Shown: positions 1 through 64,000 of the stretch, piece by piece
How the letters are laid out: the number at the start of each line of letters is the position of its first letter
How positions within the stretch are numbered: position 1 is the stretch's first letter
Assembly: GCA_948567375.1 (NCBI GenBank)
Contig: OX419755.1
Span: 61,887,945 to 61,951,944 of the forward strand
Origin: Lunularia cruciata
Taxonomy: Eukaryota; Streptophyta; Marchantiopsida; Lunulariales; Lunulariaceae
DNA length: 64,000 bases
Direction of reading: 5' to 3'
Translations under genes and position numbers: made by a program
Notes under the pieces: model-generated
Databases searched by the model: none
The model's input: the letters and a program-made list of their open reading frames with translations, nothing else
What the model was told of the DNA's origin: nothing

Positions 1-867
1 TGGAGATATAAGTAGTGATAGTGATGAAGGGGGAGAAATGACATTGGCGCCAGCGGCTGAAGAAGATGAAGAAGAAGCGCAGGCAGAAATTGAAGCCAAA
101 GATAATACATAGTTGGAAGACGAAGTAACTGTGCCTGATGAGAAGAAGATCGTAGTGCAGAGAGGAGTTTTCTCAAGACGTACGGCAAAGTGTGAAGTGG
201 GGCCGAGTAAGGCAAAAGAAGAAGTAACTAAAAGCTCAAGAAGTGAGGCGTCGATTCTGATACAAAGACTGCAGAGAAGAAGGCGAGTATTGAATGAACA
301 CGAAGTACGAAGAGAAGTGGCCATGCAAGAAGAAGTAACCCCGAGCAATGGAGTCAAGTACCTGCGGGATGTGGTATGTCCTCTATTGGTAAAGCTGGAG
401 TACAAGAAGAAGGAGATGCAGTCGACTTGTCCGGAGGTAAAGACTATATTAGAAGAATGTGTGTGTCCAAATGTGTTGTCCAAATTAGAAGAAGAGAACT
501 CGGAGTTGAAGAAGAGTCTAACCCGAGGTGAAGAGGAAAGAGAAGTATTGCAAGCAGAGGCAGTGGTGAGAAGTCAGGTAATTGAAGACCTAAAGAGAGA
601 AATAAATTATCGAGAGGATCTTGTGAAGAAGAGTGACATAGCAAGGGAGAGACAAGTAGCTGAGTATGAGATCTTGAAGCAGTAGTTTGATGATTCAAGA
701 GTAGAGGTAATCCATGCTATGGCGAGAGTAGCTGGAAAGGATTAGGAGCTTGATAGGGTGATGGAGAGTGTCAAGGAGAAGAAGCAACTTTGGCAACAAG
801 AGTTGGTGGTACGATATAGAGAAGAAGACCGATTACAAGAATTACTTCGTAATCAGGAAGAGAAGGT
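1..867 (+). mobile_element. C1: partial family-C unit, coiled-coil coding part
   Basis: This is the central coding portion of a family-C unit and enters from outside the window. It aligns by eye with 11340-12205 of C2: an acidic stretch, a basic KIVVQRG-type stretch, the VVCPLLVKLE segment, then a long Glu/Lys/Leu-rich helix with heptad-like spacing, which I read as a coiled coil. No enzymatic motif is visible. Recognisable C sequence stops near 867, where family-A sequence begins. The piece is a fossil with a few breaks. The protein's function is unknown. Family membership is certain; the coiled-coil call rests on composition and periodicity only. Confidence 0.85.
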
Positions 868-878
868 TGTCCCTAATT

Positions 879-940
879 CCTTGCACTAGCTCTTGCAATT
901 GTGGATCCATGAATCCGCAATTGAAAGAGCTGGTGCAAGG
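879..940. repeat. Inverted repeat at the C1/element-A junction
   Basis: A 23-base arm at 879-901 is matched by its near-perfect reverse complement at 918-940 (about two mismatches), around a 16-base centre that contains the ATG of the element-A gag trace at 909. It lies exactly where C1 sequence gives way to element A, so it may record a fold-back event at the junction. It could also be a chance feature of the A leader. Confidence 0.75.
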
Positions 941-1890
941 GATGTTGAATGAAATTCAAGAGATTAAGATGACCATGGAGACATTACAAAGTCAAGTGTA
1001 GATCCTCAGGAATGATCAAGCCATGCAAGAAGAAGAGCCGTCTCAAAACCCAGTACCTACAACTGAAGTACTTGGAGAGGTACTTGTGCCTACAAACCCT
1101 ATCAATGATGAAGCCACATTGCTACTCCAGATGAAGAAGACCTACAACATTGTGCCTTACAAGGGGCAGCATATGATAGGAGTAGTGGAAAATTGGATCT
1201 TGAGAATGAATTGATATTTCCGATTGTTCTCAACAGAGATCATGGAGCATGATGTAGGCGTATTTGCATGTGGGTACTTGACCAATAAAGCCTTTGAATG
1301 GTTTGATGCTTGGGAACAATCCATGTTGGCAGAGAGAAGGGAGGTCACGTGGACATCAATGCAAGAAGGATTGTTGAAGAATTTCCAATCGGTGGATTCT
1401 ATGCAAATTGCTCAAACCCGACTATGGGGATTGAGACAAAAGAACAACATACAAGAATATGTGGAGGCATTTCTAGATCTACAAGTTGCAATAACCAACA
1501 TGAGTCCAGAAGAGGCTCTTGACAATTTCAAATGAGAGTTAAAGGAGCAGATTTGCCAAGAAGTCATGGTGCAAAATCCTTGCATGGTATTTGAAGCCAT
1601 TACTTGTGCACAGAGAATAGCAAGAGCATTGGGTGGAGGTGAAGGAGTAGTTCCACCTCAACATTATCGGGCAGAAATACCACACATAGGTGGACCTGTA
1701 CCAATGGAATTGGGCAACCTTCAATTTCGAGATCGAGATCGAGGAGCATTACCAATTCAAAGGGAGCATGGACAGGTAGACGAACAAAGAGATGGAGTCC
1801 CACGAGGAGAAGGAACCTTGAGGAGAACAACATAGTTGTTACAATTGTGGTTGTATTGGGCAAATATCTACTAATTGTCACACTCGTTTC
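909..1890 (+). pseudogene. gag: Element A gag trace with CCHC zinc knuckle
   Basis: This trace of a retrotransposon capsid/nucleocapsid protein begins at MNPQLKELVQ. The middle part (about 1150-1540) reads as a Retrotrans_gag domain: a tryptophan-rich segment with WILRMN, then KAFEWFDAW and a TRLWGLRQKNNIQEYVEAF stretch typical of the family. A single CCHC zinc knuckle (CYNCGCIGQISTNC) lies at about 1838-1880, after an Arg/Gly-rich linker. Element B interrupts the element just downstream, at 2096. The family call comes from motif order; the exact lineage is not resolved. Confidence 0.8.
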
Positions 1891-2332
1891 CTTAGAGGCC
1901 CTTGGCCTTCATATCGGTGATCATTGAACAACATGGAGAGGCACATTTGGAAAACACTTTGGAAAACAAAGATCACTAGTAAATGTACCTCGTAGCCTTA
2001 CTAGCTCATAAGGAAGAAGAGAAGCAAGGGAAGGAAGAAGACTAATGTGCAAAGATCCCGAAAGGCAACCTCACAATTGATTGTCGTGAATGGAGTGTCA
2101 CGCCATTTGTAGTGCGCATCTAGATGCTTGGACACTGGAGTTCTAGTGATAGTAGTTTGAGTTATTTCAGCAATTTCTCAAAGACTACTTTTTGACGGTC
2201 AGATTTTGTGTTCGGGGTATTGACTTCACGATGGAGCCCACCATCACTTTGCACCGTTTGCACCATTGTGTGTGCCGTCAACGGGACCGTTAGGGTTTTA
2301 GAGCTAGCTCGAGTCCAGATAGTATAGTTTCA

Positions 2333-2356
2333 AAGTGAGCTCCAGAGAGCTCACTT
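2333..2356. promoter_or_regulatory. Conserved 10-bp-arm dyad in the family D repeat
   Basis: AAGTGAGCTC (2333-2342) and GAGCTCACTT (2347-2356) are perfect reverse complements around a 4-base centre. The arms are unchanged in the other two copies that include this segment (15515-15538 and 60183-60206), although the flanks and centre differ. It could be a protein-binding dyad or an RNA stem; the sequence alone does not decide. Confidence 0.6.
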
Positions 2357-3168
2357 CTTTGATGTTGAGCCTTTGAGTTCCTGGCTATGGTGGACAGAGG
2401 CCGGCGAGCGTCACCTGGATTCTCTATGCTTGAGTGGGTGTGGCTTGATTGTAATCAGTGCCTAGTTGTTGGCAATTTATAGAGTGACAAATCAAGTACT
2501 GATTTGAGTTGAGTTGAGTTGAAAGTGGTAAGCAATCTGATTGCATCAGAGGAGTGAAGTCAAGGGGAAATTGGGTGTAGGAACTTTGATTGTTGGTGGT
2601 ATCTCCAAACTTGGTGGATTGTTGGTAGCTCAATTCAAGCTCTGTGTTTCCCTAGTGTGCAGAAGCTCATTCGATTGATGTAGATTTGGCAGTTAGGCGG
2701 ACGGTGTGCGGAAGCACTAGCCAAATTTTGAGCAAAGAAGGAGCAAATTTCAAGCAGTGGTTGTGATTTTGAGCTCAGGAGGTGAAGGCAAGACCAATTT
2801 GCTGCAAGTTGGGCTCAGAAAGTCAAATTGAAGGTGTAGTTGGGAAGCTCTTCTCATGAATTTTTTAATTTGGAAAAACTCGTGTTGTCAATTTGGCTCG
2901 AGTGGAAAGTTAGCGGGGGATTTGGCGGACTGCCAACTTAAAGGTTTATGTCAGATTTTACATCAGATTTTGGTTGGGATTTATGTCAGATTTTGGCCAG
3001 ATTTGGAGGAGTTTTGCTAGTTTGGAGGACTTTCACAAATTTGGAGAAGTTTTGCCAATTTTGGAGGAGGTTCGAAGTGGCAATAAGAAAGACCTCATTT
3101 GGCTGAATTTTGTAGAGGCTTCAAGGCATAGGGCTATGGGCTATGAGAGGCTATGAAGGCCTAGAAGG

Positions 3169-3190
3169 GCCAGCAAGCCAGCTTGCTGGC
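3169..3190. repeat. Second dyad in the family D repeat
   Basis: GCCAGCAAGC and GCTTGCTGGC form a perfect inverted repeat with a 2-base centre. It is also perfect in D8 (59453-59474), while D9 near 63630 has a changed version. It lies in a locally repetitive GGCTATG/AGGCC tract, so it may be partly a composition effect. Confidence 0.5.
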
Positions 3191-3878
3191 GTGAGGCTAG
3201 CTAGTTTAGAGTAGATATTGGTCATTGGTTTGCAAAATTTGCCTTTCCTACTAGATTGTGCATAATAGGGTTTGACCCCTAGATCTCTTGTTCCTAGACT
3301 GGTGCCCTAGCAAACTGGTCCACCCTCACTTGTCATAGTGACTGTGCCACTGTTATCTATACTCATGTAGCTTTGGCTAGGAGAGGCAGTTTGATCCCAT
3401 TCTTGGTGATCATTGTAGCTTAGGACTTAGATACAAACTTCTCTTATGTCAAATGCCAAATGGTGGCAGAGTCAATCTCGTGTTGTGTTATGAGATGGAG
3501 AGTTTTTGTTTAGATTTCTTGTGATTGGACCCCCTCCATTCTCTACTTCCTATTTGTGCACCATGTTTGTGTAAGGTGCCATGACTTTTGAGCGTTGGTG
3601 CTCTAGTGTGCTCTTGGTGGTGAGGTTGGAGTGATGACCAGTCAGACTACCTTTGTTTCTCTTCGGTGAAGTAGGAAGTGATGACCTGCAGACCGTGAGA
3701 GTGCGTGTTGTGATGGCCGGTTACAGGTTGCCCTTTCCCCTAGTGTAGTTATCTTGGTTAGAGTTACATTAGTGGGTGGTGCTTAGTTGGTGTTGGCACG
3801 TGGTGGTGTTGGCACTTGGAGGGGCACTTGCGGTTGTAGTTGGTGGTTTGGGTTTGCTGTTGTGGTTACTTTGTCACG

Positions 3879-4960
3879 ATGGAGTTTGTTGGAGATTCCA
3901 AAGGAGTTAGCCCTATAGTACGTTGTGGGTTTACTTGGAGTGGTGCTCGGTATCAACCTGTATCTCAGGTCCCAGTGAGAGAGGAGATCGACTCTGAGTT
4001 GGAGTTTGACACAGGAGCTAATTCAATTGAGAGTGCACTTGGTGTGTCCGCACCATTGTTGTGGGACATGGATGAGATCTATGGGGCCTCCAAAGGCCCT
4101 AGGCATTACTTTGGTACAGTGGGTACCATTGAGTTGGATGACTTCATCCAAGAGTTTGATAGTTGGTGTGATCTACAGTAGATGCGGAACCCGACTTTGT
4201 TCACACCCTTCATGGCATGGAAGGGGTTGTTTCAGCATCTGGAGGGTCTGCCGATGGACGACTACCATGAGTTCAAGAGAGCTCATTTGGAGGAGATTGA
4301 GTTATGGAGACAATATTGGTCTCCACACCATGTCTCCATCACTTTAGGCTCGGTGGCCAGGAGTACATCGGTTGTACCTACGAGTTCTAGCTCAAGTAGT
4401 GTGGGTGGAGCTAGTGGAGGTGCACTAGCTGGAGATAGTGCTACTACAATTGGAGGTACCGCTACAGGAGGTGGTGTGGTACTGAGGTTTAACTCTTCCT
4501 ATGTTTGAGGTACAATTACCAGGGAGTGCGGACTGACAAGCTAAGGAGCTTGCAGGAGTTTCAATGGAAGGCTGGAGAGAGCCTATGCAAGGCATACACT
4601 CGCATGAGACGTCTGAGCAGTTTCACTCAGGGAGTTACTGACGCCCAGGCAGTCTAGTTTTGGTATGGGATATTGGATAGGGAGTTACAATGTAGAGTTT
4701 GTGATGCTACATTGTTATAGGCTACTTTGCCTACTTTGGCAATGGTCTTTGGTTTGGCTGAGCGTATTGAGCTCAACATGGTGGAGGAGAGAGTGGTGAC
4801 ATTTGGATTTAGTAGGGAGACCTCATCCACGGCTGTGACTTTTTCTAGAGTGCAGCAGAGTGCACCACGCCCAATTGGTTTTTGAGGACAGGGTGGATAG
4901 CCCAGATCCTATGGAGCGAGTGGAGGGCCTAGTGGAGTTAGACCTTTACTCTCATTTTTA
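3879..4960 (+). pseudogene. gag: Element B gag, capsid part
   Basis: Coding trace that starts at MEFVGDSKGVSP right after the leader. Around 4090-4330 there is a capsid-like stretch (RHYFGTVGTIELDDFIQEF, then FTPFMAWKGLFQHLEG), followed by a Ser/Gly/Thr-rich linker and further gag-like helices up to about 4960. The start is chosen because the same ATG context is present in the D8 copy near 58745. The family is inferred mainly from its position, upstream of two zinc knuckles and a protease. This capsid subtype is not one I recognise precisely. Confidence 0.7.
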
Positions 4961-4975
4961 GGTCAACATCAGCTA

Positions 4976-5335
4976 GTGAGTGGTGGTTTTGCTTGTTGGA
5001 CTTGTGGTGGACCTCACCATCGGAGAGAGTGTACTCAAGGCAGTGGACCTGATCCATTGGGTGCATCACATCCAACACAGAGGCAGTGTGAGCATTGCCA
5101 CAGATTTGGTCACACTAGTGATCGGTGTTTTGACCTACACTCGGAGTTACGGAGTGGTAGGGCTGTTATGGCAGGTAGTAGAGGAGCTCCAATTCATGGA
5201 GGACGAGGTGGTAGAGGTGGTAGTAGAGGATCTACACCTAGTAGGGGTGCAGTACTTGCACTTACTTCTAACACAGCTATGGCTACTCGGATTAAGCAGT
5301 TGGAGCAGAGATTGGCTAGTATGGCTATTGCTTAG
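4976..5335 (+). pseudogene. gag: Element B nucleocapsid: two zinc knuckles and a GR-rich tail
   Basis: Two CX2CX4HX4C zinc knuckles lie close together: CWTCGGPHHRREC at about 5000 and CEHCHRFGHTSDRC at about 5090. An Arg/Gly-rich segment (GGRGGRGGSRG, about 5200-5240) and a short helical end follow. In retroelements this module binds genomic RNA during particle assembly. The paired knuckles differ from the single knuckle of element A, supporting two separate lineages. Confidence 0.8.
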
Positions 5336-5557
5336 AGGAGATCAGATTTGGGTGTTGAGGCTTCCACCTCATATGCTGGTGATAGAGATGCTTTGGACTT
5401 CATGTGCAGAGTAGCACAGGTGGATGCATCTGCAGCAGTGACTAGGAGTATAGTACGTGCTCTAGAGCCTAGAGGAGCATCAATGGAGTTGGACCCCTAG
5501 AGAGGAGAGGTTGGGAGATAGGTCAAACTTCCCCAGTCTTTCACGCTATCTGAGGCA

Positions 5558-6400
5558 TTGCAGACAACATCCATGGTTCCTAAACGTCCCAGTGCAGGTG
5601 TGGTAGGTGGTGATAGAGTACATGATGGACTACTTGCTAGTCAGCCACCTGCTACTATAGAGACTGAGTCTACCATGATGTTGGGAGCAGCTCAGCTGAT
5701 TATGCGGCGTCCTTTGTTTTTGGCCAGTGATATGTTTACATTGGGAGTTAACCTAGCCCCAATATTCCAGTTGGCTGCCACGTTGTGTGAGAGTAGGGAT
5801 GGTGCAGTTCCTACTACTAGAGTAGAGGTGGTTGGTAGTGGAGCTGACTTGGTTGAGGAGCATGGGATCTGTTCAGCGATCAGTGGTTTATGGCATGCAG
5901 CAGCGGCTAGACTAGAGGAGTTGCCAGCTAGATCGGCCTTTGAGAGAGCGCGGTTCACACCTGGTGTTGTCCTATTGGATAACCAGAGGGGGATTTTCTG
6001 TTTGGTGGGACCTTCAGGGAAGGTCTATACACCACAGAGAGTCTTGTTAGACTATGGTGCGTAGCCCCTTATGTTGGGGAAGGTGGCAGTTGTCAGTTTG
6101 GAGTTACGGAAGACCAATAAGGAGAGGTGTCCATTTCAGATCCAGATATCTCTAGGTGGTGGTTCAACACAATACATTACATGTGGAGAGCTTGTTGTCT
6201 AGGTTTAGCCTGGTCATCCAACTGATAGCTCAGTGGTGAGAGCTCAGGCTATTGCGACGATAGCTGAGTCATATGATGTGCTAGTTGGGGGAGTAGTGTT
6301 ATACCCCATGGGTTTCAACATTGACTATTGGGGGGAGACAACCTCTTATAGACCTGGTTGGCAGTCTGGTGAGGGACGGGTATGTTGCCTACCAATACGC
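5558..6400 (+). pseudogene. Element B linker and aspartic protease region
   Basis: A low-similarity linker (about 5558-5950) leads into a retropepsin-like region. The active-site strand RVLLDYGA is at about 6036-6061. Further on, SYDVLVGGVVLYPMGF (about 6261-6310) matches the second conserved block of gypsy proteases, followed by a YRPGWQ...LP.RF stretch. The protease cleaves the polyprotein in this family. The call comes from motif spacing and from its position between nucleocapsid and the methyltransferase/RT. The linker has no recognised function. Confidence 0.65.
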
Positions 6401-6819
6401 TTTAGTAGTGGCAGTCTTGGCTCACTACAGTTTGGGACCATGGCAGCATCAGTTTTAGTCTTTGCCAATCTACGGGATTGGCCAGGCTTACCCGTGGCTG
6501 TTGAAATGCTGGCGGGGGCACAACATTCAGTGGTGCAGTTACTTGGCCCGATGACTTGTTGGAGGGGAACGCCCATGTAGAGGATACTCCAGTACTAGAG
6601 GAGATCACTTGGCTTTGGAGTACGAGAGGGATTGTTCCATCCACCTTGGATGTTCCATTGTGGAGTTCAGAGGAGGCATTGCAGCAGCATGCAGATTGGT
6701 TGGTGCAGCAGGCTTGGAGTGGAGCCTTCTTACCATCAGGAGATGAGTGTGAGGATGAGCCTCCAGAGGCAATTGCTTTGACACCTCTGGATACCACATT
6801 CATAGCTTGGCAGTATCCA

Positions 6820-7770
6820 GTAGAGGAGATATGCCTATTGGAGTTGTTTGGTAGGATCAGCACCGGACTAGCGGGTATACGAGTACAAAGGTACTTGTAT
6901 GTAGAGAGAGATGAGACTTCTAGGCGAGTCTCTCTACATCATGTGGCACACTTGGCCTATCCATATCCGGAGTTATTATCGATGTCAGCAGTCAGAGGTT
7001 ACCAGAAGGCCCTACCAGGAGACATTTCCTTATTGGGGGTGCATGACCTAAAGAGACATGGGCCTATTCACTTGGTGATTTTTGGATGGCCATGTCAGGG
7101 ATATACACGTGCTAGTAGAGGATTGGGTCTTCAAGATCCTTGTTCAGGTGTGTTTTGGGAGATGTTACGGATACTACAACATCTTCAGGTTCATCAGTCT
7201 GTTTCTCTAGCTTACCTTTTGGACAATGTTCCTTTGATGGGTGATTCTCGCACTAGAGTTGTGGCAAGTACACATCAAGTCCATTCTTGGATGGGACCTA
7301 TTGTATTGTTAGATGTAGCCAAAGTGGGATCACGGGCTCATTGTCTTCATCTTTGGTGAACGAACCTCTTACCTAGAGAGGTTCTACAACGTGCTTATGA
7401 TGGGATTCAGTGACTGGACCACATTCTTGTTGATGATATCTTGGATGTTGGGTGTTAGTCTCAGACAATAGTAGTAGCTGATAGGTCACCTATGGCAGTG
7501 GTGAACCTAGTTGGACAGCCTAGAGCCGCATTTCTCACACTCATGAGTTTCACAGGCTCTCATGCTTTTCAAGAGGGAGGACTTGGACTTGTTTGGGACT
7601 CATAGTTATAGCAGTTGGTGGAGCTCAACGCTGATGAGAGAGAGCGGGTGATGGGTTTTCGCACCGGTATTACCGCTGTTCCAGCAGCGTTAGAGGCATC
7701 CAGGCATCAAGTGTTAGGTCAGGCTATGGACTTGAACTGTTTGACCTGGATTGTGAGCATTGGCTTGGTA
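6820..7770 (+). pseudogene. C5-cytosine DNA methyltransferase domain inside element B pol
   Basis: A C5-cytosine methyltransferase in the conventional linear motif order. Motif I (S-adenosylmethionine binding): ELFGRISTGLAGI, about 6838-6876. Motif IV: GWPCQGYTRASRGLG with the PCQ loop at 7090-7098, the cysteine being the family's nucleophile. Motif VI: LLDNVPLMG, about 7214-7240. A motif VIII-like SRAHCLHLWTNL lies near 7330-7365. Motif IX: ERERVMGFRTGIT, about 7634-7672. Motif X: LGQAMDLNCLTWIV, about 7711-7752. The SRAH block and the ENV-type motif VI resemble DNMT3/DRM enzymes more than bacterial or MET1-type ones (inference). It sits between protease and RT, an unusual place for a host-type enzyme. 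It is part of a fossil and not expected to be active now. Confidence 0.85.
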
Positions 7771-8160
7771 GAGCAGCGTAGGATGCACTTGATAGGCATC
7801 ACTACTAGGACACTTGTGAGCCCTGTGCCTATCGAGACGATTCAAGCACAAGTTGGGGGCGATGGACCAAGTGGACATGGTATTCTTGGGACACATCCAG
7901 TAGCTACTAGGGAGAGTGGTCTACTTGGAGTCCATCCAGGTGAGCGTGGGCTACTTGGATTACATCCTTGGTCCACATGGGATGCAGCTAGAGGATGTGT
8001 GGAGCTTGCAGCCAGAGTGGAGGGAGTTTTTCACACAGAGATTGGGACCTCTAGTGGTCGGGAGCATGACACTATCGCTCCCAAGGGCCTAGTGTAGCAG
8101 TCAGTCAGTACGTCTTCCACTCCTACTATAGTTACAAAGGATACTTGGGAGCCAGATCTT
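7771..8160 (+). other. Spacer between methyltransferase and RT in element B
   Basis: Low-complexity coding-like stretch with repeated short blocks of the form GxLGxHP (GILGTHP, GLLGVHP, GLLGLHP at about 7887-7970), then sequence leading into RT. I recognise no domain. The short repeats suggest a flexible linker in the polyprotein. Confidence 0.5.
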
Positions 8161-8163
8161 GGA

Positions 8164-9060
8164 CCCAAGTTTACTAGAGAGGAAAGACTGAGGGTTTGGA
8201 GGTTCTTGAGGAGTCACACGAGTTGTTTTGCCTTCAGTATGAAGGATTTGGGTGCTTTGAAGGGACCTGGTGTACGGATTGAGCTGACTAGCGACACACT
8301 AGTTTTCCGATGTCCTTATTAATATAGTGATATGGAGAGGACATTGATTCAGAGCCGGAGTAGTGACCTTTTTGAGGCTGGTTTGGTGGAGATTTCACAT
8401 GGAGAGTATGCATCAGCGACAGTGATGCCAGCCAAGAAGGATATGCATGGCAACTATACAGATAGGCAGATGTGTGGAGATTACCATCCTATCAACCAAC
8501 AGACCAGGGCTGATTGGTATGCCATGCCTACAACGGAGGAGATTTTTGATACAATTGGGTATGCAAAGGTCTTCAATACTTTGGATCTTTGAGGGGGATA
8601 TCATCAGTAGCCGATCAAGGAGGAGGATAAATCCAAGACAACATTTTGGGCTATTGATCCTCACGGCAAGGATGTGTTATATCAATGGAGGTTCTTACCA
8701 TTTGGGTTAAAGAATGCTCCTGCTGAGTTCTAGAGGGTCATGGATAGGATCCTAGTTGGATTGGATTTTGCTCGGTGCTATATTGATGACATTTTGGTTT
8801 ATAGCACTACTTTGGAGGAGCATGAGAGACAATTGTTGGAAGTGTTTGAGAGGTTGAGATCTCATGGACTCAAATTACATCCTAGGAAGTGTAGGTTCTT
8901 CCACGAGCAGGTTGAGTATTTGGGTCACACTACCTACCCAAGAGGACTTGGTGTTCAGCAGACCAAGGTGGAGGCTATTGCAAGTATTCCTCGGCCTACG
9001 GATATGAGTAGAGTGCAAGCATTCCTTGGGTTGGCAAACTTCTATCACCGCTATGTTAGA
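8164..9060 (+). pseudogene. pol: Element B reverse transcriptase
   Basis: Ty3/gypsy reverse transcriptase. The entry block LVEISHGEYASATVMPAKKD is at about 8383-8442, followed by a CGDYHPIN segment, FNTLDL at about 8574-8592, FWAIDPHGKD near 8650, FLPFGLKNAP at 8695-8725 and the catalytic block YIDDILVYS at 8779-8805, then HGLKLHPRKC and VEYLGH. The thumb and connection read QAFLGLANFYHRYVRGF. This gives a firm Ty3/gypsy assignment. It copies the element RNA into DNA in living relatives. Confidence 0.92.
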
Positions 9061-9119
9061 GGATTTAGTGCCATTGCCAAGGCCTTGACGAAGCTGACCA
9101 AGCTTACACAGGAGTGGTG

Positions 9120-9590
9120 TTGGGGAGATAAGCAGGAGAGAGCTTTTGTAGAGCTCAAGGAGAGGTTGACATTTGCTCCTATTTTGAGGAGACCAATCAA
9201 AGGACAACCATTTCAGGTTCACACTGATTGGAGTATGTTGGGGCTTGGAGCGGTGCTCACCCAACATGATGATGAGGAGAACAAGTTTGTGGTGGCCTAT
9301 GCTAGTCGCTCCAACAATTCAGCGGAGGCGAAGTATAGTTCATATGAGGGAGAGTGCTTGGCAGCAGTTTGGGCAGTAGCACATTTTTGATGTTACCTAT
9401 TTGGTAACCCCTTCACTCTCATCACTCATCATCAGCCACTAAAGTGGTTGATGGAGTCCAACAAGCTTTCAGAGAAGCTTGCACAATGGGCTTAGATTTT
9501 ACAGGAGTATGATTTCATGGTTGTTCATAGACCTAGAGTGGTGAACCGTGATGCGGATTGGTTGAGTAGAAACCCATGTCCCAGCCAACA
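9120..9590 (+). pseudogene. pol: Element B RNase H
   Basis: Gypsy-type RNase H directly after RT: an HTDWSMLGLGAVLTQ strand at about 9220-9264, VVAYASRSNNSAEAKYSSYEGECLA at 9292-9360, and VVHRPRVVNRDADWLSR near 9517-9570, the usual end block of the domain. C2 is inserted a little downstream (9856). Confidence 0.88.
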
Positions 9591-9850
9591 GGATCAGACC
9601 AAAGCACATTGGCATGGTGAGACAGATGAGGAGATGGTGCTAGGTTGGCATGCATCGGCCTTTCTGTGTATATTTGTAGAGGCTTTGGGGGTATCTCTCT
9701 CAGCGCATACAGGAGGAGTTATTGAGGTCACAGATCTAGAGAGTGAAGATATTGGTACAATTTAGCAAGACATTCATGATGATGTCTTAGTGATGGACTA
9801 TCTTCACATTGGTGTTGTGGGTGGCATAGTTGGGGCCAAGGAGAGAGACT

Positions 9851-9855
9851 GTGTT
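9851..9855. repeat. Target site duplication of C2, left copy
   Basis: GTGTT here is repeated exactly at 13630-13634, immediately outside the two ends of C2. It proves insertion of the whole 3.77 kb unit as a piece and fixes both ends. Confidence 0.9.
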
Positions 9856-10401
9856 TATAGTGCTCACATTTTTTTTTTCAAAATAAAGGAGAAGAAGTGT
9901 ATAGAGAGGTCGGATTGCGCCTGTATGGCCAAAGAAGGCGAAGAAAAGTGTCTTTGGGATGAAACCCAAAGTAAAGTGACTTTGTGTCATAAGGCGAAGT
10001 CCTCGGAAAGGCCCTGTCAGCATACCATACAAAGTAAATTGTCTTCGGATCGGCGGGAGCTCAACCCGAGGCAAAGACAATCTAACAACCTTTTGTTGGG
10101 GCGAGAAATTCAAGAAGGTGTCGTTTCAAAACTGGCGGCTCATACGCGCAAAGGTTGATTGACAGTGACAGGTGCATGCAGGAGGTGTGATTTCTTGGTA
10201 GAAACTTGAAGCGACGGAAGACGAAGAAGTGCAACTCTATAAAAATTGAAACTGCAACGACAAAATGTCAAGCAATTTTCCTTTGCCGTTGAGAAGTCGT
10301 CTTGCAGGTGATCGGGGGAAGGGAAATAGAGTTGTACTTGGGTTAGTGCACAAGGGAGAAGTTGCGAGAGAGAAATAGAGAGATAGTAAGAAAGCAAAAG
10401 A

Positions 10402-12836
10402 GATGGGAGGAGGGAAGAAAAACTCTGAATTCGTAGTGAGAAATCATGCGATTCGGAGATTAGATGTAGTAGCGAGGATAGAAGTCTTGAGCCGACTTCG
10501 GATCACCTTTCTGGCATGGAACTAGAATGTAAGTTTTCCAGGATTCATGACAGAAATCATCGAGAGTAAATGTCTCGATGGTCCCGAGGAAGAAGGGAAG
10601 AGAGGAAATCCGGCTCGCTAGACAGAGTCGGATTGGAGACTCGTACTCGGGAAGGAGGCAGGTTCGGAGCAGGGAGCCACGTTCTTGGGGAAAGGAGAGA
10701 TAGCCCAAGAAATGCAGGAGGTGAGAGATGCCTTCTCATTGAAGAGAACAAAGAATGGGTACAAAGTTGAGAGCTACAAAGACCCTGTGAGGAGAGGAAT
10801 TGTGAGTGCACTAATGGCCATCCTGAACCCGGAGAGAACCACTTATGTGATGAAACACCAAGCGGTGTTCTTTCACAAGTTATTTGCAGGAGAACCGATC
10901 AATTGGGCAAGGTGCTTTCACGGGAGAACAAGGCAGATGGTGTGGAATCTGCGGGATAAGTCGCCTCCACACTACATCGTACCATTTGCATCACATTTCT
11001 ACCTCGGGTTGAATTTGCTCAATTTGGCAGAGCGCAATAGAATGGTGTCTCATTTCCATCCTGACTTGAGAAGAGAAGTCGACGCGGAGGAGCAGCAATA
11101 CATTCTCCAAATCCGGAGCACGGATGACTACTATGCAAAGACAGGGAAAACATGGAGGTCGTGGTAAGTACCCCAATGAAGAAGAGAACTCGGCATGCAG
11201 AAGCCAAAGAAAACAAGAAACCTCGGAAGATGCAAAAACATAACCCAAGGCGAGGGATGGTGGTGATTGAATCGGAAGATGAAGACTCAGAAGGCAAAGC
11301 CAAGCTCAAGACGGAGGACTCGGAATGTGAGGAGGAACCTGAGCTGACCTTGCAGAGTGGAGATACTAGCAGCGACAGTGAAGACGGTGGAGAAATGACC
11401 TCGGCACCAGCGGCTGAAGAATACGAAGGAGAAGTGCAAGCCAAAGTAGAAGCCAAAGACAATGCGGCACTAGAAGACAAAATACCGGTGATTGAGGAGA
11501 AGAAGATTGTAGTACAGCGAGGAATTCGCTCGAGACGTAAGGCAAAGTGTGAGGCGGGGCCGAGTAAAGTGAAGGCAGATGCAGAAGATAGCACGAGTAG
11601 TGAGGTATCAATTCCGATACGAAGACTTCAGCGACGAAGGCGCATATCAAAAGAACATGAGGAGAAACAAGAAATTACTCCGTGGGAGGAGGAAGTTGCC
11701 AGTGAGGGAGTCGAGTACCTGCAGAAGGTAGTATGCCCGCTGTTAGTGAAGTTGGAGAAGAAGAAGAAGGAGATGCAGTCGACTTGTCCAGAGGTAAAGA
11801 CTGTATTGTAGGTGGTAGCGAGATTAGAAGAAGAAAACTCGGAGTTGAAGAAGAGTATAACCCGAGGTGAGAAGGAGAGAGAAGTACTGCAAGCGGAAGC
11901 AGTAGAGAGAAGTTAGGTAATCAAAGACCTGAAGAGAGAAGTGAGCTATCGAGAGGATCTTGCGAGGAAGAGTGACATCGTAAGAGAGAGACATGTAGCT
12001 GAATTTGAAATCTTGAAGCAGCAGTTTGTTGATTCAAGAGTAGAGCTTATCCATGCTATGGCGAGGGTAGCATCAAAGGACCAAGTGCTCGATCGAGTGA
12101 TGGAGAGTATGGAGGAGAAGAAGCAGCTCTGGCAAAGAGAGTTTTCTGTGCGGTATAGAGAAGAAGAGAGATTACAAGAGTTACTTCATAATCAGGAAGA
12201 GAAAATCATATAGAAGGAGAAAGAGAAGGAGGCGGTGAAGGCCAAGTTCAAAGAGAGTTGGCGATGTATAGAGAGGAATGGCTTGCAGATCGGGAACGAG
12301 AACGAAAGACAAGATTGGAACCATTGAAGGAGATAGTCCTTAGAGTGAACGTAATGTTGAGTACAGAAGCCAGCGTTCGGATTGAAGAAACAAGGTTGCA
12401 TGAGTTGAAGTTGTTGGTGCAGGAGACAAGGCAAAGACAAGCAAAAGATACAGATTTGAATGCCTTGTTGATTAGTCTCAAAACTCGTGTAGACAGGAAG
12501 ATCTTAGAAGTAGAAGATAATATTGCGATTAGATTAGACTTAGTGAGAATAGAGTTAGAAAAGCTTCGGCAGGATGTTAAGGCAAAACCCGAAGTAGATA
12601 ACATAGGAATCCAAATGTCTTCGGAGTTGCCCTCAGAGACATTAGAGAAGAGTGGGTCAAAGGATGAAGAGTTAGATAGATTACCCACTAGTGCAATTTC
12701 AGATCAGGAAAGAGAATTGATGGATCTGGTTGAAGATGTAGGAGATGTGAAACCCGAGGAAAATATAGTAGGAAGTAAGATTACTTTGGGTTCGGGTTTG
12801 AAAGCCGAGGAAGAAGTAGACATCGGATCGGATTAG
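10402..12836 (+). pseudogene. Family-C coiled-coil protein, C2 copy
   Basis: Coding trace of the family-C protein, about 810 codons. Parts in order: a basic start MGGGKKNSEF; RLDVVARIEVL and FPGFMTEI blocks; a conserved globular-looking region (about 10745-11110) with NGYKVESYKDPVRRGIV, NPERTTYVMKHQAVFFHKLF and SPPHYIVPFASHFYLGLN; a Lys/Arg-rich then acidic Ser/Glu-rich stretch (about 11150-11480); a long coiled coil (about 11700-12250); and a C-terminal helix block with RLHELKLLVQETR and VDRKILEVEDN. I recognise no known family and no enzyme motif. The ATG is chosen because C4, C5, C6 and C8 share a start at the same place. It is broken in several places. The protein may bind nucleic acid or form filaments (speculative). 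Confidence 0.75.
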
Positions 12837-12951
12837 TAACCGATTTGAGATTTGAAGGGGCAGATATGAAGAGGTGCATTGTCATTTCGGATCTGCAGGT
12901 TAGAACAATTGTTGTAGAATGGTATAGTTGTTAGAACTGTCGATTGCTTCA

Positions 12952-12960
12952 CTATTTAAG
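12952..12960 (+). promoter_or_regulatory. TATA-like box of C2, downstream of the coding region
   Basis: CTATTTAAG lies about 115 bases after the end of the coiled-coil coding trace. The equivalent place in C4 (25271-25280, CTATTTAAAG), C6 (54951-54960) and C5 (39460-39469, CTATCTAAAG) keeps the box in the same context. In LTRs such a box marks the U3/R promoter, which would put the coding region in U3. Confidence 0.6.
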
Positions 12961-13477
12961 AGTGGCATTCGCAGGAAATTGTTGTTCAATGCTCATTATT
13001 TTTGAGAATAGATAAAGCAAAGTGCTGTGAAGCAGTGCTCGTTGCTTGAGCTTGATTCTGAGTATCAATTTTGCAATTGTGTTTGTGAATGTTTGGAGAA
13101 ATTTGAAGTGCAAGTCAGAGTGCTTGTTGGATGTTGGATTCCACAGCCTTGATCTTCATTCTGTGTGTTTGATCCTGAGTGAAGTGCAATTGAAGCAATG
13201 CCTTGACAGATCTGAGAGGAATTGTAGTGTTGGTAGTATTCTACATTTGTGAGTGTAGTGCGAAGTTGATGTGAAGCAATTTCGATCGAGGAAGTTGTGC
13301 CTTCAGTGGAGGGGTGGAACACAATTCTGAGGTGAAGTCGTTTTGCAATGAAGTGCCGTTTTTGGGAGAGCCTGAATCATCACAATCAAGATTGTTTGGA
13401 AAGATTTGATGGAGTTGTGATTATGGAGTGTTAATTTGTGACAAGACTGCGAGTCAGTGCTTGTTACTCTCTTCTGG

Positions 13478-13629
13478 GTGTGGTTTCTACCTGAGAGACT
13501 AAAGAAGAACTCAAGAAGAACTGAAATTGTTACTTTGCTTTGTATTTGGACATTTTTGACTCGTATCTCTGCGGGAACAAACTTTACTTACCCGATTACC
13601 GCAAAAGTGATATTTGCCGGGTTGTCACA
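13478..13629 (+). repeat. Conserved terminal block of family C
   Basis: The last 150 bases of the unit are its most conserved part: a GGTGTGGTTTCTACC-type segment, a GAGACTAAAGA-type segment, then GATTACCGCAAAAGTGAT and the GTTGTCACA tip. The same order is visible in C3 (reverse), C4, C5, C6 and C9, in a fragment at 25742-25942, and more weakly at 30440-30606. It behaves like the R-U5 end of an LTR. Confidence 0.7.
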
Positions 13630-13639
13630 GTGTTCTTCA

Positions 13640-14830
13640 GCAAGCCAGATGGTTCAGATTGGAGGGTAGACACCTTTTGAGTGTATGGGAGGATGGTAGA
13701 GTGCAAGTAGTACCACTTCCATCTCAGAGACCATAGTTGGTCCGTCATGCTCATGAGGAGCTAGGACCTTTTGGAGTAAGCGTACATATAGCTTACTCTA
13801 GAGTCATTATTGGTGGCGCGGTATGCAGACCAAGGTACAGTAGTTTGTTGCCAAATGTGTGGTTTGAGACCAAGTTAGAGCATCATTCAATGCTCCTACG
13901 CCACAGTTACACCCATTACTTATCATGGGATTGGGTTACCATTGGAGTTTGGACTTTGCCAAACCTTTACCGCTGACTGTGAGACATCATCGGTATGTTT
14001 TGGTGATGGTGGAGCACTTCTCCAAGTGGATTGAGTTGGTGGCACTTCCTGACAAGTCTAGTGAACGGACAACTTACTCGTTCCTAGATCAAGTTCTTAG
14101 TCATTTTGGTGCACCAGCTGAGGTTTTGACTGATCAAGGTACAAAGTTCTTGGGGGAGTTCCAGGTCTTGTGTGACAAGCCTTTGATTGATCATCATACT
14201 ACATCTCAAGATCACCTTGAGGCAGATGGATTAGCAAAGAGAGTGGTTCAAACGGTGAAGAGAGGATTGCAAAAGTATGGTTTGCAGAGAGGCCACTTGG
14301 GAGATTGGGATCCCCAGTTACCTTGGTTGGCCATGGGCTATCAGTTCAGCCGGCAAGCCTCCTTAGCATCCTTCTCTCCATACTTTCTACTCTATGGACA
14401 AGATCCAGATTTACCTGCAGCCATTTATCAAGATGCTACTGTAGTTTTGGACTTGGATGACCTTGATGTATGGATGAGCACATGTTCTCAGTGGGCAAAG
14501 ATCTTTTGGAGAGTGATGCCAATGGCCTTTGAGAACTTGGCAATTGCTCAGCATAGAGATACTTTATGCTACGCTACCATTCGAGGAGGAGGTTATAGAC
14601 CCTCAATCCGTCGATTTCATCCAGGCAACTATGTATATCTAAAGCAGATAGCACCAACGACACTTGATGTTTCTACATGCTGCACTATTTTGAGAGTGCG
14701 CGAGGTTTTGCCATCTAGAGTCCTTGTGTTAGAAGGATGTGATGGTGTTATTTGGAAGGATCATGTGTGCAATTGTGCGCCATGCCACCTCCCAAATATT
14801 GATGGTACTATGGACCCAAGCTTGGCACTT
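13640..14830 (+). pseudogene. pol: Element B integrase
   Basis: Ty3/gypsy integrase, resuming after C2. The N-terminal zinc-binding region is near 13735-13890 (VRHAHEELGPFGV). The catalytic core follows: LDFAKPLPL then YVLVMVEHFSKWIELVALPD (about 13950-14055), FGAPAEVLTDQGTKF (14107-14151), and the third acidic region in HLEADGLAKRVVQTVKRGL (14213-14270). The C-terminal part has FHPGNYVYLKQ (14614-14650) and an LRVREVLPSRVLVLEG stretch, in the position of a GPY/F-like module. A PHD finger follows in the same frame. Integrase joins element DNA to the chromosome in living relatives. Confidence 0.88.
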
Positions 14831-14839
14831 ATACGTGCA

Positions 14840-14989
14840 AGCTTGAGGTGTATGTTATGTAGCTCTTCTGGTGGAGCTACTACTATATTAGTGTGTGATA
14901 GCTGTTTGAGAGGATGGCATATGGCATGTATGACTCCTCCCCTCATGGTGGTTCCTCAGGGACAGTGGTTATGTCCTAGATGTACTTGA
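14840..14989 (+). pseudogene. PHD finger at the C-terminus of element B integrase
   Basis: A Cys4-His-Cys3 zinc finger ends the polyprotein: CMLC, then CDSC, WHMAC and CPRC with PHD-like spacing, and the aromatic residue two before the last Cys pair (QWLCPRC) typical of PHD fingers. PHD fingers in chromatin proteins read histone H3 tail states. At the end of an integrase the domain occupies the place where chromoviruses carry a chromodomain, so a targeting role is a fair inference. RING fingers differ in ligand order and lack the W before the final pair. Confidence 0.82.
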
Positions 14990-15276
14990 CTTATAGCTAG
15001 TTCATTCTTTATATGGTATAGATTGCAGGCAAGCGACTAACGATGGGGCTCCATAGCACCGGGGCTCCATAGCACCCGGCCTCCTGATCTTTGCCCATTA
15101 GAGGGTATACCATATACTTAGAGTAGATGGCTATCTGGAGTTAGAGGGACCTAACCGCCAGCTAGGGGGGCAATTGTGGCACTTTAGAGTCTATGTATGA
15201 CTTATGTGTGAGTTGTGCTTCTATAGTGTATTGATAGCAATGTATGTTGTGTAGCAATGTATTTACGCACGATAGC
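14990..15276 (+). other. Element B 3' non-coding stretch
   Basis: Between the PHD-finger end and the 3' repeat. It contains a perfect 16-base tandem duplication (GGGGCTCCATAGCACC at 15045-15060 and 15061-15076) and a purine-rich AGCTAGGGGGG at 15160-15170 that could be the polypurine tract, although the 3' repeat begins about 100 bases later. The 15173-15275 segment is repeated at 15720-15826. Confidence 0.55.
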
Positions 15277-15826
15277 TGTCACGCCATTTGTAGTGCCGCA
15301 TCTAGATGCTCGGACACTGGAGTTCTAGTGATAGTAGTTTGAGTTATTTCAGCAGTTTCTCAGAGACTACTTTCCGACGGTCAGATTTTGTGTTTGGGGT
15401 ACTAACTTCACGGTGAGGCCCACCGTCACTTTGCACCATTTGCACCATCGAGTGTGTTGTTAGCGGGACTGTTGGGGTTTCAGAGCTAGCTCAAGTTCAG
15501 GGGGTATAGTTTCGAAGTGAGCTCCAAAGAGCTCACTTCTTTGATGTTGAGCCTTTGAGTTCTTGGCTATGGTGGACAAAGGCCAGCAAGCGTCACCTGG
15601 TTTCTCTATGCTTGAGTGGGTGTGGCTTGACTTTAATCAGTGCATAGTTGCTGGCAATTTATAGAGTGACTGATCAAGTACTGATATGAGTTGAGTTGAG
15701 AGTGGTAAGCAATCTGATTATTGTGGCACTTTAGAGTCTATGTATGACTTATGTGTGAGTTGTGCTTCTATAGTGTATGATGTTGACAGCGATGTATGTT
15801 GTGTAGCAATGTATATACGCACAACA
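15173..15826 (+). repeat. Duplicated 100-base segment bracketing the 3' repeat of element B
   Basis: 15173-15275 and 15720-15826 are nearly identical (ATTGTGGCACTTTAGAG onward) and flank the 443-base family-D repeat at 15277-15719. The right copy runs straight into the protease region of element A. This is not a normal LTR end, and suggests a rearrangement or gene-conversion event at the B/A junction. Confidence 0.7.
15277..15719 (+). repeat. Element B 3' terminal repeat (family D)
   Basis: Matches 2096-2540 base for base apart from about a tenth of positions and one short length difference, starting with the same TGTCACGCCATTTGTAG and including the 10-bp-arm dyad at 15515-15538. Its divergence from the 5' copy is the age signal for B. 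Confidence 0.85.
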
Positions 15827-15970
15827 AGAGTCCTAGAAGGCACTCAAGTGAGAGTATTAATCAATCCGGGAGCAATAGAGAATTTCTTATCTTGCTCTAT
15901 TGCAATAAGATTGGGAATGGATCTAGAGAGAGATGGGAGTGAAGAAGTAGAGTTGCCTAACGGGTAAACA
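15827..15970 (+). pseudogene. Element A protease region
   Basis: After the duplicated segment, coding trace of element A resumes with VRVLINPGAIENFLSCSIA (about 15850-15905), in the position and pattern of a gypsy retropepsin (V-L-I-x-x-G-A-x-x-N-F). A CDS-like continuation to about 16150 includes the LGMPWMEHYNPMVDW block that follows the protease in plant gypsy elements. Confidence 0.7.
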
Positions 15971-16177
15971 AAGAGGATTGAATCATTACCTAGACGGGTC
16001 ATACTCTATGTAGGAGAATATCAAGAAGCAATTGAGTGGCGAGTGATACAATTAGCTCATTATGATGCAATCTTAGGCATGCCATGGATGGAGCACTACA
16101 ACCCTATGGTAGATTGGAGGAAGAAAGTAGTGAGAACCCACCAATAATCAATCATTGGGGTTAAAGAAAAATCACCC

Positions 16178-17170
16178 ATGCAGGATCTGCCTCTATATGT
16201 CATAGGGATGGCAATTGTCTATAAGACTGATAGATGTTTCATGGGTCTAATAAGAGAAGTCCAGAGTGCACAACTTGATGGACAAATTCTTGAGAAATTG
16301 AAGGTTGTGGTGGATGAATTTCAAGATGTCTTTCCCAATGATCTACCCTCAGGATTACCACCAAAAAGGAGAGTAGATCATAAAATTGAGACACTCTTGG
16401 GGAAGACACCTCCTTGTAAGGGCCCATATTGCCTATCACCTCATGAATTGGAGGAATGTAAGACTCAAATTGAGGAGATGCTGCAAAAGGGGTTCATCCA
16501 ACCTAGCATATCACCATATAGGGCTCTTATCCTGTTTGTGAAGAAGAAGGATGGTACAATGCGCATGTGCATTGACTATCAAGGTCTCAATCAACAAATA
16601 GTGAAGAACAAATACCCCTTACCTTGCATGGATGACCTGTTTGATCAACTCCATGGAGCAAGATACTTCATCAAATTGGACTTGCGAAGTGGTTACAATC
16701 AAATCCAAATTGCAGAGGAGGATGTGTACAAAATTGCCTTTTGAACTAGGTATGGCCACTTCGAGTATCTTGTGATACTTTTTGGCCTCACCAATGCACC
16801 TGCCACTTTCATGAGTCTAATGAATGGCATATTTCATCCATACTTAGATAAGTCTATTATTGTCTTCTTGGATGATATCTTAGTATATAGTAGCACGATG
16901 ACAGAACACAAACAAAATCTACGAGAGGTCCTCTAGATTCTAAGATAGAATAGACTATATGCCAAAATGTCAAAATGCAAGTTTGGCAAGTCTGAAGTAG
17001 ACTACTTGGGGCATAGAGTAAGTGCAAAGGGCATTCAAGTATTGAAGGATAAAATAAAGGGTATTAAAAAATGGAGTGTCCTAGAAGATCAGACTCAACT
17101 CAAGAGCTTCTTGGGGTTGATGGGATTCTATCAAAGATTTGTCAAGGACTTCTCCAAGGTTGCATAGCCT
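16178..17170 (+). pseudogene. pol: Element A reverse transcriptase
   Basis: Ty3/gypsy RT. The entry region [17 protein letters not shown] is at about 16320-16370, followed by [16 protein letters not shown] and [19 protein letters not shown] (16534-16590), [25 protein letters not shown] (16675-16707), [10 protein letters not shown] (16782-16811), the catalytic block [10 protein letters not shown] (16866-16895) and VDYLGHRVS (17001-17025). The thumb reads FLGLMGFYQRFVKDFSK. Similarity to common plant chromovirus-like gypsy RTs is very strong; no unusual domain is present. Confidence 0.92.
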
Positions 17171-17189
17171 TTAACGGCACTACTTGGCA

Positions 17190-17660
17190 AGGGGAAGAAG
17201 TGGACATGGGAACCACACAAGAGTTGGCCTTTGAAGAATTGAAAGCCGCCTTGCTACATACACCAATCTTGAAGTGGTATGACCCAAAATGTCCAATCAA
17301 GTTGGCTACAGATGCATCAAGCATAGCAATAGGAGCAGTCCTACAAAAAGAGTGGCATGACGGATGACATCTAATTGCATATTTCTCTCGAAAGTTGTTA
17401 ACGGCAGAGCACAACTACCATACCACAAAACAAGAAGAGTTGGCCATCATTGTGGCAACCAAGCATTGGAAGCACTATCTGGGCAAGAAGGCATTTGTAG
17501 CAAAGACAAACCAAAAACCTCTAGTCTACCTCAAGACGTAGAAGGATCTATCTCATCGCCAGATTCAGTGGGCAAAGTGGCAACAATGCTTTAATATGAC
17601 AATCACCTACGTGGAAGGTAAGAAGCAACTTGTAGATGCATTCACCTGCATGCCAATGGC
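17190..17660 (+). pseudogene. pol: Element A RNase H
   Basis: Follows RT with KLATDASSIAIGAVLQKE (about 17302-17355), an AYFSRKLL strand and the KQEELAI / KHWKHYL helices (17430-17480), ending in a VEGKKQLVDAFTC block at about 17610-17650. Standard gypsy RNase H. Confidence 0.85.
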
Positions 17661-17839
17661 AAACAACTTGGTGGTAGAGGTTAAGATTAACCTTGAATTC
17701 TAGCCAGAGATTCTAGTTGCTACAAAAATTGATCCACAGATTGTAGAAGCGCAATCATCCAAAGGCATCACTAGCACCCAAGGACTCACCTTTTGTGATG
17801 GCAGATTATGGATCCCAAATGTCCCAAAATGATGCACTA

Positions 17840-18786
17840 CCATTCTAGCGGAATGTCATGATTCAGCCATTGCAGGTCACGTCTGAGTAAACAAGACCTT
17901 GGATGCAATCCAGCGCCATTACTATTGGCCTAAAATGAGCAATGACGTGATAGACTACGTGCGCAGCTGCCTACTTTGTCAATAGAACAAAGCTTCTAAT
18001 CAAGCTCCTGTAGGGCTCCTTCAACCTCTCCCCACGCCTACCCAATGTTGGGAACAAGTGAGTATGGATCTCGTCTATGAATTATCCAAGATCACCTCAG
18101 GGTTTGACTCCATTGTGGTCTTTGTGGACCGGCTCAGCAAAATGATTCATGTATGCCCTACCACCAAGGATGTGACCGCTCCACAACAAGCTCAATTATA
18201 CTTAGATGCAGTCTTCTCTCACCATGGCTTGTCTAGAGTATTTATCACTAATAGAGGCACTCAATTCACTAGTTTTTTTTGGCAAACACTCTTTGGTTTC
18301 TTCAAAACCAAGTTGGCCATGTCCACAACTTACCACCCCCAAACAGATGGCCAAACAGAGCAGGCTAATTGCATGATTGAAGACATGTTACGCGGCTTCA
18401 CCTTAGAAGAGCAAGAGAGGTGGGACACCCTACTCCCACTGGTGGAATTTGCTTACAACAAATTCAGTGAATGCATCCACCCAAGTCACTCTATTCTTCC
18501 TCATGTATAGTGAGCATCCCTTCACACCTTCTAGCTTGATGAAGATCCATCCAGTGGCTACCAAGGTCGATGCAATCAACACGTTTGTTTCTAAAATCCA
18601 ACAGTATGTTGATGCACACCATAGGCACATGGAGTTCAATGTTGGGGATCAAGTGTGGCTATTGACAACCAACCTCACATTAGTTGGACCTTGTAAGCTC
18701 AGACCTCGTTTTATTAGGCCTTTCTTGATTCTTCGTCACATCGGCATTGTGGCCTATCACCTTGAGCTACCACGAGACATGAATTA
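17840..18786 (+). pseudogene. pol: Element A integrase with GPY/F-type tail
   Basis: The zinc-binding region ECHDSAIAGH with a CLLC pair is at about 17850-17985. The catalytic core includes VSMDLVYEL (18058), FVDRLSKMIHV (18121-18153), FITNRGTQF (18241-18267) and TYHPQTDGQTEQAN (18330-18371). The tail reads VGDQVWLLTTNL (18643-18678) and KLRPRFIRPFLIL (18690-18729), a GPY/F module. It ends without a chromodomain. A run of 14 C at 18808-18821 lies just after the coding trace. Confidence 0.9.
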
Positions 18787-19188
18787 GGCCTAAAAAATGT
18801 GCAGATTCCCCCCCCCCCCCCAATAGAAGAAAGGATGGCCTTCCCTTCCCCTGGTTTGTCTTGTCGAGAGCTTTCCAATGGTACCTTACTCATGTGATTT
18901 TGAGACTCCTACAAGAAGATTCCCTAAAAGATTCCCTCATGTCAAAGCTTGTTTGACCAACCAGATAGGACCTAGACCGACATGTCACCCATCCAAGTAA
19001 GTAATCCAAGGGTGGAGCTTGCTGACATGTCACCTATCTGTGTGCCTAATCCTATGGTGGAGCTTCCTTGGAGGAGATACTCTTTGTCTATATAATAAAG
19101 GGAAGGTGTTCCTTTGGGGCACCGAATGTTGAGTGTGTAATTTGTATTTCCCTCTCTTCTCTTGTCCTCGGAGTATTACAAGGATGCT
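18787..19188 (+). repeat. Element A 3' non-coding end with TATA box
   Basis: Non-coding sequence after the integrase trace. CTATATAATAAAG at about 19088-19100 is a clear TATA-type box, so at least part of this is probably the 3' LTR. I cannot place the LTR start, since no 5' copy is in view. C3 is inserted at 19189; the sequence resumes at 21071 and fades by about 21100. Confidence 0.55.
19184..19188. repeat. Target site duplication of C3, left copy
   Basis: ATGCT is repeated exactly at 21071-21075, immediately outside C3, fixing both ends of that unit. Confidence 0.88.
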
Positions 19189-21070
19189 TGTGACAACCCG
19201 GCAAATATCACTTTTGCGGTAATCGGGTAAGTAAAGTTTGTTCTCGCAAAGATACGATCCAGAATTGGTCAAATACAAAGTCCAAAGTCACAATTGCAGT
19301 TCTTCTTGATGGCTTCTTCAATCTCTTAGGTAGGAACTACACCCAAAAGAGAGTAACAAGCTCACAATCTTGACAACTTGTCACGAATACACACACATAA
19401 TCACAACATAGTCAATTTTGTCCAAACAACTCTTGATTGTGATGATTCAGATTCTCCCAAAGATGGCACTTCACTGCGAAGACCGATTTCACCTCAGAAT
19501 TGTGTTCCACCCCTCCACTGAAGGCACAACTTCCTCGATCAAAATTGCTTCACATCAACTTCGTACTGCACTCACCAATGCAGAATACTAACAACACTAC
19601 AATTCCTCTCAGATCTGTCAAGGCATTGCTCCGATGCACTTCACTCAGGATCAAACACACAAAATGAAGATCAGAGCTGCAGATTCCAACATCCACAGAC
19701 ACGCTGACTTGCTCTTCGGAATTCTTCACACACTCACAAATACAAACACGAAATTGACAATCGGAATTAAGCTTAAGCAACGAGTACTAAGAACAGCACT
19801 TCGCTTTATCTATCTTCAGAAAGATGAATACTGAATAACATCGTACTGCAAATGCTTCAGTTAAATACTGAAGCAAACAGCAGATTTGCCTTCCTAGCAC
19901 CGCTTCTTAAAATCTCTTCCTACCTACAGATCCCAAGTGACAATCTATTTCTTCATATCTGACCCTTCTTATCTCCAAATCAACATTTATCCTGATCCGA
20001 TCTCTACCTCATCATCGGCTTCCAAACCCGATGATCTTCTTACTACTTCTCCTTATTTGGGTATGATTGATTCTACTAATTTCTTCACTAATTCTACAAC
20101 TTCTACACTAGGAACTACAATTGAGCTCATGGGTAATCCATCTACACTCTTATCTCTTGACCCACTCTTCTCTAATGTATCAATTCTCAAGTCCGATGAT
20201 ACTTGAGTTCCTACATCTGCAACATCGGGTTTAATTACAATCAATTCCTTTGCTAATTCTACTATATCCTCATCACAAATTGTAATTGAAAGCATGGGTA
20301 CACTATCTATGCCTTCAATTTGTAACCCACTTTCCTCTAATCACTCATGTTATAGACCCGAAGACACTTACAATCTGATCTTGCACTTCGGGTTTATTCA
20401 CTATTGCTACTTCTCCTTCAATTCTTGTTCCATCTTCAATCGGAACTGAAATTGATGTCATGGGTATCCTAGCTATCTCTTCTTTCTTTATCCTAAATCT
20501 CTCTAATGCCTCTGGCAAGATTCCCGAATTCATCTTCATTGTACTCCGAGGTCCAACTATCTCAGATACAGTTGTCTTTGTCTTGAGTCGAAGAAGCTTC
20601 CCACTCAAAGTTGTGTAAACCCGAAGTCCAACATCCGAAGATCAAAGTCTGAAGTCTCAAGTCCGAAGTCCGAAGATCCAACCCGAAGACACTAAACTAC
20701 TTTGTACAATTACTCCCAAAACTTTAAATACTTGTAACTTCTTCTACAGACCTCCAAACTTTGCGATTTTGGTATCAACAGAAAGCCTTGAACAAGATGC
20801 TTCCAACAAGATATAGCGGGTTTGATTTGGACTTGTGAACATTGAGATATAGCTCCCGCAAGAATCTTGACCTATAACTTCCATTCCTCCTTCGGGTCTA
20901 CCCTCTTTCAATCTTGGCTGAGTCCGTCTTCATTTGACACAAAGTCGACTTCTTTGGGCTTGATCAAAATACAAATTTCCTCTCATTTCTTCTCCATTTG
21001 GTTTCAATTTGGTTTTAGCGAGGCACTTCTTCTTCAAAACTCGTCTAAAATGAAAAATGTGGGTACCACA
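19189..21070 (-). mobile_element. C3: short family-C unit, reverse orientation
   Basis: On the minus strand it begins TGTGGTACCCACATTTTTC (at 21070) and ends GGGTTGTCACA (at 19189), flanked by exact ATGCT duplications. At 1.88 kb it is half the length of C2. It keeps the 5' leader, a C-terminal coding remnant (about 19920-20620, with an ESIIP/LPMSSI type acidic tail), the TATA-like region (about 19860) and the conserved terminal block. It is a fossil with many breaks and sits in the 3' end of element A. Confidence 0.88.
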
Positions 21071-21075
21071 ATGCT

Positions 21076-22105
21076 ATACATTGTAGTTCCTCATTGAGAT
21101 GTTACTAATGGAGAAAACTACAAGTATTTGACAATTTCCTCTTCTCAATTTAATCATGGCTCCACCTCTATAGTAGCTACCTATTCTTCTGCTTGTTCTC
21201 ATTTGCTCCTCTATATGAAATTGCTTGACTTTAAAAAGAAAATTTTATGTTTTTTTGTTACTACATCACCATCCAACACCAACAGCCCCTCACCAAAATC
21301 CAAATAAACATTCTTAGATGTTACAACTCAAACAAATTCTCAATAAATTTGTCCACCTCCTTAACCAACGGAGCTTGAACATTATCATCAACTCAAAGTT
21401 TGTTGCTTAACATCCAAGTGAAAACTATACTATGCCTTGAAGTCTTGAACAACCTCATGATTTAAGAGCAAATACTTCAAAGCAGAAAAAGGAAACTACA
21501 AGAAACTACCAACTTGAAAGTAATGTATGTTGAGCCACTCAGACTATGTGAAATTGAGAAGCAATGATTATTATGAGTGATGCATAAAAAAGATACTACT
21601 ATCATTGTGCTTTTGTTTAAGAAGGAGCATACTAGGCAAAACTTTAGATCTCCTTCAATCATAAGACATTTCATCTAATTCATTGAAGACTCACTATGTG
21701 TGACAACTCAATAGTTGTTAAATTGTAGCAATTTGATAAAAAAACAAGTTGTTCCCTTGAAGATACTTTGGATGTGGTTAGAAAAAAAGAGAAATATCAA
21801 AAGCTATCCTTATTATTACCTATTCAACCTCTTGGGCAGAAACCAGTCCTAGAAGAGGGTAATGTCACTAAGAAGTACACTATTAAAAGGTATAAAAGAA
21901 AAATCACTATCACAAAAGATAAATTCCAACTTAAACAATGAGAGTGATGATTCAATTTGGAGATCCTATCTTACAAATAGAGTCCAAATTCCTTCCAAAG
22001 GCACAATCTTCTACCCTTCTTCAAAGACACATGTCTTTGAAGGAGAACTTTTTCCCAAAGGTGCAATCTTTGAAAAATACTTTCTTTGGCTACTTTCTAC
22101 TTTCA
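21076..22105. other. Unassigned stretch between C3 and C4
   Basis: The first 20-30 bases probably continue element A. The rest is AT-rich without a recognisable domain. A short open frame at 21862-22113 (plus) has an IPSKGTIFYPSSKTHVFEG segment that I cannot place. No RNA gene or promoter structure is seen. Confidence 0.4.
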
Positions 22106-22110
22106 ACACT

Positions 22111-25100
22111 TAAGGTACACACATTTTTTGGTTTTTTTGAATTTAAAACTAGAAGTGTATAGTTGAAGTTAGATTGAACCCAAATGGTGAAGAAAGAAGG
22201 AGAGTCATGTGTTTGGGTCAGACCCAAAGGCGCTTACTTTGTGTCAAGAAAAGGAGAACTTGGACCAGACTTGTCAAGTGATAAACCCAAAGTAAGGAAA
22301 TTTTGCCTCGGGGTAATCAACCCAATGCAAAGGCATAGTAACAACTTTCCTTCAGATGCTCCACTAAAGAATGTACAATCAAGAAAATGGCTAGGTCATG
22401 AGCAGGATACAATTGATAGTGATAGGAGGAATGCATGCAAAAGGTGTGATTATCAAGTGAAGAGTGATTGAGGAATGATCGCACATTGTAACACTATAAG
22501 GTTAAGTCTTTGTCAAGGGATTTTTGAAATTTCATGCAAGTATCCTATGCTACTAAGTAGTTGTCTCAAGGAATTAATATCACAAAGCCAGCCAAGAGTT
22601 AAATTTTCAAGAATCTTGAGGGAGTGAGTATTTCATATCCAAGCGAGGGAATATTTTTCCAATGGCCTAGAGTTAGAGATTGCACAATGCCAATGAGGGG
22701 CAAGAAGAAGAGTCCTTCACTTGCAATGCAGAATCTTGCAGTTTGGAGATTAGATGTCATAGTAAGGATCAAAGTCTTGAGTATACTTTGGATCACTTTT
22801 TAAGCCTAGAATTGGAACTTGAGTTTCTAAGTTTCATGGCAGAAATGCTGCAAGTAATTACAAGGATAGTCCTAAGGAAGAGGGAAAGAGATGCAATCTG
22901 TCTCAATGGATAGAGTCAGATTGGAGATTAGTCTTAGGGAAGGAGGCTAGTGAGGAGTTTGGAGTCATGTTTTATAGGAAGGGAGAGTCTGCAAAAGAGA
23001 CCATAAAAGTGCACAATTCCTTCACTGCTCCATGTACAAAGAATGGCTACAAGGTGGACACCTATTGGTCCTGATAAGGCAAAGTATTTTGAAGACAATG
23101 ATGGTGATATTCAAGCCTAAGAGAACCACTTATGTAATGAAGCACCAGGTGGCATTCTTTCATCAAATGTTTGTAGGAGAATTGGTGAATTGGGCAAAGT
23201 GCTTGCACCAAAGAACACAACAAATGATCTAGAACTAAAGAGATAGATCTCCATCTCATTACTTCATGCCATTTGTAGTACATTGCTACCTTACATTGAA
23301 TTTATTGAGTGTAGCAAAGAGACAAAAGATGGTTTCTCACTTTCATCTAGATTTGCGGAGAGAGGCAAATGCGTTGTAGCAGCTATGCATCTGACAAATC
23401 AAAGGGAGCAATGACAACTTTGCTAAGATAAGACAACACAAGAAAGTGGTGGTGACCATTCCAAAGACAAAGAAGCGGAACAAACCCAAATAGTGTCACC
23501 AGTGTAGCCATGGAAGATAAGAAGAATAGATTTGAGGCACAAGGTAGTAGTGTAGGACTAGTCTTTGGAGTAAGAATTGGAAGGAGAAATTGAGTCAAAG
23601 TGTGAAGACTCGTGAAGAGAAGAACAAACAAAACTCATCTTACAAAGTGGAGAATCCAGTAGGATGAGTGATGGAGAACCCAAAGGTGAGTAGATGGTGG
23701 AAAAAGATGTGGAAGAAGAAGATCCAGAATTCCTTGTGGTGATTGATAACATGGAAGGTGGAGACACTCTCTGTTTGGAACTACCTATGATGGAGATAGA
23801 AGAACACCAAGAAGAAGAGCCAAGGGTGGTGTTCTAGCAAGGAATGGCAATGAAGAGAAGTTTGCAGCTTGTGCCTGCAAGACCAAGTTAGTAGATAAAA
23901 GTTAAGGAAGATAAAGAAAGCTCAAAAGAAGTTACTTTGAAGGTAAGAAGATCAAGACTTTGGGGTAAGGCACCAATAGAGGAAGAGCTTGTTAAGATAA
24001 GTACAAAGACAATAACAAAGTAGAGTTTGTTAGTGGAATAGTGTACTTGTCAAAAATTGTATGTCCATTGCTATTTCAGTTGCAAAAGCAGAAGGTGGAG
24101 CTGAAGAAAGATCATCCTAAAGTGAAGCATCAGCTGCAAGTAGTGAGATATTGGATTGAAGAGATCTTTGAGTTGAAGAAGAAGCTAGCCCAAGGAGAGG
24201 AGGAAGCCAAAGTACTTTGGGTAGATGCAGTACTTTGGAGGAGGAATTTTGATAATTTGCAAGGAGAGTTTGTGAAGCACAAGGATGATATTGAAAGGAA
24301 ATTTGATGAAATAAGGAGGCAAAAGACATTGAATAAGAAGTTGCAAGTGGAATTTGATGAAGCAAAAGTTGAAGTCATACATTCCAAAGCCATCATAAAA
24401 ATAATAGAGCAAGAGTTGGAGAGGTTGAAATTGAAGGCGGCAAAGAAGGATCAAGCTTGGCATCGTAAATTGATAGTGAGAATTCAAGAAGAAGAAAGAT
24501 TGAGAGGGTTGATCAAAAGCATGGAAGCTCAACTTGGTCAATATGTGAAGGAGAAGGAAGCACTGAAAGTAGAGTTTGACGTGGAGTTGCAAATGTATTG
24601 AGAGGAGTTGCAATTATAGAGAGAGCAAGAAAACAAGAGTCAAATAGAGACTAAAATTAAAGTGATCATGAGTGTAAGAGTGATGCTTAGTACTATGACT
24701 AAAGTTCAGTTGGAGGAAGCAAGATTGCATGAGTTAAGATTGTTAGTGCATGAGACAAGAAAGAAGAAGGTGAAGGATGTTGACTTGAACAATTTGTTGA
24801 TTTGCTTGAGAGATCATGTAGATAGGAAGATATTAGAAGTAGTAGACAATGTCTATCTCATATTAGATTTAGCTAGAAGTGAGTTAGAAGAGCTTTGGAG
24901 TAAAAGGAAGAAGAAAACTTGATGCAAAGTAAGTGAAGTAGGAGTGCAGATGTCTTCAAGTGAGCTACCTAAGACATTAGAAGAGATGGGGCTAGAGAAT
25001 AAATATGTAGGTAGACTACCCATGACCTCAATTTCAGTTCAAACTGAAGATAGAAGAGAATTAAAAGGAGATATAGTAGTTGTATATAGACTCAAAGTAT

Positions 25101-25661
25101 AAAATACAAAGGAAGTTACATTGGGTGTAGAAGATGAAGAAGATGTATACATCAGATCATATTCATAACCAATTTGAGATTTGAATTAATAGATATGAAG
25201 AGTTGGTTGTCATTTGGATCTTGAGATTGTTAGGAATGGTATTTAGTAAGATAACTATTAAGTGCTTTGCCTATTTAAAGGAAGCATTTGCAATGTTGTT
25301 GTTATTGAATAATGTTATTTTGAAGTTGAGTAAAGTGAAGTGCTATAACTCAATTCTAAGGCAAAGTCATTTTATTGTGAAGTAGCCTTCTTTGAGAGAA
25401 CTGAATCATCACAATCAAGATTTTTTTGGAAGAATTGGATGAATTGTGATTATGGATGTGATTTTTTTGTGATAAGATTGCAAATTGAGCACTTGTTACT
25501 CTCTTTTGTGTGTGGTTTCTACCTGAGAGATTAAAGACACAACCAAGAAGAATTGTTTGTGACATTTTACTTTATATTTTACCATTTCTAAATCATATCT
25601 CTCTGGTAACAAATTGTTACTTGCTGATTATTGCAAAAGTGATACTTATTAGGTTGTCACA
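22111..25661 (+). mobile_element. C4: full-span family-C unit
   Basis: Flanked by exact ACACT duplications (22106-22110 and 25662-25666). It starts TAAGGTACACACATTTTT and ends TTAGGTTGTCACA. The layout is the same as C2: leader; coding trace 22688 to about 25168; TATA-like box at 25271; conserved terminal block from about 25500. It is more worn than C2, with a larger number of breaks, hence probably older. Confidence 0.88.
22688..25168 (+). pseudogene. Family-C coiled-coil protein, C4 copy
   Basis: Same order of parts as the C2 copy, including a KRTTYVMKHQVAFFHQMF segment (about 23115-23170) and a long coiled coil with VCPLLFQLQKQKVEL (24061-24105) and heptad-like leucines to about 24600. 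The C-terminal block reads RLHELRLLVHETRKK and VDRKILEVVDN (about 24720-24860). The protein-level pattern is clearer than the DNA-level match to C2, so the coding capacity seems to have been under selection while the family was active. Function unknown. Confidence 0.7.
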
Positions 25662-25942
25662 ACACTACATCACTCAAAGAGTTCTATCAAGGCATTACTT
25701 CTAGGAAATGAAAAACCAAGGATCAAATATACAAGGCTCTTAGATAGATACACAATTGAGTGCTTGTTCCTCTCTCTTGGGCGTGGTTTCTACCCAAGAG
25801 GCTAAAGATGCAACCAAGAAGAACTAAAGTGTTACCTTTTACTTTGTATTTGACTATTCCTTACTAGTATCTCGGTGGGAACAAATGATTACTCATCGAT
25901 TACTAGAAAAGTGATACTTGTTGGTTGTGTCAAACATAAGGA
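25662..25942. repeat. Family-C end remnants beside C4
   Basis: Two pieces. 25662-25735 resembles family C on the minus strand (part of the region before the terminal block). 25742-25942 resembles the terminal block on the plus strand, ending GGTTGTGTCA. C4 therefore appears to lie in an older family-C copy of mixed orientation. Divergence makes this a by-eye call. Confidence 0.55.
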
Positions 25943-26293
25943 TGTCAAACATAAGGACCTTTGCCCTATACATTTTCAAGACCAGCTAAGTAGTTTCTTC
26001 TTATATGGTCTCTTCTTCAAAACTTTCAAAGTAGCTCTCAAAGTTGGAGGAACTACTTCAATCAGGTATAGCATACATGCAGGATCAAGGAAGTCATAAG
26101 GAAGATGGTTACCTCTATAAATAGCACTTCTATTAGTGGAAGTTGCTTCTCTTGGGATAGAAATATCTTCTACTCCAATGATATATAGAGTTCCATTAGG
26201 ACCAACATTGTGGTGTGGATCATTTTGTGTGGATGCTTGTTGGTTTGTATTATAAAGTTCCTATAATCTAGGCATTGTGCCATAGCGTGGGTG
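25943..26293. other. Unassigned stretch
   Basis: No coding domain, RNA gene or terminal repeat recognised; perhaps the downstream side of the gag fossil that follows on the minus strand. Confidence 0.3.
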
Positions 26294-28055
26294 CTAGAGC
26301 AAAATACATAGGCCTGTTGGGACAATGATTTGCATAGTGATTCTCATTACAAATGTGCCACTGTATATTAGGTCCAAGTGGTCTCCATCCTTGTCAATTT
26401 TGTTGTCCACCTTGGAAGAGTAAGCCACATAATTGTTGATTGAAGTTATTTTACTATGGGATGATATCCATGGCATGCACCCTTTCTTCCCACGTTTCAT
26501 GGCTTCTTCATAGTGTTCTACAATTTGCCATGATGTGCCCGTACCTCCTACAATAACCACAACAATTTGGAATGTCAAGAGTAGCACATTGAGCATTGGT
26601 GTGGCTCCGCTCCATATAGTCAGTATAAGAGATTTTTCCTCCTCTGGCAATGTTAACCAAATTTCTCTCTTGGGGTTGGGGTGCTTAATGAAGATTCTTT
26701 AGACATTCCAATTTGACTAGGATATCTTCCATCTTAGTGGTTGTTACAAGAATCAAGGAAGCTGTGAGAGTAGGTAGAGATACAAGAGCTATGGGATGAA
26801 TTGCAAGAAAAACAACTTGTAGTTGGTTGTATATGAGCACTACTTGGTATACCATATGTGGGCCTGATATAGCAAGGCAGCTTCCTCATAGAAATAGTTA
26901 GATTGTAGGAAGCCATGAGCAGCAATATAGGGATTATGCATTATGCTTCCTTTGATGATGGAGCAAGGATCTGGCAATATGATGGAGCAAGGATCTGGCA
27001 AGGCCATTATCTTGCTTGTTAGCTTGACCCTAATTATGTGCTTTCTTGAAGGCTTGGATTAGACTTGTAGCCTTGTTGTATATGAGAAATTTTTAAATAT
27101 CCTTTGGTAGAGCATCTTTAAACCAATTGAGAGTTGTTGTAGGGTCTAGAGTTGGGTTATCATTCATGCTATGTATTGGAATCTTTAAATAAACACCTAC
27201 ATGGTTTTGTTGTGTACTCTGCATAGTTGGTTTATATTGTCCTTTAGTTTTTTTTGTGGTTTGTCCAAGATGTATTCATGTTGCCCTTTTGCTTATATTA
27301 ATGCATAACTTGTCCTTGTGGTAGAAGCAAGGCTGATGAACCAATGTTACACAACTCCAATAAAGCATTTGTCAAGCCATTGCCACATTGTCTACAATGT
27401 TTTGTGCCATACAAACATTCTTAAACATTCATAAGAATCTCTCAAGATATTTTTCATCATTGAACACTACTATACCCAAAGGTATGCAATTCTCCCCCCC
27501 CCCCCAAGGTTGAAGTCATTGTAGCTAGTGTTACCAAAATTATGGGTGTCGGGATTGGGGTTAAAGATGCTATTGGTTGTGGTGCCAAAGTAGGGAAGAT
27601 CCCTTGGGTAGAAGTACTTGCCATCAAGGAAACATTGCTTAAAGTTAGGAGTTTGCAATGTTGTCAATAAACACTAGAGGTAATGTTTCTCTCTGATTAA
27701 GAAGTGTCTTCTTTGTTGAGTTGGAAGGTAATACATCTTCATGATTGAAAGTAATAGTACTTCCATAGACAAGATGTGATACTTTGCTTTGCATTACACA
27801 TGCATTTCCTAAGGGGCTAAGAGGTAATGTGTTCTCCAAACCAAAAATGGTAGCACTTGTGGATGTGAGAGGTAATGCTTCTCTCAACCCACAATAGGTA
27901 CTATTCTTAACACAAGAAGGAACACTTCCTCCAAACAAAAGATAATAGTGGACACAAGATGGTAATGAATAATGGCGGCTAGAGCAAGTTGTAGAAGAGA
28001 GAAGAGAGGACATGTGAGTTAGCCAATAGGTGGCACCAAAAGTGTTGGTAGGCAT
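26294..28055 (-). pseudogene. Gag-like fossil with zinc knuckle, minus strand
   Basis: On the minus strand, from 28055 down to 26294, an eroded retrotransposon gag can be followed. It has a repetitive N-terminal segment with recurring LPL-type blocks (28055-27650), a helical part including FKDALPKDI (about 27110-27140) and a CCHC knuckle CGYCRRYGHIMANC (about 26560-26525), with a second knuckle-like CNENHYANHC further on. The lineage is not resolved, and no polymerase is attached. The element is heavily broken. A tandem 24-base duplication (26957-27004) and a run of 12 C (27494-27505) lie inside. Confidence 0.55.
26957..27004. repeat. 24-base tandem duplication
   Basis: The unit GATGGAGCAAGGATCTGGCA plus four bases occurs twice with period 24 (starts at 26957 and 26981), inside the gag fossil. 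Confidence 0.8.
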
Positions 28056-28960
28056 GACCTAACCCATAGTTTGTCTATTGGAGAAGGAATTGCAAGACAA
28101 CCCTTACATAGCCAGCCCTTCTTTGAGCTTGGGGAAGAATTGCAAGTAGGATTCCTATAGTGCATATAGTTGTATTGCGGAGTTAGGTCTACCATAGGAC
28201 ACTTAACCTCATAGATGGCTCATAGGTCTATCACCCTTGAGAGCCCATCAACCTCCTCAGTTGTCACTCTTTACTCTCAAAACCTCACGCTTAGTAGAAG
28301 ACTACGGGCTATTCCATAGTGGAGTCATAGGTTAGCAATGATCAACAAAATATGAACTCATACAAGTTTACAATCCTCTATTGAATCTAGCAATCATCTA
28401 TATTGGAAGTCAAGAGTCATGATAGTCAAGGCATTTAAGGTTTATAACACTTTGGTGTAGGCTTTTACTTTATAATAGAGGACCATTCCTTGTCTTGCCT
28501 TGCAAGCAATGCCTTAATACTATTGGGTCCTCCTCTCTTTTTCCAAATCCTACTCTTCATCCTCTATGAAATGGTTAATGATTGATCCCTTAGAACTCCC
28601 TACACTAATGCCACAAATTATCAAGTAACCCACCAACACTTTATAGTGGACCAAGCTCCCTTTTATATTTGGGGTCAAACCCTAAAAAGATTAAATTTTC
28701 CTCCCTCTCAATCCTTCCTTTGTGGTGGCCATCTCCCATCAATGCCAATTGGCTCCTAATCCTTAATTCTTATGTAGATTATACTACCTAAGTGTGTCAG
28801 CATGTTGCTTATGAATTTATTTTCTACCTAATTTTGTCCTAGTATACTACATACCTATAGTGTTCTTGCTTGTTCTCCCATTTGTCATATAAGGAGAATC
28901 TTGTAGTGGAAGTCATGTAACACCTTATTTTTAATAGAAGTCCTGCACTCCATATTCCCT
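28056..28960. other. Unassigned stretch
   Basis: Mixed sequence without a convincing gene. It has only short open frames and no terminal repeat or RNA structure that I can support. Confidence 0.35.
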
Positions 28961-30606
28961 AGCATTGACTTACCTATAGCCTACACAACCCTTAGCACCT
29001 ACTTTGCCCAGATGACAAGATGGTTCAAAAAAAGAAGATGCCCCAAGAGAAGAAGTACAAGTGCTAGAAGTTTTGGAGGAACCAACCATCTTTGAAGCAA
29101 CACTTATAGAATTGCAACCTATTAGAGCACAACCAAAAGCACCACCAGCAAAGAATACAAAGGAAGCAAGACCAGAAGAGGAGAGGACCAAGAGTTTTTT
29201 ATCTCAACAATGACAACACTTGCAAGTTCTAGCTTGAAGGGATTTGTTTCAACTTGGAAGAACTTTTAGTCAAGAACAAACCTAGTAATAACGTAGTGGC
29301 ATACTTGTTGGTTCTTCTCATGTTAGTTCCTAATGGATACTTACCAATGTACAAGCAAAAGAATGTGGAGGTCTATGATTATGTAAGAAGTCAACACTTG
29401 TAGCTTCATCAAAGGTCAATACTGTCGGGAGATATCAAAGAGATGCAAATCCTTTGGATAAAGCTGCAAAAACCTCCATCAAATAAAGCAATAGAATTGG
29501 GCATTGGGTTAGATTGCAAGGTAAATCAGATTAGAAAAAGCATCAAGTTCACATTATTAGATGTTAAATAGTGTTTTGATGAGGTATTGGATGATCAAAA
29601 ACTTCAAGAATCCATAGATTAGAGTGTGATGGATAAACCATCTCTCCTTTGAAGTGGAGTAGTGGCATGTAATGCAATAGTGGAAGTAGTTGTGTAGTGG
29701 ATTTTAAAGCTTTAGTTAAATTTTGGATGTTAGCCAATTAAGCATTAATTGATAGAATCTTGAGTCTGCAATAGTGGAAGTAGTGGGGTAGTGGCTTTTA
29801 AAGCTTTAGTTAAATTTTGGATGTTAGCCAATTAAGCATTAATTGATAGAATCTTGAGCCCCCCTCCCATCCTTGCTATTCAAGCAAGTAGCTTGAAGTT
29901 CTAAGTGTGTAGTTCTTACAAGGTGAATAAGTGAAAGAGTGCCACTCTTTGTTGTTTTTTTTCATATCTCTTGTGCAAGTGATTCAATCTTTGGACCAGT
30001 AGTAGCTCATCTTTGTAGTGATGGAAATGCTCTCTTGTGTGTTTGATCCTTGGGTGGTTTCTATACCTCAATGTCAATGCCGTGATGGGGCAAGGATATC
30101 CTATAGTAGTGCTCTAATTTGCTACTATCTTGTCTAAACTTGTATCATTTCATTGAAGCTAGTTGATATAAAGAGAATGCTTTCCAAATAAGAGGAGTAA
30201 GATAGATCTTTTGAGAAGGGTTAGTACATATTCTTTGATGTGATTTCTATCTTTGGAGTGAGAGATCACTTTGAGTGACTCACCACTTGGAGGAGAAATA
30301 GGCAAGATTCTTTGAAGGATCTTGTAGAGGGAAGGAGATGCCTAACTTGGACTATCATCTCACTTTCAAGACTTAGGATAGTAATTCTATGTGATTGTGG
30401 TTGTTTTGTTCTTTCATTTTGTATTTCACCTTCTTTGTAGCTTTTCACTCTTTTGGGTGTGGTTTTTACCCAAGAGATAAAAGATGAAATATAATGGACT
30501 ACATTTTGTGAAATTTTCTTTGTATCTAATGATTTCTAACTTGTATCCTTGTGAGAACAAACTATTCCTTTTAAAATGCTTCAATTTGGTGTTTATTTGG
30601 TTGTTA
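28961..30606 (+). mobile_element. Diverged relative of family C
   Basis: Plus-strand similarity to the 3' half of family C: GTGTTTGATCCTTGG near 30040, matching the block upstream of the terminal region, and CTTTTGGGTGTGGTTTTTACC near 30450, matching the terminal block, ending about 30606. Upstream, 28990-29640 carries an eroded coding trace (for example VAYLLVLLMLVPNGYLPMYK near 29300) that does not obviously match the family-C protein. It may be a sister family with its own LTR-borne coding region. No target duplication was found. Confidence 0.45.
29674..29858. repeat. 94-base tandem duplication
   Basis: Two copies with period 94 (29674-29767 and 29768-29858), nearly identical and so duplicated relatively recently compared with the surrounding decay. 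The second copy runs into a short C-rich tract. Confidence 0.9.
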
Positions 30607-31309
30607 TATCCACTCTTGATATTCATTCCATTAATTCCCTTAAGTTTCAGCCTTGCAGCCATACTCCCTTGAAACCAAAAAACCTTACCTTCTAATGAAG
30701 TACAGATGGAATCATTAAATTAATTTTTTTCAATCCTTAGTTGGCATTATTTATGATTAAGACTAGTGAGGCATTTGATTGTCTTCAAGCCCCCAAATTC
30801 TACTCTTGCTTAATAAAAGCATAATTTATTAATACTTTTGCAAAATTTTGTGCTATGTGAATCCAAAACATTTTCCTCTAACTATAAAAATAAAATTCCC
30901 CCAATTGTACCCTTTAACCATTTCTCCATATCAATGGGAAAAGGACTAGAGTATTTTCACTTTATTCCATGGTAATATATTTAGAGCATAGACTTGCCTT
31001 AGATAAGAAGTACCTCAAAGTAATATCATCTACTTCACATCCAAACTAGTTAAGCTAGAAATACATCTTTGTTAGATAAATTAAATGAAATTAAGTTTGT
31101 TAAGTCTTCAAATCTTTATCTCAACTATATCATCAAACAAATGATCAAATTCATTCCAATATTGATTTTGCTCTAGTTTTATCCATCAATTTTAGCAGAA
31201 CAACTTTATTATAATACTTGTCAAAATTTAATTATGATTTCAAATCTCAATTTAATTCACATTACAATTAAATGAACCTATTGTATATGCTTGTGGAGGA
31301 TTTTGTTGT
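30607..31309. other. AT-rich unassigned stretch
   Basis: AT-rich DNA with no coding trace, RNA gene or repeat boundary that I can support. Confidence 0.4.
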
Positions 31310-32802
31310 TGTGGTACTCATATTTTCTTGTTTTGGTAGAATTGAGAGTAAAATTAGTAACTAGAAGTGGAAAGAGTTAGTATGTAATTCAAGTCTACAT
31401 GAGTCTAAGTAGGAATAGCAAAGGAAGGAATTTGATCCACTGATGTAAGATCTGATTTGAGGATGCTGAACCAATCTGATTTCAGTTAATTCTGCATCAA
31501 AGGAGACACAATCCAATCCAAGGATACTTTGCATTGGAATGGAAGTTGGGAGGTGAGGATTACTTTGAGGCCCGTATCTTGGTGACTGCATTTCCAAATC
31601 ATGCAAGCTATATCTTGTCAGAAGTGTCTCTTTTAGGGCTTCTGTTGACATCAAGTGCAGAGTTTGGAGGTTTGCAATTAAAGTTAAAAGCATGTGAATT
31701 TTATGGAGTATATGAAAAATACTGTGGGTTTGAAATTGAAGCTACTTGCCTCAAGTTCAAGGTGACCCAATCCAAGGTAGTCAAACATCAAAGTGCAATT
31801 AGATTTGGCTAAGCTACCCAAGTCATCAAAGAGAGTTAGAAGATTGGAGAAGGATATTGTTAGGATTATGACTTTAGTGCAATATTGATAGATGATGTGA
31901 CTGCAATAGAGGTAGATGTAGAATCCAAAGTGCATGAGACACTTGTAGTTACTTTAGGTGGAGAATCCAAAGTACCATTTAGTGAAGTAGGACCGCTTAG
32001 ATTGGATTTGAGTCAATAGCAATTATGGACACAATATAATGTTTTTGTGTAAAGTTCTTTGTATCCAAAAATCTGGTGGAAGCAATTGTGATAGTTACTT
32101 AGTTTTGGTAAATTTTGAAACTTTCAAGTGGTTTGACTACTTAGAGCAAACATTCAAAGTATTGTGTATTCAATATTGAGAACAAGATGAATAAAGCAAA
32201 TTGTTGATAGAGTGCTCATAGTTTTTCTTAATCCCAAGTTTCAATTGAATGCCTTTGTATGTGAATTTATGAAAAAATTTGGATTGCAAGTAAAGGAGTG
32301 TTGAATCTTAGATCCTATAACTTTGAATTCCATTTTATGTGTTTGATCTTGAGTGTAGCACATTCAAAGCAATGCTTTGATGGATCTTTGTGAACTATAG
32401 TGTTGCAAATATTTGGCATTTGTAGCCATAGACAAGAAGTTGATGCAAATTCACTTTGAAGTGGGAAGTTGTACCTTCACTAGAGGAGGGAATACAATTC
32501 CAAGGTGAAGTCACTTTGTGATGAAGTAGACATCCTCATATTGATTGAATTATCACAATTGATATAAATGTAGACTAGAGTTGAAGAATTATTATTTTGA
32601 GTGACAATTTTTTGTGGAAAAACCTCTGATGAGTGTTTGCTACACCTTTTGGGTGTTGTTTCTGCCCAAGAATTTAAAGATGTACCAAAAAAAACTATTA
32701 AGTTACTTTTGCTTCATTTTGAACATTCTTGACTTGTATCTTTGTGGGAAAAATGATTACTCACACAAGTTTAATGCAAAAGTGATATTTGCTAGGTTTC
32801 AT
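31310..32802 (+). mobile_element. C9: short family-C unit
   Basis: Begins TGTGGTACTCATATTTT, as expected for family C, and ends in the terminal block with GATATTTGCTAGG near 32795. In between it keeps the C-terminal coding tail (VESKV-type repeats, about 31880-32020), followed by the usual downstream region. At about 1.5 kb it is much shorter than C2. No clear target duplication is seen, so the right end is approximate. It is heavily worn. Confidence 0.65.
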
Positions 32803-34169
32803 ACTAGTCAGCATAAAAGAATAGTTATATTATAGATAGTGTGATTACTATATTTGACCTTTCCTTATTATGGGACATTGTTTTATATTATAATCCGATA
32901 TGCTTTTATCATTAGAAAATTTATTTTTCTATATGTAAGCAAGTATTACCTCCACTACTTAGATTTGTGCGTAAGAATTAAATGTAAAAAAAATTCTAAA
33001 TATTTGGAAAAGGGTACAAATCTCTTAGAGACAATGAAGTATTCTGTAACAACTTAGACAATTTTTAGATTATAATCTATTTAGCAGCAATATATTTTTG
33101 AATTAGCAGCAAACTTGTTTATTTGAGCATACTCACAAACACTAATTGTTTATAAATGAAACACTTATTTCAATCAATGTACTATTTAATATAATCAGTT
33201 TTACTTGGTTTGATTATTCGCTCCAAAGACTTATATCTACAATAAATCTATTAATTTTAGAGGTTGATTAACACTTCATCCTTTGCAAATCATCATTCAA
33301 ATAACTCAAATGTGTAATTAGCCGTATTAAAGATAATATTTTTGCAAAGTTTTGTCTAGACAACCAATATTTTCTATTTAGCATGATCAAAGACATTTGA
33401 TGGTAATGAGTGTGCTTTAAGTTAAGAGAGAAAATATGATTTTATTTATTTTATAACCAATTATAGTTCCTAGCATTGTTAATTACATAATACATGCATT
33501 TTTGTGTATGGCTAGTGGGATAAATGAGTATGGGGTATAGTTAAAATCATCTTGGTGTTGTAGATTTTTGTGAAATTCTAACATTTCACAAGACTAGATC
33601 AACATAATGGGGTTTCAATGGTGATTCAAAGGATTTTTACAAATTTCAGCATGTATCCATAAAAATAATTTTATAGGTTCAGTCCCATTTGACCTCTTTT
33701 GTCTCATTATTGAATGGTTTGATGGCTGATCTTCAATCCTTTGTGTTTTCTACACAGTCACCTTTTTCTTGTAGGAAGAATTGGACTTGCTTATGAATTG
33801 CTTATTGCACATGTAGTTGTGCTTATAAAGGCACAGTTGCATGTGAAAACATGAAATATGAGAAGACCAACCATCAAACTATATAAGAATGAGACAAAAT
33901 AGGTCAAATGGAACTGAATCCCAATAGGATTAGTAAGAGGAATCTGCCATATAGCACCTACAATATCTAAACTATGCAAGTTGTATGGTCTACAAACAAT
34001 GGTAGCATCCAAAGAAACATCACCTAGTGTGATTGCTCTTCTATCGATTGCACAAGCCTATGGATACATATTTTCTAAAAGATATGGTGTAATATGAAAG
34101 TGAGAGTGATACCTCTTGACATCTAGAATGATATGCCTTCATGCACTCCCTAAAAAAGGTGTCAAATGT
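32803..34169. other. AT-rich stretch holding a fold-back sequence
   Basis: AT-rich, without coding traces. It contains an imperfect inverted repeat at 33677-33922 (separate entry). Otherwise nothing recognised. Confidence 0.45.
33677..33922. repeat. Imperfect fold-back sequence, about 250 bases
   Basis: The left arm starting at 33677 (GGTTCAGTCCCATTTGACC) is matched by the reverse complement of the segment ending at 33922. The match continues inward with mismatches through a TTTGATGG block and a TGTTTTC block, leaving a short centre near 33780-33810. It could be a small fold-back element, a decayed MITE, or a long RNA hairpin. No terminal target duplication was identified. Confidence 0.65.
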
Positions 34170-34174
34170 CATAT
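34170..34174. repeat. Target site duplication of C5, left copy
   Basis: CATAT is repeated exactly at 40130-40134, immediately outside C5, showing that everything between (including nested E) occupies one insertion site. Confidence 0.88.
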
Positions 34175-34445
34175 TGTGGTACCCACATTTTTTGGTTTTG
34201 GATGGTTTTATAAAGTTTTGAAGAAAAAGTACATTAGTAAAGCCAAAGGAGGGCTAAACGGGAAGGAAAATAAGAAGAAGCGTGTGTTTGGGCCAAACCC
34301 AAAGTTGACCTCAGGTCAAGTCCAAAGGACCCAAGATGGACGAGAGAGAAAGACAAAGAAGGAAGCTTTGTATCAAGTAGTGTAGCCAAATCCGAAGAAC
34401 CTATAACAAACTTCTTTGGGGTTTGCCAATCAAGAAAGTCCATAG

Positions 34446-36668
34446 TGTCATACTTTTCTTTTCTCTCTCTGGGAACACACAAAGTGCCTAGCTGTGGAGA
34501 CTATAGATCAGAGACTGTAGGTAAACCCGTAACTACTCATCTGAATACACACGTTACCTAATCATCGGAACCCTCCTCTCTCGTAACTAGTATTTTTACT
34601 ATTGGGAAGGGTAGTGACAGACAACCTAACTTGTCATCAAAACACGCACTCTTGGTCTGTTGGTCATCACCTCCAACATTACCAAGGAGAAATACATAGT
34701 ACTCCTAGAAGGAAAAAACCTAAGCGCAATGCCCGCACACCAATCCAAACCCATTGGGCATACAAATAGGCATACAAGCACAGAGAGGATCCAATCACAA
34801 GAATACGGCAACAACTCTCTGTGCTTTTTGTCAAAAAAGAGCTTCAAAGCCTTCTTGCTCTGTCATCAAGCTCATTTCAACCTGTAATTCAAGCCTCCTC
34901 CAATCTGAACTTTAGATCTCAATAGTTTTCTACTCCAAGGGGAGAATTCTTATGTATTCTCAATGGGAAAAACTCTATGCAGCTCATATAACCATAAATT
35001 TTTTGTGTAGCTTGGATTCAAGATTTCTAGAGTTCAATGGAAATCCTATGAGATAAGCTTCCAAATGACATAAAATAAACCTCAATCAGATCACTACAGC
35101 TCCCTTTACAAGCTCTCAAAGGTGGCCAGATTTTTCACAATTTTCACCCTAATTTCAAAATACCTATTTTAGGGTTTTGCCCCTGGTTCTTGTCAACTTT
35201 CCTCTGATTTCTAAATCAGATGTACACTTGATCCTCACAAAACACTCTGAAAATTTGAACTCTCAATCATAGTCATAAAGGTGAGAGAATTGACATTCAA
35301 TCATGATTGAAGAAAGAAATGCTCCTCCAAGCTTACAACAATCTTTTAGTAAAACTTGTTGCATCAGATCTCACTCTCTATGAATTCAAAGCCAACTAAA
35401 TTTTCCAAATTAGTTGTTCATGTCTTGTTTTAACATTGGGAAAAGTTTGATGGCCTAACTCAATCCCAATCCCTAGATATGGATCAATTCATGAGCTGAG
35501 CTAACTTGTTAGCTCTGCAGACCCAAGTATACTTGATCCCAAGACCTTGAATTCTCTATTTGAATAATTCACATGAAGCCTTTGCAAAAATTTGAAAAAC
35601 CTAACCAAAATTAAGACTAGAAATTTTCATAAGGTGTCTCAAACCAAAACTTGGGGAGTGACCAAACTCCAAACCTGATCACTAGCTCTTCTCCATCACT
35701 TGACATCTCAAGAGCTTCAACTTCAATCAACCAAATCTGATTTGAGATTGACCCAAAATAAAAATCTCTTATGCTCAATACTATAAGAATTTTTTCTACT
35801 CCTTAATCCCACTAGAAAATAGTAAAAATATCTCAAGATGCTCTCTCAATTGCCTACTTTGTACTCATGGGTATGAATTTTACCCTCTTGATTCAATCAA
35901 TCATATTCATCCTAGAATTAGCTCAAATCATGTGATTTCTATCTCCAAATTGTAGCCTGCCATCTCCTCTCTTCAACGGTGGTCTTCACTTATCCAAATG
36001 GCTTCCCCAAACTCCTTTGATGGTCAAAAAACTCAAGACTCTCCTCTTGGGACCCAATCTCTTGCACATTTGTCCTTTAGTCTTTTTACTTTTTGACAAA
36101 TGGACTCCACAACTCCACCTTGAAGCTTATGAGCAAAAATTTAGGCATTCCCCAACTATAGAAGCACATATATTGTCAAGTCCCAAACATGTTTATACGT
36201 AAGCACCAAAAGGATGATAGGATCCGGGTTTCCCGTCATCGACTTCACGAATACCGCCCCAAAATGTGCCACAAACCAGTCCCATAAGCCATCATGATGC
36301 AAAATCTGAAGCTTGATGAGAAAAGGATTTGGGAGTGGCAGATTAGGAGCATAGGACATCTCATGCTCAAATGTTTCCTTTGATGTTACACCACTCACGC
36401 ACTACTACAACTTTCACTCCTAACATCTTCATCCCCCTCAAGACTCCTCAACTAAAACACCCCTTTTTCTCTCCAATCACCGTCATCTATATTCATCCGA
36501 GCCCTCAAGCATGATAAGATTGTAAACCACATGGCCAATCACATACATGTACATAGATTGCTCACATGGCAACATCTCATCCGTTGGATCTAGCATACAA
36601 CCTACCCTATTAATGTGGAGATAAACTATGATAAGTCACTTTTTTATGGGCTACAAAAACCACAACAC
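34446..36668 (-). mobile_element. Element E: LTR-like insertion, distant relative of family D
   Basis: 2.2 kb inserted in the leader of C5. On the minus strand it runs from TGTTGTGGTTTTTGTAG (36668) to GTATGACA (34446). The flanks are CATAG and GATAG, four of five matching. The segment 34600-34830 resembles, in reverse, the family-D sequence around 3450-3730 (GTGATGACC...GAGAGTGCGTGTT). No coding trace is seen, so it looks like a lone LTR. Ends are uncertain by a few bases. Confidence 0.65.
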
Positions 36669-36958
36669 GATAGCGGGAAGAAAGTGACAACCTTGGGATC
36701 AAGAAGTTCTTGATAGTGACACAAAGCATCCCCAAAAAATTAGTGATTGGAGCAGAGAAGCGAGTGAAGAATGACCAAGCAACATAGGACTATAAAATTG
36801 AGATTGAGATTTCTATGATAAAGCAACACAATGTCCAGACGCTATCCTGTCCTTATTTAGAGTTGACCCAAAGGAATGCAAATTGCAAATTTGCAACAAG
36901 AAGAGTGGGTTAGGATCTTGAGAATGATCTTCCACAAGAAAGAGTGAGGAAACACACA

Positions 36959-39344
36959 ATGGCCCCAAAAGTGAGTAAGCAAAGTACAGTGCATAGATTA
37001 GATGTAGTGGTGAAGATCAATGCCTTAGAGAGGCTTTGTATCACGTTCCGGGCCTGGAATTGGAATTTCAGTTTTCCAGGTTTCATGGTAAAAATTGTAG
37101 TGAATGATTGCAAGGATGGGCTGAAAAACAAGGAGAAGAGAAGAAATCCAGCTTGATGGATTGAGTTGGATTGGATAATAGTCCTAGGGAGAGAAGAAGG
37201 AGAGATAGGAGGTACCACCTTCTATCAGAAGAGACTGCTGAGGTGAGAAATTCTTTCAATTGACCTCGCACCAAGAATAGGTACAAGGTGGATAGCTATA
37301 GAGACCCCAAGTGGAGAGGGATTGTAAGTGCAATGATGGCAATGTTCAAGCCAGAGTGAACCACCTATGTCACAATGCAATAGGCAATGTTCTTTCACCA
37401 AATGTTTGCAAGAGAAGCAGTAGATGGGGCAATTTGTCTGCATTAGCAAGCAAAGCAGATGATTTCGGGTTGGAGGATGGACATGCAACCACATTACTTT
37501 GTGCCCTTTGCAACTCATTTCTATTTTAGGCTGAATTTACTGACTTTAGAGGAGAGAAACCAAATTGGATTGCACTTTTATCCGGATATGTGCAAGGAGG
37601 CGGATACAAATGAATGATACTATATGGAGAGAGTGCAAGAAGGAGATGATTACTACAAGAAGAGTAAGAAGGAGAGAATTGTAGCAATTGACATCCTGAG
37701 GGTAAGGAAGAGAACTAAGCTTGAAAGTCACCTTGCGGCAATACAACCGCTGAAGATGCAAAAAAGCTTAACCCAAAGTCAATGATGGTGAAAGCAAAGG
37801 AATCAACTCCAGAAGAAGAAGAGGAGTTTGAAGGAGAAACTAAGTCAAAGGGAGAAGCTTTGGGAGGCAAAGAAGAGTTCACACTACAAAGTGAAGAATC
37901 AAGTAGTAGTAGTGAAGGCAAGGTGGAGGTTCAACAAACCTAAAGATGGCGTGTGGATATAGGGAAGCCGATTCTAAAGGTTTCCACTATCAAATGGAGG
38001 TGTGAGAAGAAGGAGGAAGAAGGAGTCTTGGCATGTCCAAGAATAGCCGGGGGAAAGAGAAGTGTGCACTCAACTGAGATGGGGCCTAGTAAAGTCATCA
38101 GAGAAGAGGAGGAGAGCTTGGAGGGGGAAACCTTGAAGGTACAAATATCACAACTTTGGGGGTAAGGCACCAATAGGAGAGTTGCATGTAGAGGAAGATG
38201 AAGTCCGGGCTGATGATAAGAAGTACGATAGAGTGGAGTATCTATCTTAGTTTGTGTGTTTGTTGTTGGTGTTTCTAAGCAAAGAAAGCAAAGATGGCAA
38301 GTGCTAACCTCAACATGCAAGACAAGTTAGTAGTAGTAGAGAAGTGGAGTGTGGAAACCTTGTTTTTGAAGCAGGCTCACAAGAGTAGAGATAGAAGCCA
38401 AAGAGCTTTGGGTGGAGGAGATTCTTTGGAGTAAGCATTTTGAAGCAATGAAGGAGGATTTGGTGAAGTGTTGCGAGGAAGCTAAGGAGAAAATGGTGTT
38501 TGTAGACTTGCTGAAGGGAGAAATTATTGAGGCACAAGTAGAATTAATACATTCAAAGGCAAGTGTAGCAATAATGGAGCAAGAGTTAGAGAGTCTAAAG
38601 AAGAAGGCCAATGAGAATGATCAAGCCTGGCAGCTAGAGTTAGCAAAATGTGGTAGCAAAGAAGATCAATTGCAAGGAATTGTTGAGGATGGCAAAAGAA
38701 CAAATTGCAATAAATCAACTGGAGAAGGAGGCAATGAAGGCTGATTTTGAGGACAAATTATAGATGTATCGCAAAGAATTGGAGGAAGAAAGAAAGAAGG
38801 AAAAGCTCAAGACAATGGGAGAAGCTAATGATATAGCAAAATTGGTAAACAAGATAAAGATGATGCTCAGCTTGTAGGTCAAAGGGAAATTGGAAGAAGC
38901 TAGGTTGCACGAGTTGAAGTTGTTGGTGCAAGAAACAAGGAAGAGGAAGGAAAAGGACACAAAGCTGAATAATTTGTTAATTCATCTATGAGAACAAGTA
39001 GATAGGAAAATTTTAGAAGTAGTAGACAATGTGTCTCTCAGATTAGATCTTGTTAGGACAGAGTTGGATAAACTTTGTAGTGAAGTGCACATAGTAAGAA
39101 GACCCAAAGTAAGTGAGGTAGGAGTTCAGGTGTCTTTGAACCCACCACTTGAAATATTAGAGAGGGACAGGTCAAGAGATAAAGAGTTAGGAGATTACCC
39201 ATGACCTCAATTGTAGTTTGTAGTGAAGAAATCATAGAAATAGAAGAATTAGGAGTAGAATTGAGTAGACCCAAAGACGGAGAAATTCTCAAAGGAACAT
39301 CGGGTTTGGAAGCCAAAGTTGAACTTGACATTGGATCGGATTAG
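36959..39344 (+). pseudogene. Family-C coiled-coil protein, C5 copy
   Basis: Starts MAPKVSKQSTVHRLDVVVKINALERL (first part of the shared N-terminal block) and continues through WNWNFSFPGFM, an acidic/Lys-rich middle and the coiled coil (about 38410-38760). The C-terminal block contains RLHELKLLVQETRKRK (38903-38950) and DRKILEVVDNVSLRLDL (39002-39052). It has the same architecture as C2, C4, C6 and C8, with more breaks than C2. Function unknown. Confidence 0.7.
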
Positions 39345-40134
39345 AAAAAAATTGAGATTTGAAGAGGTAGATATGAAGAGATGCATTGTCATTTCATATC
39401 TACAGGTTAGAAAAGTTGTTGTAGAATGGTATAGTTGTTAGCAATTGTCAATTGCTCTGCTATCTAAAGGAGACATTTGCAATATGTTGTTGTTTAGTAA
39501 TCATTTTCTTGAGAATAGATAAAGCAAAGTGTTGGTTGCAATGCTCATCGCCTGAGCTTAATTCCAAGTATCAATTCTGCATTTGTGTTTGTGAGTGTGT
39601 GGAGAATTTTGAAGTGCAAGTCAATGTGTTTGTTGGATGTTGGATTCCGACGCCTTGATCTTCATTTTGTGTGTTAGATCCTGAGTGAAGTGCAATTAGA
39701 GCAATGCCTTGATAGATCTAAGAGGAATTGTATTGTTGGTAGTATTCTACATTTGTGAGTGCAACATAGTGTTGATGTGAAGCAATTTTGATTGAGGAAG
39801 CTGTGCCTTTAGTAAAGGGGTAGAACACAATTCTGAGGCAAAGTCATTTTGTAGTGAAGTGCTATTTTTGGGAGAGACTAAATCATCACAATCAAGAATT
39901 GTTTGGATGGAGTTGTGATTAGTAAGTGTTAATTTGTGATGAGATTGCAAGTCAATGCTTGTGACTCTCTTTTGGGTGTGGTTTCTACTTGAGAGATTAA
40001 AGATGCAACCAAGAAGAACTAATATTGTTACTATTTGCTTTGTATTTCAGCAATTCTGAATTGTATCTTTGCAAGAATGAACTTTACTTACCCAATTACC
40101 GCAAAAGTGATATTTGCCTGGTTGTCACACATAT

Positions 40135-40856
40135 CTTTGCTCCATATAACTCTAAGGCTAGAGGAACAAAGAGGTGATTTTGCTACAGAATCCCATACTT
40201 GGTGACCTTACCTGTTGCCGCTCTGCTTGCCACCCATCCAAGGGGATGGGTGACCAATCCCTCTAACACCACATCACATATAGGGTCTATAACTATAATA
40301 TTTGCTATTGTTACCTAATCATCTCAGACCAAGTATAAGTCTACTCTAACTCATGTTGTGTGCAAAGCATACCAACACTCCCTCCAAGCAAGGTATCCAC
40401 TCTCTATGTTGTGGCAATATCCACTCTCTATGTTGTGGCAAACACTACATCCTTGATAGCATCATGGGTAGCTATCCTTTGTCCTCCAAAAGGACACTAT
40501 GTCATATGGACCCTATATTGCATCTAATGTAGAACCACACTCACATGTGAGTAATGAAGATGCAAATGGTAGACCAAACAAACCTAAGCGGAACCTCATA
40601 GTTGTAGAGAAAGTAGCTAATGCAAGTTGGAATTCACTAATGCACAATCAAGCTAGGATGCAAGAGCTTGCACCCTTGTTGGAGCAAGAGCAAAGATGTG
40701 CTATAGTAGCACAAGGAATGGATGAGTCAACTAAGAGAGAATGTAATATATGTTGAAATTGTTGCTCCATCAAGGAAGACTACAAACCTTTGGTTCAAAT
40801 TAACAATAGGGAAGCAAAGGATGGAAGGTTCTCTCATGCAATGTCTCTAGTCTGCC
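40135..40856. other. Unassigned stretch with a short open frame
   Basis: Contains a 24-base tandem duplication at 40394-40441 (TATCCACTCTCTATGTTGTGGCAA twice) and an 85-codon open frame at 40499-40756 (plus) with no recognised domain. Possibly the flank of the LINE fossil. Confidence 0.4.
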
Positions 40857-40859
40857 ATG

Positions 40860-42970
40860 ATAACACCTAAAGAGAAAAAGATCCCTCCTCCACCTTGGTC
40901 ATATATAATTCCAAGATTGAACTATTTGCAACCACAAAAGGCGGAAAGTAGAGGTGCCAAGAGCACCCAACTATCCAAAAATGCTAGAGGTGCCATCTCC
41001 TCCATAGATAGTAGGCCTTCCCTTCCACACAAGATTAGTAGAGATGTCTATCTATGTGCCAAATCTCTATCACAAACTCAAATGTCCTTGGTCCAATGAT
41101 ATCTCCAAAGATACCCATAATCCTCCTATCAAAAACTCTCAAATGAGATAAGAAGGTCATAGAAGGGGGAACCATGCAAAGAAGGCAAGTCAATCTACAA
41201 GCAATATTAGAAAAGAGTATACCAAATGCTACATGTTGATCTCCTAATAGAGGAAGGTCACCTACATAAGAATATCCTTTGCAAGAGCTACACCTAGGAA
41301 GCATGTGACAAAATGCTCAGATCTTATTGGCACTCCAAGAATATGTAAGCCATTTTAGATGTGATACATCCCTCTAGAAGCTAGAGGTGAGGAGGAATAC
41401 CTAAAGGGGACCATGCTTTACACTTTTCTACCTTGAGTCTTAAGCCTACAAGATCAAGCTCAATAGTCAAGTGTTCATAAGTTTGCCTAATCTAATTTAC
41501 AATGCCCATGATGTGTATGTCGTTTGCCAAGGAGGGAAAAAACAGTTTGGCATGGCCAAAGTATTAGATAAGAGGGCTCTAAAGTGAGTTATGGTAAATA
41601 AAGTTCCCCTAAAGGATCTCCCTATTGTGTCTCGGTGACCAACTCTAGGACAATGATTCCTTGTGAGAAGCTATTCTGGTAATAAAAGGAAGAAGGAGAG
41701 CCACTTAAAGACCACACAAAAGGAATCAGACTTGCCAAGGATCCACTAGCCTGCCTAAGCTTTCTAAAGATAGATGCATGTGACAAGTTGTTAAAAGTAT
41801 TCTCAACATTTACCTATAGAACAAGCCACTCTAGGTGGATATTTAGGAATACTCTAATGCTTAGAAATATAGCCTCACAATCTTTGGTTGTAGCAACTCC
41901 AAATTGATATGATTGAGGAGTTATTAGAAGTGAGAAAAATGCTAAAGGACAATATTATGGTTAAAAAAATCCAAAAAGACCTCCCCAATAGCAATCAGTC
42001 TAAAGCCTCCTTTGCCCTTCTCCATCACAAGTTTACTAACACCTAACACTTGACTAATTGATGTAGGAATCTCTCTCCTTGCTACTACTATAGCCACCTT
42101 AAAGAGTTCAATAAAACTACTAGAGGGATCATCAAACTGAAAGTAGTCTCTAAAATGATCATATGTTATCCTTGACAAACCATTTGAAGAGAGGCATGGG
42201 GTGGTGCACAATGCCTATGCAAAAAGTGGTCTATCAAGACATCAAAATTGCTCAAGTTGATATTCTTAGACCTCTAGTGGTACTCATTCTCTTAAAATAG
42301 GATATAATAAGCATAAAGAAGAAATAGTCTCATCAATGGGACTAACCATAGACAAAGGGCATAGGGCTTGTGTTGCTTTACTATACTCTCCAGCCTGATC
42401 CAACATCCTATACCATTGAGTGGAATCTGTAGTAACTTGCGGTTGAACCTATCTCCTATGATGTGCAACCCATACATACTCCTACTATAGGATAGCCCAA
42501 TCCTTGTTTGGAAACTGCAATATCTAGCAGTCACCTCTCTCTACCCCGCATGCACTCCTCTAGCATAGCAAAGACATCATTGTGGGAGTAAGAAGGAATA
42601 AGAATCATGCTAATTCATCCATTAGATCATGAGCCAATTGATTGAGTGGTATGCAAAAGCTTATCTAGCCTCATCATGGAGTGTATGAAGAAGACTATGG
42701 AATAGGCATAGAAAATAAAAAAATAGGCTCAAATAACTCCAAATTACAACTTGTCAGAGATGCTAACCACTCCCACAACTTGATCAATATTACAAGGAGT
42801 CAACAAAGGGATAGACAAAGCATGTGTAATCTAAGTGTCGATGATTTCAATGTGGTTGCTTGCCTCACATGAGCATCCCAAATCCTTGTGCATCTTTCCA
42901 AAATGAGTCTTTACCCCTTGCAAGGTAAAGAATCAATGACAAACCGTGCATGGTGTATTCTAGGTTGCTC
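40860..42970 (-). pseudogene. LINE-type reverse transcriptase fossil
   Basis: Minus-strand trace of a non-LTR reverse transcriptase, best matched by four blocks: GKGGFRLIAIGEVF (about 42010-41970; a G-x-R-x-I-A-x-G-E block); FPSLANDIHIMGI (about 41545-41505) in the position of the catalytic A/Y-x-D-D box, the usual second Asp being Asn here; VEKCKAWSPLGIPP (about 41440-41395); and LLGDQHVAFGIL...FDRRIMGIFGDIIGP (about 41250-41070). Several frame changes and stops interrupt it, so it is a dead partial copy. No ORF1, endonuclease or A-rich tail was identified. It resembles RT fragments I know from algal and early land-plant genomes, but I cannot name the clade. Confidence 0.6.
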
Positions 42971-45090
42971 TAGACTACCTCACATGGGGAACTAAAGCCA
43001 TAGCTAGCACAAGAGTAATGATCATAACACATATTGTTGCTCTCCCTTGCTCCCCATCACTAAAAAACCAAAACCCACTCACATCCCACCTCCCATGAGA
43101 ATATTTTAAATCCCAAAACCCTAAAAAACTATAAACTCTCGTAACTTCCAATTTATATCTCCATAATTTTCAAACTAAGTTCCAAGGGAATATGAAATCT
43201 AAGAGAATAAAATTGAAAATTCCTGACCTATCACACTCAACACTAACTAATCACTCCAAATCCTAAAAGACCTACATGTTTTCATATATTTCTAATAGAT
43301 TCTCCATAGACTTCAATTTAGGTACCAATGAAATCCGAATTGGAAAACAAAGAGAAATGACTATTCACTCTTATGGTACAAGCAAATATGCTCTAAAAAC
43401 TACCATAAATTTCCTCTCTTCTCTCTTCCTCTCAAATGCATCCCAATCTCCATCTTTCCATCACCATTGTTGTTTTGCACTTATAAGGCTATAGTTCTCC
43501 TAATCCTATTAGTATATTTGGTATGAATGGCTCTAAGAACGCCTCTATAGTTGCACTTAAGGTGGATGTTCTTTCATATCCCATGCTCTCTATAGACATG
43601 AGTCATGCTAAAACTCCTTGAACCTTCATAAAACTTATGAACACCACAAATTCAAGGGTTTCACAAAAGCCTTTATACAAGGGATATTCTTAGCAAACTT
43701 AAACTTAGAATTTATGAATTCCCCTAAAACCATAAAAAATTTAATAAAATGCCGATAGTATTGTGTTGTACCTACCTTCGCCAATCTTCTCACATGGTCA
43801 ACTTTAAGTTGCAATGTTGCAAGTTCATTCTTAAAATGCACCCAAGATACAAATCAAATAGTCTAATCAACAAGGGTATGTCAACATTGAATCCTCACAC
43901 CATGAACCGTGGTCTTCAAAATGTTGTAAAAGGGTTGAGCTGAACAACAATAGATATGTTGTCTAGAGATGAAGAATTGATTAATGTTGTGACAATTGAT
44001 TATATTAAAACAATGACACTATTTCAATCCATTTCATGTTTTAAGAACTCAGATAATAGAGATACCATTGTGATTTGATTAAGCGGTCGTAGATAACCCT
44101 AAACTCTTGTACAGTATATATTCATTCTTGGTTCTGCAAAACTTCTAAGTATATCTCATATTTAGAAAATTAATGGGTGTCTTGCCTAGTAGGTTCTCCA
44201 ATTTCATATATTAGATTTGATTACCATGATTCAATCAAAGCTATTTTAAATTGTCACATTGTATGTTAAAAACACAACGAATCACATAACATTACCTTAA
44301 AGTCATGGGAGAAAGAGAAATCAATTTTATATTTAATTTAAAAGATCTATAATCATAGATAAAGATATTCTCTAAAATAATTGAAAGATACAATTATATA
44401 TTTTTTAGTATAGTTTTACTATTAAACCTAAAATAGATATCTTACATTTTATAAGGTAGAATAATATTTAATATATTTCAATATTTAATAAAATATGTCC
44501 TTTATAATTATTCAACAAATTTAACAAGGAAACATATAACTAACAAAGCACAACAAACTAGAACTTTTAAATAACATGAAGATGTTTTTTTTAAATTAAT
44601 AACTATATATTATGTATTAAAATTTAACATGAAAATTTTTCTTTACGAACAATTTCTGAATTCACTTAGTCATATAAAAATTACCCAGTAAAATCATAAA
44701 TTTTTTATTTTATAAAATATATTTTTTATTATGAATTCAATAATCATAAAAAATAAAAAATCATAAAATATATAAAACTAAAATTATGTTTTTTTATTTT
44801 CAGAAAAAATAGTTTTAAAATGTAAAAAAATAACTTACTTATGTCAAATTTAATTTTCTAGCCCTAATTCCTCTTGAGTTTAGAAGAAGGATTCATATAT
44901 TAGATTAGCAAGAAAAGAAAAATCAATATGTTCTCAATTTCTCGAGGTACTGAAGGAGGCATCATGCACATACACAAAGATCACATTCACGGGAAAGGTT
45001 TAGAAGTATTCACTAACAATCTTGACTAATATACATTTATACAGGAAATTGATGAATAGCTGTTTACTTCCTACGGTGGTCATTGAATTG
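42971..45090. other. AT-rich unassigned stretch
   Basis: No gene. 44290-44880 is extremely AT-rich with A and T runs. Nothing here is supported as an RNA gene, terminal repeat or matrix-attachment element beyond base composition. Confidence 0.45.
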
Positions 45091-45099
45091 ATTAGTCGA

Positions 45100-45900
45100 G
45101 ATGTGTTACTAGCATGAGAGAGTCACTAGTGAAGATGATAATTAAGTCTCTCATAATACGCGACAAAAACACGACCGGAGCAGAAGGAGGAAAATTTGCT
45201 ACCCTCCTTTCTTGTGATGATATATATCTTTTAATTATAGGGTCTTTTGATGCTTCGTCTGAAGTTACATTTATGAGTCACCAAGAATCCTCAAAATTCC
45301 CTCGTTCCGGGCAAGAGCTACAATAGAACTCTCTTGGCCTCTTCACAAACTCCTGCTTTTCATCCCTTTGAGTTGTCGGCTTTTTTCTTTTTCGATAGTA
45401 CACAACTAGGTAAAAAACGACCTCAGCACCATCATGATCTTTTTTCTTTTTTCTTTTTTCTTTCACCCAATTTCATTACTCAATCCAGTCTCGGTCGTGT
45501 CATCCCAGCCCAGGCTAGCATGTTGTCCTCTCACATGGTTGGATTTTCGTTCTTCTTAATCACAAGGTTTTTGTATTGGGTTCTTTTGTTTGAATCGGTG
45601 GATTTCGAGACATTAGGGGGAATTGCGACGCTCGGTGAAGAATTCAGAGGAAGAATTCAAACAATTATTAAGAACCATATCCTGTTGTATCTGCTTCCGT
45701 TAGACGCTTCAAAGATGTGTTGTTGGAAACTGATGGCATTAGATATCTGACAAGTGGGGTCTTGGAGCAAAGAGCTGATTCCGTTGGATGACATTGATGA
45801 TCTCTATATAAATTTTTATGGATGAAGAAACTTGTTACGAGCCCTTCATTTCTAATTAACGAGATGGATTAGGTGAGGGATCTGACTTGACTAATATAAA
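45100..45900 (+). other. CpG-retaining segment with two open frames
   Basis: Unlike its surroundings, this 0.8 kb keeps many CG dinucleotides (for example CCTCGTTCCGGGC near 45302 and GCGACGCTCGG near 45625) and has a balanced base composition. Two consecutive plus-strand open frames lie here: 45114-45326 (70 codons) and 45334-45750 (138 codons; a hydrophobic, possibly membrane-spanning stretch around residues 65-90, then an LGEEFRGRIQ helix-like end). TATAAATTTTTATGG at 45807 is TATA-like. No domain is recognised. It could be a host exon fragment or a younger insertion; both are guesses. Confidence 0.4.
45438..45463. repeat. Pyrimidine microsatellite
   Basis: About three and a half copies of a 7-base CTTTTTT-type unit, inside the second open frame of the CpG-retaining segment, which weakens that frame as a real coding region. 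Confidence 0.85.
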
Positions 45901-47866
45901 TTAGGGCTGTTTATGTAAGGGACAGAAATGCCACATGTAACAAGAACGATCTTTATATGCCATATCTAGATTTTCAAATTTTGAATATCTTCCGTTTCAT
46001 AAGGTTGAACCTCTTCTCAAATTTGCACCTAACTCATTCATTTCTGATTTCTTGTTGTTCCTTTCCAAATGTTAATTGATTTTGTTGAATTCTATCGTTT
46101 TTCTCTCATCATGCAAATTGGGTTTGAGGTTGGTACACTAACAATTGAGAAATTTGGGTTTGGTGTGGTTGAGTTTGTTGAAACTATGAGTACACTCCCT
46201 CTCCAATTCCTAGTGTAGTGCTTTCTCTTCCCATTCCCTTTCCTTCTTCTCTTGTTTCAGTATAAAAATTCCAGTAGAAGATTACAAGAGCTCTTGAGAA
46301 TGGTATCATTTGTACCTATGGGTGAGGAGCAAAGCAAAAATAGAAGAAGATAGATTTGAGATGATCATTCATTACTATGCCTAAATTTTAGATTACTTGG
46401 ATGAACTTGAGCACTTCAATCAGATTCAAAAGGGCAATGGCAAAATTCTAATTCAAAAGAGCATTACATTTAGTTTCCAAAATTGATAGATGACAAAGAT
46501 ATTGGACAAAATGGATGAAATCTTACAAATCTACTAGAGATTGGAAGGATAGCTACACAAGAGATGATCTCATCAAAAGAGAATTGAAATATGGGTGGAG
46601 ATCCATAGATGAAAAATTGAATCATCTATGTACTCATTTTGAGAGAATGGATATCTGTTTGAATGCACAACTAAGATCATTGCTTCTAAGCATGGAGCTT
46701 GGAATGAATTGAATATTTGTGAATCTATGGATCAAGGTGAGGAAATTGGATCAAGAGTTCCAAACAAGGAAGATGAAGAGAATGATTTTGGACAAGTCAC
46801 TTTTTGTCAAGAACCACCCAATCATTTCCTTTTACAATACCTAACATGCAAGAGCAAAAGAAGAGAATATACATGAGCTAAAAGAAGATAGTTAATTGAA
46901 TCTAAATTGACTAATGAGTATGTTCCATGTGTGAAAGGTACAATGAGGATATTCTAGCATGGGAAGGAGATAAGAAAGGAGAAATGGATGGAGAATCAAG
47001 GAAGAGGAGGAAGGTGTGAAAGCTACACTGAGGATATTCTAGAATGAGAAAGAGATAAAGAAGGAGAGACAAAGAGGAAGAAGGTTTGTAAAGGGTTTTC
47101 CAGAAACACAACCACTCTTGAAAATTTCTTGCAACCTTGCTAACCATACCAAATTGAAGAATGAGTACATGTAAGCTAGAGAGAAATGTAAATTGGAAGA
47201 AATTGAAACTCAAAAATAGCTAAGATAAAGAAGCTCTGCATGAAAGTAGAGGCCAAGAAGATGTTTCATGTTGAGACAATGAGATTGAAAGCTAAGAAAT
47301 TTAGATGCAAGAATGAAAAGAAGATTAAAGTGCTTCCATTCCATGATTCTAGAATTAGAAGTGCATAAAAGTCTCCAAAGGAGGTAAAGTATAATCCTAG
47401 TACTCTCTTAGATAGATGCACATTGATATAATAATGATAGCAATGACTCTAAATTTCCAATACCAGACTACACTCCTTGCACTTCAAGTGCAAATCATTA
47501 CAAGGATTATTTTACTTAACACTTGAGTTGTAATACCAAATTGATATATTGGGATATCCGACTTTGGTATGAATTGTGTACATTTTGAGTTGTGTTCAAT
47601 CTTGCTCTTGTTATTTGATTTGTACTCAAATTTCTTGATTTGCAAGTTTTGCAAGAGCAAAGCATGCTTGGTCTACAACAAAATGCGTTGGGACTATCAC
47701 TTATATGGTATGTTAGTATGCATTGGAAGAATTTGTTAGATGCTTGTTTATGCTCATTTTTTCTTGTTTCATAAGTGGTCATTTCCATAACTAGATAATC
47801 CACATAATAATAATCAAAAATACAAATAAAAAATCTAAATCTATAGTTCCATACACGTTTATGCTT
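45901..47866. other. Unassigned stretch
   Basis: AT-rich. A 65-codon open frame at 46515-46712 (MKSYKSTRDWKDSY...) has a gag-like helical look but no signature. An imperfect tandem duplication lies at 46926-47085 (separate entry). Otherwise nothing recognised. Confidence 0.4.
46926..47085. repeat. Imperfect tandem duplication, period about 85
   Basis: GTGTGAAAGGTACAATGAGG at about 46927 recurs as GTGTGAAAGCTACACTGAGG at about 47012, and the following bases (GATATTCTAG...GAGATAA) also match. Confidence 0.75.
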
Positions 47867-47869
47867 ATA

Positions 47870-47915
47870 AATAAAAAAAAATAAAAAAAATAAAAAAATA
47901 AAAAAATAAAAAAAT
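47870..47915. repeat. A-rich microsatellite
   Basis: Five or so TAAAAAAA-type units in a row (unit length 7-9). Confidence 0.9.
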
Positions 47916-49540
47916 GTACATGGAACCAAATGTACAATTAGAGAGTGATAATAATTCCAAGTGTCGTTTATAGGGCTATATATGGCTAAGGTGCTCTATT
48001 GCAACATCAAGGCATGGAAATAAAGAACAAACCCAAACTAGACTACAATACCATATATTTACTTCCTCTGAAAGGGATGCAAGATTCATTGTAGAGGTTG
48101 GTTAATTTTTTTTAATACTATGTTAAAAAACTAAAGGCGTGTTCTAAAATACTAAGCTAATATGGATTTATTCACATGGATTTATATTATAATCTCTAAT
48201 ATGACCAAAATTCCACTCCTAGATGCAAAATCAATAGAAGAATGTGTGTTTGCTGTAAATCAATCTAAGGGAGCTAGCAAGAAGTCACGAGATGAAGTGT
48301 GTGATGTACCTACTCTTTTTTGAGCAAGATAGGAGAGTGAATAGCACCATAACTATGGTTCTTAAACATAGAACTATAACACTATTATGCATTATAGAAT
48401 GATATTTTTGAGGGTGCACATGTTGATGGGAGAATGGAGACAACCAAGACATAACAAATAAATATTTTGCATCAATTGTTATAAACTTGACTATGATAAA
48501 TTAGAATCAACAATAACTAAGATGACATTCATTGATGAGTCTTGCTACCAAAAGAAAAGGCAACAACAATAATTTTCTATCTTAGCTACATAAGGCAGAA
48601 ATGCCATATTGGTATAAATTTGGGGCATTTCATGATCAAGCAAGTAGTACCACTGCTAAGATAAGAGTTTCCAAATGTTGAGAAATTTGTTAGGTTAGGT
48701 CTAATTCCATGATTTGTGAAGTTTATCTTACCAAGTTGGATTTTAAAATAAAATAAGTTTGTCCATGAAGTAGTACAAGATGTCCATGCATTTGTATTTA
48801 TCCATCCTTTTGGTATACAACTAGTGCAATTGACAAGAATTGCATCTATTGTATAGTTCCTCTTATTAGACCAAACCTTGCAAACATAGAACTTAAGTTT
48901 TTTTTATGGATATTAACCAATAGTTAAGGAAATTCAATAATTAGAAAACTTTAATATGTTTATAGACACTATTTTTGCTTCAATAGCATTACCAATTGAG
49001 TTTGATAGATATTATTCATTTCAAGTGTAAACAGCAGGTGAAGAGAAGCATATTGAATTGACAAAGAGTTACCATTCTTGAAAAATGACAATTTGGTGGA
49101 AATTGTGACTCTTCATGTCACAATAGAAATAGGTCAGATAGCATAGTTAGAAACACTATTGATATCTAAGCATCTACAAAAATTTGACATAGGCAATGGA
49201 GGGAGGAAAACAAATACAACTCTACAGGTGTATTTGATATTTTTCACATTAGAAATTTTATGAAGAGATATTGAACTTTGATGATTTACTATGCCACACA
49301 ATTATCCAACACTGCTATCAAGATATGATTCAAATGGGTTGCACAATACTCAAGAATTGTGAATTTTTTAGTCTTAGATTCTTTGGAGTCTATTTTCATT
49401 GATTCTTGAAAATTCATGTATGTTTGTAATTTTACACTCAAACTTGGGAAAAATATTTTGCAAGTTAGTGCTTAGTACATGTTTCACATGATTGATTTAA
49501 TTACAAAGCCCTTTGTTAATGATAAAATTGTAGTTAGATT
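47916..49540. other. Unassigned AT-rich stretch
   Basis: No coding trace, RNA gene or repeat boundary recognised over 1.6 kb. Confidence 0.4.
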
Positions 49541-50219
49541 TGTAACACAATTGGTGCATATAAGGTATATGGGGATATTTAGTTTGGTATTACAAGTAGA
49601 AGAAGATCTTATTTATATAGTGCTTCTATAGTAGTCATGATTATCTAGAGTTAGTCATAACCAAGAAATAAGGGAAATATAAGGGACTCTATTTTAGAGG
49701 AAGTTGAAAAGGTGAGCATCACTATTTTTTCCTTCTAGTGTATTGAATTTGTTTTGATCCTAGATGTTTGGCTTTGAGGAAAGAGATGAGAACTCTTTGA
49801 TCCACAAGCCTTTTTAGTTCAAATTTTCTATAGTCCAAAGATAACCTATGTGAAGGAATTCTTGACTTAGTTGTAAGGTTAAGATAAGATTGCATACTTA
49901 GGGGATTATTCCCATGAGTTTGGATATCCCTTAGACTTTTGACTTTATAAAAAGTTTTGCCCAACAACTTGAGTTGCTCTAGTACTTAGTAATTTTGGTG
50001 CATAACTACTTCATAAGTGTATAAAATAGAGATAAAGAGATACTCATCATCTTTTTGTTTGTGACAATCTCTCTATTATTTACTTCTCTAAGATCAATGG
50101 CTTGAAAGTTAGCCTTTGAGGAGTGTGATGGATTTCTTTCTTTGTCTTCTTAGTCCATGGTGTGTTATCTTAATAGCCAAAAGAGGTTTATTTTGAGTGA
50201 GAGATAGACCTAGCTCACA
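49541..50219 (+). repeat. G LTR, plus orientation
   Basis: 679 bases from TGTAACACAATTGG to CTAGCTCACA. It aligns along its length with the reverse complement of 58015-58706, which begins TGTAACACCTATTTG and ends CCGGCTCACA. TG...CA ends, a TATA-like TATAAAATAGAG near 50018 and the length fit an LTR. No target duplication was found (AGATT on the left, TTTAT on the right), so it is either one end of an element or a worn lone LTR. Confidence 0.75.
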
Positions 50220-51801
50220 TTTATGCTTATGTTGTTGGAACCTCTCTAAAAGGCAAGAGAATGTTTTGCATACATTTCTATAATAGTCAAAAGGAGGCTA
50301 TGCAAACTCACTTAGAAAGAACATTAAGAGAGGAGAGAGTAAACATATGTTAGCAAAGCCAAACCCAATTTTTATCCTGCAGTTTATTATGAAGTTTTTG
50401 AGGTTATATTTGTTCATCTTCTAAACATGAGAGTACTTGGGAGAGATTTTGTGAGGTGTGATTGTAGTTTTTGGAGATTATGATTATTTTGGGCAAAAAT
50501 TAAAGTTTGAGATCTGGAGTTGAAATTTTCATAAGTGATAGATTGTGTATCTTTCAATTAGTACACTTGTAATTATTGTGAGAGTTGCTATACTCACTAA
50601 GGTAGAAATTTTGGAAGCTGGGAGGGTAAATGCCTCTCAAAAATTGCTTGCACTCTAGAAATTTTGAGTTTTCAATTTTCTCATTTTGCATTAGATTATC
50701 CTAAAACATTTAAAGAAATTTAGTAATTGATAGGCTACCTTCTAGCCCAAGAATTGTGGAAAGATAATTCTTATTGAGAAAGTTATGAACTTTTGAAGTC
50801 AAGGGAGTGGGACTTTTTACCACATCTTTGAAGGGGTGTGATGAATAAAGAGGTGCTCTTGCTAAATTTCTCAATGAAAAGGGCTGAGTTTTGCAGAGGA
50901 GGTCAACTTGAAGTGGTGATTAAACATGGAATTTTTTAAGGGAGTGGGATTTATCAATTGGAAGTAAAGCTTGACATTATAAAGAGGTTGAATTCTCATG
51001 CATGAGGACTTTGAGAATGACCAAAAGTATGTTTGAATGTTAAGACTCATCTAAGGAGCATGGAGGGCTATCAAGAGTGGATTTGAGGCTATGTAAAGTT
51101 CCCCAAGAGTTTGAGGTGATAGTAGTGGCTAATCTGAAGAGAGTTCTGAGATGACTAAAAGACCTTCACCACTTGAAGGAAAGAGTGATTCTATGTTCTT
51201 TTTATGTGGAAAGAAGAGATATATGGCTAATTCATGTCCATTGAGCTTTGAGAGCAAGCAATTAAGGGAAAGAAGATGCTTTATTGAATTTTTATTGCAT
51301 TTTGGACCTTCTTCACCAAGGTTGGGGGAGGAAGGAGATCTAGGACCAAGGAGTTACGTGAGATTTATGGAGTGGAAGGACTTTAAAAGAGCCATGAGCA
51401 TAGTGGAACAATAAAAATTTTGGGGACCTTGGTGAAAGATCTTGCAAAGAGGCTTTGTATCACTATGTAGAAACTATCTTCATCAAATAGTTCTCAAGAT
51501 TAGTCATGAAGCTAATTGTGGTGCTCCCATTTATTCAAAATTTTCTTTTATTGATCATATCAAGCTAAACTACTAAGAGAACCATAGAGAATGATAGGAT
51601 TATTAGAGGAAGTACCTTAGAGTTGAGTAGCACTTGGAGTTGTAAAGAGTTTAGGACAAATGCCCTTGGAATGGTATTGCACTTGGAGTTTTATATACTT
51701 GTACAAGGGAGCCATTGGGTTTCCACATGTACTTGAGTTGTACACTAAAAATAATTGTTAAGGTGGGATTTGATATCCACCCTTACATGTGTAGGAGCCT
51801 A
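50220..51801 (+). other. Region after the G LTR with a gag zinc-knuckle scrap
   Basis: Mostly unrecognised sequence. Around 51151-51414 an 87-codon open frame contains FFLCGKKRYMANSCP, a zinc-knuckle-like segment as in gag proteins. This could be the internal region of the element whose 5' LTR is 49541-50219, but no polymerase is visible to test that. Confidence 0.45.
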
Positions 51802-51851
51802 ATTGTGACCAACAAGTACCACTTTTGCAATAAAGGGGAGTAATCATTCAT
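51802..51851 (-). repeat. Tip of a reverse family-C copy beside C6
   Basis: TGTGACCAACAAGTACC...CTTTTGCAATAA is the reverse complement of the family-C terminal block. It is cut by C6 at about 51852; sequence just right of C6 (55639-55670, GAGATACAAATCTTGAG) fits its continuation. C6 therefore inserted in an older C copy of opposite orientation. Confidence 0.65.
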
Positions 51852-54800
51852 TATGGTACCTATATTTTTCATTTTTGACAAGTTTTAAAGAAGTGTATTG
51901 TTAAAGCAGAATTGAAGCCTAATGAAGAAGAAAAGGGAAGAATCATGTGATTGGTTTAGACACAAAGATGTTGAATTTATGTTAGAAGAAGAAGGAATTA
52001 GATCAGACTTAACAAGTGGTAGATCCAAAGTAAGGTTACTTTGCATTGGGGTGATCAGTCTGATCCAAAGGAATTGTAACAACTGTTCTTTGGATCATGC
52101 AAATCAAGAAGGTACAGTCAGTGAAAATGGCTACTTTGGGAGTAGGATAAACTTGAGTGACAAGAATGAGTCACTCATAATCTATGAGTTACAAGTGGAG
52201 TTTGACTTAAGAATGACTGAGAATGGCAAGTATAAAACTACGACTTCATTGAGCAAATCCTTCAATGTTGAATTGATATCCAATTCTTCTTAGGAGTCAT
52301 CCCAAAGATGTCATACCTATGAGTTTAGTAGTTGGAGTGATTTGCAAGAAATCAAGAGTTAGAAAACACACAATGCCAATGAAGAGTAGTAGGCAGGTTC
52401 TTTCTCTTGTGGTGAAGAATCTAGCAATTCAAAGGCTAGATGTGGTGGCAAGGATTGAGACCTTAAATGGACTTTGGATCACATTTTTGGCCTAGAATTG
52501 GGATGTAAGTTTTCCAAGTTTCATGGCAGAAATTGCTTCTAGCAATTGTGAGGATGGCTCTAGAGCAAAGGGGAAAAGAGGAAATCTAGCTCACTAGATC
52601 AAGTCAAATCGGCACTTGGTTCTAAAGAAAGAAGCTAGGAATTCATCCAGGATCACCTTCTATCAGAAGTGTGATTCATTGGAAGAAGTTGCTGAGGTGA
52701 GAGATTCTTTCAATGCTGCTCTGATGAAGAATAGATATAAGGTGGAGAGTTATAGAGACATGATAAGGTGAGGTATTTTCAAGGCTCTCATGATGATATT
52801 TAAACCAGAGCGCACCACTTATGTAACAAAGCAATATATAGTCTTTTTCCCTCAAATGTTTACTGGAGAGAAGGTGAATTGAGCAAGGTGCTCTCACCTA
52901 CAAACTACAAAAATGATCATGAATTAGAGGATGAAGATGCCTCCACACTATTTTGTACCATTTATAGCTCATTTTTAGCTCAAGTTAAATCTTCTTAGCT
53001 TGGAGGAGAAGAAAGTGATGGTGTTACATTTCCATCCAAACTTGCATCCAAAGGTAAATACCGACAAGTAATATTACATAAGGCACATCCGAGTAGCCAA
53101 TGAACACTTTGCCAAAATGGGACAAGAATGAATTGTGTTAGAAACCCTTCCAAAGCCAATGTTGAGGATGAAAAACCAACTCAAGAATATGGTATCCTTG
53201 ATTCAATCAAGAAAGATGAGGATACTAAACCAAAGGCACTAGGCAATGATGGATAGGTCATTGGAGGTAGAGTTTGAAGGCAAGGACAAGAGCAAGGGTG
53301 AAGATTCTAAAGAAGAAGAAGATGAAATCAAGCTATAGAGTCAGGAATCATGTGAGAGTGATGGAGAGCCTGAAGTCCAAAAGTTGGTGGATGAAGGAGC
53401 TATAGAAGAGGGGAAGGAGTTCCATGCACAAATTGAATGCATGGAAGAAGGAGATGGCTAAAGAAGATATTATAAAGGAGAGAGAAGAGGAGCTAATGGT
53501 GGTGTTCTACAAGGGGTAAGAACAAAGAGAGATTTGCAATTTGTGCTTGCAAGGCCAAGCTGAGTGAAAGAAGATGAGGAGAGCTCAAAGAAATCAGTTT
53601 GAAGGTGAGATGATTGAGACTTTGGGGTAAGGCACTAGTAGAAGAATTGTGTACCGGAGCTGAGGACAAAGAAGATGAAGGTCAAATGGAGAAATATGAA
53701 GGGTGGAGTATTTGGCCAAGATTATCTATCCATTGCTTGTGGAGTTGCAGAAGAAGAGGAAAGAGGTAGAGCAAGATCATCCCAAAGTAAAGGATGAATT
53801 GAATGTAGTAAAGCACCTTATTGTAGAAGTCTTGGAGTTGGAGGAGAAGTTAACCCAAGGTGAAGAGGAAGTTGAAGTACTTTGGGTTGATGCAATAATT
53901 TAGAAGTTGAGTTTGAGAGGTCTATAGAAGAGTTTTGAGAAGCAAAGCAATATTATTGAGCATCAAAAAGAAGAATTTACGGAGCAAAAACAGGCATTTG
54001 AGGATTGACAACAAAGTTCAAGGATGTGCACTTAGAAATCATGCACTCTAAAGCAATCATAGTAGTAATGGAGTAGGTGTTAGAGCGCTTGCAATTAAGT
54101 GCAATAGAGAAGGATAAGGCTTAGCAATGGGAATGAGCAAGTAGAAATTGGGAATAAGAAAGGTTGCGGGATCTGGTAAAGCAAGCAGAAGCACATATTG
54201 TGCATTATGCAGAGGAGAAGAAGACATTAAAGGTGGAACTTGAAGAGGAGTTAAAGATGTATCAAAAGGAGTTTGCTATAGAAACAACTTGGGAGGATGT
54301 AATTCCAAAGAAGACATCAGAATCAGCAAGAGAGATCATTGGGAGAGTAAAGGTGATGCTAAGTACTAAAGCAAAAGTGAAATTGGAGGAAGATAGAATG
54401 CACAAGTTAAAGTTGTTAGTGCAGGAGATGAGGAAGAAAGGCAAGGACACCAACATGAAGAAATTGTTGATTTGCTTGAGAAGAGGGTAGATAGAAAGAT
54501 GATTGAAGTAGGAGATAATGCCTATCTTAGATTAGATCTAGTTAGATTGTAATTAGATGAACTTTGTGGTGATGTAAAGGTGGGAACCCAATGTGGAGTG
54601 GTAGAAGTAGGAGTACAGTGAATTTAAAAGAATTACTTGATTTAGCTTAGATAGTTAGAGTAGAGGAGGAGATTATAGTTAGTAAGACGATGACATCAAT
54701 TTCAATCTAGACTAAAAGTAGGATAGAAACAAGAGAAGCTATTGTAGTAATAGATGAATCCAAAGTACAAGAGACAATTTTAATTACATTGGGTGTAGAA

Positions 54801-55633
54801 TCCAAAGTAAAGGTGAACATTAGATTGGATTAGTAACAATTTTGAGATTTGAGGAGGTAGATATGAAGAAGTGGAGTGACACTTTGGATCTGCATATTTG
54901 TAAGTAGTAGTTGAAGCAGTTTAGGTAGTAAGATAACAAGAGTGCTCTACCTATTTAAAAGAGAAAATTTCAAGGTTGTATTGTTTTTAATTTAGTATTT
55001 ATATTTTCAAAGTTGAGTTAAAGAAAAGTGATTTCACTCAATGCTTGTTGTTTCAGTTTAATTCCAAGTATCAATCTTATGTGTGTTTATGAGTGTTTGG
55101 AGAAGTTTGAATCACAAGTCTAAGTGTGTGAGATGTTGGATTTTACTACTTTGATTCCATTTTGTGTTTTTGATCTTAAGTGGAATGCAATTAAGGCAAT
55201 GTCTTGACAAATCTATGAGGAATCATAGTGTTTGTAGTATTTTGCATTTGTGATCATAGTGCTAGATTGATGTGAAGCAATTGTGACTAAGGAAGTTGTA
55301 CCTTCAATAGAGAGGTGGAACACAATTTTGAGGCAAAGTCATTTCATGGTGAAGTAGCCTTCTTTGGGAGAATTGAATCATCAAAATTGAGATTGGTTTG
55401 GAAAGAATTGATGAACTGTGATTATGGGTGTTGTAAATTTGTGACAAGATTGCAAGTTGAGCACTTTTTACTCTTTTTTGGGTGTCATTTTTACCTAAGA
55501 GGCTAAAGATGCAACCAAGAAGAACTGCTTTGTGACATTTACTTTGTATCTACCCATTTTTGACTTGTATCTTTGTGGGAATGAATGATTACTTATTGAT
55601 TACCGCAAAAGCGATACTTGCTAGGTTGTCACA
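51852..55633 (+). mobile_element. C6: full-span family-C unit
   Basis: Starts TATGGTACCTATATTTTTC and ends CTAGGTTGTCACA, 3.78 kb, almost exactly the length of C2. The flanks are TCATT and TGATT, four of five matching if the start is taken one base later. It has a leader, coding trace 52372 to about 54828, TATA-like box at 54951, and terminal block from about 55470. It is a broken fossil with many breaks. Confidence 0.85.
52372..54828 (+). pseudogene. Family-C coiled-coil protein, C6 copy
   Basis: Starts with a short basic segment after MPMKSS. The shared N-terminal block includes RLDVVARIETLNG (about 52435-52475); a KPERTTYVTKQ segment lies near 52805; the coiled coil (about 53700-54250) starts at YLAKIIYPLLVELQKKRKE; and the C-terminal block contains RMHKLKLLVQEMRKK (about 54395-54440). 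Same order as the other copies. Function unknown. Confidence 0.7.
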
Positions 55634-55638
55634 TGATT

Positions 55639-56020
55639 TTTAGCACCACTATTGAGATACAAATCTTGAGAGTGGAAGAGTATTAAGCCAATTTGCAAGG
55701 TGTTAGTCCATCAAAATGAATGTTTGCATTGAGAGAACAATAGGAAGAGAGGATGCATAGAAGATCTTTACACTATGAAGAAGAAGAACATCAAAAGAAC
55801 TAACTCAATACTTAAGAATCTAAGAAGGAGGTGTTGGATCTGCAACTTCTCCACAAAGTTCAAGAAGCCTTAGGAGCACTCAAAAGGAGGAAACAAGATT
55901 CTGGGTGGCAAGACTACTTTACATCCACTCATCCCACATGAAAGAAAGACGTAAGTGGGTAGACATATTTATTGTGACGAGCACACCGACTTCCCTCAAA
56001 AATGTCGAGGGAGCTGGTTA
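55639..56020. other. Unassigned stretch after C6
   Basis: The first few dozen bases may continue the reverse C copy split by C6. The rest is unrecognised. Confidence 0.35.
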
Positions 56021-56029
56021 TTTTGAAGG

Positions 56030-56450
56030 ATTTGATCTATGATTAGATAACACAAATCTTGGCTAAAGAAGAGTGTCAATATATCTTGCACACAATCTTC
56101 AACAAAGCCATGAACCGCTCATAGTAGTTTCTCAACTTCTTGTTCCTGCCCTAGTCTAAATCATTGAGTGCTGCAAATACACTCATATCATAATCAACTT
56201 CCCAAAATCATTATAAGAAATTGTCCCAAAGATCTATCCAATTGGCCGGCATGAACCACTTTTGGGTCACATGGGTATACCTGCTCCTTGGTTTCTTGTG
56301 AAGCAGACTTGGGAAAATTTGCAACCTATCAGCAGAGTCGTACTCCTTGTTAGCAAAGGAGATCACTTTGAACTCCTCAATGAATTCATCAAGGTTTTCA
56401 TCATGTTTTGTCCCTTATACCTTTGGTAAGCTTGTCTAGTAACATGGAAA
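56030..56450 (-). pseudogene. Gag fossil, minus strand
   Basis: The minus strand gives a Retrotrans_gag-like pattern: ENLDEFIEEFKVISFANKEYD (about 56400-56340), then a W-rich middle, and GRNKKLRNYYERFMALLKIV (about 56155-56095), the typical closing helix of gypsy-like gag domains. A short, broken piece with no polymerase nearby. Confidence 0.6.
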
Positions 56451-56484
56451 GAAGACATGTTGTAAGTCTGATGAGAAGGTTGTA

Positions 56485-57070
56485 GTGGTATTGAACTTGG
56501 TTGACCCAAGGTATTGGCTGGTGATTGTGCTTTTGATTCAGGCTAGGAGTCCCAAGGTACCAAATTCAGCATTAGTTCTTTGTCAAGAGGTACTTCAACT
56601 AGAGGTACTTGGACGTCAATCTGATTTTGAGGAAAAGAGTAAGTATCATCAAATTACTCTTCAAGGTCCCAAAAAACTATTTGGCCAAGTATTTAAGCAA
56701 TCTGATGTGGTGGAGTACTTTGATGCCCAAGCCATTACTTGGGTCCTTGGTGGTTTTTCACCAAAAATTTGGATCTTTGCAAGGGAGAGGAACATAACTT
56801 CCCTTGACAAAGTACTCAAGGACATCACCCAATACAAGGTAGCTCACTCTCATTCAGCCAATAATAGAAGAAATTGGGAGAAGAAAGGCAAAAAGCCAAG
56901 ATGAAGGCCTTCTTGTAGTAACTACCTTTCTTCAAAAGAATCCTCAATGTCGTCTAGTTGTTCTTCAAAATTGGAAAAGGATGTGAAGCCAAAGGAAAAT
57001 TGAAGGCAAGAAGGGAAGAAAGTATTGACTTCCCCAACTAAAGGCATCAACAAAATAGACGCTAAGCTAG
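56485..57070 (+). pseudogene. Gag-like fossil, plus strand
   Basis: A 139-codon open frame at 56485-56904 contains VVEYFDAQAITWVLGGFSP (about 56708-56764) and NITSLDKVLKDITQYKVAHS, which resembles the end of a retrotransposon gag, followed by a Lys/Arg-rich end. It lies head-to-head with the minus-strand gag piece just before it, so two different pieces or an inversion are involved. Confidence 0.45.
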
Positions 57071-57086
57071 AGACTTTGATTAAGGA

Positions 57087-58014
57087 TGTGTAACCCACAT
57101 TTTTCATTTTTAATGAGTTTTAAAGAATAAATACGTTGGTAAAGCCAAAGGAGAGCTAAAAAAGGAAGTAACACAAAGAATCATGTGTTTGGTGTAAACC
57201 TAAAGTTGACCTTGGATCAAAGTTAGAAGGACTTGGGTCAGACAGACAGAAGTATGAAGCTAAAGATAGAGGACTTTGGATTGAGATGCGCAGTCCAATC
57301 CAAAGAACATGTAACAATTGCTCCTTGGGTTCAACCAATCAAGAAAGTACATAGGAAGAAAGTGACTCAAGACCAAGATGATCTTGAAAGTGATAAGAAA
57401 CCAACCCGTAGAATTGGTGGGTAAACAAAGAAGTGATTGAAGAATGACTGATCAGCAAAGGACTATGAAATTAAGATTTGATGAGGAAGTGCTGCATTGT
57501 TTAGACGGTATCTTGTTCTTATTTAGAGTTGACCCAAAGGAATGCAAATTGTAAGTATGAAAGATGAGTCGGTTTGAGTCTTGGGTTTGCTTTTTCATAT
57601 GTAGAGAGTGAGGAAGCACATGATTGCCCCAAAGGGAAAAAATTAGGGTGTGGTGAGGGGTCTTGAAATTTGTTGATTAGATATAGTGGCAAGGATCAAA
57701 GTCTTGTCCAAACTTCACATCATGTTTTTGGCTTGGAACTAGAATTTGAGCTTTCCAAGGTTCATGGAAAAAATTACTGCCAACAATTACGGCTTGATGG
57801 ATTAAGTTGGATTGCAGATTAGTCTTGGGAAGAGAAGTAGGAGAGGTAGGATGTGCCACCTTCTATTGGAAGTGTGATGCTTTGGAAGAAGCTACCGAGG
57901 TGAGGAATTCTTTCAATAGACCTCATACTTAGAACATGTACAAGGTGGATAGCTACAAGGATCCATTATGAAGAAGGGTTGTGAGTACAATGATGGCTAC
58001 ATTCAAGCTAGAGC
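57087..58014 (+). mobile_element. C7: 5' part of a family-C unit
   Basis: Starts TGTGTAACCCACATTTTTC and follows the family-C leader and the first part of the coding region (start near 57608), with good similarity to C5 through 58014, where a reverse G LTR begins. Only the 5' quarter is seen. Confidence 0.8.
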
Positions 58015-58706
58015 TGTGAGCCGGCCTGTCTCTCACTGAGGATGAACCTCTGATGGCTATTATGGTAGCACACCATGGACTAAGAAGGCAAGGAACCCTA
58101 ACTCCATCATACTCCTCCAAGGCTAACACTCCAAGACTCAAGACATTGCTCACTAGAGAACTCAATGAGAGAGAGATAGTTTCAAATGAAAGGATGATGA
58201 GTACCTCGTCACCCCTTGTTTATATACTTGTGAAATAGTTACGTACCAAAGTTACTAATTATCGTAGTAACTCAAGTTATTAGACTAAAAGTCAAGTAAA
58301 GTCAAAAAGTAGAAAGGAATATCTATTCACATAGGCATATTCCCCTAAGCATGTGGTCTTATCTTGACCCAACCACTAAGTCAAGGATTCCTTCACATGG
58401 GCTATCCTTGGACTAAAGAAGAATCCAAAACAAAAAGGCTTGCGGGCCCAAGAGTTCTCAACTCTTTCCTCAAAGCCAAACACCTAGGAATAATACCAAG
58501 TCAACACACTAAAATCCAAAATAGTGGTGCTGATCTTTTCTACTTCCTCTAAAGCAAGGTCCCCTCTATCTTAGCTATGACTAACTTTAGCTAACCATGA
58601 ATAATATAGAACCATCCTTTATCTCTATATAAATAATATCTCTTAAGTACTTGTAATAACAAGCTAAATATCACAATACCACACACATGCACAAATAGGT
58701 GTTACA
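58015..58706 (-). repeat. G LTR, minus orientation
   Basis: 692 bases. On the minus strand it runs TGTAACACCTATTTG (58706) to GGCCGGCTCACA (58015), with a TATA-like TATATAAAC box. It matches the plus copy at 49541-50219. Its left neighbour is C7 (AGAGC) and its right neighbour is family-D gag (GTACT). The flanks do not match, so one side has been rearranged since insertion. Confidence 0.78.
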
Positions 58707-60444
58707 GTACTACAAGGCTAACTCCTCTAGAATCTCCAAAGAACTCCGTCGTGACAAAGTAACCACAACAGCAAATCCAAACCACCAACTGCAAGTGCAA
58801 GTCGCAACCGCAAGTACCCCACCAAGTGCCAACACCACCAAGTGCCAATACCAACTAAGAACCACCCACTAATGTGACTCTAACCGAGATAACTACACTA
58901 GGGGAAAGGGCAACCTGTAACCTACCATCATAACACGCACTCTCACGGTCTCCAAGTCATCACTTCCTGCCTCACCGGAGAGAAACAAAGGTAGTCTGAC
59001 TGGTCATCACTCCAGCCTCACCACTGAGAGTACACCAGAGTACCAACGCTCGAAAGTCAAGGCACCTCACACAAACGTGGTGCACAAATAAGAAGCATAG
59101 AATAGAGGGGATCCAATCACAAGAAATCTAAACAAAAACGTTCCATCTCACAACACAACATGGGATTGACTCTACCACCATTTGGCATTGACATAAGAGA
59201 AGTTCATATTTAAGTCCTAAGCTACCAGGATCACCAAGAATGGGATCAAATTGCCTCTCCTAGCCAAAGCTACATGTGTATAGATAATAGTGGCACAGTC
59301 ACTAGGACAACAAGTGAGGGTGGACCAGTTGGCTAGGGCACCAGTCTAGGAACAAGAGATCTAGGGGTGAAACCCTGTTGTGCACAATCTAGTAGGAAAG
59401 GCAGATTTTGCCAACCAATGACCAAGATCTACTCTAAACTAGCTAGCCTCACGCCAGCAAGCTGGCTTGCTGGCCCTTCTGGCCCTTCTAGGCCTTCGTA
59501 GCCTCTCATACCCTACAGCCCTATGCCTTGAAGCCTCAAAACTCCTCCAAATCTGGCCAAAATCTGACGTAAATCCCAACCAAAATCTGACGTAAACCCT
59601 AAAGTTGGCTATCCGCCAAATCCCCCGCTAACTTTCCACTCGAGCCAAATTGACAACACGAGTTTCTCCAAATCACAAATTCATGAGAATAGCTTCACAA
59701 CTCCACCTTCAATTTGAATTTTTGAGCCCAACTCATAGCAAATTGGTCTTGCCTTCACCTCCTGTGCTCAAAATCACAACCATTGGTCAAAATTTGCTCT
59801 TTCTTTGCTCAAAATTTGGCCAACGCTTCCGCATACTGTCTGCCTTATTGCCAAATCTACATCAATTGAATGAGCTTTTGCACACTAGGGAAACACTGAA
59901 CTTGGATTGAGCTACCAACGATCCACCGAGCTTGGAGATACCACCAACACTCAAAATTCCTGCATCTGATTTCCCCTGAGTTCACTTCTTTGATGTAATC
60001 AGATTGCTTACCACTCTCAACTCAACTCAACTCAGATCAGTACTTGATTTGTCACTCTATAAATTGCTAACAACTGGGCACTAATTATAGTCAAGCCACA
60101 CCCACTCAAGCATAGAGAATCCAAGTGACGCTTGCTTGCCTTAATCCACCATAGCCAGGAACTCGAAGGCTCAACATCAGAGAAGTGAGCTCTTTGGAGC
60201 TCACTTTGAAACTATACTCCCTGGACTCGAGCTAGCTCTGAAACCCTAACAGTCCCGCTGACGGCACACTTGATAGTGCAAATGGTGCAAAGTGACGGTG
60301 GGCCCCATCGTGAAGTCAGTACCCCGAACACAAAATCTGACTGTCGGAAAGTAGTCTTTGAGAAACTACTGAAATAACTCTAACTACTATCACTGGAACT
60401 TCAATGTCCGAGCATCTAGATGTGGCACTACAAATGGGGTGACA
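58707..60444 (-). mobile_element. D8: family-D LTR/leader with start of gag, minus orientation
   Basis: Reverse complement of 2096 to about 3910 of element B: the tip TGTCACCCCATTTGTAG is at 60444 and the gag ATG context is near 58750. It includes both conserved dyads (60183-60206 and 59453-59474). The outer flank AATCA (60445-60449) fits an insertion into C8. None of the methyltransferase or polymerase parts are present. Confidence 0.85.
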
Positions 60445-62477
60445 AATCAGCAATGTGTTCATATCCACATCTTTGGCTTTTCTCTTTTGAGTTTCTTGCA
60501 CAACCAACTTCAACTTGTGTAGGCAGGCTTCTTCCAATCTCCCTTCAGCCTCCGTGCTTAAGATTGCTCTCAACTTCCCTGCAACTTCTCCTACTGATTC
60601 CGACTCATATCCTCGAGAGCGCTCTACCTTCAGTTCTTCACGATACATCTTCAACTCGTCTTTGTACTCCGCAGCAAGCATCTTCTTCTCCTCCGCATAT
60701 TGTGTACTCTGTAACTCAGCACTTCTGACTAGCTCTTGTAATTGTTCTTCTTCTTTCTGCCTGGCTGCTAACTCCCTCTGCCATGCTTGATCCTTCCCCG
60801 TTGCACTCTTCTTCAAACTGTCCAACTCTTGCTCCATTACGATTGTCATCACCTTCAAATGAACATTCTTGATGCACACATCACTCACTTCCTCCTTCAT
60901 TTTGCTCAGCCACATCGCCAGCTCCTTCAATTCTCCGGCTTGCCTTTGCAGTTCTTTCTCTTTTACCTCGCAGCTCTCTTGTAACATCTTAAAAGTCTTC
61001 TTCTTCAAGACTTCCTCCTTTCAATGTTCTTCAATTTCTTCATTTCTTCAAACTTGTTGCTCTTGCACCCCTTCACTTCACTCAACAGATGCTTCACTAC
61101 CTGCAACTCATTCATCCCCTTCCTACGATCTTGGGGAATTACCCTCTGATGCTCTTTTAATAGCTCCAGCAATGGGGTGACCACTTTTGTCAGATATGAT
61201 ATCCCACCAAAGCTATCTTCATCTTAGTCTCCGTCTTTGTCTTCAGTCTTCACCTCCTTCATTGGCTCCTTCATTGGCTCCTTCATCCAAAGTTGCAATC
61301 TTTGTATCTTCAAAGACACCATATCTGCACTTTCTTCTTCTTTACCTATTGAACTCGGCTCCGCTGGATACTCCTCCTTCTCCTCTGGTCTCTACTTAGT
61401 CACCACCATGGCTACGCAATGACTTGTTGTTCCAGGTTCTTTGTCAACCATTGCTTGACAAGCTTCACTGACCGCCACCGATTGCTAAACCTTAGGTTCC
61501 CCCTCGCTGTCACTTCAAGACTCCTCACTTTTTAAGGTGAGCTCCTCTTCTTTGGATTCCTCCTCTTGCAACTTAGTTTCTTCTTCAAACTCTGATTTTG
61601 ATGATGCTTCTCTCACCATCTTCGTATTTTGCATAACCAGTCTTTAAGTCTTCTTTTGAGCGGGAGGTGACTTTGCTTCTTTGGGTTTACTGTGCTTCTT
61701 CATCTTTGGACTTGTGACTTCTTCTATCTTCCACTGTCCGGTCTTCAAGAAATGATCATCGTTGGCTCGCAGGTGTATCATATACTATTGCTCTTCTTTG
61801 TCCACTTCCCGTCTTAAGTCAGGATGGAAATGGGACACCATGCAATGCCACTCCTCTACTGTAAGCAGGTTCAACCCGAAGTAGAAGTGCACTGCAAACG
61901 GTGCAAAATAATGAGGCGGAGAACTTATTTGCCAATTGATCACCATCTGCCTTGTTCGGTGGTGAAAACACTTCGCCCAATTCACCGGAGCCCCTACAAA
62001 CATCTAGTGGAAGAAGACCGCTTGTTGCATGATCACATACGTTATTCATTCTGGCTTTGAACATGGCCATCATCGCCCCCACGATACTTCTCCTAATCGG
62101 ATCTTGGTAGGACTCTACCTTGTAGCCATTTGTAGTTCTCGGAGCAAAGAACGAGTTGCAAATTTCCGCTGTTTCTTTTACAACATCACACTTCCGATAG
62201 AAGGTGATCCTCATCAGCTCTCCTGCTTCTTCCCCAATACTAACCTCCAATCTGACTCAGTCCATCAAGCCGGATTTCCTCTCTTCCCTTCAACTTCGAG
62301 ACCCTCCTCACAATTACTGGCAACTATCTCTGCCATCACTCTCGGGAAACTGAAATTGTAGTTCCATGCTAAAAATGTAATGCAAAGTCTAGTCAAGACT
62401 TCAATTCTGGCTACTACATCTAACCTACAAATTGCAAAACCTCACACTGCCAGCGCATTTGCGACCTTCTTTGCCAT
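60445..62477 (-). pseudogene. Family-C coiled-coil protein, C8 copy
   Basis: Start MAKKVANALAV at 62477 on the minus strand. The conserved region includes NGYKVESYQDPIRRSIVGAM (about 62135-62075) and SPPHYFAPFAVHFYFGLNLL (about 61930-61870). An acidic Ser/Glu-rich middle follows, then a coiled coil (61008-60560) with KELAMWLSKMKEEVSD and heptad-like leucines, and the C-terminal block CLHKLKLVVQETQKRKAKD (about 60530-60475). It helps confirm the shared start used for the other copies. Function unknown. Confidence 0.72.
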
Positions 62478-63044
62478 AATCTGCTCTTGCATTCTATGAC
62501 ACTGAAAGATAATTCTCTCTCCTGGACGAGACTCTCTAACCCCTTCGGGATTTTGGAAAATTTCACTCTCAATTGGCTTTTGGACACGCATTACTGTAGG
62601 ATGACTACTCAAAGGAATTAGGAATTTACTTGGCATATTCAACTTGTCCCTAAGCAATCGCAATCTTATATTACCCCAAATTGCAATCATTCTTTAGTAG
62701 ATTTCAAATTTGACCTCCTCTCTTCTGCATGTTGATGTCCGGTCATTGTCAAGAGATGCTTCTTCTGCCTCTGCCATTTCTTGAAGTGTACTTTCTTGCC
62801 ATGTACCAAGGTTTTTAGACGGTCTTCATATCACCTGCACCTTCCGACCCAAAGACGGTGCTGTTTGGACTTTTTCCATCATACCCTTCTTCTGAGTACC
62901 TCCATCATCGGATCCAATGTTGCCTTCTTTGGATGTCCTCCGAAGTCACTTCCGTCCATTCTTCTTCCGCAATTTGGCTTCCAGTGCTTACTTCTTCCCT
63001 TAAACACAAATAAACAGAGAAAAACAAAAAATGTGGGCACCACA
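60445..63044 (-). mobile_element. C8: family-C unit, minus orientation
   Basis: On the minus strand it starts TGTGGTGCCCACATTTTTTG (63044), inside family-D sequence (D9), and runs through leader and coding region to 60445, where D8 begins. The terminal block is not seen. Together with D8 and D9 it shows C in D and D in C. It has few breaks for its family. Confidence 0.85.
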
Positions 63045-64000
63045 AAATCGGGTGTAGGAACTTTGAGTGTTGATGGCATCTCCAAGCTGGGTGGATTGTT
63101 GGTAGCTTGATTCAAGTTCAGTTTTTCCCTAGTGTGTAGAAGCTCATTCAATTGATGTAGATTTGGCATTAAGGCAGACAATGTGCGGAAGTGCTGGCCA
63201 ATTTTTGAGCACAAAAGGAGCAAATTTTGAGCAGTGGTTGTGATTTTGAGCTCAAGAGGTAAGGCATGACCAATTTGTTGTGAGTTGGGCTCAGAAAGTA
63301 AAATTGAAGGTGGAGTTGGGAAGCTATTATTGTGAATTTGTGATTTGGAGAAACCTATATTTTCAATTTGGCTCGAGTGAAGAGTTAGCAAGGGATTTAA
63401 AGGTCAGCCAACTTTAGGGTTTACATCAGATTTTGGCCAGATTTGGAGGAGTTTTGCTGTTGGCCAGATTTGGAGAAGTTTTGCTAGTTTGGAGGACCTT
63501 CACAAGTTTGGAGGAGTTTTGCCCAATTTTGGAGGAGGTTTGAAGTGGCAAGAAGAAAGGTCTCATTTGGCATTTTGAGGCTTCAAGGCTTTAAGGCATA
63601 GGGCTGTGGGCTATGAAGGCCTAAAAGGGCCAGCAAGGCAGCTTGTTGGTGTGAGGCTAGCTAGTTTAGAGTAGATCTTGGTAATTGGTTGGCAAAATCT
63701 GCCTTTCCTATTAGATTGTGCGCAACAAGGTTTGATCCCTAGATCTATTGTTCCTAGACTGGTGCTCTAGCCAACTGGTCCATCCTCACTTGTTGTCCAA
63801 GTGATTGTGCCATTGTTATCTATATACTTGTAGCTTTGGCTAGGAGAGACAGTTTGATCCCATTCTTGGTGATCTTGGTAGCTTAGGACTTAAATATGAA
63901 CTTCTCTTATGTCAAATGCCAAATGGTGGTAGAATTAGTCCCGTGTTGTTTTATGAGATGGAGGGTTTTTGTTTAGATTTCTTGAGATTGGACCCCTTCC
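63045..64000 (+). mobile_element. D9: family-D repeat running off the window
   Basis: Matches element B from about 2569 to 3535 (AAATYGGGTGTAGGAAC onward), including the changed version of the second dyad near 63628. C8 is inserted at its left. The remaining part, possibly with gag and the methyltransferase, would be beyond 64000. Confidence 0.82.

What the first reader, a model, noticed from the sequence alone, without database searches (positions are those of the whole stretch)
6820..7770. DNA cytosine methyltransferase carried inside a plant Ty3/gypsy polyprotein
Seen: motifs I, IV (PCQ), VI, VIII-like, IX and X of a C5-cytosine methyltransferase in normal order, between protease and RT of element B. 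Known: I recall a 2018 report of retrotransposon-borne cytosine methyltransferases in charophyte algae and dinoflagellates, with the proposal that such elements methylate their own DNA. Inference: this copy extends that architecture to what looks like a vascular plant with a giant genome. An element that writes the host's silencing mark on itself would be a striking strategy, perhaps to hide, to time expression, or to compete with other elements. The motif details lean toward DNMT3/DRM.
Basis: partly seen in the sequence, partly recalled or inferred. Interest (0 to 1): 0.92.

Follow-up and report, generated by a model that had tools for sequence, protein, structure and literature searches.

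The report
Retrotransposon carrying a DNA methyltransferase
A jumping element in this plant-like genome carries its own gene for an enzyme of the kind that writes DNA methylation, the mark that plants use to silence jumping elements, and the gene sits at the same place in most copies sampled, so it is a regular part of the element rather than an accident.

Summary
Window 6805-7740 encodes a DNMT3-type C5-cytosine methyltransferase, motifs I to X in normal order, between protease and reverse transcriptase of a Ty3/gypsy-type element. This copy is decayed (five stops, ENV to DNV); the family is not. Of 20 RT sites sampled in the same genome, 16 keep at least 80% of the methyltransferase there, 2 keep part, 2 are cut off inside RT; an RT 22-mer occurs 2,932 times. 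In younger copies the enzyme ends a Gag-protease-DNMT frame, followed by TAG CAG CCA (a readthrough-type context, recalled) and RT-RNaseH-integrase-PHD. Split direct repeats A1...B1-A2-B2 resemble DIRS elements, yet 7 of 8 copies show 4-bp target duplications, as an integrase would leave. The genome is 566 Mb, not giant, and the plant-named relatives listed are liverworts and Sphagnum, so 'vascular plant' is unsupported. The closest known case is KnitGypsy-Dnmt3 of a charophyte alga (2018). A 2019 paper says land plants lack transposon-borne DNA methylases; the Marchantia and Sphagnum proteins contradict it. Self-methylation is inferred, not shown.

The parts
2092..2095 (+). left target-site duplication GGAG (right copy AGAG, one transition)
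   Evidence: 7 of 8 family copies with both ends have perfect 4-bp duplications
2096..2542 (+). repeat A1, 5' end of element B, starts TGTCACG
   Evidence: self-BLAST, 89.5% to A2
2543..3878 (+). untranslated leader
   Evidence: conserved in copies, no long open frame
3879..5334 (+). gag (frameshifted and with stops in this copy); CCHC zinc knuckles about 4994-5032 and 5087-5128, read by eye
   Evidence: collinear with ORF1 of open copies and of Marchantia proteins; Retrotrans_gag only weakly in relatives
5522..6580 (+). protease region; active-site motif DSGA of relatives reads DYGA here (6038-6061)
   Evidence: relatives PF13650
6805..7740 (+). DNMT3-type C5-cytosine methyltransferase domain, decayed
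8095..8103 (+). in-frame TAG CAG TCA, UAG-CAR-YYA readthrough-type context (motif recalled), end of ORF1
8098..9620 (+). reverse transcriptase and RNase H
9860..13629 (+). younger insertion that splits element B (limits approximate)
   Evidence: absent from the 10 fetched copies; LTR-like 12792-13629 repeated elsewhere in the window
13640..14835 (+). integrase (rve core about 13937-14203)
14849..14983 (+). PHD finger C-terminal to integrase
   Evidence: Pfam PHD 7.6e-10; PDB matches
15173..15274 (+). repeat B1; then spacer GC (15275-15276), junction GATAGCTGTC (GACAGCTGTC in 8 of 9 copies printed)
15277..15719 (+). repeat A2
15720..15826 (+). repeat B2, 3' end of element
15827..15830 (+). right target-site duplication AGAG

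Best explanation
Element B is an old copy of a very abundant Ty3/gypsy-type retrotransposon family whose first reading frame makes Gag, protease and a DNMT3-type cytosine methyltransferase, and whose second frame (RT, RNase H, integrase, PHD finger) follows an in-frame UAG with a readthrough-type context. Shown: anatomy, conservation of place, intact catalytic motifs in many copies, integrase-type target duplications. Inferred: the DNMT is made in Gag-like amounts and enters the particle with Gag; it methylates the element's cDNA (probably at CG) during or just after reverse transcription, before the integrase inserts it; the PHD finger helps to choose chromatin with unmodified H3. Pre-methylated cDNA would pass as host DNA or be damped from the start, which lowers the cost to the host and keeps the lineage. 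The internal B1-GC-A2 junction (palindrome GACAGCTGTC) holds both element ends abutted, so the cDNA may pass through a circle that the integrase opens.
For: Place and abundance: 16 of 20 sampled RT sites have at least 80% of the DNMT at this place, 2 have 363 and 634 of 1050 nt, 2 are truncated inside RT; RT 22-mer 2,932 exact sites, reversed-pattern control 0; 111 of 111 scored matches of P0002 in this genome (the best of 13,362 candidates) cover essentially the whole domain, about 66 of them without a stop by my count of the printed rows. Frames: ORF1 of 1428 aa open in 2 of 10 chosen copies, DNMT domain free of stops in 9 of 10. Stop: TAG in 34 of 34 copies including the window, CAR-YYA in 32 of 34. 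Proteins of Marchantia (P0143, P0149), Calypogeia (P0005) and Sphagnum (P0057) end 86-90 residues after motif X (117 in L017 by my count). Constraint: N/S of singletons 112/55, of variants in 3 or more copies 38/36, p=0.022; RT 108/51 and 27/28, p=0.015. DNMT and RT identities to relatives lie within 6 points in 6 of 8 pairs with a usable RT match, for example 69/70, 42/47, 36/39, 38/41%. Fold: pLDDT 91; the 50 rows shown of the PDB search are all DNMT3 entries. Integration: perfect 4-bp duplications, read by eye, in 7 of 8 copies with both ends; the window's empty site restores an open frame of the host element.
Against: No expression, methylome, particle or enzyme data. The KnitGypsy-Dnmt3 domain gave no methylation in yeast (called inconclusive there). 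Motif IV is PCQ, against PCN in DNMT3A. Some relatives have lost catalytic residues: P0018 PYQ, P0162 ECQ and ENT, and one metagenome clade has EHV for ENV. Copies still decay by C to T at CG (22%) and CHG (18%) against CHH (3%) in the one old copy tested, the window's, so the host seems to silence them all the same; CHG is not a DNMT3-type context (recalled). Plain pN/pS among young copies (DNMT 0.42) is not far below the non-coding pseudo-frame value (0.59), and the two wrong frames gave 0.51 and 0.80. In one search variants found in two copies look like singletons (DNMT 36/19, RT 30/14), and the protease and linker segments are not significant (p=0.074, 0.26). Two of the 8 identity pairs do not keep step: P0017 64/78 and P0159 50/73. 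None of the 20 sampled copies has a full-length DNMT without stops. One of 8 copies with both ends shows no duplication (L015/L016). Not all relatives stop after the DNMT: models P0144, P0146, P0148 (Marchantia) and P0159 (Sphagnum) run on into RT, perhaps by predicted introns, and P0009 stops after 26 residues.
Confidence: 0.55

Rival explanations
1. The DNMT acts on host chromatin or competes with host silencing enzymes, for example by spreading or diluting methylation or occupying host cofactors, rather than on its own cDNA.
For: Thousands of RT sites and an ORF1 position that would give much enzyme; the genome has its own DNMT3-like and DRM-like genes to interfere with.
Against: No expression evidence; the physical link to Gag and protease favours a task in the particle; the window copy decays like ordinary host-silenced DNA.
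Confidence: 0.17
2. The domain is kept for a non-DNA or non-catalytic task, such as binding or methylating the element's RNA, or as a structural part of the particle.
For: DNMT2-type enzymes show that the fold can act on RNA (PDB match 1.6e-11); the yeast test of the K. nitens domain was negative; a few relatives have altered catalytic motifs (P0018, P0162).
Against: In 57 aligned relatives PCQ of motif IV, E of motif VI and SxAHRxR of motif VIII are at least 90% conserved while identity falls to 33%; DNMT3A is the best match by sequence and fold, well ahead of DNMT2.
Confidence: 0.17
3. The stretch is a one-off host gene fragment caught by a single copy.
For: The window copy alone is decayed and gives only a borderline profile hit.
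Against: Same place in 16 of 20 sampled copies and in all 10 chosen ones; element DNMTs form one side of a branch against the host's DNMT3-like and DRM-like genes (100/100).
Confidence: 0.01
4. It is a DIRS-type element (tyrosine recombinase) misread as gypsy.
For: Split direct repeats A1...B1-A2-B2.
Against: DDE integrase and H2C2 domains, Ty3-like RT, 4-bp target duplications; no tyrosine recombinase among the Pfam hits of the parts scanned.
Confidence: 0.01

Closest known systems
KnitGypsy-Dnmt3 of Klebsormidium nitens (de Mendoza et al. 2018, PMC5890265; outline, sections 9-11 and passages read)
   Same: Gypsy domain set, DNMT3-type DNMT without rearrangement, no introns, DIRS-like repeat structure; purifying selection reported there, supported here.
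   Different: There placed in the Pol ORF; here it ends a Gag-PR ORF before an in-frame TAG. PHD is not mentioned in that main text (0 times), nor a target duplication for this element in section 9. Named relatives here are liverworts and Sphagnum; thousands of RT sites. No K. nitens sequence came up here, so kinship was not tested.
SymbioDIRS-Dnmt3 of Symbiodinium (same paper)
   Same: Retrotransposon-borne DNMT3 in a polyprotein with split repeats; there shown to methylate CG de novo in yeast.
   Different: DIRS class with tyrosine recombinase; independent capture according to the authors.
Ty3/gypsy chromoviruses (recalled)
   Same: RT-RNase H-integrase order with a chromatin-reader domain C-terminal to integrase.
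   Different: PHD finger instead of a chromodomain; DNMT; split repeats instead of plain LTRs.
Host DNMT3 and DRM
   Same: Catalytic fold and motifs.
   Different: Element enzymes separate from the two host DNMT3-like genes and the DRM-like gene of this genome; the host DNMT3-like genes match in separate exon-like pieces.

Membership tests
C5-cytosine methyltransferase, DNMT3 type | motifs I, IV (PC), VI (ENV), VIII, IX, X in that order | tested here: met
   present in the open copies printed (9 of 10 without a stop); exceptions among relatives P0018, P0162 and an EHV clade; window copy has lost ENV and motif VIII arginines
C5-cytosine methyltransferase, DNMT3 type | closest to DNMT3 among solved structures, by sequence and fold | tested here: met
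   DNMT3A 2e-23, DRM 4.5e-16, DNMT2 1.6e-11, HhaI 3e-8, DNMT1 0.09; the 50 Foldseek rows shown are all DNMT3
DRM | rearranged motif order (VI-X before I-IV) | tested here: not met
   order I to X; the own genome's DRM-like frame in L002 shows the rearranged order
Ty3/gypsy (Metaviridae) | PR-RT-RNase H-IN order, RT closest to Ty3 | tested here: met
   RT, RNase H, IN in the window and L015, protease by collinearity only; the Marchantia relative P0017 matches Ty3 RT best, 6e-60
Ty3/gypsy (Metaviridae) | plain long terminal repeats | tested here: not met
   A1...B1-A2-B2 in 8 of 10 copies
DIRS | tyrosine recombinase, no target duplication (recalled) | tested here: not met
   DDE integrase; 4-bp duplications in 7 of 8
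DIRS | split direct repeats | tested here: met
KnitGypsy-Dnmt3 | DNMT3 inside a gypsy polyprotein with DIRS-like repeats | tested here: met
   but the DNMT lies upstream of the stop
KnitGypsy-Dnmt3 | sequence clade with the K. nitens elements | not tested
   no K. nitens name among the listed hits; all three searches spent
Type I readthrough signal | UAG-CAR-YYA (motif recalled) | tested here: met
   32 of 34 copies, all related; readthrough itself not tested
H3K4me0-type PHD finger | binding of unmodified H3 | not testable with these tools
   C4HC3 set intact; nearest PDB chains include CHD4, KMT2D, PHF21A, KDM5B, ATXR5; their ligands are recalled

The most novel reading that the evidence does not exclude
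A land-plant retrotransposon lineage, present in tractable liverworts, packs a de novo DNA methyltransferase into its particles at Gag level by placing it before a leaky stop codon, methylates its own cDNA before integration, carries a histone reader on its integrase, and integrates from abutted-end circular DNA by an integrase: a writer-and-reader system owned by the element.
Probability: 0.25. Interest if true: 0.93.

Novelty: new variant of a known kind. Interest (0 to 1): 0.75.

Why it matters
It extends methyltransferase-bearing retrotransposons from algae into land plants, against a printed statement that land plants lack them and its argument from DNA-virus loss (PMC6338049, passage read), and it places them in Marchantia, where genetics and methylomes can test self-methylation directly. 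The Gag-PR-DNMT / stop / RT-IN-PHD layout makes specific predictions about stoichiometry and timing. Split repeats with integrase-type target duplications raise a replication question of their own.

Tried and rejected
One-off capture or artefact: rejected by the copy survey. Giant vascular-plant genome: not supported. DRM or bacterial origin: not favoured. tRNA primer-binding site: best iMet-like site 9 of 12 bases, about 1.4 kb from the 5' end, no better than for other tRNAs; nothing concluded. Viral-contig scan with P0002: no match. Plain pN/pS: too weak against its non-coding control, hence the singleton/shared comparison. Wrong-frame queries: RT, PHD; repeated in frame. A genome-wide count of a DNMT 22-mer did not complete; a sample of RT sites was used instead.

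Rows dropped: of 24 further loci, L036 has no match to the family DNMT and was dropped, so n=23; L001-L004 have no match to the family DNMT either; copies with a stop in the segment were dropped (used: DNMT 9 of 10, linker 10, RT 6, RNase H 5); of 33 copies 13 covered the protease segment, 33 the DNMT and the linker, 29 RT. The 10 fetched copies were chosen for long open frames (one with 1256 aa and a TAG was passed over), which favours intact ones; the further 23 are among the best hits. The 20 are every fifth of the 100 listed RT sites, all in the first 16 Mb of one chromosome. One search scored 123 of 2,161 candidates and one search scored 111 of 13,362, so both are lower bounds from the top of the ranking.

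Literature: 10 searches. In that open-access library only PMC5890265 held DNMT3, gypsy, bryophyte and retrotransposon together; subscription papers and preprints are not covered, so 'not in print' is not claimed beyond it. PMC12344493 (2025; passages only) mentions DNMT3 members embedded in LTR Copia and DIRS elements, as reported in streptophytes and dinoflagellates, without naming land plants in that sentence. PMC6338049: passages only. The other papers: search listings only.

Full report
1. The observation. In the frame of 6505-7359 the window encodes a stretch that Pfam scores as C5 DNA methylase at E=1e-4, just over the cut-off. Taken with X at the stops through 8157, it finds 60 proteins at up to E=3e-139, the best six 60-64% identical. 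RT and RNase H follow in the same frame, then, after a younger insertion of roughly 3.8 kb, integrase and a PHD finger. This copy is dead: five stops in the DNMT stretch, ENV to DNV, lost arginines of motif VIII, a 5-residue deletion after motif I, and DYGA where relatives have DSGA in the protease.

2. Family in its own genome. The window lies in a 565.8 Mb assembly of 74 contigs. A Pfam scan scored 123 of 2,161 candidates (a few are host genes), many in open frames of up to 1,428 aa; a protein scan scored the best 111 of 13,362 candidates, all over essentially the full domain. An RT 22-mer has 2,932 exact sites, reversed-pattern control 0. Of every fifth of the 100 listed RT sites, 20 in all and all on one chromosome, 16 have at least 80% of the DNMT in the expected place and 2 have part of it; in the other 2 the family match ends inside RT, in one of them with an inverted piece of the family beyond. 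So this sample shows no DNMT-less version; scaled, the number of DNMT-bearing copies is probably above two thousand (inference). None of the 20 has a full-length DNMT without stops: most copies are decayed.

3. Anatomy. Ten copies chosen for long frames were read. They show gag, protease region, DNMT, RT, integrase and PHD in this order, apart from 5' truncations (L021, L023). ORF1 (Gag-PR-DNMT) is open for 1,428 aa in two of the ten; the DNMT domain is free of stops in nine. An in-frame TAG closes ORF1 in 10 of 10; with 23 further copies and the window, TAG stands there in 34 of 34, and the next six bases fit CARYYA in 32 of 34. These copies are close relatives, so this is not 34 independent cases. 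That motif as a readthrough signal is recalled knowledge. Proteins P0143 and P0149 (Marchantia), P0005 (Calypogeia) and P0057 (Sphagnum) stop 86-90 residues after motif X, against 117 in L017 by my count, so the stop may be old; but other gene models of Marchantia (P0144, P0146, P0148) and Sphagnum (P0159) run on into RT, which could be predicted introns or real variation, and P0009 stops after 26. Some more distant metagenome relatives have DNMT and RT in one frame (P0069, P0161, P0163), and two (P0162, P0164) carry the DNMT between RNase H and integrase (in P0162 it is seen by alignment, not by Pfam).

4. Ends. The repeats are A1...B1-A2-B2 in the window and in 8 of 10 copies (in L011 A1 is cut to about 77 bases). 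B1/B2 are 98-100% identical in 8 of 9 copies and 93% in L015/L016; A1/A2 are 97-100% in 7 of 8 and 89% in L015/L016. Elements start TGTCACG and mostly end CACGACA; 7 of 8 copies with both ends have a perfect 4-bp duplication, read by eye. In the window it is GGAG/AGAG, and the joined flanks read QLIVVNGVLEGTQVRVLINPGA, an open stretch of the host element. The internal junction GACA-GC-TGTC, a 10-bp palindrome, is in 8 of 9 copies printed. The circle model built on it is inference.

5. Enzyme type. A profile of 15 relatives ranks DNMT3A first (2e-23), then DNMT3B, DRM (half the domain), DNMT2 and HhaI, with DNMT1 at 0.09. The predicted structure of P0002 (pLDDT 91) matches DNMT3A best (TM 0.65 by query, 0.84 by target). 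In a tree of 27 rows the 23 element enzymes are one side of a branch (100/100) against two host DNMT3-like genes, a host DRM-like gene and human DNMT3A; three of those four rows are partial, the DRM and human branches are long, and the program warns that joins of long branches may be false. An RT tree of 10 rows groups the same metagenome rows (P0069 with P0163; P0162 with P0164) but is poorly resolved otherwise.

6. Selection. DNMT and RT identities to relatives keep step in 6 of 8 pairs, not in P0017 (64/78) and P0159 (50/73). Among own copies, variants seen once are 112 nonsynonymous to 55 synonymous, variants in three or more copies 38 to 36 (p=0.022); RT behaves alike (108/51 and 27/28, p=0.015); variants in exactly two copies look like singletons, and the shorter protease and linker segments are not significant. 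This suggests that moving lineages kept the DNMT under constraint similar to RT. Plain pN/pS is much less clear: DNMT 0.42, RT 0.50, non-coding pseudo-frames 0.59.

7. Fate. Against ten younger copies the window has C to T changes at 22% of CG and 18% of CHG sites but 3% of CHH sites; the reverse direction gives 9, 4 and 2%. That is the footprint expected of host-type CG and CHG methylation: carrying a DNMT did not save this copy from silencing (inference).

8. Host. Nearly all hits in the genome lie on eight contigs of 60-85 Mb (one on C15). A bryophyte is likely (inference); no name is available.

9. What is known. De Mendoza et al. 2018 found DNMT3 in gypsy elements of K. nitens with DIRS-like repeats and in Symbiodinium DIRS elements, showed CG methylation by the latter, and had an inconclusive negative for the former. 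A 2019 opinion paper says that land plants lack transposon-borne DNA methylases. The present family is the same kind of thing, in what looks like a land plant, with a stop-separated Gag-PR-DNMT frame, a PHD finger and integrase-type duplications that the parts of the 2018 text I read do not describe.

Noticed in passing
window 58707-60444 (-) and 63045-64000 (+): Two more 5' ends of the same family, the first ending about where gag would start, the second running off the window.
   Followed up: partly
window 1-2095 and 15831-18800: Another gypsy-type element into which element B inserted; its frame is restored across the empty site.
   Followed up: partly
window 12792-13629, 19189-20183, 39149-40129, 55016-55645: LTR-like repeat present in several copies in both orientations, one of them part of the insertion that splits element B.
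   Followed up: no
P0162, P0164 (metagenome proteins): DNMT between RNase H and integrase instead of between protease and RT, still with PHD: the domain may have moved within the lineage.
   Followed up: partly
L029 (C7) and L030 (C1): Two DNMT3-like host genes matching in separate exon-like pieces; L002 holds a DRM-like frame with rearranged motif order.
   Followed up: partly
P0030: Labelled by its source as a protein of a Candidatus Obscuribacterales bacterium, yet it lies within the retrotransposon enzymes in the tree: probably a mis-binned eukaryotic contig.
   Followed up: no
L027/L028: One family copy inserted into another copy of the same family, with TCTT duplication, and further B-A-B repeats downstream.
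   Followed up: no
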